Shown here piece by piece: positions 1-64,000 of a DNA stretch of 64,000 nucleotides (positions are counted from its first letter, which is position 1; each line of letters opens with the position of its first letter). The position numbers and the translations under genes are program-made. The DNA comes from Carallia brachiata. Taxonomy: Eukaryota > Streptophyta > Magnoliopsida > Malpighiales > Rhizophoraceae. The stretch is from positions 5,573,250-5,637,249 of the forward strand of contig JADCRB010000016.1 of the NCBI GenBank assembly GCA_021464245.1. Direction: 5' to 3'. The notes under the pieces are model-generated. The model did no database searches. It had not been told where the DNA came from and saw only the letters and a list, made by a program, of their open reading frames with translations.

Positions 1-2200
1 TTTTTTGGGATTTTGTTGGGCATGCTGTGTCTAATGGATTGATGACCCGATGTTTATATAGTAACGGAGTGTGGTTTTATATAATAAGGGAGTGCAGTTT
101 AAAGATCTAGACTAAGCTAAAGATTCTCAGATTAATTGAATGTGAGATCTCACGAATCTCATGCGGCAGCAAAAAGCTACGTGAGGAACACTTATTATCT
201 CTTCCCTAACTTAAAAACATAAATTGGGTGCCAAGACTTTTGTGAGCTGAGTGTATGCTAGGAATTGAATGTATGACAGAACAAATTTAAATGTTATAGA
301 AAAATAATATGAATAAACAAATAAATATTAAATACAATATTAAATTATTACACAAAGATAAATTGTAGAAAAATGCATAATAATAATAAGAATAATAATA
401 ATATCAATATTTATAATATTACTCAATTGCAGAGAAATAAATTAAAGGATCATATTAAAAGACTGGGTATTAATGACAATTGAACTACCTAATCTTTATA
501 TAGATTGAGTTTAAAAATTTCGGTAAAATTGTACAAGTTTGAATTTATTTAAGGCATTTTACGGGCGTTTTAGTATGAATTTTTTATTAAGAAGTTCACT
601 CTAATGGCGATTAAAAGTAACACCCAAAGCACAAACTTACAAATTTAGACATGAGCTAGAGGGGAGGGAAAGCTTCAGCAGAAGAAGCCATGCCTTGTTT
701 TCGGTGTGCTCCTCGAACTTAGCATCTCAAGCCTATTTACAAACTATCAAATGTTCTTCTGCCACCACTAGTACAAATTTTCCAATTAATGGGCTCCATT
801 TTTGACTGTCAAGGGCCGAGGCATTAGCATGAAAAGTCAAGCTAATTGTCAATCCTTCTTCCCAATTTTTTTTTTTTAAAGTAATTTACATTCTCCAAGG
901 TTAGAATGAAAATGGAGAGTATGTTCATGTAAAGGGAAAAGGAGTAGTCTCCATTGAAACACCATCGGATACGATATCTTTTATTGAAAAAATTACGTTT
1001 CCAGATAGTGGTGCCTGATAAAATGCTTGATTCTATGTGGCATCAATTTTTTAATACAAAATGAAGAAAGACAAAATAACGCTAATAGCGGGAAAAAAAT
1101 TCAGCTCTAAAAGGTATTGTAGGGAAAGAGTCGGGAAAATTTGGGGAAAATCCTCAAAATAGTGCCACAATCCTTTCTTGGTCCAAACTAAAATTGCTTC
1201 CATTCTATTGTCAAATCTCTAATCTGAAAAATTATGTGAGTTTCGTGGAACCATGTGTACTTGCATTCCTCGTTCTTTGGCTTGGACAAAAGATACAGTC
1301 AAAAGAGGTGAGTTATGTGGGTCAATTTAATTGCGAGGTCGACGACTAATATTGAAGAAAGCATAGTTAATTGAAGCAATTGACTGTGTCAAGCCTAGGA
1401 TCTGTGGATTCAGATGTAGTGCAATACTGATAAGTAGTCTATCGAATAAATTCTTCATATAGTTGAAATTGCTCAATGACAGGTTCTTTTTAGTCTTAAC
1501 CAAATTCATTGGCTGAGATGAAATCTATAGTTGTATTGGAAGTAATGAAGATGTGTTGTTACTAGATTAATAGGCCATGAATGAAATAATATAGTATATG
1601 AAAGAAATAAAAATACTTGGATGTTTGTTGTAATTTGAATGCTTAAGAAATGGAAGTAGGAGTTGTTTAAATGGATGTGATTAAAAATGGCTCGGGAAAT
1701 GCAAGTAAAAGGATTTAGTTAGATCTGAAACTTTAGTGAAGTGGCTCACATCTGAGGTGGTGGTGATTTTGCTGCCACAATATGCTCCCATATTTGGACT
1801 GAAAATAGGTGTTGGAAAATTAAACAAATTTTTATTCAATTACTACAATTTGTTAATCATGATTGTATTAAGTTAGAAGTTGATTACTGTTGAATTGATG
1901 TTGATCTCTTTGTTTGCTAGTAAATAAGTTGTAACACTAAAAGTGAAGGAAAATGACTTGAAGTTAATGTAAAGAACATGAATCAAGCATAGAGCAGGAG
2001 AAAATAAGCTCCTCTCCCTAGAATTTCCCTATTGCTGAAGCAGTCAAGCAAACACAAAACTGCGGCTAGTATGAGTAAAAGCTATCTTATTCTTACCTAA
2101 ATTACAAAGAAAAACACAAGTTTATTTATTTATTTTTCAATGGAGAGGTTTAATTCCAAAAGATTAGAAGGAAATAATATTAACTGAAACATATTGAAGA
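1..2200. other. Non-coding AT-rich flank
   Basis: I see no convincing gene, only short chance reading frames. An imperfect (AAT)n microsatellite lies around 378-420. A single diverged copy of the repeat unit found at 2201-2348 (an AAAATGACTTGAAGTTAATG-like word) occurs near 1950-1980. Confidence 0.6.
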
Positions 2201-2348
2201 AAAATGACTTGAAGTAATGTGAAGAATATGTGAAGTTGTCTAACAGTGAAAGTCAAGGAAATGACTTGAAGTTAATGTGAAGAACATGTGAAGTCATCTA
2301 ACAGTGGAAGTCAAGGAAAATGACTTGAAGTTAATGTGAAGAACATGG
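2201..2348 (+). repeat. 57-59 bp tandem repeat, about 2.5 copies
   Basis: The word ATGACTTGAAG recurs at about 2204, 2261 and 2320, followed each time by a GTTAATGTGAAGAACATG-like stretch and a TCTAACAGTG-like stretch. The spacing is 57 then 59 bp. It ends just upstream of the FAR1-like pseudogene, and its promoter-proximal position may be incidental. Confidence 0.8.
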
Positions 2349-2399
2349 ATTTTATTTAGTGGCATGTTCATGGCAGGTTTGAAGGTGTTCATCTCGCGA

Positions 2400-5378
2400 A
2401 GTGGCTGAGGTTTTTGATGTAGTTAGAGGCAGAGAAGCCGAAGTTGGAATTGATGGTTTGAGGAGGCAAAAAGGAACCGGTGAAAGTAGAGTGGTCCCAG
2501 AACAGATTGATGAGGGGAAACCTACAGTTGGAATGCTATTTAAGGAGCTTGAAGAAGTGTATGAATTTTACAAGACATAAGCAAAATCAAAAGGATTTGA
2601 ATTATGAGGCGCGAGTTAAAGAAGGATGCACTAACAAGGGAGTATAGGTGGATAACAATTACTTGTACTAAAAATCGAGAGCACAAGGCTAAGGGGGGGG
2701 GGGGAATTTGTTGTCACAATATTCGAGAGCTAGAACTGGTTGCAAAGCACGTGTTTGTTGTGCAAAGAAAGAATAATTGTGAATTATAACAAAAGTCCAG
2801 CTTAAGCACAACCATAAGGTGAGTCCTTCTCTATCTCGATATATTAGGCAACATCGTCAAGTTAACCTCCATTATAAGAGACAGTTAGAAGTTAATGATA
2901 TGGTTGGTTTACGACTATGTGAAAATGTAAAAGCTGTTGTGTATTAAGCAGGAGGACACGAAGAATTGTGTTGTCTAAGTGTTGATCTTATCAGCCATAT
3001 CAATAAAGTAGGAAAGTTGTAGTTAAATGGAGAGGATGCTGAGGTAATTAGCCAATTGTTTGGGAAGCTGCAGACTGAAAATAGAAATTTTGTGTTCGTG
3101 ATTAAGCCTGACAAAGAACGCATGTTAAAACACGTCTTTTGGGCCGATGGAAGATGTAGGGCAGCTTATGAAGAGTTTGTGATGCAATCAGATTTGATAT
3201 GACCTACTTAGTAAACAAGTATGAAATGCCTTTTGGGACATTTGTTGTAGTTAATCACCATGGTTAGTCCATTTTCCTGGGATGTGCTTTAATTAATAAT
3301 GAGAAGGCGAAGACATATAAGTGGCTTTTCGAGACATGGTTGAGTTGTATGGATGGCAACCACCCTAATGCAATAATCGTAGATCAATGTGCAGCCATTG
3401 GGGATGTCATAAAAACAATTTTTCCTAATACTAGACATAAGTTGTGCTTGTGGCACATCTTATGTAAGCTTCTAATGAAGTGTCTGGAAACTCTGAGTAT
3501 AAAGATTTGTAAGAGGCATTTATGGATGCAGTATATGATCCTCTATCTGTCGATGAATTTGAGTATGAGTTCTAGTTAGAGGCAAATGAATGGCTAGGAA
3601 GTCTCTTTGAAATTAAGCAGTGGTGGGTTCCAGTATATGCAAAATCCTTTTTTTAGGTGGACATGTCCTCAGCTTAAAGGAGTGAGAGCATGCATTCTTT
3701 TTTTGATAGTCATGTGCACTCAAGGACATCACTTAGCCAGTTCGTTAATCAATACAATCTAGCGGTTACTGATAAGGTAGAGAAAGAAAGGCAAGAAAAT
3801 TTTTTACATTAAATTTGCAATGCCTTGTGTGACTCGATTCAAATTTGAGGTATAGTTTCGTAATGCTTACACAAATAATATTTTCAAGCTTGTTTAAAAA
3901 GAGATCACAAATGTCATGTATTGTGACCTTAAAGTCGTAGCCGAGGAGGGGAGCAAAAAATTGTTTGATATTTTAGAGATGAAACAAAGTGAGAAGAATA
4001 GGTGGGTGACATATAATGTTAGTTTTGATAAAGATAATCAGATTTTTAGTTGCATTTGTAAATTGTTTGAGTTCAAAGGCATTCTATGTGCACCTATGTT
4101 CAAGGTACTTGTTAGTAGTGATGTTAGTGTGATACCTGAGACATATATATTGAGCCGATGGAGGGAGGATATCCCATGATGTCATAGCACGAAGAAGATC
4201 AATGAGAGTAATATAACACTTGCTTCTCGACGCACTAAGGAGTTGGAGGTTGCATTATTCCTCAATTAAGAAGGCCGTCAAGCATGAAAGTAAGTTTCAA
4301 CATTTGTTTACCGTCCTAAATGAGCATAATCATCTTCTAGAGAATTGGAAAGGGTGGTCCAACAACAGAAGGACAACATGCTGGGCTTAATACCATTGCT
4401 GATGCTAGGCATTATGAGACAGGCAATCATGGCCCAAATATTAGTACAAAGATCCAGCATTTGTACGAAGAAGGGGGAGGCTAAGAAGCAGAGGAAGTTT
4501 GTCTGTAATAGAGATGTGAGAACACGTAGGAAAGCGTTCATAGGAGGGAGGCGCCTTTGAGGAGACTGGCGACTTTGCACCCTATCAGTGGATCTTCGGC
4601 CACAGATTTACTACAATAGGTAAGTCTTCTATTGAAGTGTTATGGCTGTTTTTATGAGGCATAGGCTTAACAATGTTTGAGTTGTTTGTAAGAGGCCTCG
4701 ACTTATCAATATTCCTCTTTAAACTTCACATAATGAACTGGATCCATCATAAAAGGGCTTTACAGTTTTTGTGATACATATCCAGACACTTGCGTATATA
4801 TGTCAAGCTACAAATAGTCTTTGTAATCCATTGTTCTGGCAAAATGAAAACAACTTTTATGAGCCCTATGTTGTTGTTTGTAGGCAAATGAAGGAAGGCT
4901 TGACTAGCCAGGGTCACCTTCTTTCTAGTCATGGGCTGTAAATAGTTCAATAAATGCTTTACATAGTGGAGAGGTATGTATTTAGACTATAAGATTATGA
5001 TTGCATATAGAATGGACTTGTTTAAGCAATTTAACAATTGGTTCAAAATTAGGCATGACTTAGCATAAGTTGGCTAATTCAGTGTTCACAAGTGGTGTTA
5101 CAGGTTGCAGATGAAGCTGGCATATCAGCTCATTTGCTGTCAAGAAACTATGTTAAATCTAGCCATTATGGTCTTGCAAATAACATCCCCCCTAACATAC
5201 CTTGGAGTGTTGGTGGCACCTACTTGCACTATCCTCAAATGGTATGTTAATTGGACAGTACTCATTCAAAAAATTTGAAGACATATAACAATAAAAATCG
5301 TTGTTGACAATACTTATGATGTCTTTGTTTTTTTGGCAGCCACTTCATAGTTGGCAAGTTGGATGGCACCCCATATAA
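2400..5378 (+). pseudogene. FAR1/FHY3-related (MULE transposase-derived) protein, decayed
   Basis: FAR1-related proteins are plant transcription regulators domesticated from Mutator-like transposases. The pieces appear in family order but in several frames. An N-terminal FAR1 DNA-binding segment (GMLFKELEEVYEFYKT, about 2526-2575) comes first, then the linker before the transposase (LEVNDM-like, 2886 onward). The MULE transposase core follows (FWADGRCRAAYEEF about 3138-3180; DQCAAIGDVIKTIFPNTRHK 3370-3432; LCLWHI). A SWIM-type zinc finger comes next (CICKLFEFKGILC, about 4051-4092), where the final histidine appears replaced, and then the YILSRWREDIP signature at 4146-4177. Downstream lie an exon ending at a GTAAGT donor (about 4619), an exon 5104-5241 with clean TACAG/GTATGT borders, and a last exon from 5340 ending at a TAA at 5376-5378. 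Frameshifts and stops, including a TAA at about 2578 and a 12-G run at 2693-2704, make it non-functional. It could be a real FAR1 gene or a MULE relic; no TIRs were found. Confidence 0.85.
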
Positions 5379-7000
5379 CTGAGTGCCATGTCCATGAAGT
5401 AGTGATTTTGATTTTGTTTTAGTGGCAGTAATGCTATTTTATGCATCGTTTTGGAAAGCATTGAGCATATTCTGCCCATGTTAAAATTTAAGAAGTTTTT
5501 AATAGTTATTGTATAATACTTGTAGGACCTTGTCAATGTTGGGCATTTGCCAAAACAAATCAAACTCTGGGCTGTAATATTATAACTATGCAATAGCATT
5601 CACCAATAATAGAACAAAACCCCCAAAGGAAGCTCACGAACATTGCCATTTACTCTATTGCAAACCCATAAAAATTGATTTGGCATACGAATATTAAGTT
5701 TCCTACTCTATATCATGAATACAATATAGCTATTTACTTTCTAAACAAGTCATATTATTGTTGCAATGACAAAATTTGAAGTAAATTGTATGTGAAATAT
5801 TATGTTGATTGTTTGCACCAAAAAAAAAAAAACTATGTTCATTATTGCAGTATTTAATTTTATTGTTGCATTAAAATTATATTTTATCTCCACTAAAAAT
5901 GACCTTTGCTCCCACAGAAGAATTACTTTTATTCCCACTAAAAAATAAATTTATTTTTATGTATTTTAAAATTATGGACTAAAAGAGATAATTCTTATTC
6001 CTTGGAAAAAATATAAGGCATATGCATTTTATAACTTCCAGTTTTTAGTTATCTTATATACATTAAAAAAAAAAAACAGAATAAATTTGATTGCAATTAT
6101 GCTAAGCTCTGTGTTTCGAAAAAACAAGCACATTAAAAAAAGCATATGATTGCAAAAAAATGCGGTTGATTGCAATTTGTTAGCTCTGTGTTTCATTATT
6201 TCCTAACTGGCTAAGAGATTACAAAGGTCATTAGGAAGGCCTTGGTCCTTGGTTAATGTCATTCAGTTCCCCAGATGCATTATACACGTAGAACTTTGTA
6301 AATATATAGAAATAAAAAAATATTTAAGGCCTACAGGTTGAGAGAGTTTATGATGCGGAAACTTATGGGCCATGATCTTTCAGCCTGCGAATGTACAATC
6401 TTTAAGGGTTGCAAGGGATTTGGGAAGCAAGGCTATTAATTTCTTTCCATTACCACATGAATATTCATTTTTGTGAGGAAATAAATGTTTTGGGGGAAAA
6501 CAAATGTAGTGCTTGTTTAGAATGGCGTAGGTTCTTGGTATGATGTTTGTAAAATTTGAGATAGCAAACATATTTTGTCTCCTTATGAACTTTGAGTTAG
6601 TTCCAATTTGAGTTACATTGAATATAACATAAAGAGGGTCATGAAGTTTATACATAACAAGGTTGATTAAACCATCTCTTTTGTTTTAGTACAAGGACAA
6701 AAGAATTATGGGTTCATATTCAGCTACTTATAACAGAGTCCAATATCCTAAAGCAAAATAAATAGGCCACTAAAAGCTTGGCCTTAATGGTAGATAACAA
6801 CAAAATAACAAACTCAATGCATGGAGGCTTGAGGCTACCGTTCATCCACAACACCAATAGCAACATGCTCACTTACGTACTGCCCTAAAAGACTTCCATA
6901 TGTAATGGAATCTGTATAGAAAAATCCAAACAAAAATTATTGTCTTCATGCTTTGAAGACTACTTGAGTCATATGAAATTATGATTAGCTCCACATGATC
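5379..7000. other. Non-coding stretch
   Basis: AT-rich sequence with several A-runs. I recognise no gene, RNA or element termini here; the minus-strand reading frames are short and low-complexity. Confidence 0.5.
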
Positions 7001-7009
7001 AGGAAATTG

Positions 7010-7585
7010 CTTGCCTTTCTACTTTCTGATCTTTGCCATCTTGGGGTCGTGAAAACGGGGACGCAGAGGGTCAATTTTCTTCAACATGTGCAATACGCCA
7101 GGCACAGGTTCATGCATCTTATTCAGCTAGCGGCAAACTCTCTTTTTGCTCCAGTCCATGACCATGCCTTCCAGCACAATCTCAAATTCACGCTTAAAAA
7201 TGAGTGAATTGTCAGCTATGATGTGAAAGACGTCCATTATGTCAGTGCAGCAAACATCTTTTTTTCCCTTGGGGTCCATCACAGAGACTTCTTCCTTGGT
7301 TGAAAAAACACATGGAAGTATAACAAGCTTCACAGTCATTATCATTTACTAAACCGTTGTTGGGAAATAATGTTAGAGAGTTATTGCACTTACGACGCAG
7401 ACATTGAAACGTAGCAAAACAATTGTGATGGAATTTAATATGGAACAAATACTAATATGTACTAAAAGGGAATAATAAATGATACAACCTGCTTCGGTTT
7501 CCCTGGTGGGGATGTTATGCTTTGCAGACGATGGCATTGAATGGTCTAACTCCAATTTCAGTAGGTGGCCGTTAGTGTTTTCCAC
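7010..7585 (-). CDS. Unrecognised small two-exon gene candidate (possibly a fragment)
   Basis: I do not recognise this protein. A first exon starts at the ATG at 7583-7585 and reads MENTNGHLLKLELDHSMPSS and onward to about 7491, where a CAG|GT donor-like site occurs. A second open stretch (about 7345 down to 7130) follows a GGTTTAG acceptor and includes DIMDVFHIIADNSLIFKREF and IVLEGMVMDWSKKRVCR. It continues past one in-frame stop into LNKMHEPVPGVLHMLKKIDP and ends near 7010. The first exon has a diverged second copy at 8240-8360 in which the skeleton MEN..G..LKLE..H.MPS..KH.I is kept. Conservation of that skeleton is the main reason to think it is or was coding. Expression and function are unknown. 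Confidence 0.3.
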
Positions 7586-8720
7586 AGTTGAATGTATTTA
7601 AGCTCAAGTGTAAATTATGCAAGGGGAGACCAAGTGAGCGGTGGCTTTTTATAGAGTAGACATTTGGCTTTAATTATTCACCTAACCATGATTAGTTGAG
7701 AGAATGCCTAAACTGAGATTGGGATAAGTGAAATAGTAACCATGGTCATAATTCTTATCAATTTGCTTTATTGGGTCACAAGGAGGGAGACCTTATTTTG
7801 GCGCCACTATTCGTCCCATAATGCTTTGCAAGCCATTATTGCAAACATTTATTGTTCTTGATATTAACACTCAACCATTGTGAAACCTGTGGTTTTTAGA
7901 GTGGTACGATAATTGTTACATTGGAGGTTCGGTTCGGTTTTTTGGTTGCTGGTTGGGACATTTGTATTTTGTAATGAGCGTATTTGCCAGCATTTACTGT
8001 GCAATAAGAGATTTATATATTGTGACAAAAGCATAAAATGTTAATTGTACTTTATTTTGTCAACTTCAAAGTGCCTAGTTGCAAACCAAATGCCTCCACT
8101 TCCATCCTAATCTGTGTCAGGCTTACTATAGTAAAACTAAAAATAAATACTATTACTTTAAATTTAAGTAATATAATAATGTCACAACTAATATAAAAGA
8201 CAATAACTTTTTTCCTACATATTTGGGTTATCACAATTTTTTGTTGATGATTGTAGCCGTGGTCATTCTCAATTCTTTGAATCTTATGCTTCTTAGCTGA
8301 TGGCATTGCATGGCCTGACTCCAATTTCAGTCCCTTGCCTTCAATGTTTTCCATAGATGATTGCAATTAACTTCAAATGTCAAATGTGTTGGTGTGGTGA
8401 AAAGATCTGTAGCCTATTTATAGTGAAATTATCTAAAATTACTGTTATACATTTTTAGGTACCCTAACCATGATTAGTTATAGATGAAAAAAACTGAAGT
8501 AGGGATAAGTAAGTAATTATTAACCATGCTCAAAGTACTACAAGCCTTTAATACTTTCGGTGATAGGGCGGGAGGATATTCTAGGTGGTGCCAAATTGGA
8601 AGGCATATGGGTTTGCAGGCCATTGTTGCAAGCATTTATTGTTCTTTGCATTTACACTCAACCATTGTGGACTCTGTCAATTGTAAAGTGGTATCATAGC
8701 TACTATACTTAGGACGATCA
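7480..8720. repeat. Direct duplication, two diverged copies about 750 bp apart
   Basis: Copy 1 (about 7480-7960) and copy 2 (about 8240-8720) share, in the same order, the small minus-strand reading-frame start, the word CCTAACCATGATTAGTT (7681 and 8462), a GGGATAAGT...TTAACCATG-like stretch, and AACATTTATTGTTCTT followed by CACTCAACCATTGTG (7851 and 8630). The copies are clearly diverged, so the duplication is old. It may be a tandem gene duplication or part of an unrecognised element. Confidence 0.7.
8052..8366 (-). pseudogene. Second copy of the small MENxxG-type reading frame
   Basis: Reads MQSSMENIEGKGLKLESGHA and onward from the ATG at 8364-8366. The region aligned with the 7491-7585 copy retains a lysine/leucine-rich core and a KKHKI motif. 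The frame then runs on into hydrophobic, low-complexity sequence that looks like intron. No matching second exon was seen. Function unknown; probably a truncated duplicate. Confidence 0.35.
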
Positions 8721-8902
8721 TTAGGGAAGAACTAGCTCCCTTAAAGGAAAGTAAGCAGTTCGGTTGGGTTTAGTTTGTGATGGTTATGTGGTTGATGGGT
8801 TTAGTTCGCATCCAGGCACATATGTTATGCGACAAGATATTTAAATCCATTTGTAAAAAAAGTTTGTAATTTTCAAAAAAAAATAATTGTTGCAAGTTAA
8901 TC

Positions 8903-9387
8903 TAGGGGTGTTTATGGTTTAGTTAATTGAACTAAACCTCTATAATTGTTTTGGAAGTGAAATTTTCAATCATGCAAAATTGAAAACTATTCTCCAAATA
9001 GAAATTCGGTTAATGAAAATTTTGTTTCAGTTTCGGTTAACACTTCGGTTAATTGATTTTAATAAAAAAATATAAAATTATAATAAAAAAGTAAAACAAA
9101 TATTTTTGATATTGTAACTATCATTACATATAAAAAAATAATTATTTAACATTTCATAATATTTTTATAGCATTTATTTTTAAGTAATTGTTGTTGTAGG
9201 AATATATATATATATATCGATTAACTATAATTTTTTAAAATTAGAAAATGAAACTGAACTAAAATTTTAGTTTTTGTTCAGTTTAATTAACTCACTAAAA
9301 AATTAGTTCGGTTAATTGAAAATTCGGATTAGTTTGATTGGGTTTTCTCTATTAATTGAAATTTTCAATGATACTTGCACACCCCTA
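8903..9387. mobile_element. Probable non-autonomous hAT-type MITE (~485 bp)
   Basis: The ends are inverted: TAGGGGTGT at 8903-8911 and ACACCCCTA at 9379-9387. The interior is AT-rich, has GTTTAGTTAATTGAACTAAAC-like palindromic words and repeated TTCGGTTAATTG words, and has no coding capacity. The short TAGGGGTG-type terminus and small size fit plant hAT-like MITEs. A clean 8-bp target duplication is not visible (TTAATC on the left, AATCAT on the right), so the family call is inference. Confidence 0.6.
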
Positions 9388-9544
9388 ATCATATCTGTAT
9401 AGTTTCCAGAGTCCTATTTCATAGACACAACATATGGACAACAACAAATTGGTGACTTAGGCCCACTATTTACATGTTATCTATTAATTATACTACACCC
9501 ACCATTAAATCAATCGTCTAAATTAAACAAGGAAAAAAGTTAAT

Positions 9545-12330
9545 GGTTAGAGGAAAAGTTTTCGGCAGAATTTTCAGAATGCAACTAGCTAGAAATTAGT
9601 TGTAATTATATGGATTCATTGCGCAACAAGCAAATAGTGATTTGTTTCCTTCTTTTGATTGCATTTGTAATGAATAAAATTGCAAAAGAATTCAATATGG
9701 TGCATTACAAAAATTTTTCTAGCAAATTTCTTCTAGCCATATAATAGACACATTAAAACAATGTGCCCCTCTCCTAATTATGTGTCAACATTTTTTTATA
9801 TACCTAATTTTTTCCTAGTTGCAAAACTTATGACTTCGTTTGCTTCAATCACGCTATGAACACTTCCACTATATCAGTGTGCATATAAAGGATGTGAATT
9901 AATTCCATTCTAAAATGTTTGCTTAATTTGAAGTTATTTATTCTCTATTTTTCTTTTTTGGTCTTGGAATTTAAGTAACTAACACTACATGGCCACAAAC
10001 AATTAGTATTTCTACTTCAATTGTTAAGCACTCAAAGTAAATCATATTTTAAACTTATTTTCCAATTTGTGGTCGAGTACTTGTCAGTAAGATCAATGCA
10101 GACACTATTTTCGTCATGCAATTAAATAAACTCATCTTGCTACCTCACACATTACAAGTGAAACAAAAATAAAAATTACTTTGTTCTCTGTTGCATAATG
10201 AATACAAATAATTACAGTAAGTTTGAAATTCATTGCAACAAAGAAATTTCTCCGCGAACTTTTTTCTGCAACATTGACTTCTTTCCAAATTTGTAATGAA
10301 GTAATATGTCGAAATAATCATTACATACCATCATTTTAACATTTTTTTTTGAGAAAATCATATTAATATTTTGTTTGACTAGTGTACATTTCAGATTTTA
10401 TTGTAGTCGTTGCACCACCATTTGAACCCAAGTTGATAAGGAAAGCCTTATAGGTGGGATAACAGTTGGAAAATGCATAAGTCTTTTAATCAATTTGCAA
10501 GGATTGGGTTTCCTTCTACAACGGCCCAATGATCGTTCACATAATATTCATGCAGCCCAGACAATCAGTTGTGCTTTACTTAACGTCCTATTTGTAATGA
10601 AACTACTTGGGACAATTATGTAATCGTCTTAAGTACAATTGGAATTACAAATGGAAAAATATCACTAATTTTTTGCTGTTCCATGAAACCTTATATTTAG
10701 AATACATTCTATGGTAGTTTCAATCCAGAATTTCTTCCATAATTTCTTCTGCACACTGTCATTTTGGACATGAACTTGTTTCTGTAATGTGATCCCCATT
10801 TCTTTTCCATAACCTTTAGGAAAACAAGTCGTCCGGAAGTTAAATTGCCAGAAGAATTCCTGGAAGGCAACCATTAAAGAAGCTTTTACAATTTTACAAA
10901 TTTATTGTGCAACAAAAATAGTGATACTTTTATGTGTTTTTCAATTGCTCTTGTAATGTATACAGTTGCATGATAAATTCACATTATTGCAATCAAAAAT
11001 TTTTTTTGCCCTGTTTGTCCACACAGATAATAGTACCCCATTCAATCAGTTCATATAGGATAAAAGATAATGGTCAAAAGAAAAGTTCGTAGAATACGAT
11101 GCGGATCACAAATAGCCAAAAATTGTATGCAATGATAGGGATTTAGTAAGCAACGAACAAGTTGGAAATTTTGCAATTTGTTCCTTCTTTTGATTGTAGT
11201 TGTAATACACTATTTTTCGTGGCATTTGTAATTCGTACGGTTGCATAACGAGTGGACACAATTGTAATTTGGAAATTCTTCCTAACACTTAACTTTGCTT
11301 GGTCAGAAGGAATTTATCAGAAAATTTTCCATAATGCAACTTATGGAATTTATTATGCAACTATTTTAATTATAAGTGCAAGCAAAATAAGCAAAAAAAT
11401 CACTGTGTTTCTGTTGCATAATGAATCCATCTATTTGCAAACAATTTTCAGTTGGTTTCATTTTAAAAATTCTTCTGCACACATCTTATGGCTACAATCC
11501 TTTTTCTTTGTTTTAAGTACTATGGTAAAATATGCAAACTTCATTTTTTAGACACTTGCACAATTTGAAAATGTTGCAATAAAATAACCTGAGACCTCCC
11601 CGAATTAGACGAGAAACCCAAAATAACGAGACCCGAAGTACCCTAAAACTGACATACTGAAGACCCGATGCACTGGACACCCGATGATAATGAAACACTA
11701 TGAACCCAAGACCCAAATGACCCCTAAACCCAAAGAACCTGAAACCTGAATAACCCAAACTAAAACTGACCTAACATGACCGTTTGCTACCTCCAGTCAA
11801 AACCTTTCATTTGATACCCCATTATGAAGATATTGGAACGTGTATGCAATATGCAACATTGCAAATGCAATGGATAATATTAGCTATGTAAATGTTCGCT
11901 TTGATTCTTTACATTGGATAATATGTATTATAAGTGCAACAAACATAGTTAATTATGGCAATAAAATTGCTATGATTCTTGTGAATAATTACCCATTAAT
12001 CAAATAGAAATTGACCGAATAGTGAAACATGATTTTTTTTTTAATGCACAACAGTAAGTTTGGGCCTCGTTGATGGGTTCATATTTTATGTTGATAATTA
12101 ACTAGGATACTGTTACATGGCCAGAGAAAATTTCCTAGAGAAGTTTTTGGATTGCAATTCACTAGATTCATTGTGCAACTGTCTTGATTACAGGTATAAT
12201 CAAAAGAAGGAAAAAAAATTACTATTGTTTCTTTACATAATGAATCCAGTTGGTTGCAAACGAAATCTAATTGCTTGTAAATTGGAAATTCTTCCGAACA
12301 ATTTTCCTCCAAATATACAACTTTTCCCAA
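9545..12330. repeat. Cluster of degenerate ~200-bp repeats in both orientations
   Basis: One unit at about 9545-9740 (+) contains TTTCCTTCTTTTGATT followed by TGTAAT. Same-strand relatives lie at about 10800-11000 and 11060-11290 (TTCCTTCTTTTGATTGTAGT at about 11181). An inverted copy lies at about 12105-12320, whose reverse complement matches the 9545 unit along most of its length. The outermost pair forms an inverted repeat of roughly 190 bp with about 2.4 kb between. The reading frames inside (for example 12117-12395) have no recognisable domain and I do not call them genes. Confidence 0.65.
11580..11775. repeat. Degenerate ACCCGAA/AACCC-type simple repeat
   Basis: Irregular tandem words (GACCC, AACCC, CCCGA, CCCAA) fill the stretch. 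On the reverse strand this gives a repetitive glycine/phenylalanine-rich chance frame. A reverse-strand counterpart (TTCGGG/GGGTT words) occurs near 13690-13870. Confidence 0.6.
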
Positions 12331-12399
12331 TTAATTACATGGTAATGAGGTTCAGTCAAATCTTTTTCCGTAAGCTTGGAATTTTTTTTTTATAGAACA

Positions 12400-14374
12400 C
12401 TTTTATGAGTTATTTGGCTAATTAAAACAGTTTGAATGTGCAAAGACGACAAATGGTTTCATGTGCAAATAAGTCGTATTGCTCTTGGAACCACAAGAAC
12501 TAGTTCCTATCACAATTATGTTTGTACCGTAACTCATTTGGGCCTTGAGTATGGAATGTCGCATGCTATTGCACTCTAGATGACACAAATACTAAAAGGA
12601 TGCTCTAGTTCAGCCTTTAACTTCCAATCCAGTCTTAATTATTGGGGGGACAGATAATTAGTATTGAGGACATCATTACAGTACGACATTACCAGTCGAA
12701 GCTTCTTTCCTTATGGAATCAACATGTGTGTCTCAATATGGACCAAAGGATGGTCGAGTGGGTCCTATAACCAACAAGTAAACCAACCCTAAGTGGACAC
12801 ACAAACCCACCATTGGAAAAGGAGCTTCAACAGAGCTAGGTATGTAGCTTCCAATGCCTCTTTTAATTATGGTAGCATTTGTTTTAGAGGGAAAACTCTC
12901 GCCCAAATCCCAAATAAGTAATATTTGAGGGGGATGGAAGTAAAATATTCTGGCTTGTGATTGTAAATGATCTAAAAACAAATATATTGTTGATGCTACA
13001 CAAATTGGGAAAAGTTATGAAATATAGAAACTAGATATCGAACACTGTAATTTAACATTTTTGGTCGTCTAGTTATACTCGTAACTTTCTAATTATAAAT
13101 CTGAGTTCAAGTTAATTCAAGTTTGTATAGTGAGGTTACTTTTCATTTTCACAATTCATAAGATCATAAAATTAAAGATTTTTCTTTTAATTATTACAAT
13201 AATTCGATTAGTATTATCATGAGAAACATATACAATTAGTTTCAAAATTTGTATTATTCAAATATTTCATGAGAATAGAGTAAAATTTGATTTATTTATA
13301 GTTCATCACTTTGTTACTTAAAAATATTATTATACAATTTACCTACATTTCATGTTAGTTATATGATAGTTAATTTTTTGACAATTTAGCAACATTCATT
13401 GAAATTATAAATTTTTTTCGTTGTCATCATCTTTATTTTCTTTTACTCTATTGGTCTAGAGTTATCTTAGAAGTTGACCATCTGAAGATTATATACGCTA
13501 TATTAAATTTAATCAATTAAAAAAAATAAATTTGACTAATTGATATATTAAACAAACAAGTCGTCTAATTATATAATAATCCAACTATTTAGAGATCAAT
13601 TAAAAAATACTTATTATTTGAAATAAAAATAACTCAAATAAAAATTTAATTACAATTTCTAGTTCAATTAGGTCAACATTTGTTCAGATTATTGCGAGTG
13701 TCAATTTTTACTGGTTGAGGTTATTCGGGTGTTGGGTTTATCGACTTTAGGATTTTTTGGGTTTCAAATCTTCCGAGTTACGGGCCGTTGACTTTTTCAA
13801 TCACATCATGTCAGTTAATTTGGATTTCAGGCAGCTTGAATTGGATTATTCGGACCGAATCAGTTTTTACCACCTCTAGTTCTAATGTATTATTGTCATC
13901 TTCGGCCAACTTTTTAATGTCAATATCCATTGATCATGTTCGTTCAACCCACGGTTGGAAACCCACAAGGCAAGCTTTTACACCTCTGTGGGGACAGAGT
14001 AAGCTAATTCCTTGTTCTTGGTCGTTATAAATTGCAACGTCTACTTGCATAACACTTATTATTAGTTGCATCTATAAACTAAGGGTATAACAAGAAGCAT
14101 TACACTAATCGTGAAACATATAATTTTCAATACCCCTTAATGCATGAAAGCACCTAATAAACTAAAAATTTAGCTTACTAATCCATTCCGGAGGGGTGTT
14201 TAGTGCACGCAGCAGTTAAATAAATGATTGTTTCAAGTTGGATTTGAATGACAAAAAAAATATGACCAAATATACTGTAACTTTTTCACTACGTCATTAA
14301 CAGCTTACATAAAAACCAAAATCCAACTGTAGGCCAAAATTGGTTGCTTCCACCTCCAATACTATATTTCTACC
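12400..14374. other. Non-coding AT-rich stretch
   Basis: No gene or element termini recognised. The region 13000-13680 is very AT-rich and 13690-13870 holds GGGTT/TTCGG-type degenerate repeats. The minus-strand last exon of the Ulp1-like gene ends at 14375, so this is also that gene's downstream flank. Confidence 0.5.
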
Positions 14375-14727
14375 TTACTTCGCACTGGTACCTTCACGGA
14401 CATCCAGTGTAACCTCATGTTCTGGGTCACCAATCCAATCAATAGCAAATTTCTTTCTGAAAGCCAGAATGTGGGCCTGAATGTTGACAACAGTCAATTT
14501 GGCCACTACCGTAATAGGTCGTCACTTAGGGACACGAACTACAATGACTTACCTTTGCATCAAGCTCAATCATTTTTAAGCCATCCCAAGCTTCAATAAA
14601 CTTCATAAGAAATATCCTACATTCATAGTTATAAAAAACAATGGTTATGGCCCAGTAATTACAAGTATTAAAATAACTTCTGAACAATTGTTGATACTCA
14701 CATTGTTTCTTGCTGTGGCATAGCGAC
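14375..14727 (-). pseudogene. Ulp1/C48 SUMO-protease-like gene, 3' exons (cut off by copia A)
   Basis: This is the C-terminal part of the Ulp1-like gene whose upstream exons are at 20698-24430. An exon remainder (14702-14727) ends at a GTGAGT donor. The next exon (about 14553-14620) contains YECRIFLMKFIEAWDGLKMI and ends AAG|GTAAGT. The last exon (14476-14375) opens after a CATTCAG acceptor, reads AHILAFRKKFAIDWIGDPEH and onward, and stops at TAA 14375-14377. In Ulp1 proteases the catalytic cysteine sits in a Q....DCG(I/V)(F/Y) context; here the position reads ECR, so the cysteine is kept but the neighbours changed. The expected acceptor AG in front of it looks mutated to AA, and the nearest real AG would delete the cysteine codon. 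Probably non-functional before or after the copia insertion. Confidence 0.75.
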
Positions 14728-15107
14728 TGTTGGTCCCTAGGATGAAGCCTAGAGGGGGGGTGAATAGGCTTCACTAATGAAATTCTCAAATAAAAATTTC
14801 TGCAAATGAATGTAAACAAGAGATTGAAAGAAATACAATACCGATTTTTACAAGGTTCGCCAAATGGCTACGTCCTTGGTCTTCTCAACAATCCCTCTCT
14901 TGGAGATTCTTGAGAGTTCAACTATAGAGTGCCTTTGGGCGCACCAATCACCACCGTACAGTTTACAAGAAGACTCCACAAACACCCTTGCGTCCGCCTT
15001 CACAACGCCTGTTGCACAAGTCCCACTTGCCAACACCACTTTTCCCTTTCTTTTAGGTTTTCCTTCTTGGAGTTCACCCTAACTCCTTACAAGATGATCC
15101 TCACAAG
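14728..15107 (-). repeat. Copia A 3' LTR, truncated
   Basis: The first 380 bp match the left ends of the copia B and C LTRs. The sequence then jumps at about 15107 to internal sequence that in copia B lies about 110 bp beyond the LTR (AATGTGAATGCTAACTAGG). About 1.07 kb of LTR plus the polypurine tract is therefore deleted. Confidence 0.85.
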
Positions 15108-15799
15108 AAATGTGAATGCTAACTAGGTTAAGAGATTAAGACTCCCCCTTAATGTATGCATGTATCACAAATTCACATTTACAATTTGACATATAAGTTA
15201 TCGTAACTTTCAAATGAAGGCCTTGTAGAGTTCAAATACAATCATTAAATTAAGGAATGAAGACAATCAAGCATATGCTAATGCATGGGGTATGGCATGC
15301 CCAATTTTCTTTTTAGATAATAAAAATGATCTATCAAAAGGTCTTTATTCAAAATTAGGTCACTATGTTACCAAAAATCCAATGTGGATCATTACCTTCA
15401 ATAATAGTTCATGAATAGGTCAAAAATATTACCGCAATCAAATTGCTTACGTGGAAGTCCATCTCAGCAGTCAGTTGCTTACATGGAAGCTGACATGGTA
15501 TATAATCAGAAACGGTACAGATGTGGCACGCAGTCAGAAAAGTCGTGAACGGTCAGACGGAAGTAGCTAACAGTTAGGTGAAAGTGGAGGACAGCTGGCC
15601 ATTTATTACGCAAGAGAATCAGGCGTAATTTCCGGATCATCAGGCATAAAGTGAGAATCGGGGGAGACAAGCATTAAGCCAAAATCTTTCATCTTTCATC
15701 TTTCATTTGTTTCCAAAGTTTCATCTTTCAAATCAACCATCTTTCATCTTTATTGTTTCTAGAATCTCAAAATTTTTGCTCACCTTTCAGATCAACAAG

Positions 15800-16429
15800 A
15801 TGAGACCACCATCAAGCCATCAGAACTTGGAAACTGGAGACTCTTCCAATTCCAGATAGAGACCAGAGCTGGAGCAATTACAAATCTTGGAAGATTTTTT
15901 TCATGGCATTGAAGGAGCTTGTCCCACATCACGACAACTTGCTCAGCTTGCCTCACTGCTGAGACAATATGGTCCAGTTCAGGCAAGTCATATTAGAGTA
16001 TGGATGTAGAATCGAAGGCGCGATCTGAGAAGAGCCGTAGCGCCTCCTGTTGTAGATCTCAACAGTGGAGTCGCGACTGGAATCGTTTCTCGAGAGAATC
16101 CCAACCAGCATCACCCACCACCAGGGATTTTCCCTTTTCCAATTCAGATCTTTGATGTAAGTCAAAGATCAAGCTTTGAAATGCTTGATGTGGGTCAGAG
16201 ACCAAACTCACATAGGTATTTTGACCCAGTAGGAAGCATTATTCTAGTAAGCAGCAGTTCAGTCGACCCTCCTCATGAGGAATAAGGGGAAACACTCACT
16301 CTCTTTCCTCTTTATCCAGGCGGTGTCAATCAGCAAGGAAATTCCGGTAGCGTCAACATTGCTATCTCGTCGAATGATGAGGACCCTGTGGATCTAGAGC
16401 TACGCCTCGAGCCTTATAGGAGGGACTGA
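15800..16429 (+). pseudogene. WUSCHEL-like homeobox (WOX-like) reading frame carried in copia A
   Basis: One reading frame of 210 codons runs from the ATG at 15800 to TGA at 16427-16429, broken only by TAG 15857-15859, TAG 16007-16009 and TAA 16283-16285. Codons about 21-79 (15860-16036) have WOX homeodomain spacing: a first helix LEQLQILEDFF, a long loop, QLAQLASLLRQYGPV, then a recognition helix IRVWM-stop-NRRRDLRRA. A proline-rich middle follows. At 16289-16309 comes ETLTLFP, close to the WUS-box consensus TLxLFP, and at 16391-16408 DLELRL, an EAR-like repressor motif, 8 codons before the stop. A pyrimidine-rich CTCACCTTTCAG acceptor-like site ends 9 bases before the ATG. It lies opposite in strand to copia A. 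Compare 56444-57114, a related copy. WOX proteins are nuclear stem-cell and patterning regulators; this copy is a relic. The family call rests on motif pattern, not an alignment search. Confidence 0.75.
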
Positions 16430-16639
16430 CAGAGACAAGATAAGAAGACCTTTTCTGGTGTGGGAAATGGACATGCAAGGATGTTGGTTTGTCTCATATG
16501 CATGTAATAAGTAGTCTGTGTTGTTTGCATAAGTATGTAAGATGTAAGTTTTGGGCTCTTGCCCTAATGGCATTGTCTCCTTATAAAGCTTTCATATATG
16601 TCCTATCAGTATCTTTGCAATTTCTGAAAAGTTTCCTTT

Positions 16640-17426
16640 TTAGCTCATAATCTTATTCAAATGGATTCTCTTTCAGGCAGCATTACCAAGACTCAATTTA
16701 AGCTTGTTTCCTTTCTCAATAGGACAGCTCTAACACTTCTTAAAGAATCAATCATAAGTCTACCTGTATAACTCCAAATCATATCCCGTTTCTTCCATTT
16801 GAAAGTAGACTCATAGAGCTTTTCATACATGTATAGATAATGGTCTGATTCCACTCCAGCTAGCTGTGGTGCCTTCTGGAAGTTGACTGATCCTGCCTGA
16901 CGGGACAGGCTGTACATCCTTTAGTATTTTGGCAATATCTCCTTCTACAGAACTCCAATTTTCATGATTCTGGTCAATTTAGAAACTAGACAGAATTATA
17001 TTTGTATCATATAAAATCAACAGCTAGTTCCTTCCCATTTGGTCGCAATCATCTCTTAAAGTGGACTGATCCTGTCTGCCTTGACAGATTGAGCACCTTT
17101 CAGTTCATAGACTATAACTTCCTCCAAAAATCCAATTGAGATGATTCTTGAGAATTCAGAAACTAGACAGAATTATCTTTCTAACTATATAGCAATTATC
17201 TAGTTCATCTCCATGTGAGCAAACGAGCCTTTTAAAGTTGACCATACTGGATAGTACTTACACTGAATGTGACCAATATCAATGTTGCCTTATGCTAGCA
17301 TTGCTTCCATTTCAATTGATGTTTATTTGATTAAATCATTTAACTACACACTTAAATAAACATATTAGTAACTCTCAATGTTTAGCAATCATCAAAACCA
17401 AAAAATGAAACCTTAGGGTTTTAACA
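16640..17426 (-). repeat. LTR relic of another copia family with ~180-bp internal repeats
   Basis: On the minus strand the block begins TGTTAAAACCCTAAGGTTTC at 17426, a TG-type LTR start, and contains three diverged units starting with GACAG at 16723, 16904 and 17083 (period about 180 bp). Each unit also carries a CTCCAATT/ATCCAATT-like word, and the last two carry an AAACTAGACAGAATTAT word. The right border coincides exactly with the return to copia A internal sequence at 17427. The left border is not clear. It may be part of a separate insertion that carried the WOX-like block, or a second event. Confidence 0.5.
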
Positions 17427-17810
17427 AGCACATACACATTTCTTTTCTTTTCCTACAAATCTCAATGCTTTAGTATGGGGATCATATAATTCACAAGTCA
17501 TGGGTTTGAATAATACCTCAAAACCTTTATCACACAATTGGCTAATGCTAATTAAGTTGTGCTTTAAACCACTTACCAAAGCAACATCCTCAATAAAACT
17601 TGATACATTGTTACCTATAGTGCCAACCCCAATGATTTTGCCTTTTCCATTGTCTCCAAACGTGACACATCTTCCATCCTTGCTTTTTAGTGTGGAGAAA
17701 AATGATGCTTCTCTGGTCATATGCCTTGCACATCCACTATCAAGGTACCAAATGACATCTTCTTTAAAATATGTTACCTTCAAGCACTTTTCCACCTACA
17801 AAACAAGATG
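17427..17810 (-). pseudogene. Copia A protease start (truncated pol)
   Basis: Contains IWYLDSGCARHMT with the DSG aspartic-protease triad (about 17720-17755), then the GDNGKGKIIGVGTIGNN and LISISQLCDKGFEVLF segments seen in copia B. The reading is cut at 17427 by foreign DNA, so integrase, reverse transcriptase and RNase H are absent. Against copia B, element A keeps the correct frame at the GDNGKG segment, where B has lost bases. Confidence 0.85.
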
Positions 17811-17899
17811 TAGAATATTTTGGTACCCATATCTTTTTGGGTCCTTCAATGTTACAACAATCATTCTTCTTCATGAATCTTTAACCATCCATACTTGTT

Positions 17900-19196
17900 T
17901 GAATTTATTAGGCTTTCCAAACTTTAGAAGATGACACATAATTGTACAGGTCTTCTAAGTCTACAATCATGAAATTTGTGTCCTTTTTATGACAATAAAA
18001 ACATGATACAACATTTTCTTCTTTTTATGGATTAGTCTTGTTTTTAGTGAGGTATCCCAAACCGGATTTGTTAAAAAATTTCTTTTGACAAGATAACATC
18101 TCATCTAACTTATTGCTACCTAATGTGAATTTTGAAAAGACTTTTCTAAATTTGAATTCTTTTCTTTAAGGTCCTCAACTTCTTTTTCCAAAGCATGATG
18201 TAAATTGTCTTTGATGTTAGGGCCTCTTTAGATATTGCAAGCTCTTGTTTAACAAAATTTAACTCACTATAAGTTGATTTATGATCTAATTTAACCTTTT
18301 CAAGTTCTTCTTTTAAAAGACTATTTTCCAAGACAATTTCATCTTTCTCTAACAAAAGTTTTTCACATGCTTTCTTTTGCTCTTTATATTGTTTACATTT
18401 CCTTTTAAATGATCAATAAATCATCAAAAGCTTCTCTAAGTTCTTCATAAGAGGGAAGATCCATTACCTCATTGTCACTTTCATCGTCATCATCTAGGGC
18501 CATGAGTGCTACATTTTTTGAGGATGGTTCTACTTGTGGTAATGCACTTCTCCTTTTGAGTTTGATCTCATGAGTCATCAAGGACCCAAGTAACTCTTCC
18601 ATGGTTAGCTCCTCCACGTTGTGAGTTTCTTCAATGGCATTAATCTTCATTTCGTATTCCTCATTCATCGAATTCATTAATTTCTGCACAAGTTCACCCT
18701 TTCCAAACACTTTGCCAAGATCGGTTAGTCCATTAGCAATAATCATGAGTCTATCATACACACTTTTAACCGATTCATTTGGTCTCATAGTGAAAAGTTC
18801 AAAGTCTTTCATAAGCATGCCAAGTTTAACTTTCCTAACTTTTAATGTCCCTTCATTTGAGAGACACAATGTATTCCAAATTTCCTTAGCATTTTTACAA
18901 TGTTTGATGGTGTTATATTCACTTCTAGCTATGGACGTTTTCAAATAATAATATGCTATTTCATCTATTTGGTTTTTCTTATAGTCCTCTTCATCCCATT
19001 TTCCTATTGGTTTTTCTCAAGGTTTTTACTCCCTTATCATCAACAACTTCTTCCTTAGGACATATGGTCCCTCTTCTACACTTTGCCAAACTTTCATCCC
19101 CTTAAATTTAAGATAACTTTCCATATGATCTTTATAGTATTGAAAATCACTACCATCAAAAAAAGGTCTCTTGTTTTCATTGGATGAGGATTCCAT
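17900..19196 (-). pseudogene. Copia A gag
   Basis: Starts at ATG 19194-19196 (same start context as in copia B and C), but frameshifts near 19010-19080 break the N-terminal part. The open stretch 18944-18405 covers the capsid-like domain (KHCKNAKEIWNTLCLSNEGT, YDRLMIIANGLTDLGK, MEELLGSLMTHEIKLKRRS) and the acidic DDDDESDNEVMDLPSYEELR segment. A coiled-coil-like lysine/glutamate-rich region (18146-18355) follows, then a degraded zinc-knuckle zone. It lacks the 342-bp segment with an upstream zinc knuckle that copia C has at 48702-49043. Confidence 0.8.
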
Positions 19197-19237
19197 GGGG
19201 ATCCCTCAAGGATGTTAAGCCTTACAAGTGAGGTTAA

Positions 19238-19249
19238 GCTCTGATACCA
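19238..19249 (-). other. Copia A primer binding site (initiator Met tRNA type)
   Basis: On the minus strand TGGTATCAGAGC lies two bases inside the 5' LTR. This is the standard copia site complementary to the 3' end of initiator methionine tRNA. Confidence 0.9.
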
Positions 19250-19251
19250 AA

Positions 19252-20697
19252 TGTTGGTCCCTAGGGTGAAGCCTAGAGGGGGGGTGAATAGGCTTCACAA
19301 ATGAAATCCTCAAATAAAAATTTATGCAAATGAATGTAAACAAGAGATTGAAAGAAATACAATACCGATTTTTACAAGGTTCACCAAATGGCTACGTCCT
19401 TGGTCTTCTCAACAATCCTCTCTCTTGGAGATTCTTGAGAGTTCAACTATAGGGTGCCTTTGGGCGCACCAATCACCACCGTACAGTTTACAAGAAGACT
19501 CCGCAAACACCCTTGCGTCCGCCTTCAAAACGCTTGTTGCACAAGTCCCACTTGCCAACACCACTTTCCCTTTTCTTTTAGGTTTTCCTTCTTGGAGTTC
19601 AACCCTAACTCCTTACAAGATGATCCTCACAAGTCCCACTTGAGAGCTCTCACCTATTCTCACAATGTATTACAATACAAATGAAACTTACTAGCTTGAA
19701 TGCTAGTTTTACAATAAAGCACTTAGAGTAAAGAAAGCCTTTTTGCCTTGAGAGAGATTGTAATGAATATACTTTCTTCACGTAAAACATCTTCAAGTGA
19801 TGTTTAGTAGCTGCAAGATAGGTTAGCAACTTGTTAGAGCCGTTGCCATGCACATGCATACTTGTTGTTTCCCTCTTGACAGCTTTGCATTGATTCTCTT
19901 GTTTGACACCTTCTGGTTGAACGGCTATAACTTGATACAGACAGCTTGAAAAATTGATTCCTTTTTTTGTTTAGTAGACTGTCAGAGCTCTCTACCCACC
20001 AAATTTGACTATTTTAATGAGTATAGCATAGTCAAATAAATGTTGAATACGACGTTAAAGTTCCGTTAGACAGTCTGCACACTTTTAGTAGAACGGTAAT
20101 ATCTTGCAGATGGCTTTGAATTTTGATGTGATTCTTTTTGCATTGATTAATAACAGAACAAGAATCTACACACAAAATTTCACATTCAAATTCGTCGTGT
20201 GCTCTTCTAGGCAGCCGTTGCAATTCACTCCATGTGCACTGAAGTTCCTGACAGCTTGCACCCTCTTGGTATAAAATTCATAAGTTTTTCTCTAGGGCTC
20301 CAAAAATTGCACGACCAAGCTCATTTGAAACTAGACTTATAGTCCTGCCAAAATATATATATTTTAGGCCCAAAATATATCTCAAGTGAGTAAGTTTGGT
20401 ACCTGGAATCTGCCCAAACAGATTTGCTCTTGTGCTGTCTTTCTAAGATAGTAGCTTAATAAGGCCCAATGTGATCTTTCTCTTCCATGCACTTCCATGC
20501 ACGTGTAAGATGGCATATGTATACCTCTTTGGACTTCTTGAACCTGAATTGTATACTTGAAGAACATACAAATGAAATTCACTTGTACTTATGTTAGATT
20601 GGTTCATAGCTCATTATCAAAACACTCATCATCAAAACATGAATTCACACTTAGTAACAATTTCTTAATGTATGCATGGGGTGTGAATTTTCCAACA
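19252..20697 (-). repeat. Copia A 5' LTR
   Basis: 1446 bp bounded by TGTTGG and CCAACA in plus-strand reading, matching the LTRs of copia B and C and the solo LTR throughout. Internal GACA-type units recur at 19905, 20069 and 20250. A TATATATATTTT tract near 20356-20366 is the best TATA candidate on the minus strand. Confidence 0.92.
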
Positions 20698-23600
20698 GTG
20701 ACTTCATGTCTATTGAAGTTGCTAATGGAATAATCCTTGCCAAAAATGAAAGACAAAGTTGCAGACATCACCGAGACCTGAGCCAAATATTATAGCATCC
20801 ATGCAGTGACATATTTATTCAAAAGATTGTAAAGAAAAGGCATTTTGTCTTACCACATTACTTTCAAGCAGGTTCCTTTCTTTTTGCCAGGCATCAATTT
20901 GAGAATCTAATATATCTACTCTGTGATCGCAATATTGACCACAAATATAAACCATTGTTCCTTGTATAAGATAGGAATATAAACCTATTCCCAAATGAAA
21001 TAATGGTATCAAAACAATATATTAATTCATTATAGGGTCATCAAACAAATTATTTGCAAAACAAAGAAACCATTCTTGTAAACTAACTGACAAATAGCAC
21101 GGGAGGGAAACGGGACGACTTGCCATGTCACAGGTTAGGAAAGAATAGCCGATAGTTTTTGGAGAGAAATGTCTACTATCCAATTTTGGGATCCATTTTT
21201 TTCCTTGGATTTTCTGTGCTGCGTCTCCACCACATTAGCAACAATACAAGCCTATATTACAACTTAAAATTAATAAACTATATAATCTATCTGTACTTTC
21301 CAAATGTTTGCCGTTTCAGGAAAAATCCTCCGCGTAAAAAATTAATAGTATTTGGCCATTAAATACTAATCAATGCTTTTATAGGTTCAAAAAGTGTGGG
21401 CTTCAAACATGCAAAAAACCACGTAAATAGAACAATGCATATTTCTGTCGCTTACTAAAAAAATTGGGTTAAAATAATGCTTGCGCACACGACCAGCCTG
21501 CTTTTGGCATTTGTTTAATAGCCAGGCAAAGAACTCAACAACTTGGTACAAATGGAATATGGTTATTTCAATTCAATTACTTAAATTTTTAACTTCCCAA
21601 ACTATAGATTTACGACTAAGTTAAATAACACGATAATTTCATTTTTTGATATTTTGCAAATCTAACATACTTTTCCAACTCACCACATTTGAAACACGTT
21701 GTTGCGGTCCCATACACCTTAGCTCGTGCTTATACAAGGCAATTCCATCTTGAATTGAAATAACCAAATCACTATTTAAAATTAAATTTAAAATTTTTGC
21801 ACAAAATAATCATATACTCATGTAGTATGCAATCGACTTCACTATTACAAAGCAACATTAATTAAACAAATCCAAAAACTCCTCACTCGGCTTCGCCTCG
21901 CTAAATTCTTGAGTTTGTGCACCAAATGTACCGCACTATATCACTCTGGGTGAACTATCGAGTAGGCACCAGAGTTTGTATGCGAACTCGCTGGAATTGG
22001 CAACAATGCTTGGCTTCACTGTACGTCTCTTCCGATTTCGTAATGCATCCTTTTCCTTACTACTATGGGGAATCTCCAAGTAAACTTGGCTGTTCATTTG
22101 CTTCCTATGCCATACATGTGTCCTAGGCCCACTTAAAACACCAACCATCGAGTTATCATTAAGCAACATAACCTATCACCACTGAATATATGTCAAAGCA
22201 TTTGCTTCCTTGCTAAATAGTGTTTCAAGTAAGTAACTTACTAGCACCCTTAGAATCTGCTTTATCTTTATAACTCAATGTCTTGTTTTTACTCCTAAGT
22301 GGACTACTGATTGTTGGACCATCCACTATCTCAACAACGATGTCTTCCCTAAATGAATTCTGGATGTTATACTCGCTTTGGCTATGCCTATCTTCTGGGC
22401 TTTGGTTACACTGTGGATGGTCTTTCCTTGCCATCTTCTCTTTACTCAATTCATCACTTCCTTTCAGTCCACTTTCATCACATGAACCACCAGTTCTATT
22501 TTCACTGGCATCTTTAGAACCCTCACTCACTGAACATTTTTCTAATACAAAATACAGACAATTGTTATAAAACCATAGTATGCCTTCACAACAAGCACAA
22601 ATAAATTTCAACTGACATAGATAGTTAACACTTGCCTTCACTACTCCCTTTTTCATCTTCCAAGACCTCATCGTGAACACTCTTTGTATCCAAGTCAAAT
22701 CCCTTTCCATCTTCAGCATATTATGATTTCCCCATTTTGGCCTTCTACTCATCTGCACTTTTGTCTTGCCCTTTTTTCACTATAAATCAACGCACAATTT
22801 TAGGGTTTACATAAGAACACTTAAAAATTTCCTATATAGTTCTATACATCCTCTTTATTACTAAAGACGCCCTTTTTCTTATCGGTTTCAGCACCGATAG
22901 ATTTTCAAATACCTGTATTCCTTATGCCCTGCCATATAAACAAACTACTAGTTTATTACTAATACTAACAACGAAAGCTCAAATAATAGTCATGTAGTAA
23001 ACTAAGTTACCTCCATTGTGTTGAACTTTGTGTAATCTATTTCTATTTGGACTCTGCGCCACACCCTCTAACATGTCCAGAACTCTAGAAGATGTTCATC
23101 TGCTACCTGCTCCTCAACATTCCAACGAGGAAAGCGCTCAACGTAGAACAACTACACATATAATATATTATAGTCATGTTATGGTTGCTCATAGTTGACA
23201 GCTACATAAAGTTGATCCTTAACAAAACTGAAAATTTTTTGCCTTCGGCACATATGCCAATAAATGCTTACCATTAAAAACACCAAACATCCACCAACAC
23301 TTCGTTTCCCACCTTGCTCTACCCGTTTCCCTTTTCCCTTTATAAATGCATGTGCCTCTTCACATAACCACCCCAAAACAAAGTCCCCCAACCTGAATTT
23401 CTTTACATCAGTTACGTCTGCCATAGCACTATAAAGCTTAGGTGATGCAATCTGGGAAGATGTAGGGCAAACAAGTGAAGGAAAGCTTGCTTCAAAATTG
23501 TATCATCCACCCTATTATTAGACAATACCATTTTAAGTGTCTTGAAGTTTTCCTTAGGAATAATCTTCTTCTCACTTGCCCCACTTGTTTCAGCCTCTTT

Positions 23601-24430
23601 TTTAGTTTGCTTTCTAGCCAAAAAACACGCCAAATCCACAAACCTTTTGCCCACCTCTTCCCCTCCGAACACACAACTTGGCACCGGTTCAACCCCATTT
23701 GACATGCCAATCAAATCCGTAACATCCTCTCCACTAATTTTTTGGTGCTGACCTCTTACAAACAGCTCACAAGTAAAAGGATTAAAGTGCCCCAACAATT
23801 TAATAATAAAACTTTTAGGCTTATTGCCACACCTAATATGACTAAAGGTCTCAAATCCCATTTCCTCTATCAACTCACGCATATGATACCTCCTACCTAA
23901 TTTGCTAACAAAACAAGTGACCTGATACGGGCACCATCATGAATAGTCAACATTACAAAGCCAATTTTAGCCCAACTACATTTCAATGTGTAACTTAAAC
24001 AACCAAAACAAATGATTATTAGTGCTCACCGTGTTTTTATTGCTTTGTATTTTGCCTCTTTTAGAGGATGCTCTTGCTGTATCTACTTTCGTGTTCTCTA
24101 CCTTGGCTTCCTCCATGAACCTCTTTCGACCCTTATCATCTAACTCGTCCCATGCCTTCCTAATTTCAGCTGCATCTTCTGGCTGACCATGAAATTTTAA
24201 TCATTCAAATATATACTACAATTTCCCACGCTCAAAATTAATGACAACACACTATTCAAATGATTCTCTGTAACTGTACACTCACACTACAAGTGCTTCT
24301 GCCATATACCACTTCTTGGTAATTAATGAAAGATACTTTACAGTCACTTCTTTCGATTGTCAAGCTCTTACTCATAACATCTGCTTCCCACCACCAACTC
24401 CTGCCTTCCCCTCGCCCATTTCCAATTTTC
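20698..24430 (-). pseudogene. Ulp1/C48 SUMO-protease-like gene, 5' and central exons
   Basis: Exons in gene order: possible first exon with ATG near 24423; 24182-24030 (EDAAEIRKAWDELDDKGRKR, CCAG-type acceptor context, GTGAGC donor); 23921 to about 23180; about 23155-23012 (FYVERFPRWNVEEQ); about 22777-22635; 22544-22242 (acidic and serine-rich linker, GTAAGT donor); 22172 to about 21936 (RNRKRRTVKPSIVANSS); 20984-20854; 20777-20698. The 23921 exon carries the N-terminal plant domain common to transposon-type Ulp1 proteins (RYHMRELIEEMGFETFSHI, then VKKFRLGDFVLGWLCEEAHA). Exon 20984-20854 holds the protease start: VYIPILYKEQWFIFVVNI, one frameshift, then HRVDILDSQIDAWQKERN. The family's catalytic His (HW) reads QW here, and the Asp region is kept. 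A frameshift near 23440 and stops also break it. It could be a host gene or a MULE/CACTA cargo gene. Confidence 0.8.
21013..21935. other. Probable intron of the Ulp1-like gene
   Basis: AT-rich sequence between the exon ending near 21936 and the exon starting at 20984 on the minus strand. No coding similarity seen, and no element termini recognised. Confidence 0.45.
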
Positions 24431-24721
24431 TATCCCTCCTTTGCTATGAGCTTAGTGCAAATATGAGATTTAGACTTGCAATGACATAGGGTTCTGCTTT
24501 TCCCCTTTTTTTCTAATCGACTGGCCTTTCCCATTCCTTTTTTTTTTTTTCTATAATTTTGAATTTCAAATTTCAAACGAAATAAATCCTAACTCCAATT
24601 GTCTATATTCTGTCTCTTCAAAATTTTAAAACAAAACAATTTTCTAATTAGTGGGCCCCACATCCACGTAGGATCCGAGCAATTCCTATGGAAGGTTTTC
24701 CAGAAATGTAATGGTCCTCAT

Positions 24722-25067
24722 TTTTATATCCCGGATATGATCAGAGTCTTTTGAAGTGTGGGTCAGCCGATAGGGAAGAATTACACTTTACTTTTTGAAG
24801 ACCAACCTTGCAAAATCATAGATCCATATGCCACTGAGTTGTTCACTGTTAAGATGAAGAACAAAAGTTTTGTCATCCATCAAAATCATTTCCACATATC
24901 TCCAACTAAAAAAGAAAAGCATATTTACAACATTGATTCAACACTTTTAGAAAAATCTAAAGCTATTGAAGTTATTGATAGTCAAGATGAACTCGTCAAG
25001 GGCATAAACCATTTGATGAAGTTTATAAAAAAAGCATTGTTGCAACTTTAGAGCCAACAAACTTGTT
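24722..25067 (+). pseudogene. Copia relic E, protease/pre-integrase part
   Basis: Reads GKNYTLLFEDQPCKIIDPYA then LFTVKMKNKSFVIHQNHFHI, the segment between protease and integrase in many copia polyproteins. It ends in LEPTN, the phrase that usually precedes the reverse-transcriptase start, and is cut there by the Pack-MULE. The relic resumes at 27014. No LTRs are recognisable. Confidence 0.7.
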
Positions 25068-25598
25068 TAAATCATGAGGGCTAAGTATTGTTTTGCATTA
25101 GTAATTTTTAAAAAATTTTAAATTGAGTCAGTAGCATAAAAAAAGTTTATTTTAGGTTAGTACCGTGAAAAAAAATACATGAGTTGATCACTGACTCGAA
25201 TTTTGTTGAGTTTGTTGTTAAACACTGACGTGACACTTATGTGGTGTAATTGATGTGGTGAATGTAATAAGACAAATCAGAATAATTTGGTTATGTGGCA
25301 CACAATTTGTCCATGTGAGCTCATTCATGACATAGCACTCAAAGATTGGCCAATAATTTTTTTTCTCCCAAATTTCTTCTCTCTCTTCCCCTCTCTTACT
25401 CCTTGTCACCCTCTGAACCCCCTCGTAACCCTAACTTAGAAAAAGGTGATATCTTAGATCACATACTCAAAATTTGTTCATCAAATGCTATCAAATAAAA
25501 CAAGAGTTTCGAAAATTTATAGCTGCAATGCCTAACTTGGAGGTTATTTTGCCCATTTTTTTATGGGCCGCATAGATTTTGTTTTCTTTGTAATTCAG

Positions 25599-25770
25599 TG
25601 TGTTGCTCGTCCGACCGTCCTGAAGTTTCGACCTTAATGAAGAGGCCTTCGAGGCCATCATAGCTGCACAACCGCGCCTCGAAGCTGTCAAATTCGTAGA
25701 AAGTCCCTCAACCATCACACATGAGGCTGCTAATGATGTTGTCACAAACAAGAGATTTGTGCCTGCACAG
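25599..25770 (+). pseudogene. Captured internal exon of an unidentified host gene
   Basis: 172 bp flanked by a textbook acceptor (TTTTCTTTGTAATTCAG before 25599) and a GTAACA donor after 25770. It is more GC-rich than its surroundings. The frame reads one TGA (25621-25623) and then 49 clean codons including EEAFEAIIAAQPRLEAVKFV and NDVVTNKRFVPAQ. I do not recognise the parent gene. The transcript could be spliced into a host gene or antisense to its source. Confidence 0.6.
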
Positions 25771-26400
25771 GTAACAAGACATGGTGGCTAATGGCTGCAG
25801 TTAAAGGATTCTCTCTTTATTATTATTTTTTTTTTTTTGCGTAAAGAAAAATCCTTACCTATGAGACTGATTGCTAATGAGAATAAGTGATAGTGGATGG
25901 AGGAGCTGCAAGTGGAGGATCACTGGATGCCAAGACAAGAGAGGTAAGAGAGCTCAAAGAGAGGAAGATGCTGAAGAGAAATGGATTGAGAGGTTGTTTA
26001 TTAATAGATTTAGATTTTTGGCACACTAGACTTGGGAGGTGAAAAAAAAGAAAGAGTGTATAGCCAATGAAAATCGCAACTCCACTGCAAAGTGAAAGGA
26101 AAAAAAAACTGTACAGTTGAAGAACAAACAAAATGGAGGAAATCAAATAACCAAACTATTACAGAGTTTTTTATTGGCTTTGGAGTCTTAGATTGCAACA
26201 CTAGGACATTCTTAGAATGAATGATTATATTCTTTAATATTTAAAGTACATACATATTTGTTCTCAACAAAACTATTGTTGTGGAATTTATTGTCCTATT
26301 TTCTTCTTTTTCTGTTGACTACATTTATAAGCATCCATTATCCATTTTAATGTAAGGAAGTGGTTGTCGGTGAATGATAGCCAAATGATAGTCGCTTTTT

Positions 26401-26757
26401 ATGGCAGAAAAAAAGGCCATGATTTCTAATTTCTTGAGCTTTTTGATTTTTTTGCTTTTATTTATTTTTTTTCCTTTTTTTTCAATTTGTCTACGTTTTT
26501 GTCTTCATCTTCCTCTTCTTGTTCTCTCTCTCTCCTCTCTTGCTTTGTCTGAGTTTCTCTCTTATTCCCTCAATTTTGTGTTCTTCTTACTTCCATTCTA
26601 TTCATACAATCTTTTTTTTTTTCTTTACTCTAGGAACCACTGCTTTTTTGATGGCTCAAGTTTAGAAAGTGGGAAATTTGGGCAACGAGGAGAGAGAGAA
26701 GGAGGAGGTGGAGAGGAGAATTTTAAACCAAAAAAAAAGTTACTAACCTATTTTTGA
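26401..26757 (+). other. Low-complexity reading frame inside the Pack-MULE
   Basis: Phe/Leu/Ser-rich translation of a pyrimidine-rich stretch running into the right TIR. It is an effect of base composition (TTT/CTT runs), with no domain. I do not consider it a gene. Confidence 0.6.
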
Positions 26758-27013
26758 ATGCCACATCATCTAATAAGCTGATGTGGATGAGTTGTGTGCC
26801 ACGTAATCAAACTGTTCTGATCTATCTTATTGAGTTTGCCACATCAGATTACACGTAAGTGCCACATCAAAGGTTAGCAGTAGATTTGACAGAATTCTAG
26901 TTACTAACCCACTCACGTGCTTTTTTTAATGATATTAACCTAAAATGAACTTTTTTTATTGTTGACTCAATTTAAAACTTTTGAGAGTTACTGACCCAAA
27001 AAAGTACTTAACC

Positions 27014-27240
27014 TAAATCGTCAAGGTCCTCTTCTTATAACAATGCAATGCAAGAGGAGCTGAACATTATTGATAGCAATGAAAATTTATGTAATGAATA
27101 TGATCTAAAGAGGTCACAGGTACCACAATCAAAAGTTGTTTATAGCTGAGGTTGAAGAAGAAGTTAATTTGGAGCCCATGGAATTATGTGAAATTAAGGA
27201 AGATGAGTCTCCTGAAAAATGATCATCCTCATCTCTCAGT
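27014..27240 (+). pseudogene. Copia relic E, reverse-transcriptase start
   Basis: Continues after the Pack-MULE with AMQEELNIIDSN (about 27053-27088), the conserved N-terminal edge of copia reverse transcriptase, then decays. With 24722-25067 it forms one interrupted relic. The border with the gypsy relic that follows is not clear. Confidence 0.6.
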
Positions 27241-27529
27241 TCATGTAATCGCTAGCATGTGAGGCCGGGGTGGTTGAATGATAAGGGTCATAATGTACAC
27301 CAAGTTTTGGCCATTAACTACCTTAATCGATTTCGACAACACATATCTTTTGGATTCGGGTATTACAACCTGATTCAAGTGTTGTATGGAACCGGGAAAA
27401 AGAATCAAGGTAAAAGTCGCTGGAGGCAGTTTTGTGGGTTGTATTGAGCTTTGTAAAAATTTAACTTGAGCGTTGCAGGGTATTATGTTTTCCTTGGATG
27501 TTTGTTAGCTTTCACTTAAGAGTTGGGAC

Positions 27530-28335
27530 TTAGTGTTGGGGGTTCAATGGTCGAAATTTGTTTTGCTAGGGTCTCATCACGATGGGGAGCGCAAGGTTCT
27601 TGGGCCCTCTGACGAGATGGCCTCTTCTTCCTAAATGCAGCCATGCCAAATGGCTTTTAACTGGGGCAGTGCCCAATTATGAGACTTTCTCTATTGAATT
27701 TTCTAATCGTTTAAATGATTTATTTGTAGCATATGAAGTCAAGTTTCAGGAGCCAACTCGGTACCCCCACAGCGAGCCCACAACCACAGAACAATACTTA
27801 AGGAAAGGGCCTAACCAGATAAGGCCCGACCCTACTACTATCCAACAGCATAGAAGGATGTCATCAAAGCCATGGTTCGTGAAATGCTAGACAATTACAT
27901 TATCCAGAGTACCTTCTCTGCTTTTTCTTTACTGGTCTTACTAGTCTAGAAGAAGGATGACTCCTAATGTTTTTTCGTTGATTATTGAGCCCTCAACAAT
28001 ATCATGATCAAGACACCTTTTTGATTCCACTTATCGACGACCTACTAGATGAGCTACGGGTGGTATTCTGTTTCCAAGATGGATCTCCAATTAGGGTATC
28101 ATTAGATCCATATGAACTCTGATGATGTTTACAAAATGACGTTTCGTACTTACGATGATCATTATGAGTTTCTCATACTTCCATTTGGGCTCACCAATGC
28201 CCACTCCACGTCTCAGAGACTTATAAATGATATCTTTCAACCTTATTTACGGAAGTTTCTCTTGGTGTTTTTTGATGACATCCCCATCTACAATTGATCG
28301 AAAGAGAAGCGCCTACAGCATTTTCAAACCACTCT
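27530..28335 (+). pseudogene. Gypsy-3 relic: protease end and reverse transcriptase
   Basis: LGVQW-like sequence at about 27535, then the pre-RT segment (EVKFQEPTRYPHSEP), a frameshift at RP/YYYP, MVREMLDNYII (about 27869-27901), a decayed VDY.ALN motif (about 27978), and FRTYDDHYEFLILPFGLTNA followed by the catalytic FFDDIPIYN (about 28272-28298). Many stops. The sequence ends abruptly near 28335, where AT-rich DNA attributed to copia D begins. The remainder would lie beyond the window. Confidence 0.8.
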
Positions 28336-28336
28336 T

Positions 28337-28742
28337 CTATATATACCTAAATTTAAATTCTATACAAAATAATTTTCCAATACCTTTTTGGTAGTTAAAT
28401 ACATTGAATCCTCTCTAACAAATGAGTATTTGATCTTGAGTAGCATTTGTTAGTTACTTATAACCCTTTATTGCATGAATAAAGTGGCCAAATTACTTTG
28501 TTTCTTACAAATAAATGATTTCATTTCGTTTTAATGAGTTATTTAACCCAAAATGAACTTAAACAAAGCATTCATCCATTGATCACTAGCTATATATACT
28601 AGTACTAGTTCAAGGGATAAGCTGTTCAAATTTACAGCAGATAAGGGACTATGCAAATTTACAATAGATAGAGGTAAGGATAAGATTTCTAGAGTTGAAA
28701 GTTTATAATTAAACTATGGTTACAAGATAGAATAACAAATTG
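28337..28742 (-). repeat. Probable copia D 3' LTR region
   Basis: It follows directly after the copia D stop codon (28743-28745) in minus orientation and ends where the Gypsy-3 coding sequence breaks off. A TGTTATTCTATC word just after the stop could be the LTR start, and a TATATATAG box lies near 28590-28600. The LTR's other end is not certain, because its partner lies outside the window. Confidence 0.4.
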
Positions 28743-28809
28743 TTATTTATTATGCCCCTGCAAGATGGAGGTGGCATCAATGACTCCCATCTTAGACCAA
28801 AGAGTAAGA
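28743..28809 (-). pseudogene. Copia D RNase H, last 22 codons
   Basis: On the minus strand the frame LTLWSKMGVIDATSILQGHN ends in a TAA at 28743-28745. Joined across Gypsy-1 it continues the LSKQRF at 61704-61721 in the same frame and matches the usual copia C-terminus. The 5-bp AAACG duplication supplies the shared codons. Confidence 0.85.
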
Positions 28810-28814
28810 AAACG

Positions 28815-28998
28815 TGACATAGAACGAGTAGGACAACCAGAGAGACCGTCAAAAAAAGTTCAAAGTCAAAGGTGAATTCTAGAAGACTTGAGAAGACTTG
28901 TCTCCCAAGCCTATCCAGAATATTCCAAGCATCTTTCCAGCATGTTCCTTGAATGTTCTAGAATATCATATATTTATTGTATTTTTCTTTTTATTTTG
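28815..28998 (+). repeat. Gypsy-1 5' LTR, part 1
   Basis: Matches 61317-61500 of the 3' LTR (GTCAAAGGTGAATTCTAGAA, CTATCCAGAATATTCCAAG). It is cut by the solo copia LTR at the ATCTT target site 28999-29003. Parts 2 (30478-30498) and 3 (38454-38624) complete it. Confidence 0.92.
28951..28963 (+). promoter_or_regulatory. Heat-shock element in the Gypsy-1 5' LTR
   Basis: GAATGTTCTAGAA is three perfect alternating nGAAn/nTTCn units, the binding site for heat-shock factor trimers. A further GAATATTC lies 30 bp upstream. In the uninterrupted LTR it would lie about 80 bp upstream of the TATA box now at 38467. Confidence 0.6.
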
Positions 28999-29003
28999 AT
29001 CTT

Positions 29004-30472
29004 TGTTGCAAAATTCACACCCTATGTATACATTAAGAAATTGTTACTAAGTGTGAATTCATGTTTTGATGATGAGTGTTTTGATAATGAGCTATGAACC
29101 AATCTAACATAAGTACAAGTGAATTTCATTTGTATGTTCCTCAAGTATACAATTCAGGTTCAAGAAGTCCAAAGAGGTATACATATGTCATTTTACACGT
29201 GCATGGAAGAGAAAGATCACATTGGGCCTTATTAAGCTACTATCTTAGAAAGACAGCACAAGAGCAAATCTACTTGGGCATATTCCAGGTACCAAACTCA
29301 CTCACTTGAGATATATTTTGGGCCTAAAATATATATATTTTGGCAGTACTATAAGTATAGTTTCAAATGAGCTTGGTCGTGCAATTTTTGGAGGCCTAGA
29401 GAAAAACTTATGAATTTTATACCAAGAGGGTGCAAGCTGTCAGGAACCTTCACTGCACATGGAGTGAATTGCAACGGCTTCCTAGAAGAGCACATGATGA
29501 ATTTGAATGTGAAATTTTGTGTGTAGATTCCATGTTTTGTCTATTAATCAATGCAAAAAGAATCACATAAAAAATCAAAGCCATCTGCAAGATATTACCG
29601 TTCTACTAAAAGTGTGCAGACTGTCTAACTGAACTTTAACGTCTGTAATCCAACATTTATTTCACTATGCTATAGTCATTCAAAAATAGTCAAATTTGGT
29701 GAGTTGAGAGCTCTGACAGTCTACTAAATAAAAAAAAAGGAATCTCAAATTTTCAAGCTGTCTGTACTAAGTAATAGCTGTTCTACCAGAAGGTGTCAGA
29801 CAAGAGAATCAATGCAAAGCTGTCAAGAGGAAAACAACAAAGTATGCATGTGCAACCTATGGCAACGGCTCTAACAAGTTGCTAACCTATCTTACAGCAA
29901 CTTAAACATCACTTGAAGATGTTTTAGAGATGAAGAAAGTTATATTCAAGCACTGTACAATCTCTCTCAAAGCAAAAAGGCTTTCTTTACTTTAAGTGCT
30001 TTCATTGTAAAACTAGCATTCAATCTAGTAAGTTTCATTTGTGTTGTAATACATTGTGAGAATAGGTGAGAGCTCTCAAGTGGGACTTGTGAGGATCATC
30101 TTGTAAGGAGTTAGGGTCGAACTCCAAGAAGGAAAACCTAAAAAAAAAGGGAAAGTGGTGTTGGCAAGCGGGGCTTGTGCAACAAGCGTTTTGAAGGTGG
30201 ACGCAAGGTTGTTTGCGAATTCTTCTTATAAACTGTACGGTGGTGATTGGTGCACCCAAAGGCACCCTATAGTTGAACTCTCAAGAATCTCCAAGAGAGG
30301 GATTGTTGACAAGACCAAGGACGTAGCCATTTCGTGAACCTTGTAAAAAATCGGTATTGTGTTTCTTTCAACCTCTTGTTTACATTCATTTGCAGAAATT
30401 TTTATTTGAGGATTTCATTGGTGAAGCCTATTCACCCCCCTCCCCCTCTAGGCTTCACCCAAGGGACCAACA
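29004..30472 (+). repeat. Solo copia LTR (same family as copia A, B and C), plus orientation
   Basis: 1469 bp from TGTTGCAAAATTC to GGGACCAACA, with perfect 5-bp duplications ATCTT at 28999-29003 and 30473-30477. There is no internal region or second LTR, the product expected from LTR-LTR recombination. TATATATATTTT at 29329-29340 is the TATA candidate. It lies in Gypsy-1's 5' LTR, 31 bp from the opposite-facing copia B LTR. Confidence 0.95.
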
Positions 30473-30477
30473 ATCTT

Positions 30478-30498
30478 GTCATTAACATATTTCCTTTC
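30478..30498 (+). repeat. Gypsy-1 5' LTR, part 2
   Basis: A short island, GTCATTAACATATTTCCTTTC, identical to the 3' LTR at 61507-61527. It is trapped between the solo LTR's ATCTT duplication and the CTAGT duplication of copia B (30499-30503). Confidence 0.95.
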
Positions 30499-30503
30499 CT
30501 AGT

Positions 30504-31979
30504 TGTTGGTCCCTTGGGTGAAGCCTAGAGGAGGGGTGAATAGGCTTCACCAATGAAATCCTCAAATAAAAATTTCTACAAATGAATGTAAACAAAAGAT
30601 TGAAAGAAATACAATACTGATTTTTACAAGGTTCACCAAATGGCTTTCACCAAATGGCTACGTCCTTGGTCTTCTCAACAATCCCTCTCCTAGAGATTCT
30701 TGAGAGTTCAACTATAGGGTGCCTTTGGGCGCACCAATCACCACCGTACAATTTACAAGAAGACTCCACAAACACCCTTGCGTCCGCCTTCAAAACGCTT
30801 GTTACACAAGTCCCACTTGCCAACACCACTTTCCCTTTTCTTTTAGGTTTTCCTTCTTGGAGTTCAACCCTAATTCCTTACAAGATGATCCTCACAAGTC
30901 CTACTTGAGAGCTCTTACCTATTCTCACAATGTATTACAATACAAATGAAGCTTACTGGCTTGAATGCTAGTTTTACAATGAAAGCACCTAGAGCAAAGA
31001 AAGCCTTGTTGCCTTGAGAGAGATTGTACAGTGGTTGAATATAACTTTCTTCACAAGTAAAACATCTTCAAGTGATGTTTAAGTAGCTGCAAGATAGGTT
31101 AGCAATTTGTTAGAGCCGGTACCATGGGTTGCACATCATACTTTGTTGTTTTCCTCTTGATAGCTTTGCATTGATTCTCTTGTCTGACACCTTCTGGTAG
31201 AACAGCTATTACTTAGTACAGACAGCTTGAAAATTTGAGATTCCTTTTTTTTTATTTAGTAGACTGTCAGAGCTCTCAACTCACCAAATTTGACTATTTT
31301 TGAATGACTATAGCATAGTGAAATAAATGTTGGATTACAGACGTTAAAGTTCAGTTAGACAGTCTGCACACTTTTAGTAGAACGGTAATATCTTGCAGAT
31401 GGCTTTGATTTTTTATGTGATTCTTTTTGCATTGATTAATAGACAAAACATGGAATCTACACACAAAATTTCACATTCAAATTCATCATGTGCTCTTCTA
31501 GGAAGCCGTTGCAATTCACTCCATGTGCAGTGAAGGTTCCTGACAGCTTGCACCCTCTTGGTATAAAATTCATAAGTTTTTCTCTAGGGCTCCAAAAATT
31601 GTACGACCAAGCTCATTTGAAACTACACTTATATTCCTAACAAAATGTATATATTTTAGGCCCAAAATATATCTCAAGTGAGTAAATTTGGTACCTAGAA
31701 TCTGCCCAACCAGATTTGCTCTTGTGCTGTCTTTCTAAGATAGTAGATTAATAATGCCCAATGTGATCTTTCTCTTCAATGCACGTGTAAGATGGCATAT
31801 GTATATCTCTTTGGACTTCTTGAACCTAAATTGTATACTTGAAGAACATACAAATGAAATTCACTTGTACTTATGTTAGATTGGTTCATAGCTCATTATC
31901 AAAACACTCACCATCAAAACATGAATTCACACTTAGTAACAATTTCCTAATGTATGCATAGAGTGTGAATTTTCCAACA
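30504..31979 (-). repeat. Copia B 3' LTR
   Basis: 1476 bp from TGTTGG to CCAACA in plus reading. It pairs with 36988-38448 and is an inverted copy of the solo LTR 31 bp away. Confidence 0.95.
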
Positions 31980-31995
31980 ATCTCCCCCTTTTTGA
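31980..31995 (-). other. Copia B polypurine tract
   Basis: On the minus strand CAAAAAGGGGGAGAT abuts the LTR start TGTTGG, the primer for plus-strand DNA synthesis. The same tract is seen next to the copia C 3' LTR near 44813-44827. Confidence 0.85.
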
Positions 31996-32421
31996 TGATG
32001 ACAAAACCTTTAAAATAGATTTTCTTCCTTGATCTAAGGTCCCTCTTTAAGTCATCAATAAAAATTGTTGAAACCAAAAATGTGAATGCTAACTAGGTTA
32101 AGAAATTGAGACTCCCCCTTAACGTTTGCATGTATACAAGTTCACATTTACAATTAGGCATACAAGTTATCATAACTTTGAAATGTAGGCCTTGTAGAGT
32201 TCAAATACAATCATTAAATTAGAGCAAAGAGTAGATTATGTGAACTTAGAAAATGATGCCTCAATTCCAAAAAGGTTTCACTAGAACAAAAATAAAGTGT
32301 ATTATGTGCAATGTTCATAAAAAATGGTTTTCAATGTATTTGCTTCATTAATTTGAAGTAATTTCATTGAAAGTTGGCCACTTTGTTATGCCATAAAATG
32401 GCAAGACATAATCACAAACAT
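31996..32421. other. Copia B non-coding 3' region
   Basis: Lies between the RNase H stop and the polypurine tract. No env-like or additional reading frame is seen. An equivalent region exists in copia C (44828-45342), and a shortened one in copia A (15108-15330). Confidence 0.6.
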
Positions 32422-32931
32422 TCATGCAAGATTAAGAAAATGAAGACATTCAAGCATATGGTAATGCATGGGGTGTGACATGCCTAATTCTCTTCTTAGA
32501 TTACAAAATTGATCTTGATCTAGTGGCCTAGTGAAAATGTCCGCAACTTGATTTTTGGTGTCTATAAATTCAAGCACAATATCACCTCTTTGAATATGGT
32601 TTCTAAGGAAATGATGTCTAATATCAATATGCTTTGTTCTAGAGTGATGGATGAGATTTTTGGTCAAGTTTATTGCACTTGTGTTGTCACACTTGATGGT
32701 AACCTCCTTCATGTTAAGACCATAATCCATAAGTTGTTGACTCATCCATAGAACTTGGGCACAACAACTTCCTATTGCAACATATTCGGCTTCCGTGGTA
32801 GATAATGCTACACTATTTTGTTTTTTGCTAGCCCATGAAATAAGCATTGATCCTAAAAAATGACAAGTCCTGGAGGTGTTTTTTTTATCAATCTTGCAAC
32901 CAACAAAATTAGCATCCAAAAAAGCATGCAA
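32422..32931 (-). pseudogene. Copia B RNase H and pol C-terminus
   Basis: Contains TEAEYVAIGSCCAQVLWMSQ, CDNTSAINLTKN, RTKHIDIRHHFLR and ADIFTRPLDQDQF, the usual copia RNase H signatures with acidic catalytic positions present. It degrades the RNA strand during reverse transcription. The frame is open over this segment to the stop at 32422. Confidence 0.9.
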
Positions 32932-32955
32932 CTTAAAGTTTGATTCTTTAGGATA

Positions 32956-34018
32956 CTATAATCCTAAATTAGGTGTGTCATTCAAGTATCTAAAAATTCT
33001 TTTTACTGCAACTAGATGAGATTCCTTTGGAGATGCTTGAAATTTAGCACAAAGACACACACTAAACATGATATCCGGTCTACTAGCCGTTAGGTAAAGA
33101 AGTAAGTCAATCATAGAACGATAAAATTTAGTATCCACGGATTTACCTTTTTCATCTTTATCTAACCTTGCGGAAGTGCTCATTGGTGTTGAGTCGAACT
33201 TGGCTTCATTCATTCCAAACCGCTTGAGTAAAGTACCTCACATACTTTTCTTGATTGATGAAGGTTCCATATTTGGTTTGTTTAACTTGAAGTCCCAAGA
33301 AGTAGTTTAGTTCTCCCATCATACTCATCTTAAATTCACCTTGCATTAGCTTAGAAAATTCATTGCGAAGGCCATCATTAGTAGAACCAAATATAATATC
33401 ATCTACATATATTTGAACTATTAATATATTTTTTCCATCAATTTTGATGAATAAAGTAGTATCAACCTTACCTCTTTCAAAGCCTTTCTCTAAAAGAAAG
33501 TTGGAAAGCCTTTCATACCAAGCTCTTGGGGCTTATTTGAGTCCATATAAAGCATTTTTAAGTTTAAAAACATAATTTGAAAATTTTGCATCCTCAAAAC
33601 CGGGTGGTTATTCTACATAAACTTCTTCATTTATAAAACCATTTAGGAAAGCACTTTTGACATTCATTTGATATAAAGTAAAATCCATGTAACAAGCAAA
33701 TGCAATCAAAAGTGTAATTGCTTCAAGTCTAACAACAAGAGCATAAGTTTCATCATAATCTATGCCTTCTTGTTGACAATACCCTTGAGCTACTAATCTT
33801 GCTTTATTTCTCACTATAGTTCCATGCTCATCCATTTTATTTCTAAAGACCCATTTTGTTCCTATGATTGATCTATCAAGAGGTCTTGGAACAAGAGTCC
33901 ATACTTGGTTTCGTTGAAATTGATCTAATTCTTCTTGCATGGCTATTATCCAATCACTATCTTGAAGTGCTTCATCAATGTTTTTAGGTTCAATTTTTGA
34001 GGTAAAAGATGAAAACAT
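32956..34018 (-). pseudogene. Copia B reverse transcriptase
   Basis: From the AMQEELDQFQRNQVWTLVPR start (about 33940) through TKWVFRNKMDEHGTIVRNKA, QEGIDYDETYA, MDFTLYQMNVKSAFLNGFIN, an in-frame stop just after EVYVE (near 33605), then YVDDIIFGSTND (about 33390-33425) and MMGELNYFLGLQV. A frame change near 33215 separates the end (SARLDKDEKGKSVDTKFYRS). The catalytic YVDD is intact, but the polyprotein is broken. Confidence 0.9.
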
Positions 34019-34185
34019 ACAAATATTGCTAATACTTCAAGGTTCCCTTATCTCACAAGGTGGTTCTTGTTGTTGAATTTCTTCTCTAACCATTTCATAT
34101 AGAGTCTCTTGAGGTGTCTCTTCATTTGAGTGTAGAAACTCGATATCTTCATCTTCTTCATCCATGTAGTAACCTCTATGTTTAC

Positions 34186-35403
34186 CTACATCATTGACAA
34201 AATCTTTTTCTTCCTTGGAGAAGGGTTAGAATCATAAAAAATAACATGAATTGACTCTTCAACTACCAAAGTTCTCTTATTGAAAACTCTATAAGCCTTA
34301 GATGTGAGAGAGTATCCTAAGAAGATACCTTCATCACTCTTAGCATCAAACTTTCCAAGAGAGTCTTTTCCATTGTTAAGAACATAACATTTACAACCAG
34401 ATGGATGAAAATAACTAATATTAGGCTTTCTTCCTACAAATAATTCATATGGAGTTTTGTTTAAATAAGGACGAATTAGAGTTCTATTAAGAATATAACA
34501 AGAAGTATTTATAGCCTCGGCCCAAAAATATTTAGGTGAGGTATTTTCACAAAGTATAGTCCTTGCCATTTCCTTTAAGGTCCTATTTTTCCTTTCCACA
34601 ACACCATTTTGTTGGAGAGTTTTAAGAGCCGAAAAATTGTGAGATACCCCAATTTCTGCACAAAAATGTTGGAAGCCAAGGTTTTCAAACTCCTTACTAT
34701 GGTCACTTCTTATGCTTATGATCTTCATCCCTTTTTCATTTTGAATCTTTTGACCAAAATTAATGAAGACATTCACGGCTTCACTTTTACATGTAATAAA
34801 GAATACCCAAGTAAATCTAGAATAGTCATCAACAATCACAAGTCCATATTGTTTTCCACCCAAACTTTTAGTTCTAGTAGGACCAAACAAATCAATATGA
34901 AGCAATTCTAAAATTTTTAAAGTGGAAACACAATTTTTTGTTTTGAAATAAGTTTTTGTTTGCTTACCCTTAGCACATGCATCACACAACTTATTCTTTT
35001 CAAACTTAAGCTTTGGTAAACCTCTTACTAAATCAAGCTTAGATAATTTTGAAATGATATTCATGCTAGCATGTCCAAGCTTTCTATGCCGAATCCAAGG
35101 TTCTTCTTCTTTTAAAGAAACAAAACATATGTCACTTGAAAACAAATCATTTAAAGTAAGCACATACACATTTCCTTTTCTTTTTCCTACAAATCTCAAT
35201 GCTTTAGTATGAGGATCATATACTTCACAAGTCATGGGTTTGAATAATACCTCAAAACCTTTATCACACAATTGGCTAATGCTAATTAAGTTGTGCTTTA
35301 AACCACTTACCAAAGCAACATCCTCAATAAAACTTGATACATTGTTACCTATAGTGCCAACCCCAATGATTTTGCCTTTTCCATTGTCTCCAACGTGACA
35401 CAT
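34186..35403 (-). pseudogene. Copia B integrase
   Basis: The longest open frame in the window (405 codons). The zinc-binding HHCC region (RHRKLGHASMN...LCDACAKGK) precedes the catalytic core: LLHIDLFGPTR, a later IRSDHSKEFEN, and NGVVERKNRTL. This gives the D-D-E pattern of copia integrases, followed by the SPKYFWAEAINTSCYILNR segment. It inserts element DNA into the genome. It is out of frame with the upstream protease because bases are lost near 35390-35410 compared with element A. Confidence 0.92.
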
Positions 35404-35408
35404 CCTCC

Positions 35409-35606
35409 TTGCTTTTTAGTGTGGAGAAAAATGATGCTTCTCCGGTCATATGCCTTGCACATCCACTATCAAGGTACCAAATGGTATCTTCTTTAAAATA
35501 TGTTTCCTTCAAGCACTTTTCCACCTACAAAACAAGATGTAGAACATTTTGGTACCCATATCTTTTTGGGTCCTTCAATGTTAGAACAATCATTATTCTT
35601 CATTGA
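35409..35606 (-). pseudogene. Copia B protease
   Basis: On the minus strand the IWYLDSGCARHMTG motif (about 35440-35480) carries the DSG aspartic-protease site. The ORF on the opposite strand here is a shadow. A small deletion next to it shifts the frame into integrase. Confidence 0.8.
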
Positions 35607-35639
35607 ATTTTAACCATCTATACTTGTTTGAATTTATTA

Positions 35640-36932
35640 GGCTTTGCCCAAGCTTTAGAAGATGACACATACTTGTTAGGATCACGAGGTCTTCTAAGTC
35701 TACAATCATGAAATTTGTGTCCTTCTTTATGGCAATAAAATCATGATACAACAATTTTCTTTTCTTTTATAGGATTAGTCTTGTTTTTAGTGAGGTAGCT
35801 CAAACTGGATTTGTCAAAAAATTTCTTTTGAAAAGATAACATCTCATCTAACTTATTGTACCTAATGTGAATTTTGAAAAGGACTTTTCTAAATTTGAAT
35901 TCTTTTCTTTAAGGTCCTCAACTTCTTTTTCCAAAGCATGATGTAAATTGTCTTTGATGTCAGGGGCCTTTTTAAATATTGCAAGCTCTTGTTTAACAAA
36001 ATTTAACTCACTACAAGTTGATTTATGATCTAATTTAGCCTTTTCAAGTTCTTCTTTTAAAAGACTATTTTCCAAGACAATTTCATCTTTCTCTAACAAA
36101 AGTTTTTCACATGCTTTCTTTTGCTCTTTATATTGTTTACATTTCCTTTTAAATGTGATCAATAACTCATCAAAAGCTTCTCTAAGTTCTTCATAAGAGG
36201 GAAGATCCATTACGTTATTGTCACTTTCATCGTCATCATCTAGGGCCATGAGTGCTACATTTTTTTAGGATGATTTTACTTGTGGTAATGCACTTCTTCT
36301 TTTGAGTTTTATCTCATGAGTCATCAAAGACCCAAGTAACCTTCCCATGGTTAGCTCCTCCACGTTGTGAGTTTCTTCAATGGCATTAATCTTCATTTCG
36401 TATTCCTCATTCATCGAATACATTAATTTCTGAACGAGTTTACCCTTTCCAAACACTTTGCCAAGATCAGTTAGTCCATTAGCAATAATCATGAGTCTAT
36501 CATACACACTTTTAACCGATTAGTGAAAAGTTCAAAGTCTTTCATAAGCATTCCAAGATTAACTTTCCTAACTTTTAATGTCCCGTCATTTGAGAGACAC
36601 AATGTATTCCAAATTTCCTTAGCATTTTTACAATGTTTGATGGTGTTATATTCACTTCTAGCTATGGACATTTTCAAATAATAATATGCTATTTCATCTA
36701 TTTGGTTTTTCTTATAGTCCTCTTCATCACATTTTCCTATTGGTTTTTCTCTCAAGGTTTTCACTCTCTTATCATCAACAACTTCTTCTTTATGCACATA
36801 TGGTCCCTCTTCTTCACTTAGCCAAACTTTCATCCCCATAAATTTAAAATAACTTTCCATATGATCTTTATAGTATTGAAAATCACTACCATCAAAGAAA
36901 GGTCTCTTGTTTTCATTGGATGAGGATTCCAT
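35640..36932 (-). pseudogene. Copia B gag
   Basis: Starts MESSSNENKRPFFDGSDFQY at 36932. The capsid-like part follows (YYLKMSIARSEYNTIKHCKN, VCMIDS frameshift near 36510). Then come MGRLLGSLMTHEIKLKRRS, the acidic DDDDESDNNVMDLPSYEELR segment, a long charged coiled-coil-like stretch (about 35880-36170), and one zinc knuckle near 35700-35760 with a first cysteine that looks altered. Two frame breaks. It lacks the 114-codon segment with an extra knuckle present in copia C. Confidence 0.88.
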
Positions 36933-36973
36933 GGGGATCCCTCAAGGATGTTAAGCCTTACAAGTGAGGTTAA

Positions 36974-36985
36974 ACTCTGATACCA
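36974..36985 (-). other. Copia B primer binding site
   Basis: TGGTATCAGAGT on the minus strand, two bases from the 5' LTR; initiator methionine tRNA type with one change from element A. Confidence 0.9.
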
Positions 36986-36987
36986 AA

Positions 36988-38448
36988 TGTTGGTCCCTTG
37001 GGTGAAGCCTAGAGGGGGGGTGAATAGGCTTCACCAATGAGATCCTCAAATAAAAATTTCTGCAAATGAATGTAAACAAGAGATTGAAACAAATACAATA
37101 CCAATTTTTACAAGGTTCACCAAATGGCTACGTCCTTAGTCTTCTCAACAATCCCTCTCTTGGAGATTCTTGAGAGTTCAACTATAGGGTGCCTCTGGGC
37201 GCACCAATCACCACCGTACAGTTTCCAAGAAGACTCCTCAAATACCCTTGCGTTCGCCTTCAAAACTCTTGTTGCACAAGTACCACTTGCCAACACCACT
37301 TTCCCTTTTCTTTTAGGTTTTCCTTCTTGGAGTTCAACCCTAACTCCTTACAAGATGATCCTCAAAAGTCCCACTTTGAGAGCTCTCACCTATTCTCACA
37401 ATGTATTACAATACAAATGAAACTTACTAGCTTGAATGCTAGTTTTACAATGAAAGCACCTAGAGCAAAGAAAGCCTTTTTGCCTTGATAGAGATTGTAC
37501 AGTGGTTGAATATAACTTTCATCACAAGTAAAACATCTTCAAGTGATTTTTAAGTAGCTGCAAGATAGGTTAGCAACTGGTTAGAGCCGTTGCGATGGGT
37601 TGCGCATGCATACTTTGTTGTTTTCCTCTTGACAGCTTTGCATTGATTCTCTTGTCTTACACCTTTTGGTAGAATAGCTATAACTTGTTACATAAAGCTT
37701 GAAAAATTATGATTCCTTGTTTTTTAGTTAGTAGACTGTCAGAGCTCTCTACCCACAAAATTTGACTATTTTTGAATGAGCATAGCATAGTCAAATAAAT
37801 GTTGGAATACAGACGTTAAAGTTCCATTAGACAGTCTGCACAATTTTAGTAGAACGGTAATATCTTGCAGATGGTTTTGATTAATAGATAGATAGAACAT
37901 TGATTAATAGATAGAACATTGAATCTACACACAAAATTTTACATTCAAATTCGTTGTGTGCTCTTCTAGACAGCCATTGCAATTCACTCCATGTGCAGTG
38001 AAGGTTCCTGATAGCTTGCACCCTCTTGGTATAAAATTCATAAGTTTTTCTTTAGGGCTCCAAAAATTGCACGACCAAGCTCATTTGAAACTAGACTTAT
38101 AGTCCTGCCAAATATATATATATTTTAGGCCCAAAATATATCTCAAGTGAGCAATTTTGGTACCTAGAATCTGCCTAAACAGATTTGTTCTTGTGCTATC
38201 TTTTTAATATAGTAGCTTAATAAGGCCCAATGTGATCTTTCTCTTCAATGCATGTGTAAGATGCCATATGTATATCTCTTTGGACTTCTTGAACCTGAAT
38301 TGTATACTTGAAGAACATACAAATGAAATTCACTTGTACTTATGTTAGATTGGTTCATAGCTTATTATCAAAACACTCATCATCAAAACATGAATTCACA
38401 CTTAGTAACAATTTCCTAATGTATGCATGGGGTGTGAATTTTCCAACA
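36988..38448 (-). repeat. Copia B 5' LTR
   Basis: 1461 bp, TGTTGG to CCAACA, near-identical in layout to 30504-31979. It includes a short local duplication, GATTAATAGATA-like, at 37878-37920 not present in the partner LTR, so the two LTRs have diverged since insertion. Confidence 0.95.
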
Positions 38449-38453
38449 CTAGT

Positions 38454-38624
38454 CATAGACTTCAGCTATAAATACCCATGTAAACTTGAGGGCTGAATGA
38501 TTCTAAAGAAATATTATTTCAGTTGCAATAAAGCATTAGTCTTTCATTTATCTTTCTCGTTGAGAAGTTCCTTTTCTTAAGGTTTAATCATGTATTAGCT
38601 TTATTATCGCTAATCGCTGCATTA
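38454..38624 (+). repeat. Gypsy-1 5' LTR, part 3
   Basis: Continues the LTR after copia B (CATAGACTTCAGCTATAAATA to TCGCTGCATTA). It matches 61533-61703. It includes the TATA box at 38467-38474. Confidence 0.93.
38467..38474 (+). promoter_or_regulatory. TATA box of the Gypsy-1 5' LTR
   Basis: TATAAATA, also present at 61546-61553 in the 3' LTR. The upstream promoter half, including the heat-shock element at 28951, has been displaced 9.4 kb away by the nested insertions. Confidence 0.75.
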
Positions 38625-38626
38625 AG

Positions 38627-38638
38627 TGGTATCAGAAC
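38627..38638 (+). other. Gypsy-1 primer binding site
   Basis: TGGTATCAGAAC begins two bases after the 5' LTR; initiator methionine tRNA type with a terminal change. Confidence 0.85.
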
Positions 38639-38655
38639 AGGTCTTGCCTACTCTG

Positions 38656-40686
38656 ATGGTAGCTCGCGATGGAGTTAATAGCAACCATCATGCTGACGAT
38701 GAACAAGGGATGCAGGCCATCTGGCCAACCATCCATAGCCAGGAGGCGACACTACAAAACCTTGGTCAGAGATTTGATCAATTGGAACGTAGATTGGAGG
38801 CTATCATCAATCGACTCGAAACTCTCCAATTGAGAGGTGCCAATAGGATCCAAAGAGACGAGAGCAATCATGTCGGAGATATTGCTCACAGTCAACCTAT
38901 GGCCTGACTAGTCTCTACCAATCCGATTAGACACCAGGCTTATACGGTAGATTCATGTGATAAGACAAACTCGCGCATGTGTTAGTCTTATGCGTCAGAT
39001 TCAGATGATGATGATGGAGATTTTGATGATTATGTGGAACCTAGGTATGAACATAAATGACCCTGGCATCCCGAGGGGCCAAACGAATTTTGGCTAAAGG
39101 TAGATATCCCTGTCTTTAATGGTTAATTAAATATTGAAAATTTTATAGATTGGTTAGCCAAAGTAGAAAGATTCTTTGACTATATGGAAATACTTGAGGA
39201 AAGAAAAATTAGATTGGTAGCCTGCTGGCTAAAAGGAGGAGCGTCTGCTTGGTGGGAATGAACAAAAGACCGAAAGAGAGAAGAAAGCAAAGCTCTGGTT
39301 AGAGATTGGTACAAAATGAAGCAACTTTTAAGGGGAGTGTTTCTTCCTCTAGATTATGAGTAGATCTTTTTCCAACAATATTAACATCGCGATCAAGGCA
39401 ACTGGATAGTCCAGAGTACTCAGCAGAATTTTTCAAATTGTCCAAGCGTAGCGACCTTGTGGAATCAAAAAGCCAACAAGTCTCTAGGTACCTAGGCAGA
39501 TTGAAGCCAGCAATCTGAGACACAATTGGAGTCAGATGCTCCTGGATATATTTGGAGCTAGGAATGTGGCTTTGAAAGCTGAGATAATGCTACAAGAAAA
39601 GAACAAAGCTAAATCTTCTCGTAAGTATTATTTTGACTCTAACAAATCTATTGAGAGAAAGAAAAACCTAAAGCTTTAGGCCAATCAAAGAAGGTGATAA
39701 CTGATAAATCTGTAAGGAAACAGTAGCTAGCTGAGAAAGTAGTTGGCCGCCATCTCAATCCTTATGAGAAGCCTATACTCAACAAGTGCTACAAGTGTAA
39801 CAAGATAGGTCACCGCTCTAATGATTGCCCACGACAAAAGGCGGTGAATATAATAGAGCAGGAAGGCGCAGTTGGAGAATAAGATGATGAAGTCTATTGT
39901 TGCCCAGATAGAGTATAAGACGAGTATGAAGATGAAAGATTTGTGTATGTGGTGAGGAAGTTGATGGTAGCTCCTAAGTAGGAGGATGACACTCAACGGA
40001 ATAAACTATTTTGTACCAAGTGCACAGTTAATAATACTCTGTTTGATTTGATTATTGTAATGGCAGCCAGGAAAATAATATTGGAAAAGAAACTATCAAA
40101 AAGTTGTAGCTACCAATAAAGAAGCATCTGAGTCCATACACCATTGGATGGACCAAAGTAGTTTGAGAAATTCGAGTGGCAGAATGATGCAAGATTCCTT
40201 TTCGATTGGGCAGTACAAAGACGAGGTCTATTGTGATGTCATAGACATGAATGCTTGTCACCTATTGCTCAGGCAGCCATGGCATTTTGATGTTGATGCT
40301 TAACACTCATGTAGGAAGAATGTCTACAAGCTCGAAAAGGATGGGGTAAAGGATATCTTGCTGCCTTTAAAAGGAGTGTCTTGAACCAAAACATCTCAAG
40401 TGCAGGGAAGAACCATTCTAACAGTTACTCATTCAGAAGTATACCTTGCTACCTATAAAAGAAGGATCTCAAACCAAGACATCTCAAGTGGAGGGGAGAA
40501 CCTTTCTAACAATCACTCATTCAGATCAAAAGATCAAGGCCGCTATCAAAGAATCGAAAGAAGTTCATGTGCTTGCGGTGAAAGGTGAAGTAACCAGTAG
40601 TCTGGAGATGAAAGTTCCAGATTCAGTTAAACAATTGCTAGAAGAATTCAATGAGATTGTACCAAAAGAGTTACCAGACAGGTTGT
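38656..40686 (+). pseudogene. Gypsy-1 gag, zinc knuckle and protease remnant
   Basis: Probable start at ATG 38656. An N-terminal coiled-coil-like part (EATLQNLGQRFDQLERRLEA) ends at a stop at 38905. The capsid part follows in the same region (IENFIDWLAKVERFFDYMEI, KGGASAWWE, about 39125-39260) with several stops. A CX2CX4HX4C zinc knuckle, CYKCNKIGHRSNDC, is intact at 39787-39828. The protease stretch near 40020-40080 (NNTLFDLIIV) has lost the catalytic Asp-Gly. It ends in LLEEFNEIVPKELPDRL, the pre-RT phrase, cut by Gypsy-2 at 40687. A direct repeat (CCTTTAAAAGGAG/CTATAAAAGAAGG with CAAGACATCTCAAG words) near 40370-40500 is a short internal duplication. Confidence 0.85.
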
Positions 40687-40687
40687 T

Positions 40688-41465
40688 TGTAAAGATAAAA
40701 AAAAATGAAATAAAAAGCCAAATGGTCGGCAATTGGCCGGTTCAATTTGGTCAGCCACCGGCCACCAACCCAATGGTTGGCGGCACAGTTGCAGGGATGA
40801 CCTATAAATAGGTCATTCCCTATCTCAGATAAATCAACTCATAAAGAAACAAAAACAAAACATAGAAACAAAATGACGTGAGGAAGTAAAAATTTGGAAA
40901 ACCAAGTTTTCCAAAACCTTTTCCTTACAATTTCGTATTTTAGGTGTATGATCTCTTGTCTCCATTCAGTTATATATTCTAGATCAAAAGTTTAAAATAT
41001 TTAATATACTCATTTCCAAGCATATTTTGGGTGTAGACTCTTTAATTGCCTCTGAGTAGGATCTGGTAAAGCAAAAATTTAAAATATTAAAATATTAAAA
41101 ATATGCCTGAGATTAACTCTCTACGACTTTTAGCAAAGTCAAATCAGCCCACTTGAAATCAAGCCTCTTTAGTCTTTAGTGGTATCAAGTCAGTCCAATC
41201 GAAATTAAGCCTTACTACAATCAAACCATCTACCTGAGATCTAACCTCAGCTCTCAGTAGAATTTATTCAGTTCAAGATAAAGCTGTGAAATTTATTTCT
41301 GTTAAAATCAGGCTCGTGCTACTCTTGATGGAATCACGAAAGAGAGCATTAATCGGAAGATCTTCACAGATATCGACCCCACGTGAATTTTAAATTTTTA
41401 TTTGTAATTTGTATTTGTATTTTCGAATCTAATTGTTTTAGGCTCAAAATTTATAGCCTCTTACA
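40688..41465 (+). repeat. Gypsy-2 5' LTR
   Basis: Starts TGTAAAGAT after the TTGTT flank and ends CTCTTACA. It contains GGCCGG/CCGGCC-rich inverted words near 40735-40770 and a TATA box inside a palindrome (40797-40816). I could not assign the primer site that follows. Confidence 0.88.
40797..40816 (+). promoter_or_regulatory. TATA box embedded in a palindrome (Gypsy-2 5' LTR)
   Basis: Arms ATGACCTA and TAGGTCAT flank TAAA. The partner LTR has ATGGCCTA and TAGGCCAT at 58054-58073. Likely core promoter. Confidence 0.65.
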
Positions 41466-41513
41466 AATTTCTGACAGGCCTGGTGAGACGTCTTTGCCTC
41501 CCATCTTCAGTTT

Positions 41514-41653
41514 CTTAAAAAAAAAAAACAACAAAAAAAGTTGAAGGAGAAAAAAAGAAAAAAAAAGAAAAGTCGAAAACAAGGAAAAAATACAAAAGAA
41601 GGAAAAAGACGAAAAAAAAAAAGAAAAAGAAAGAAAAAGGAAGAAAAATATTT
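41514..41653 (+). repeat. 140-nt polypurine stretch upstream of Gypsy-2 gag
   Basis: Almost pure A and G with few interruptions (AAAGAAAAAG-type words), between the primer-site region and the gag ATG at 41679. Strong strand asymmetry. It could be a leader-RNA feature or simple replication slippage. Confidence 0.7.
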
Positions 41654-41678
41654 TTAGCAGGTATGTAGCACACCAATT

Positions 41679-43426
41679 ATGCCAAAGAAGAGCACGACCA
41701 CTGCTACTAGTAAGGAAGTAATTGCTCTATTGTCGACATCAACTACCCTACCTGGGTATGCAGGTCTAGAAACTCGTGGAAGAATGTGATTTCTCGTCGT
41801 CCAAACATAGAAAAATATCAAAATGGAGAATATACGGCACATACAGCAACAAGATATCTTCCCTGACTCTCTCGTCAGACGAAGGATCGATCATCCACCC
41901 TAATCGAATTTGGAGGCAATGTGACAAAGCCCGTACAACATCAGAAGCTAACCTATTCTACATAAACAAACACGAAGAAATCGAAAGAGCCCTCTACCCT
42001 AGTCTTCTACGGAGCATCGTTTACCAACACTAACGACATTGCAGTATGATGACGAACACAATCAACACGGAAGAAAGGATCGCAAAACTATAAAACAGAA
42101 TTTTTCAGCTGATTAAAACTCTAGAGGAAAATGATAGCAAATCGCCAATCTCAAATAAAAGGCCCTAATTCAAGTCGATCCTGAAACCCGTGAAGAGCAA
42201 CCATATTCACCCAATTTCACTCCAAAAGCAATGCCAGCTGATGTCTTCATGACAGAAAAACAACCAAACAGTTCCACCCAGTTGCCACTTTTAAATTCTG
42301 TAGCCTCACTATCTGTCCAACAATTACAGGACATGATAGCTAATGCAATCCACTTACAACAAACTGTATCATTCACAAGATCACAAATGTACGTCAAACC
42401 ATACACGGGGCAGATTGAAAATCTCAGCATGCCTTTATGCTACCAATCGCCCAAATTTCAACAATTTGATGGACAAGGGGACCCTAAATAGCACATTACT
42501 TACCTCGTCGAGACTTGTAACAACACAAGAATTTGCGAAAATCTCTTGGTAAAACAGTTTGTTCGTTCACTTAGGGATACCACCTTCACCTGGTTCATAA
42601 ATCTTGAACTAGAATCAATTGACAGTTGAGAATAGTTGCAACAAGAGCTCCTCAACAGATTTTTCAGCACTCGGAGAATAGTAAGCATGATGAAACTTAT
42701 TAGCACCAAGCAAAGGAAAGGAGATCCCATTGTCAAATACATAAATAGATAGCACACTCTCAGCCTAGACTGCAAGGATTGTCTGACGGAGACTTTCGCG
42801 GTGGAAATGTGCATTCCGGGGATGCACTGAGAGCTGTTATACATCCTCCAAGGCATCAAATCTTCAACTTTCGAAGAACTAGCGACTTGCGCGCACATAT
42901 GGAGATAAGCATTTAGACCTCTGGGGCACGGTTCCCATCCAACTAAACCAGCATGGGGGCAAGAAAGAAGTTGAGAAGACTAACAACTCAGGAAAAGGTA
43001 AAGAAGTGATGATCGTCAACATTGCACTAGTAAAAGTTGGAGCCAAAGCAAAGGTAAACCCTCCAACGCCAACAAATTGGCCAAAACACCAACAAAGGCA
43101 GAGGGTGTCATTGCAAGAATTGGAGCAGAAGAAATATCCATCCTCAGACTTAGATGTCCCAGAAATTCTTGACCAACTCTTGGAGGTAAAGCTGATCAAA
43201 CTCTCAGAGCGCAACCAGCCCAATGAGGAAGATCGGGTAAATGATTTGAAATTCTGCAAGTATCACCGCATAGTCAGTCATTCAACTGAGAAGTATTTCC
43301 ATCTTAAAAGAGCTGATCATAAAACTAAAAAACCAAAATAAAATCATTTTGAACAAAGAAGATGTGACTTCGACCAACCAAACCACTATACCTTCGAACC
43401 CATCAGAAGAAGCGACATGCTGCAAG
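41679..43426 (+). pseudogene. Gypsy-2 gag (5' part, cut by copia C)
   Basis: ATG at 41679 (MPKKSTTTATSKEV). The conserved part runs from SVQQLQDMIANAIHLQQ (42321) through FQQFDGQGDPK (42456), VETCNN, LLVKQFVRSLRD (42545), QELLNRFFSTRR and RKGDPIVKYINR, to the C-terminal KFCKYHRIVSHSTEKYFHLK (about 43252-43311). This is gag of the Tat-type plant gypsy class. Several TAA/TAG codons at former Gln positions. Interrupted at 43427-43431 (GAAGA) by copia C; it resumes at 51231. Confidence 0.85.
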
Positions 43427-43431
43427 GAAGA

Positions 43432-44812
43432 TGTTGGTCCCTTGGGTGAAGCCTAGAGGGGGGTTAATAGGCTTCACAAAAGAAATCCTCAAATAAAATT
43501 TTTGCAAATGAATGTAAACAAGAGATTGAAAGAGATACAATACCGAATTTTACAAGGTTCACCAAATGGCTACGTCCTTGGTTTTCTCAACAATCCCTCT
43601 CGTGGAGATTCTTGAGAGTTCAACTGTAGGAGTGCCTTTTGGTGCACCAATCACCACCGTATAGTTTACAAGAAGACTCCACAAACACCTTTGCGCCTAC
43701 CTTCAAATCAGTTATTGCACAAGTCCCACTTGCCAATACCAATTTCCCCTTTTCTCTTGGGTTTTCCTTCTTGGACTTTAACCCTAACTCCTTACAAGAT
43801 GATCCTCACAAGTACCCATTGGGAGCTCTCACCCTATTCTCACAATGTATTACAATACAAATGAAATTTACTAGTTTCAATGCTAGTTTTACAATGGAAG
43901 CACTTAGAGCAAAAAAAGCCTTTTTCCTTGAGAGAGATTATACAATGCTTGAATATAACTTTCTTCACCTATCACATCAGTAAAAACACCTTCAAGTGAT
44001 GCTTAAGTAGCTGCAAGATAGGTAAGCAACTTGTTAGAGCCGTTGCCATGTGTTGCACATGCATGCTTTGTTGTTTTGCTCTTGACAACTTTGTATTTAT
44101 TCCCTTGTCTGACACCTTTTGGTAGAAGGGCTATAACTTGGTACAGACAACTTGAAAAATTGGAATTTCTTTTTCGTTATTTAGTAGACTGTTAGAGCTC
44201 TTTACCCACCAAATTTGACTATTTTTGAATGAGTATAGCATAGTCAAATAAATGTTGGAATAGAGACATTAAAGTTTCATTATACAGTCTGCACACGTTT
44301 TGTAGAACATTAATATCTTGCAGAAGAATTTGAATTTTGATGTTATTCTTTTTGCATTCATTAGTAGACAGAACAAGGAATCTACATACAAAATTACACA
44401 TTCAAATTCGTAGTGTGATCTTCTAGACAGCCGTTGCAATTTACTCTATTTGCACTGAAGGTTCTTGACAGCCTGCAACCTCTTGGTATAAAATTCATAA
44501 GTTTTTCTCTACGGCTCCAAAAATTGTACAACCAGTCTCGTATGAAACTAGACTTATAGTCCTGCAAAACTGTATATATTTTAGGCTCAAAATATTTCTC
44601 AATTGAGTGAGTTTGATACCTAGAATTTGTCCAAACAAATTTGCTCTTGTGCTGTCTTTCTAAGTTTTATACTTGAAGAACATAAAAATGAAATTCACTT
44701 GTACTTTTGTTAGATTAGTTCATAGCTCATCATCAAAACATTCATCATGAAAACATGAATTCAAACTTATAACAATTTCTTAATATATGCATGGGGTGTG
44801 AATTTTCCAACA
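43432..44812 (-). repeat. Copia C 3' LTR
   Basis: 1381 bp, TGTTGG to CCAACA in plus reading. It is shorter than its partner because of a deletion near 44661-44668 (a stretch present in the partner at about 51003-51085). A polypurine tract follows at 44813-44827. Confidence 0.93.
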
Positions 44813-45342
44813 ATCTCCCCCTTTTTGATGATGGCAAAACCTTTAAATTGATGCTTCCCCTTAATCTAAGCTTCCTCTATAAATGCTATTTCTTTTAACT
44901 CTCTCTTAATTTTCTCCCCCTTTTTGTCATCAATAAAGTGGTTGAAACAAAATATGTGAATGCTAACTTGGTTAAGAGATAGAGACTCCCCGTTAATGTA
45001 TGCATGTAGCACAAGTTCACATTTACAATTAGGCATATAAGTTATAACAACTTTGAGATATGGACCTTGTAGAGTACAAATGCAGCCACTAAGCTAGAGC
45101 AAAGAATGTACTAGATCTTACAAGATAATCTCTCAATTTTAAAAGGTTTCACTAAAGCAAAAATAGATTTGATGTTTTTGTGTCATGTGCAATGTTCATA
45201 GAAAATGGTTTTCAATGTATTTGCTTCATTAATTTGAAGTAATTTCATTGAAAGTTTGGCCATTTTGTTATGCCATAAGATGACAAGACATAATCACAAA
45301 CATTCATCCAAGATTAAGCAAATAAAGACATTCAAGCATATA

Positions 45343-45700
45343 CTAATACATGGGGTGTGACATGCTTAATTCTCTTCTTAGGTGACAAAATTGATCTTGA
45401 TGTAATGGCTTAGTGAAAATGTCTGCTACTTGATTTTTGGTATCTATAAATTCAAGCACAATATCACCTCTTCGAGTATGGTCTCTAATAAAATGATGTC
45501 TAATATCAATATGCTTTGTTCTAGAATGATAGATGGGATTTTTGGTCAAGTTTATTGCACTTGTGTTGTCACAGTTGATGGTAACCTCTTTCATGTTAAG
45601 ACAATAATCCATAAGCTGTTGACACATCCATAGAACTTGGGCACAACAACTATCGCAACATATTCGGCTTCCGTGGTAGATAGTGCTACACAATTGATCC
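45343..45700 (-). pseudogene. Copia C RNase H
   Basis: CCAQVLWMCQQLMDYCLNMK, CDNTSAINLTKN, RTKHIDIRHHFIR and ADIFTKPLHQDQF. The upstream part (TEAEYVA region) is damaged by a small deletion near 45650-45690 relative to copia B. Confidence 0.85.
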
Positions 45701-45819
45701 TAAAAAATGACAAGTCCCAGACGTGCTTTTTATATCAATCTTACAACCACCAAAGTCGACATCCAAAAAAGCATGTAACTTGAAGTTTGATTCTTTAGAA
45801 TACCATAATCCTAAAGTAT

Positions 45820-46571
45820 CTAAAAATTCTTTTTACTGCAACTAGATGAGATTCCTTTGGAGATGCTTGAAATATAGCACAAAGACAACCACTTGAGGAA
45901 GTCCCTCACATACTTTTCTTGATTGATGAAGGTTACATATTTGGTTTCTTTAACTTGAAGTCCCAACAAGAAGTTTAGTTCTCCCATCATACTCATCTCA
46001 AATTCACTTTGCATAAGCTTAGAAATTTTTTTTGCAAAGGTCATCATTAGTAGAACCAAATATAATATCGTCCACATATATTTGAACTACTAATATATCC
46101 TTTCCATTAATTTTGATGAATAAAGTAGGCAACCTTACCTCTTTGAAAGCCTTTCTCCAAAAGAAAATTGGAAAGCCTTTCATAGCAAGCTTTTGGGGCT
46201 TGTTTGAGTCCATATAAAGCCTTCTTAAGTTTAAAAACATGACGTGGAAATTTCGCATCCTCAAAATCGGGAGGTTGTTCAATATAAACTTCTTCATTTA
46301 TAAAGCCATTTAAAAAAGCACTTTTGACATCCATTTGATATAAAGTAAAATCCATGTAACAAGCAAATGCTATCAAAAGTATGATTGCTTCAAGTCTAGG
46401 AACCGAAGCATTAGTTTCATTATAATCTAGGCCTTCTTGTTGACAATAGCCTTGGGCTACTAATATTGCTTTATTTCTCACTATGGTTCCATCCTCATCT
46501 ATTTTATTTCTAAAGACCCATTTTGTTCCTATGATTGATTCAAATTGATTTAATTCTTCTTGCATGGCCAT
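45820..46571 (-). pseudogene. Copia C reverse transcriptase
   Basis: AMQEELNQFES, TKWVFRNKIDEDGTIVRNKA, MDFTLYQMDVKSAFLNGFIN, EEVYIEQPPDFEDAKFP (the Gln lost in copia B is kept here), LKKALYGLKQAPKACYERLS, IYVDDIIFGSTND in a second frame, and MMGELNFLLGLQVKETKY in a third. About 250 bp found in copia B between the RT end and RNase H is missing. Confidence 0.88.
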
Positions 46572-46768
46572 TATCCAATCACTATCTTAAAGGGCTTCAT
46601 CTATGTTTTTAGGTTCGATTTGAGAGATAAAATATGAAAACATACAAATATTATTAACACTTGAACGAGTTCTTACCCCATAGGAAGGGTCACCAAAGAT
46701 GGTATTTCCTTCCACATACCTTTTATCCTTTTTTCCAAGAGGTTCCCTTGCTCACAAGGTGGTTCTTA

Positions 46769-47925
46769 TTATTGAATTTCTTGTCTAACCACCTCATATG
46801 TAGTCTCTTGAGATATCTCTTCATTAGAATGTAGAAACTCCACATCTTCATCTTCTTCATCCAAGTAGTAACCTCCATGTTTACCTATATCATTAACAAA
46901 TTCTTTTTCCTCTTTTGGAGAAGGATTAGAATCATAAAAAATAACATGAATTGACTCTTCAACTACCAAAGTTCTCTTGTTAAAAACTTTATAAGCCTTA
47001 GATGTGATAGAGTAATCGAAGAAAATAACTTCATCAATCTTGGCATCAAATTTTCCAATAAAGCCTTTTACATTGTTAAAAACATGACATTTATAACCAA
47101 AAGATGAAAATAACTGATATTAAGCTTTCTTCCTCTAAATAATTCATATGGAGTTTTGTTTAAAAAAGGACGAATTATAGCCTTGGCCCAAAAATATTTA
47201 GGTAAGGTATTTTCACAAAGCATAATCATTGCCATTTCCTCTAAGGTCCTATTTTTCCTTTCCACAACACCATTTTGTTAGGGAGTTTTAGGAGCCGAAA
47301 AATTGTGAGATACCCCAACTTTTTCTCAAAATTGTTACAAGCCAAGGTTTTCAAACTCCTTACCATGGTCACTCCTTATGCTTATGATCTTCATCCCTTT
47401 TTCATTTTGAATCTTTCGACCAGAATCAATGAAGGCATTCACGACTTCACTCTTACATGCAAGAAAGAATACCCAAGTAAATCTAGAATAGTCATCAACA
47501 ATCACAAGACCATATTGTTTTCCACCCAAACGTTTAGTTCTAGTAGGACCAAACAAATCAATATGAAGCAATTCTAAAATTTTTAAAGTGGAAAAACAAT
47601 ATTTTGCTTTGAAAGAAGTTTTTATTTGCTTACCCTTAGCACATGCATCACACAACTTATTCTTTTCATACTTAAGTTTCGGCAAACCTCTCACTAAATC
47701 AAGCTTAGATAATTTTGAAATGATATTCATGTTAGTATGTCCAAGCTTTCTATGCCAAATCCAAGGTTCTTCTTCCTTTAAAGAAACAAAACATCCTCCA
47801 AATGTGACACATCCTCCATCCTTGCTTTTTAGTGTGGAGAAAAATGATACTTCTCCGGTCATATGCCTAGCACATTCACTATCAAGGTACCAAATGGCAT
47901 CTTCTTTAAAATATGTTGCTTTCAA
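46769..47925 (-). pseudogene. Copia C protease and integrase
   Basis: IWYLDSECARHMTG: the protease DSG reads DSE here. A deletion then joins VTFGG directly to CFVSLKEEEPWIWHRKLGHT. The integrase HHCC (LCDACAKGKQ) and core (LLHIDLFGPTR, IRSDHGKEFEN) lie at 47335-47800. The segment with ERKNRTL is in another frame at 47068-47265. The tail VVEESIHVIFYDSNPSP follows at 46900-46969. Several frame breaks. Confidence 0.87.
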
Positions 47926-47968
47926 TCACTTTTGTACCTACAAAACAAGATGTAGAATATTTTGGTAC

Positions 47969-49722
47969 CTATTTCTTTTTGGGTCCTTCAATGTTATAAC
48001 AATTATTCTTCTTCATTGAATCTTTTACTATCCATACTTGTTGGAATTTCCTAGGCTTTGTCCAAGCTTTAGAAGATGACACATAATTTTTAATGTAGGA
48101 CTTGTTAGGGTCATTAGGTCTTCTAAGTCTACAATTATGAGATTTGTGTCTTTTTTTATGACAATAAAAACATGATACAACATTTTTCTTTTCCTTTATG
48201 GGATTAGACTTGTTTTTAACAAGGTAGCCTAAACTGGATTTGTGAAAAATTTTCTTTTGAAAAGATAACATCTCATCTAATTTTTTGCTCCCTAATATGA
48301 ATTTTAAAAAGGATTTTTCCAAATTTGAATTTTTCTAAATTTTGAATTCTTTTCTTTAAGATCCTCTACTTCTTTTTTTAAAGTAAGATGTAAATTTTCT
48401 TTGATGTTAGGGGCCTCTCTTAATGTTGCAAGCTCTTATTTAACTAAATTTAACTCACCACAAGTTGATTTATGAGCTATTTTAATCTTTTCTAGTTCTT
48501 CTTTTAAGAGATTATTTTTCAAGACAACTTCATCTTTCTCTAGAAAAAGTTTCTCACATGTTTTATTTTGCTCTTTATATTGTTTATATTTCCTTTTAAA
48601 TGTGATCAATAACTCATCAAAATCTTCTCTAAGTTCTTCATAGAAAGGAAGATCTATTACCTCATTGTGACTTTCATCATCTTCCTCAAGGCCATGAGTG
48701 CCATGTATAATACTTGCTCTTTCTAATCTTCATCATCACTTTCACCCCATCTTACAAGAAATGCTTTCTTACCTTTTTTACCTTTCTTTTTTTTTTAGAT
48801 TGGGACAATATACCTTGAAGTGTCTGGGTTGGTTGCATTCAAAACAAAAAAGCCCTTCTTCTTCTTAGCTTTTGTTGGACACTTCTTTCTTGAAGTTCCT
48901 TCTTCTTTTGGGATATTTCATCATCTTCTTGAACCTTTTGACAAAAAGAGCAAGTTCTTCATCATCAATGCTTGAATCACTTTCAACGTCACTTTCATCA
49001 TCCTTTTGAGGTTTCAAAGAGTCTTGGCTTTAGCTTTGAGTGCTACATGTTTTGAGGATGATTCTCCTTGTGGTAATGCACTTCTCCTTTTGAGTTTGAT
49101 CTCATGAGTCATCAAAGACCCAACCAACTCTTCCATGGTTAGCTCCTCCACGTTGTGAGTTTCTTCAATGGAATTAATTTTCATTTCGTATTCCTCATTC
49201 ATCGAATTCATTAATTTCTACACAATTTCACCATTTCCAAACACTTTGCCAAGATCAGTTAGTCCATTAGCAATAATCATAAGTATATCATACACACTTT
49301 TAACCGACTCATTTGGTCTCATAGTGAAAAATTCAAATTCTGCCAAGTTTAACTTTTCTAACTTTTAATGTCCCTTCATTTGAGAGACACAACATATCTC
49401 AAATTTCTTTAGCAATTTTATAATGTTTGATGGTGTTATATTCACTTCTAGCTATAAAATTTTTTAAGTAATAATATGCTCTTTCATCTATTTGGCTTTT
49501 CTTAAAGTCCTCTTCATCCCATTTTTCTATTGGTTTTTCTCTCAAGGTTTTCACTCCCTTATCATCAACAACTTCTTCCTTAGGCACATATGGTCCATCT
49601 ACTATACTTAACCAAACTCTCATCCCCTTAGATTTAAGATAACTTTCCATATGATCTTTATATTATTGAAAATCACTACCATCAAAGAAAGGTCTCCGAT
49701 TTTCATTAGATGAGGATTCCAT
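47969..49722 (-). pseudogene. Copia C gag with two zinc knuckles
   Basis: Start ATG 49720-49722. The capsid-like part is at 49650-49399 and on to 49211 in several frames. Next comes the additional segment 49043-48702 with a knuckle of CX2CX4HX4C type (CFECNQPRHFKVYC, near 48800-48845) and basic tails. The acidic DLPFYEELR segment follows, then coiled-coil-like sequence, and the second knuckle CFYCHKKRHKSHNC near 48130-48185 within the open frame 48322-47969. Frameshifts throughout. Confidence 0.85.
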
Positions 49723-49764
49723 GGGGATCCCTGAAGGATGTTAAGCCTTACAAGTGAGGTTAAA

Positions 49765-49775
49765 CTTTGATACCA
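49765..49775 (-). other. Copia C primer binding site (mutated)
   Basis: TGGTATCAAAG on the minus strand, two bases from the 5' LTR; one G-to-A change from the element A site. Confidence 0.85.
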
Positions 49776-49777
49776 AA

Positions 49778-51225
49778 TGTTGGTCCCTCGGGTGAAGCCT
49801 AGAGGGGGGTGAATAGCCTTCACAAAAGAAATCCTCCAATAAAATTTTTGCAAATGAATGTAAACAAGAGATTGAAAGAGATACAATATCGAATTTTACA
49901 AGGTTTACCAAATAGCTATGTCTTTGGTCTTCTCAACAATCCCTCTCGTGGAAATTCTTGAGAGTTCAACTATAAGGATGCCTTTTGGTGCACCAATCAC
50001 CACTATATAGTTTACAAGAAGACTCTGCAAACACCTTTGGCCTGCTTTCAAATCGGTTATTGCACAAGTCCCACTTGCCAACACCAATTTCCCTTTTTTT
50101 TTTGGGTTTTCCTTCTTGGAGTTCAACCCTAACTCTTGACAAGATGATCCTCACAAGTCCCACTTGGGAGCTCTCACCTATTCTCACAATGTGTTACAAT
50201 ACAAATGAAATTTACTAGCTTGAATGCTAGTTTTACAATGGAAGCACTTAGAGCAAAGAAAGCATTTTTCTTTGAAAGAGATTATACAATGCTTGAAAAT
50301 AACTTTCTTCACTTCTTATATCAGTAAAAACACCTTCAAGTGATGTTTAAGTAGCTACAAGATAGGTTAGCAACTTGTTAAAGTCGTTGCCATAGGTTCA
50401 CATGCATGCTTTATTGTTTGCCTCTTGACAGCTTTGCATTAATTCTGTTGTCTGACACCTTCTGGTAGAACGACTATAACTTTGTTCAGACAACTTGAAA
50501 AATTGCGATTTCTTTTTTTATTATTTAGTAGACTATCAGAGCTCTTTACCCACCAAATTTGACTATTTTTGAATGTGTATAGCATAGTCAAATAAATGTT
50601 GGAATAGAGACATTAAAGTTTCATTAGACAGTCCGTACACTTTTAGTAGAATGTTAATATCTTGGAAAAGACTTTGAATTTGATGCGATTATTTTTGCAT
50701 TGCTTACTAGACAGAACAAGGAATCTACACACAAAATTTCGTATTCAAATTCATTGTGTGCTCTTCTAGGCAGCCATTGCAATTTACTCTATGTGCACTG
50801 AAGGTTCCTGACAACTTGCATCCTCTTGGTATAAAATTCATAAGTTTTTCTCTACGGCTCCAAAAATTGCACGACCAATCTCGTTTGAAATTATACTTAT
50901 AGTCTTGTAAAACTATATTATTTTAGCCCCAAAATATTTCTCAATTGAGTGAGCTTGATACCTGAAATTTGCCCAAACAGTTTTGCTCTTGTGCTGTCTT
51001 TCTAAGATAGTTGCTTAATAAGGCCAATTTGATCTTTCTCTTCCTTGCACATGTGAGATGGCATATGTAAGCCTCTTTGTCTTGAACCTAAATTGTATAC
51101 TTGAAGAACATACAAATGAAATTCACTTGTACTTTTGTTAGATTGGTTCATAACTCATCATCAAAACATGAATTCACACTTATAACAATTTCTTAATATA
51201 TGCATGGCGTGTGAATTTTCCAACA
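49778..51225 (-). repeat. Copia C 5' LTR
   Basis: 1448 bp, TGTTGG to CCAACA in plus reading, pairing with 43432-44812. Confidence 0.93.
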
Positions 51226-51230
51226 GAAGA

Positions 51231-52460
51231 GCAACACCACGACAAAACGTTAACAATACAAAAGGTATCTAAAGCTCTTCAAAGCCTTCTCGCTAACCTT
51301 CAAGTACTTTTGGTGCTGCAATCACCCAAGGTCTAGCGTAACCAAGTCTGCAAGGCTTTTCATGCCTCAACAGGATCTTTGCCTTCAGGTGATTCCAACT
51401 CAAGAGATGATCAGATGCCCCAAAATTACATCACATGATACTAGGCTATCTGATTCTCTGATGAGGATTTTTTGTTGGGATCCAAGCCCCACAATCGACG
51501 ACCCTATGTATTGAGATACACAAGAGAGTAGAGGATCTGACGCATCCTAATTGACGATGGCTCAATAGTCAATATCATTTTAAATCCACCATGAAGCGGC
51601 TCAGCATCAGCATTGTTGAATTGTCAATGAGTCGCTTGATGATTCACAGTTTAAATCAACGAGGACAGAGAGTAATTGGTATGATTCGCCTAGACCTAAC
51701 CATCAGTGACCTTACTTCTAGTACTTTGTTCCATGTAATCGATGCACGTATCACATACAAGATGTTGTTCAGTCGCTGATGGATTTATGGAAATAGAGTT
51801 ATGCTTTTAAGTCTGCACCAATGCTTCAAATACTACAAGGATGACATCCAGAAGGTCCACACCGACTTGAAGCCATTTGATAATGCTGAATCACACTTTG
51901 CAAACATAATCTTTTATATTAACACGAACAATCTTGAGATTGTTCTCTCGAATGTTCCCTTCATTAGGGAGGTCTCGAAGAAGGTGGAAGTTGTCTCGCT
52001 CTCAAACTCCAATAGACGAAAAGCTACCGCAACCTGCTGAACTTCGCTTGCAAGAAACTGCATCTCTAAGTCCCACTCCAATCCTACTCTATGTGCCAAA
52101 GTCACAACGTCTATATGGTCAATCTCCTTTCTTTTATTGCAATGATCTCAAACAAAAAAGAGGAAATGTTGAACCTAAGACAAAGGAGCTTCACAGTCTG
52201 AAGGAGACTCACACTACCAATACCAAACACTGATCCAATCTTGACCTCACAACTGCTAAATGGTTTTGTTAGACCACTCACAGAGGTAATTGAATGTGGC
52301 TCGCTCCCAAAGAAAAAAACTGACGAAGGATTCGATCTTAACGAATACAGGCTCTTCGGCAAGGGAGGTTATGACATCTCAAATCCATGCATGGCACCAC
52401 TGTTCAATCTTCAAAGTCTCTACCCAGCCTAGGCTATCAGGAGAAGTCACCTGTGAGATT
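51231..52460 (+). pseudogene. Gypsy-2 gag end and aspartic protease
   Basis: Gag resumes after copia C. The protease site ILIDDGS is at 51544-51564 (the motif is normally D-[TSG]-G, here DDGS). It is followed in another frame by LSMSRLMIHSLNQRGQRVIG, FHVIDARITYKMLFSR (about 51735-51780) and LHQCFKYYKDDIQKVHTDLK (51810 on). KKTDEGFDLNEYRLFGKGGY (52308 on) belongs to the linker to reverse transcriptase. Several stops. Confidence 0.8.
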
Positions 52461-52559
52461 GCGTTGAATAGTCGAAACTGATAACCTAATGCGCGTGCCA
52501 TTACCATCGCCACCAAGTAGGAGAGACTCAGTCAAGTAAAGAAGGGGAAGTCAAATCCT

Positions 52560-53990
52560 CTACATTTCACGTCACAATTAGTGAGGAAGCTAAATCTGAC
52601 TCATCAGACGATGAAGTAAAGAGGCTTCTCCGAAACTCGAAGATGGTGATCAAGCCACCATTGATGAACTCAAGGAGGTCAATCTTGTTCCCAGAAGATC
52701 CCCGACCTGCATTTGTGAGTGCCTTACTCACACCAGAAGAGGAGAAAAAATACGTCCAAGCATTAAGTCAATACAAGGATGTATTCACATGGAGTTACAA
52801 AGAAATGCCTGGACTTGACCCGAAGATTGTAATGCACCGTTTAACAGTAAAGAAGGGTGTTTGTCCAATTAAGCAACGACAATGACTACTCTGCCATGAG
52901 CTTATTCTACGAATTGAGGGAGAAGTCAACAAGCTAATCAATGCTGGCTTCATCCGGGAAGTCACCTATCCAACGTTGATAGCAAATATAGTCCTAGTGA
53001 GAAAGAAGAATGAACAACTAAGGGTTTGTGTCGACTTCAAAGACCTTAATCAGGTCTGCCCAAAAGATGACTTTCCGTTGCCCATAACAAAAATCATTGT
53101 CCATGCAACTATTGGCCACAAAGCATTATCCCTCATGGATGGTTCTTCAAGTTACAACCAAATTAGGATGGCACCAGAAGATGAGGAATTGACGGCATTC
53201 TGCATGCCAAAGGAATATACTACTACAAAGTCATGTCATTTGGGCTAAAGAATACTGGCACCACTTACCAGCATGTCACGCAAAAGATTTTCGACAACAT
53301 GCTACACAAAACTGTAGAATGCTATGTCGATGACCTAGCGGTAAAGATTAAGGAGCGTGAAGATCATCTAAATGACCTCAATGTGGTGTTTGAAAGGCTT
53401 CGCAAGCATCAGCTTAGGATAAACCCTCTCAAATGTGCATTTGGTCTCATATCAGGAAAGTTTCTTAGATTTGTGGTACGTCATCGTGGCATTGAAGTTG
53501 ATCAGTCAACGACTAAGGCAATTTAGAAGATGCCTGAACCTAAAAATCTTTATGAGCTATGAAGTCTACAAGGAAAAACTGGCCTACATTCGTCGTTTCA
53601 ACTCAAACTTAGTTGGGAGGTGTCAACCTTTCCACCGATTGATGAAAAAATATGCCAACTTCGAGTGGACGAAGCTTGTAGCAAAGCCTTCGAAAGTATA
53701 CCTTTCTAATCCACCAGTCCTAGGTGCTCCAATTCAAGGGAAACTACTGACTCTCTACATCGTAACACAAGAAAGATCTTTAGGAGCTTTGCTGGCACAG
53801 GAGAATGAGCAAGGAAAGGAAGTTTCCCTATACTATCTGATCAAAAAATTAAACGGTCCAGAGTTGAACTACTCGCCCATCGAAAAGATATCTCCGGTAC
53901 TCTTCTTTGCCATTGATAAGCTGAAGCACTACATGCAAGCTCACACGATTTGCCTCATTGCTAGCACCTATCCTAGCAAATATATCTTGT
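52560..53990 (+). pseudogene. Gypsy-2 reverse transcriptase and first RNase H
   Basis: FTWSYKEMPGLDPKIVMHRL, then INAGFIREVTYPTLIANIVL, VCVDFKDLNQVCPKDDFPLP (about 53023-53085), LMDGSSSYNQIRMAPED, and the catalytic YVDD at 53323-53334. The connection domain and a first RNase H (LGAPIQGKLLTLYIVTQERS, SPIEKISPVLFFAIDKLKHY) follow, where the catalytic Asp position is Thr. That fits the degenerate RNase H reported for Tat elements. Frameshifts near 53220 and 53520 and one TGA at 52883 break it. Confidence 0.88.
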
Positions 53991-54174
53991 CTAGACAGTC
54001 TTATAGGATGACTTGCTAAGTGGATAGTAATACTACAAAGTTACAATATTGCATACGACCCTCAAAGGGTAATCAAAGGGCAAGCTTTAGCTGATTTTTT
54101 TGTGGATCATCGTACCCTGTCTAATTGAAAGTTTACAAATGATCTTCCAAATAAAAAAGTCGTTTTATATTGAG

Positions 54175-54600
54175 ACATTGCCACCATGGGCAATGTTCTT
54201 TGACGGTACAGCGAGACGTGACAGTGCTGGTGCCGATGTAGTATTTGCCACTCCCCAACAATAAATATTACCATATACTATCATCTTTAACGAATTGTGC
54301 TCAAATAGTGTCGTCGAGTACCAAGCATTAATCAATGGTCTCCAAATGACTATTGACATGAAGATTCCAATGATAGAAGTTTATGGAGATTCTCAGCTCA
54401 TCATCAATCAACTTACTGGGTTGTATGATGTAAAGAAATAAGATCTTCCACCTTACTATCGACACTCTCGACAACTGATGAATGAATTTGAGAGCGTCAC
54501 CTTAGAGCATGCTCCTTATAGAGAAAAGTCTCAGGCAGACGCGTTGGCTTATCTGGCTACCTCTCTCGCAAAGTCGAAAATCCAAGCTATAATTATTACT
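54175..54600 (+). pseudogene. Gypsy-2 second (additional) RNase H
   Basis: WAMFFDGTARRDSAGADVVF (about 54188-54247), VEYQALINGLQMTIDMKIP, IEVYGDSQLIINQLTG and SQADALAYLAT. The D, E, D and D catalytic positions are recognisable. Its place between the first RNase H and integrase marks a Tat-type element. Only a few stops. Confidence 0.85.
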
Positions 54601-54879
54601 GTATGTCAGAAGTGGATCGTGCCAACGAATGATGAAAGAAAGTAAAATAGATAATCTGTCTCTATGTGTCTTACTGAAAACGATGATTGGTGTCAACCAA
54701 TCATTGACCACCTATAGCATGGAAATTTACCTGAAGATCGAAATCACAAGAATGCTTTGTATCGTAGACCTTTTGATGGAGTTTACTTCGTTGTCTGGGC
54801 AATAAAGAGGCAAAACAAGCTCTTGTAGAAGCACATTCTAGCATCTGTAGCGAACATTAATCGGACCTAAGTTGCACTT

Positions 54880-55885
54880 CCAACTCAAAAGGATAGGACA
54901 CTACTAGCCAATTTTGGTACGTGATGCATTGGAATTTGCCAAAACTTGTCAAACATGGCAATTTTATGCAAATTACATACATCAACTATCAAAGCCACTA
55001 CATCCAACTATTTCGTCCTGACCCTTTGAAGCTTGGGGACTTGATTTTGTAGGCCCTCTGCTGAAGTCATCCTCAAGTCATCTTTATATTCTTGCAACAA
55101 CAGATTACTTCTCAAAATAAGCCAAAGCTATTCCACTTAGAGAAGTACAAAAGGAACATGTTGTCAATTTTATCTGAATTCATCTAATCTATCATTATAG
55201 GGTTCCTCAATTCATCATCACTGATAACGGCAAGTAGTTCTACAGCAGTTTGATGGATAGCTCTGCAAAATGTTCAAGTTCAAAAAATACAAGTCATCGA
55301 TGTACAACGCCTCGGCCAATGGCTTAGCAGAAGCATTTAAATACCTTGTGCACCTTGTTGCGAAAAGTAGTCTCCAAATCCAAAAGAGATTGACATGATA
55401 GAATTCCTAAGACCTTATGGGCATATCCCACAACTTATCGGACTCCAACACAGGCGACATCGTATGCACTTGCATATGGTGTCGAAGCAATACTACCGTT
55501 AGAAACGCAAATCCCATCTCTTCGTATGGCTATTCTGGAAGCCCTCACACAGGAAGAAAATCCCCGACTGCGTTTGGATGAGTTAAAAGCCCTTGATGAG
55601 AAAAGACTCCAAGCAGAACAGTAACTTGAGTGCTACCAAGGTCGACTTACTAATGCATTCAACTGCATAGTTTGCCTACGATAATTCCAAGCTGGTGATC
55701 TTGTTCTTGTAGTACGACAACCCATCAACTTGAAGCACTGACCTGGTGACAAGCTCATTTCCAAATGGGACGAGTCATACTTAGTACAAGAAGCTTATGC
55801 CCATAACGCTTACATGCTGTCAGACCAATAAGGTGTCCAAATTGGCTTGATCAACAGTAAATTTCTAAAGCATTATTATGTATAG
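54880..55885 (+). pseudogene. Gypsy-2 integrase, end of pol
   Basis: AKTCQTWQFY (zinc-binding end), FEAWGLDFVGPLLKSSSSHL (about 55025-55085), TDYFSK, FIITDNGK (about 55215), then a decayed middle part with the Glu region. AYPTTYRTPTQATSYALAYG, the C-terminal FQAGDLVLV and the final FLKHYYV follow, with stop TAG 55883-55885. The usual GPR/KP-type C-terminal domain, no chromodomain. Several stops at former Gln codons. Confidence 0.85.
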
Positions 55886-56443
55886 ATATGTAAAAAAAAA
55901 AAAAAAAAACAAATTTCAAAGAAAAAAAGAAAAGGAAAGAAGAAAAATTAAAAAAAAAATTTTGAAGCACAAAGCCTAAAATCCAAGTCGAGAGCCCAAA
56001 TCTAGAGCCTAAGTCCAAACCAGAGCCCAAAACCCAATTCCAAAACCCTAGTTCAAATCCAATTCCCAAAAAACTCCGGCCCAAATCCAAACTTCAACTT
56101 GAAAACCCAAGTCCGAATCCAAAGGCTAAAAAAGTCGAGCCCAAACTTGAACCCGAAAACCCAAATCCAAATTCAAAACCCAAAACCCAAGTCTAACGCC
56201 CAAATCCAAATTCAAATCTAAAACCCAAAAACCAAAATCAAAATCTATTCTAAAACTCCTAGCTTGCATGAGTATAAATTGTGAGCGGCTCAAAATTCAG
56301 TCCAAAACTCTTGACCCGTATGAGTATAAACTGTGAACAACCCAAAAATATAAAAGTGATTGAGGGTTTGAGTCTAAATCATTGCTTTATTCTCAACTCT
56401 CCTTCACTGCATATCAAACTTTTGCTCCTTTTCAGCAACAAAA
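55886..56443 (+). repeat. Purine-rich and AACCC-type degenerate repeats after Gypsy-2 pol
   Basis: A-rich run (55888-55968), then irregular repeats of CCCAAATCCAA/AAACCCAAGTCC words (about 55970-56245), then a stretch ending in a pyrimidine tract and CAG at about 56434, just before the WOX-like start. No coding similarity. Confidence 0.65.
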
Positions 56444-57114
56444 ATGGAACTAGCTGTAGGACGTCAGAACAGAAAAAAAAGATAGGTCACCCTACATTAG
56501 ATGGCACCCAGCTTCGGCATAACTACAAATCTTGGAGGAGGTCTTCTGCAACAATACTATTCCTAATACATCACAGCTCTCCCAACTTGTTTCACGACTA
56601 CAGTTGTACAGAGTAGTTGAAAAAAAAAATGTGTATTTCTAGTTTTAGAACTAGAGAAATAGGGAGAGATCAGCACAAAGAGCTACTATTTCTATAGTAA
56701 AACCTATTTATCCCACCACTGTTGTTCCTGTGATGGATCTCACCAATGTCGCTTTGTCCTCAAATGAAGTTGCAGCTCCAAGCTCTACTATTATAGTGGT
56801 CCCTCAAGGCAATTTTGACCAAAGCTATAGCTAGATGCAATGCATAAAATAGTTTTGGAGGTTTTTATTCCTTATCATACAGAGCCTCAAGCTCTAACTA
56901 GGGGATCATCCCTTATGGGCAGTTCAATTCAGAAGGAAATTTTGCACCAGGAGGGATCTATTCTAGCAAGACTTTGTCTCTCTTTCTTGAATACGCCGGT
57001 GACGTCAATTGACAAGAAGGTTCCAGTAGCACTGACGTAACCAGCCTGTCAAACGAGGACTTGATTGACCTAAAGCTATGCCTCGAGCCCCACAAGGTCG
57101 ACCGACAAAAATAA
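56444..57114 (+). pseudogene. WUSCHEL-like homeobox (WOX-like) extra gene of Gypsy-2
   Basis: Likely start ATG 56444, 8 bases after a CTCCTTTTCAG acceptor-like site. A frame change lies in the A-run at 56472-56480. The homeodomain at 56499-56684 reads RWHPASA, stop, LQILEEVFCNNTIPNTSQLS, QLVSRLQLYRVVEKKNVYF, then a recognition helix with stops at the positions where WOX proteins have W and Q, and ends RNRERSAQRA. All these stops fit C-to-T or G-to-A changes. VMDLTNVALSS follows in frame (56730). After a second frame change comes KTLSLFLEYAGDVN (56968-57009, WUS-box-like), then IDLKLCLEP (57064-57090, EAR-like), stop TAA 57112-57114. The same order as in 15800-16429 supports a shared ancestral protein. 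Same strand as pol. Family call from motifs only. Confidence 0.72.
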
Positions 57115-57927
57115 GGTGCAACGACTTCTATAGCACTGCCTTGACTTTTGCAATACGTGTTGGCCATTGCCTCATTTGTCTCTTATGGAAGAAAGAGATG
57201 TAAAGGGACCCCCATCTGATTCAGCATATCCTTCTTTGACTTTTGCAAAAAAAAAAAAAAAGTAGCTTTTATTGTGCATATATTTCTTGTATTCTCAAAT
57301 CACAAAACTCACCCTTTAGCTTTTCTTTCTCTCTGAAGAAAGAAGACAATTAGTCCCTGTGCTTTCCTTTTCAGGAAATCCTTCAATCAAGGAGTTGGAG
57401 ACACAGAAGTTAGAAAGAAAACGAGTCAAGAGATCTTTGCAGCTCAACCTCTAACGCCTTTATGATCGATAAAGTTTCAACTGCTCTCCTTAGTTTACAC
57501 TTATCACAACGTGCAGAAAAGTTGTGATCATTCTCATAGGTTCACAGATGCGACGAGAGATTGAGAAGTTCCAACTACTCTCTTTAAGTCACGATATATA
57601 GAGGAATCATAACGACAACTCATCTCTCTATAAGTTGGCCTTGTAATTCTATGGTACTAGACCCTTTCTATGGGGAGGTTTAAGTTCTTTGTCTACTAGA
57701 TCATCCTTATTGGAACCATGAAACTTCAATTTTTATATTAGTTGGAGGGATGACATCCACAAAGGCATATCAAGTTCTATAGAAGGCCAACAGTAGCCAG
57801 GCTAGTTGGAGTTAAAGACTTGAAAATTCAATTTTCGTCAAGACATCTCAAGTTTCAAGCTGGACTTCAAGACTCGGTTCAGATCACATCTCCAGGGTTC
57901 TTCCTCACCAAGCCTTGATGTGGGGGT
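57115..57927 (+). other. Gypsy-2 3' untranslated region and polypurine tract
   Basis: No coding similarity. The first ~70 bp (GTTGGCCATTGCCTCATTTGTCTC) weakly resemble the sequence after the copia A WOX-like frame (16480-16500). The polypurine tract TGATGTGGGGGTATT abuts the LTR at 57931. Confidence 0.6.
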
Positions 57928-57930
57928 ATT

Positions 57931-58717
57931 TGTAAAGATCAAAAAAAAAAAAAAAAAGAAATGAAAGTCCAAATGGTCGGCAATTGGCCGGTGAAAGTTC
58001 AATATGGCCGGTCACCGGCCACCAACCCAATGGTTGGTGGCACAATGGCAGGGATGGCCTATAAATAGGCCATTCCTTGTCTCAAACAAATCAACTTCCA
58101 AGGAAACAAAAACAAACACATAAACAAAGTGAGGCGAGGAAGTAAAAATTTGGAAAACCAAGTTTTCCAAAAGATTTTCCTTACGATTTCGTATTTTAGG
58201 CATATGATCTATTGTCACCATTGGGTTAAATATTCCAGATCAAAAGCCTAAAATATTTGATATAGTTATTTTCAAGCATATTTTGGGTGTATACTCTCTG
58301 ATTGCCCTTGAGTAGAATCTACTAGAGCAAAAATTTGAAATATTAAAATATTAAAAATCTATCTGAGATTAACCCCATACGGCCCTAAACAAAGTCAAAT
58401 CAGCCCATCTAAGATCAAGCCCCTACAGCCCTCAGTGAAATCAAGTTAGTCTAAGCGAAAGTAAGCCTCACTACAGTCCAAGTATCTACCTCAGATCTTG
58501 CCTCAGCTCTCAACAAAATTTATTCAGTTCAAGATAAAGTTGTGGAATTTATTTCTGTTAAGATCAGGCTCGCGCAGCTTTACGGAATCACGAAGGAGCA
58601 TTAATCGAAGGATCTACACAGAGATTGACCCCACATGAACTTTAAATCTTTATTCGTAATTTGTATTCGTATTTTCGAGTCTAACTATTTTAGGCTCAAA
58701 ATTTACAACGTCTTGCA
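57931..58717 (+). repeat. Gypsy-2 3' LTR
   Basis: 787 bp, TGTAAAGATC to GTCTTGCA, pairing with 40688-41465. Palindromic TATA at 58054-58073. Confidence 0.9.
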
Positions 58718-58722
58718 TTGCC

Positions 58723-60188
58723 ACCAATGCGTGACATACAATACCAGATTAGTTTGGTCGCTGGTGCCACTCTTCCTAATCTACCACACTACTAGATAAG
58801 TTCTAAAGAGAGTGAGATCTTAAGGAAGAAGGTAGAAGAGCTGATGCAAAAAGGGCATATCAAAGAGAGTATGAGCCCATTTGCTGTACTAGCCTTGCTA
58901 ATCCCGAAAAAAGATGACAATTGGTGGATGTGTGTTAATAGCAGGGCAATAAACAAGATCACCATTGGGTACAAATTTCCAATTCCCAGACTGGATGATA
59001 TGCTAGACCAGCTTGATGGATCCAAGGTGTTCTCAAAGATTGATCTTCAAAGTGGCTATCATCAGATCAGTATTAGACCTGGCGACAAGTGAAAGACTGC
59101 ATTCAAGATTCGGGATGTTCTTTATGAATGGCTAGTTATGCCATTTAGTCTCTCTAGTGCTCCTAGCACCTTTAGGAAGTTGATGAATTAGGCACTGAAA
59201 CCTTTTATTGGGAAATTTGTTGTTATATATTTTGATGATATTCTTATCTATAGTCGATCAATAAAAGATCATATTTCACACTTGAGGGAGGTATTAGTGG
59301 TGCTGTAGGAGAATAAACTATATGTGAATTTGACGAACTGTAGCTTTATGACTGAAAAATTACTCTTCCTGGGGTACATAGTTAGTTTTGATGGCATTCA
59401 GGTTGAAGAGGAGAATATGCGAGCAATTTGAGATTAGCCTACTCTCAAAACTGTAGGCGATGTGCAGAGTTTCCATGACTTTGCAACCTTTTTATTGAAG
59501 GTTCGTCTACAACTTCAGTACTATTATGGCACCCATTACCGAGTGCCTTAAGAAGGGCAAGTTCTAGTGGGGAGATGAAGAAGAGCAGCGGTTTGCCCTT
59601 ATCAAAGAAAAGTTATGTACCGCTCTAGTGTTAGCTCTCCCTAGCTTTGACAAGCTGTTTGAAGTTGAATGTGATGCCAGCAGAGTTGGAGTTTGTGTTG
59701 TGATTTTCCAAGAAAAAAGGCCAGTCATTTATTTCAGTGAAAAGTTTAGTGAAGCCCAAAAGATGTGGTCTACTTATGACAAGGAGTTTTATATTGTTGT
59801 GAGAGTCTTAAAGCATTGGGAACATTACCTGATAGGCTGTGAGTTCATCTTGTACTCGAATCATCGAGCCTTGAAGTATCTCCACAGCCAGAAGCAAGTC
59901 AACAGTGACATACATGCTAGGTGGTCCACTTTCCTACAAAAGTTTCCTTTCAAGCTGTTTCATAAGGCGGGCCAACAAAACAAGGTTGCTAATGCCTTAA
60001 GTCAGAGAGCATCTTTGTTGATAACATTGACCAATGAGATAGTAGGCTTTGAAACTCTCCGTGAATTATATGAGCATGATGAAGACTTCCAAACTATTTG
60101 GGAGAAGTGGGTTCAAAAGCAACCTATAGATGATTTCCATATCTATGATGACTATCTTATGCGTGGAAATCAGCTCTGTGTTCCCTGA
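58723..60188 (+). pseudogene. Gypsy-1 reverse transcriptase and RNase H
   Basis: Resumes as [40 protein letters not shown], a decayed [40 protein letters not shown] and catalytic YFDDILIYS (59228-59254). The connection region is frameshifted near 59440-59620. The RNase H is open at 59628-60188 ([61 protein letters not shown]). Stops at 58793, 59090 and 59191. Confidence 0.9.
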
Positions 60189-61200
60189 TCTTCATTGAGA
60201 GAGAAGATTATTCATAATTTACATGGAGGTGGTCTTGCAAGTCATCTTAGACGATACAAGACAATTGTTGCTGTTGAGAAATAGTACTATTGGCCACAGC
60301 TGAAGAGGGATATTCGTAAATTTGTCTAGTGATTTTATACTTGCTAGACAGCTAAGTGCCAATCACAAAACTTTCAGCTTTACATGCCTTTACCTGTTCC
60401 AGAAAATATTTGGGAAAACCTGTCCATATATTTTATTTTGGGCTTACTCTGTACCCAACACGGTATAGATTCTGTGTTTATTGTTGTTGACAGGTTTCCA
60501 AGATAAGCCATTTCATACCTTGTAAGAAGACCTTTGATGCTTCCAGTATAGCCCGGTTGTTCTTTAAGGAGATTGTGTGCCTACATGGAGTGCCCAAGTC
60601 CATTACATCTGACCGTGATACCAAGTTTCTTAGTCATTTTAGAATCACTCTGTGGAAACTGTTTGATTCATTCTTAAAGTTCAATAGTACAGCTCATCCA
60701 CAGACTGATGGTTAGACAAAGTCACTAAACAAACCCTAGGCAACCTCATTCGAAGCATTTGTGGAGACAAACCAAAGCACTGGGACTTTGCCATAGCTCA
60801 AGCAAAGTTTGCCTATAATAGTGCAGTTCACAGTGCTATAGGGAAGTCTCCTTTCTCTATTGTTTACACTAAATGTCTGCAACATGCTTTGGATTTGGTC
60901 AAGCTGCTTCGCATTCCAGGCCTTAGCATTGCAACTGAGAATCTTGCAGAATAGGTGCAGTCAGTCCAAGCTGAGGTGAAAAAGAAGTTGGAGATTGCCA
61001 ATGAGAAGTACAAGAAAGCTGCAGACAAGCATCGAAGGAGCCATATCTTCCAAAAAGGTAATATGGTGATCGTGTTCCTTCGTAATGAGCGGTTTCCAGT
61101 TGGATCCTACAATAAGCTGCATTATAAGAAGTATGGTCCTTATCAAGTCCTAAAGAAGATTAATGACAATGCCTATGTGATTGATTTACCCAATGAGTAG
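60189..61200 (+). pseudogene. Gypsy-1 integrase
   Basis: Zinc-binding HGGGLASHLRRYKTIVAVEK (60222 on), YYWPQLKRDIRKFV and a damaged CX2C. Core pieces in three frames: FIVVDRFPR (about 60478), [26 protein letters not shown] (60696-60713) and [20 protein letters not shown]. The C-terminus [20 protein letters not shown] ends at a TAG at 61198-61200 near the gypsy pol end. An extended tail (TFNVADIYPFY) continues in frame. No chromodomain seen. Confidence 0.87.
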
Positions 61201-61316
61201 GGAATTTCAATGACCTTCAATGTTGCAGATATTTATCCATTCTACTCTACTGATGAGCCTCTCTACCAGGAGCATGACTTGAACTCGAGGTCAAGTTTTT
61301 CCTAAGTGGAGGGGAC

Positions 61317-61703
61317 TAACGTAGAACAAGTAGCCCAAGACTTCCTAGACCAAAGAGACCGTCAGAAGAAGCCCAAAGTCAAAGGTGAATTCTAGAAGAC
61401 TTGTTTTCTAAGCCTATCCAGAATATTCCAAGTATCTTTTCAGCATATTCCTTGAATGTTCTGGAATATCGCAGATTTATTCTATTTTCCTTTTTATTTT
61501 GATTTTGTCATTAACATATTTCCTTTCTTAGTCATAGATTGTAGCTATAAATACTCATGTAAGCCTAAGGGTTGAATGATTTTAGAGAAATATTATTTCA
61601 GTTGCAATAAGACATTAGTCTTTCGTTTATCTTTCTCATTGAGAAGTTTCTTTTCCTAAGGTTTAATCGTGTATTAGTCTTATTATCGCTAAACGCTGCG
61701 TTA
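61317..61703 (+). repeat. Gypsy-1 3' LTR
   Basis: 387 bp, TAACG to CGTTA, preceded by the polypurine tract AGTGGAGGGGAC. Contains the heat-shock element (61454-61466) and the TATA box (61546-61553). Followed by the AAACG duplication. Confidence 0.93.
61454..61466 (+). promoter_or_regulatory. Heat-shock element in the Gypsy-1 3' LTR
   Basis: GAATGTTCTGGAA keeps three alternating GAA/TTC units, 80 bp upstream of TATAAATA (61546-61553). It could drive read-out transcription into flanking copia D. Confidence 0.6.
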
Positions 61704-61708
61704 AAACG

Positions 61709-64000
61709 TTGCTTTGACAAGAGCTTAGTAAGACCCTCGGCAACTTCATTGTGGCCAGAAGTGTAACAGACTTTAACTGCTCCAAAAACAACTCGTTCTC
61801 GCACAAAGTGATAACCAAGAGCTAAATGTTTCATCCTTGAATGAAAGGGCAGATTGGCTGTTAAGTCTATGGCACTAACATTATCACTATAAATAAGCGA
61901 GGAACCTTGATGTGGAACATATAATTCTTGAAGCAAGTTAGACAACCAAGCAAGCAAGATCAGCTGTAGTGTTTGCAATAGCTCGGTACTCAGCTTCGAC
62001 AGAAGATCGTGCAACACTTCTTTGCTTTGCAGATTTATATGATACAAGATTTGAACCAAGATAAATCACATAAGTAGAAGCAAATGTTCTGCCATCAAGA
62101 TTGCCTCCCCAATCTACATCACAATAAGCTTTAAGGGAAAGAGGACCTTGATCACCATGTTTAATTAAAAGACCATGGTGTATAGTATCCTTAAGCTATC
62201 GTAGAACTCTCTTAAGTGTGGACCAATGTGATTGAGCTAGCGCATGCATGCACTGAGACAATTTATTGACAGAAAAAGCAATATATGGTTGAGTGAGAGA
62301 CAAATATTGTAGTGACCCAACTAATTGACGGTAAGCAGTGGCATTTGCTAGGCTAGAAAAGTTTTGCAACTAAAGAGTTATTGAGGTTGATAAAGGAGTT
62401 CATTGATTTTTAGCATCTGATAATCCAAAAGTCTCCAAAGGCATATAATATATTGGTGTTGTGATAGAAGAATACCTTGCTGTATAGGTGGTATAACCTC
62501 CATGCCAAGAAAAAAATTCAAAGGACCTAGATCGTTTAGAGAAAAATAAGTAGAGAGCTGTCCAAGTAGTTGTGACAAAACTTGGGGGTTGTTGCCGATG
62601 AGAATGATATCATCCACATAGACCAATAAATAGATTAGAACATCATCTTTGAAATAAATGAAGAGTGAAGAATCTAATATAGCATTAACAATTCCCATTT
62701 GAAGAAGAAATGTACTGAACTCTTTATACCAAGCATGGGGTGCTTAATATAGACTATAAATTGTTTTGTTCAGCTTGTACACACATGATTGGGTCATTCC
62801 TTATCAATGAATCCAAGAGGTTGACACATATACACCATGTCATGAAGTTTGCCTTGGAGGAATGCATTATGGATATCCAATTGATGCAAAGACCGCCCAA
62901 AGTGCATAACAAGACAAAGAACTAGTGTAATCATTGTGCGTTTGACAACTGGACTATAAGTTTCTGTATAGTCCAAGCCAGGTCGTTGATGAAAGCCTTT
63001 TACAACCAATCTAGCTCTATATTTATCAATGCTCCTATCTAACTACCTTTTGATGCAAAAAACCTATTTATTACCAACCACATTTGTCACCTCAGACGAA
63101 GGAACTAACTGCCAAGTGTTGTTGTTCACTACTACATTAAATTTAGATGTCATTGCACTACGGCAAAAGGGGTCCTTGAGAGCTTGTGTGACACCAGTAG
63201 GTTCAATAGACTCAGATATGGGATGTTTGGTAGTATGGAAGACAACCTTCGGCTTAAAGATATTATTTTGGGATCTGGTAACCATAGGGTGAGTTTTAAG
63301 AAAGCCAAATTGTGGATTGGGTGTGGAAGAATTGGATGTCGTCTTTGTTGCATTTGTGGAGGTAGAATTGGAGGTAGTCCCGGCTATTTTTTCCAAAGTA
63401 AGTATCGGGGGTATTGGAGAAGAGCTTGATGAAGTGCCCAAGCCACCAGGTGACTCTAAGGAACTAAATAACGATGATATTGTCTCTTTTGTGCTATCCA
63501 TTGTAGTTAAACCTACAGAAGAAGATATGGAGATAGAAAAAATTGGTGAGGTTAATGTAACAAAGGAAGGATGCCAAGTCGACATAGTCATTTTGGAGAC
63601 ACGAGAAAGAGAAGGACCATGGCTGGTATAATAAAAATGATTTTCATGAAATACTATATTTCTAGACACAAAAATTTTGTTTGTGATGGGATCATAGCAC
63701 TTGAAGGCACTTTAACTTGGTGAGTAGCTGAAGAAGATACACGGGTGAAACTTTGGGTCAAGCTTGTGAGTGTTGTAAGGGTTTCCATGGATAGCATAGA
63801 CATTCAAATACTTTTAGTTTGTGGTAGTTGGGTAGTGAATAAAAGAGTAATTCATATGGGGATGTCATATTTAAAACTAGAGCGGGAAGATGATTAATAA
63901 ATAAGCAATAACTTGAAAAGCATAACACCAAAAAATCAGTATCAGAGACGCATGATGGAGGAGAGTAAAACTGGTTTCTACAATTGACATTGTTTTCTTT
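61709..64000 (-). pseudogene. Copia D pol: integrase end, reverse transcriptase, RNase H
   Basis: In minus order: integrase end (NYHKLKVFGCLCYPW, about 63790-63840) and ISRNIVFHENHFYYT (about 63630-63672), then a Ser/Thr/Pro-rich linker (63330-63600) and HPMVTRSQNNIFKPK. The reverse transcriptase follows (VNNNTWQLVPSS, ARLVVKGFHQRPGLDYTETY, LHQLDIHNAFLQGKLHDMVY, and a catalytic region near 62605-62620 reading LLVYVDDIILIGNN). The tail DAKNQ.TPL leads to RNase H (SSVEAEYRAIANTTADLAWL, SLIYSDNVSAIDLTANLPFH, RERVVFGAVKVCYTSGHNEV). It is split near its C-terminus by Gypsy-1 and finishes at 28743-28809. A different copia lineage from A, B and C. Multiple stops and frame changes. The element continues beyond the window. 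Confidence 0.9.

Follow-up and report, generated by a model that had tools for sequence, protein, structure and literature searches.

A WUSCHEL (WUS)-like homeobox gene was found inside a Tat-like Ty3/gypsy retrotransposon in the window (the whole stretch of 64,000 nucleotides that was analysed), and a near-identical young set of such a gene is spread over the same genome. The copy in the window is a defunct member of the element family. We favour the explanation that a Tat-like element captured WUS, that the young copies are borne by LTR elements, and that the encoded protein works and benefits the element. Taken as a whole, we would give this explanation a probability of about 0.7. The capture and the recent spread of the gene are its most certain steps.

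The element in the window

The Tat-like element spans approximately 40687-58713 on the + strand, amid the nested transposable elements of the window (Table 1). Across 785 aligned sites, which take in a few flank bases, its two LTRs shared 84.6% identity, and the K2P distance was 0.177. With plant substitution rates of 1.3e-8 or 7e-9 per site per year, the element would be roughly 7 or 13 million years old. The element was inserted in a second gypsy element, the frame of which breaks at ...VPKELPDRL and resumes at PPMRDIQYQ.... A target-site duplication was not clean by eye. The element context is supported by the LTR pair, by the pol between the two LTRs and by the target gypsy frame, which flanks the element left and right. 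A host-derived gene lies between paired LTRs in the window (40687-58713), and the pol-less copies described below are flanked by LTR pieces.

Table 1. Features of the Tat-like element, its WUS-like gene and its surroundings in the window
Feature	Position	Strand	Remarks
Target, left half: frame of another gypsy element (...VPKELPDRL)	40599..40686	+	
5′ LTR	40687..41467	+	Limits by eye; pairs with 57927-58713
Leader and decayed gag-side region	41468..43430	+	Same stretch adjoins LTR pieces in pol-less relatives
Nested younger Copia-type element	43431..51225	-	Type by eye; sits inside the Tat-like element, outside the finding proper
Decayed pol: RT, RNase H, second RNase H (RVT_3) and integrase pieces	52490..55621	+	Pfam
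Purine/pyrimidine-biased repeat array	55966..56355	+	TRF rows 56150-56228 and 56238-56336; directly upstream of the WUS-like gene
Decayed WUSCHEL-type homeodomain	56499..56684	+	Frame of 56442; four stops
WUS-box-like TLSLF	56971..56985	+	Frame of 56440
EAR-like DLKLCLEP	57067..57090	+	Frame of 56440
3′ stretch, gene to LTR	57131..57926	+	Closed by a PPT-like, G-rich run, as judged by eye
3′ LTR	57927..58713	+	Limits by eye
Target, right half of the same gypsy element	58714..60954	+	Frames resembling RT, RNase H and integrase, as judged by eye

The pol domains come in the order RT, RNase H, second archaeal-type RNase H (RVT_3) and integrase. A second RNase H marks the Tat lineage, and the element can be classed as Tat-like from this domain and the domain order. 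In Pfam searches of the window pol, RT_RNaseH_2 exceeded the curated cut-off (8.3e-11), and RVT_1 (5.5e-6) and RVT_3 (9.5e-4) were both under it. The pol of a relative, L023, exceeded the curated cut-offs for both RVT_3 (3.6e-16) and Integrase_H2C2 (1.6e-7). The window pol pieces 52490-52882 and 55394-55621, each searched alone, had no Pfam match. On the gag side, the leader region contained frames of 55-152 codons, and the single 110-aa piece that was searched against Pfam gave no match. The LTRs of the Copia-type element are about 1.4 kb long; these repeats (43431-44812 and 49777-51225) shared 89.5% identity across 1400 sites, and a Copia-like frame was present at 47335-47925 on the - strand.

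The stretch between the gene and the 3′ LTR had neither a coding signal nor a codon-position signal, and it is common to the relatives as one unit (the 3′ block). A repeat comparable to the array ahead of the window gene precedes the gene in other copies too. The GGGTTTTGG-type array ahead of the WUS-like gene was about 800-1000 bases long in L011 and L021.

The WUS-like gene in the window

The initial annotation, made from the letters alone, had described motifs in WOX order between integrase and the 3′ LTR on the pol strand. We located all of them where it had placed them. Four homeodomain motifs, all on the + strand like pol, share the frame of 56442: RWHPASA (56499-56519), LQILEEVF (56523-56546), NVYF (56628-56639) and RNRERSAQRA (56655-56684). 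Its description of the frame as decayed was also borne out. One stop lies ahead of LQILEE and three lie within the recognition helix, and the WUS-box-like and EAR-like motifs fall in a different frame from the homeodomain. Two loop residues of the homeodomain are missing from the window copy.

The Pfam search proposed there gave a divided answer. The homeodomain piece of the window reached E = 9.6e-4 and 19.4 bits, under the curated cut-off of 22.9, whereas the corresponding piece of a young copy in the same genome (L041) reached 7.3e-13 and 48.6 bits and exceeded it. The window piece alone is therefore weak, and the gene is identified as a WOX gene because its relatives in the same genome score well. 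The low score of the window piece is what would favour a chance resemblance in decayed DNA. However, L041 matched WUS in the PDB with E = 9e-19, a profile of five old copies did so with E = 2e-13, and many further copies were scored in the genome. We ruled out chance resemblance on these two matches and consider it scarcely credible. The relatives score as WUS and the young copy encodes the same protein family; together with the LTR pair and the pol pieces, they uphold the claim of a WOX gene in a Tat-like gypsy element.

Identity of the element-borne gene

In the PDB searches, WUS ranked best and STENOFOLIA second for a single old copy (L008), for the five-copy profile and for L041. The values for L008 were E = 4.9e-9 with Arabidopsis WUS (6ry3) and 6.5e-8 with STENOFOLIA. 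L041 aligned with the homeodomain of Arabidopsis WUS free of gaps, and 31 of 62 residues were identical. According to passages of PMC7203112, an additional residue where helix 1 ends (Y54) is specific to WUS within the WOX family, R38, Q89, N90 and R94 are the base readers, W39 anchors the N-terminal arm, and K82, N83 and Y86 form a further contact cluster. By alignment, L041 keeps the WUS-specific extra residue, but with H in place of Y54, and it keeps R38, W39, K82, N83, Y86, Q89, N90 and R94. Most of the old copies have NVYF where L041 and WUS have NVFY.

The C-terminal motifs could be followed in the old copies. Among five aligned old copies, the WUS-box read TLPLF in two, TLSLF in two and ALPLF in one, and the next residue was P in two of them. 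The full TLxLFP was seen in a minority of the old copies (L016, L027 and L035); most others had TLPLF or TLSLF with a different next residue. Four of the five aligned copies reached the EAR-like part, which read LELRL (twice), LELYL and LELQL. A C-terminal LxLxL was found in old copies and, as LKLCL, in the window, and was broken in L035. As for names, among the 120 listed of 746 relatives, 52 were called WUSCHEL, WUSCHEL-like or WUSCHEL ortholog. None of these 120 was named another WOX, and the remainder were hypothetical, generic homeobox or unnamed proteins and one misnamed protein.

A phylogeny with WOX proteins, which the initial annotation had also proposed, bore on the identity in part. 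The homeodomain tree had 39 rows and 63 columns; eight of its other-WOX rows were Arabidopsis sequences, and rows P0006 and P0009, truncated to 27 residues, carry no weight. The old and young element genes came together with two proteins, P0001 and P0011, apart from plant WUS and other WOX. The support for this element group was 91/81, under the star of the tool, and the group fell outside the WUS clade. The tree itself does not place the gene within WUS. For that placement we relied on the hit list as well as on the motifs and the WUS-specific residue, by which the captured gene was most likely WUS itself.

The grouping with P0001 and P0011 hints that the element clade extends beyond this genome. 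P0001 is an intact protein of 201 residues from a 1094-base ENA contig, with TLPLFPVH and LELRL, and is about 35% identical to an old copy. P0011, which comes from an ENA contig of 1303 bases, has 314 residues with a WUS-type homeodomain and two EAR-like motifs. The proteins on these two short contigs are possible relatives of the element gene. A scan of viral contigs (query A3) gave 47 pattern matches and no confirmed relatives.

Old copies in the genome

For each genome search reported here, the best 40 or 150 of 796, 1348, 1188 or 1616 candidates were scored, so the counts are lower bounds and the candidates as such are unconfirmed. A DNA search with the window gene gave at least 41 matches from 796 candidates, the window's own included, and the others were 70-78% identical to the window gene. 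Altogether, 47 old copies were located in 32 genomic regions and the window, and all were decayed.

Upstream sequence of at least 4.5 kb was available for 34 of the 47. In four of these (the window, L010, L023 and L025), most of pol lay upstream at similar spacing, with an integrase piece 692-865 bases ahead of the gene match. Among the remaining 30, one had an integrase at that spacing, two had isolated fragments and 27 had no pol match. One further copy, with less than 4.5 kb of upstream sequence, had an integrase 845 bases upstream. The arrangement seen in the window thus recurs in the element family, with most of pol at similar spacing in four of the 47 copies. The claim that an ancestor of the element had captured a WOX gene stands in that the gene is a recurrent part of the family; the moment and mechanism of the capture are what we infer.

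In three copies lacking pol (L022, L026 and L027), the leader, the gene and the 3′ block followed one another, with LTR pieces at either end. By this structure, the pol-less copies are internal deletion derivatives that retained the WUS-like gene. A tandem cluster of host WOX genes was also considered for the old copies; we gave this idea up because the copies examined (14 loci) have LTR, leader or pol pieces beside them.

None of the 47 copies had an intact gene, and in 46 of them the longest open stretch was shorter than 600 bases of the match. L035, open throughout with 243 codons, was considered as an intact copy and rejected: the first half of its homeodomain is out of frame, and it matched neither WUS in the PDB nor the Pfam Homeodomain. 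By itself, then, an open frame is little proof of an intact gene.

Old WUS-bearing units were also seen in dense clusters on C58, C130 and C132, a few kb apart and in both orientations (L011, L012, L016, L018, L020 and L021), with extra LTR fragments (window 58279-58450) between the units. Some clustered units were local duplications: L026 had two copies 4239 bases apart and L016 had blocks that were 91-94% identical. The flanks of L004, L005, L007 and L008 carried long repetitive frames, such as LLPSHLLYSYGQGVCF in L004, a coding-like minisatellite beside the units.

A young, near-identical set

A search of the genome with the Pfam homeodomain gave 1348 candidates, and a block of near-equal scores stood out among the best 150, which were scored. 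We tabulated 103 of these 150 rows, namely stretches of about 183 bases with at most 52.5 bits, and left out the other 47. Scores of 49.4-49.6 bits were shared by 81 of the 103 tabulated rows. The open frame was exactly 229 in 21 of the 103, and 52 of the 95 rows that scored from 49 to 50.6 bits had one of at least 220. A part of the young homeodomain matches had far shorter open frames (170, 135 and 115).

L041 (C1:1547972-1548350) has 125 codons without a stop, from ahead of MEPVAEPQ... to past the homeodomain. When its 379 bases were searched against the genome, 1188 candidates were obtained, and the best 40, which were scored, were all at least 99% identical over the 379 bases. Among these 40, 21 were fully identical to L041, its own place included, and they lay on 17 contigs. 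None of the old copies located above belonged to this set; the best one was 79% identical to L041 over 137 bases. The near-identity of the scored young copies points to a recent burst of the young form of the gene.

A search with the old C-terminal half gave 1616 candidates. Among the best 150, which were scored, nine were free of stops, the query's own place included, and the identical young copies were not among the 150. At C1:8588326-8588904, the WUS-box/EAR half was matched 33 bases downstream of a homeodomain match of 47.8 bits and in the same frame. The homeodomain match had an open frame of 227 and one TAG, and the copy contains stops. The in-frame pair ties the WUS-box/EAR half to a homeodomain that scores close to the young set. 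Presumably, LTR elements carry the young copies too, and both C-terminal motifs persist in them.

Selection on the gene

Codon tests were made on the old copies after six of the 47, with less than 600 bases of the gene, had been left out; 41 were aligned and 34, pairwise less than 85% identical, were used. No excess of third-position changes was found among the 34, neither in the whole gene (p = 0.20) nor in the homeodomain (p = 0.56) or the C-terminus (p = 0.69). The middle part of the gene gave p = 0.04, uncorrected. An internal-branch test of codon positions in the old copies gave p = 0.22, with counts swamped by homoplasy. Between L041 and the 34 old copies, third positions differed slightly more often, with 0.305, 0.284 and 0.347 at positions 1, 2 and 3 (p = 0.08).

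The frequency of stops in the old copies was 3.3% in the true frame, 3.2% in one other frame and 5.2% in the third. By C-to-T or G-to-A changes, 150 of the 238 in-frame stops could be derived from the commonest codon of the column, as expected for methylated dead copies. On internal branches, the gene had 1.13 changes per site and the 3′ block 1.84; on end branches, the values were 3.40 and 3.81. The lower value of the gene on internal branches may be an alignment effect. As the tests for coding constraint are weak, we argue for function from the open frames of the young copies and the kept contact residues, not from dN/dS.

How the gene may have spread

WUS is the master gene of shoot stem cells. 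It recruits co-repressors through its WUS-box and EAR motif. Retrotransposons are inherited only through jumps in cells of the gamete lineage, which in plants means shoot stem cells. Long ago, a Tat-like Ty3/gypsy element would have taken up the coding sequence of host WUS between its integrase and its 3′ LTR. Its young descendants would ride on LTR elements with the WUS-box and EAR motifs retained. Their protein would be made, would bind TGAA-type sites and would repress through the two motifs by recruiting co-repressors. The element would gain if the expressing cells were pushed into, or held in, a stem-cell-like state and new insertions reached gamete-forming lineages. The gain of the element from its WUS gene is the least certain step, and we regard it as doubtful. 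Unlikely, in our estimate, is the whole account of a selfish retrotransposon that uses its own working WUS for the stem-cell state, an account that would take in the old uptake, the lineages in other plants, the survival of pol-less forms and the recent burst.

Much of the same evidence would fit a gene that does nothing for the stem-cell state. The WUS sequence may have been transduced once and copied since then only through its place in a stretch needed in cis (gene, 3′ block and LTR), with no benefit to the element. The pol-less copies, in which the gene is retained alongside LTR pieces and a 3′ block that is non-coding, would agree with this, as would the non-significant codon-position tests of the whole gene. 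However, many of the young homeodomain matches have long open frames, L041 keeps R38, Q89, N90 and R94 as well as the extra residue, and P0001, which is putatively on an element, is intact with both C-terminal motifs. We consider such a passenger possible, somewhat short of an even chance. The WUS protein of the element might instead bind its own LTR or 3′ block and control transcription of the element rather than of the host. The gene and the LTR pieces remain linked in pol-less copies, and homeodomain proteins bind short common motifs, both of which would suit regulation of this kind, but nothing specific points that way and it seems to us quite improbable. An element that carries a master regulator of stem cells, with its young form near-identical many times over, makes it directly testable whether the stem-cell niche is manipulated by plant mobile DNA.

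Relation to known systems

The amplification of WOX genes by LTR elements is not new, as there is a precedent in Vigna (PMC10714607). According to this 2023 meeting report, which relates work of K. Naito, WOX copies are numerous in V. marina and V. riukiuensis and exceed 1000 in the latter; most of them sit between LTRs that are identical and have target-site duplications (PMC10714607). The likeness to our case lies in an amplified WOX gene, with more than 1000 copies in V. riukiuensis (PMC10714607) and 1188 candidates here. Given this likeness in kind and scale, the present finding may simply be the known case, in one of these Vigna species or a close relative, which we judge a little less likely than not. 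In its passages on Vigna, no WOX clade, motifs or element lineage are named (PMC10714607), whereas the gene here resembles WUS, motifs like the WUS-box and EAR are present, and old copies have a Tat-like pol. It was the only account of LTR-borne WOX that we found in the open PubMed Central literature; for the WUS identity, the Tat-like pol-bearing ancestors and the wider clade, no account was found there. Passages in two other papers concern transposable elements near WOX genes, not capture (PMC5501002, PMC6482515). What the present case adds is the identity of the gene as WUS, together with the old copies that bear pol and the possible relatives on two short contigs. Mobile copies of this kind can inflate genome-wide counts of WOX genes.

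Among the Tat elements, Ogre, Grande and Retand have a second RNase H and, after integrase but ahead of the 3′ LTR, a further coding stretch, and the present element resembles them in both features. To our knowledge, the extra open reading frames of Tat elements have no cellular homologue except a transposon-related domain, whereas the extra stretch here is a WUS gene. Steinbauerova et al. reportedly described, in 2011, extra open reading frames in Tat and a LOGL4-like one in Athila. The Athila case is likewise a gypsy element with a host gene linked to shoot meristems, but that gene is for a cytokinin-activating enzyme, and the one here is for a transcription factor in a Tat-like element.

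The element gene shares with Arabidopsis WUS (6ry3) a homeodomain with the extra residue and the base readers, and the old copies have the WUS-box- and EAR-like motifs. Unlike Arabidopsis WUS, it is multicopy and element-borne, and half of the homeodomain residues differ. The open frame of 229 in many young matches compares with 269-301 residues in the WUS rows P0002, P0103, P0110 and P0120.

Several short WUSCHEL-like proteins of 142-249 aa were noticed in Rosa chinensis and R. rugosa (P0006-P0009 and P0012-P0014), one of them with 20 member sequences. Judged by sequence, these may represent WUS copies that are mobile or have expanded. The short rose proteins share NVYFWF, where NVFYWF would stand, with the old copies of the element.
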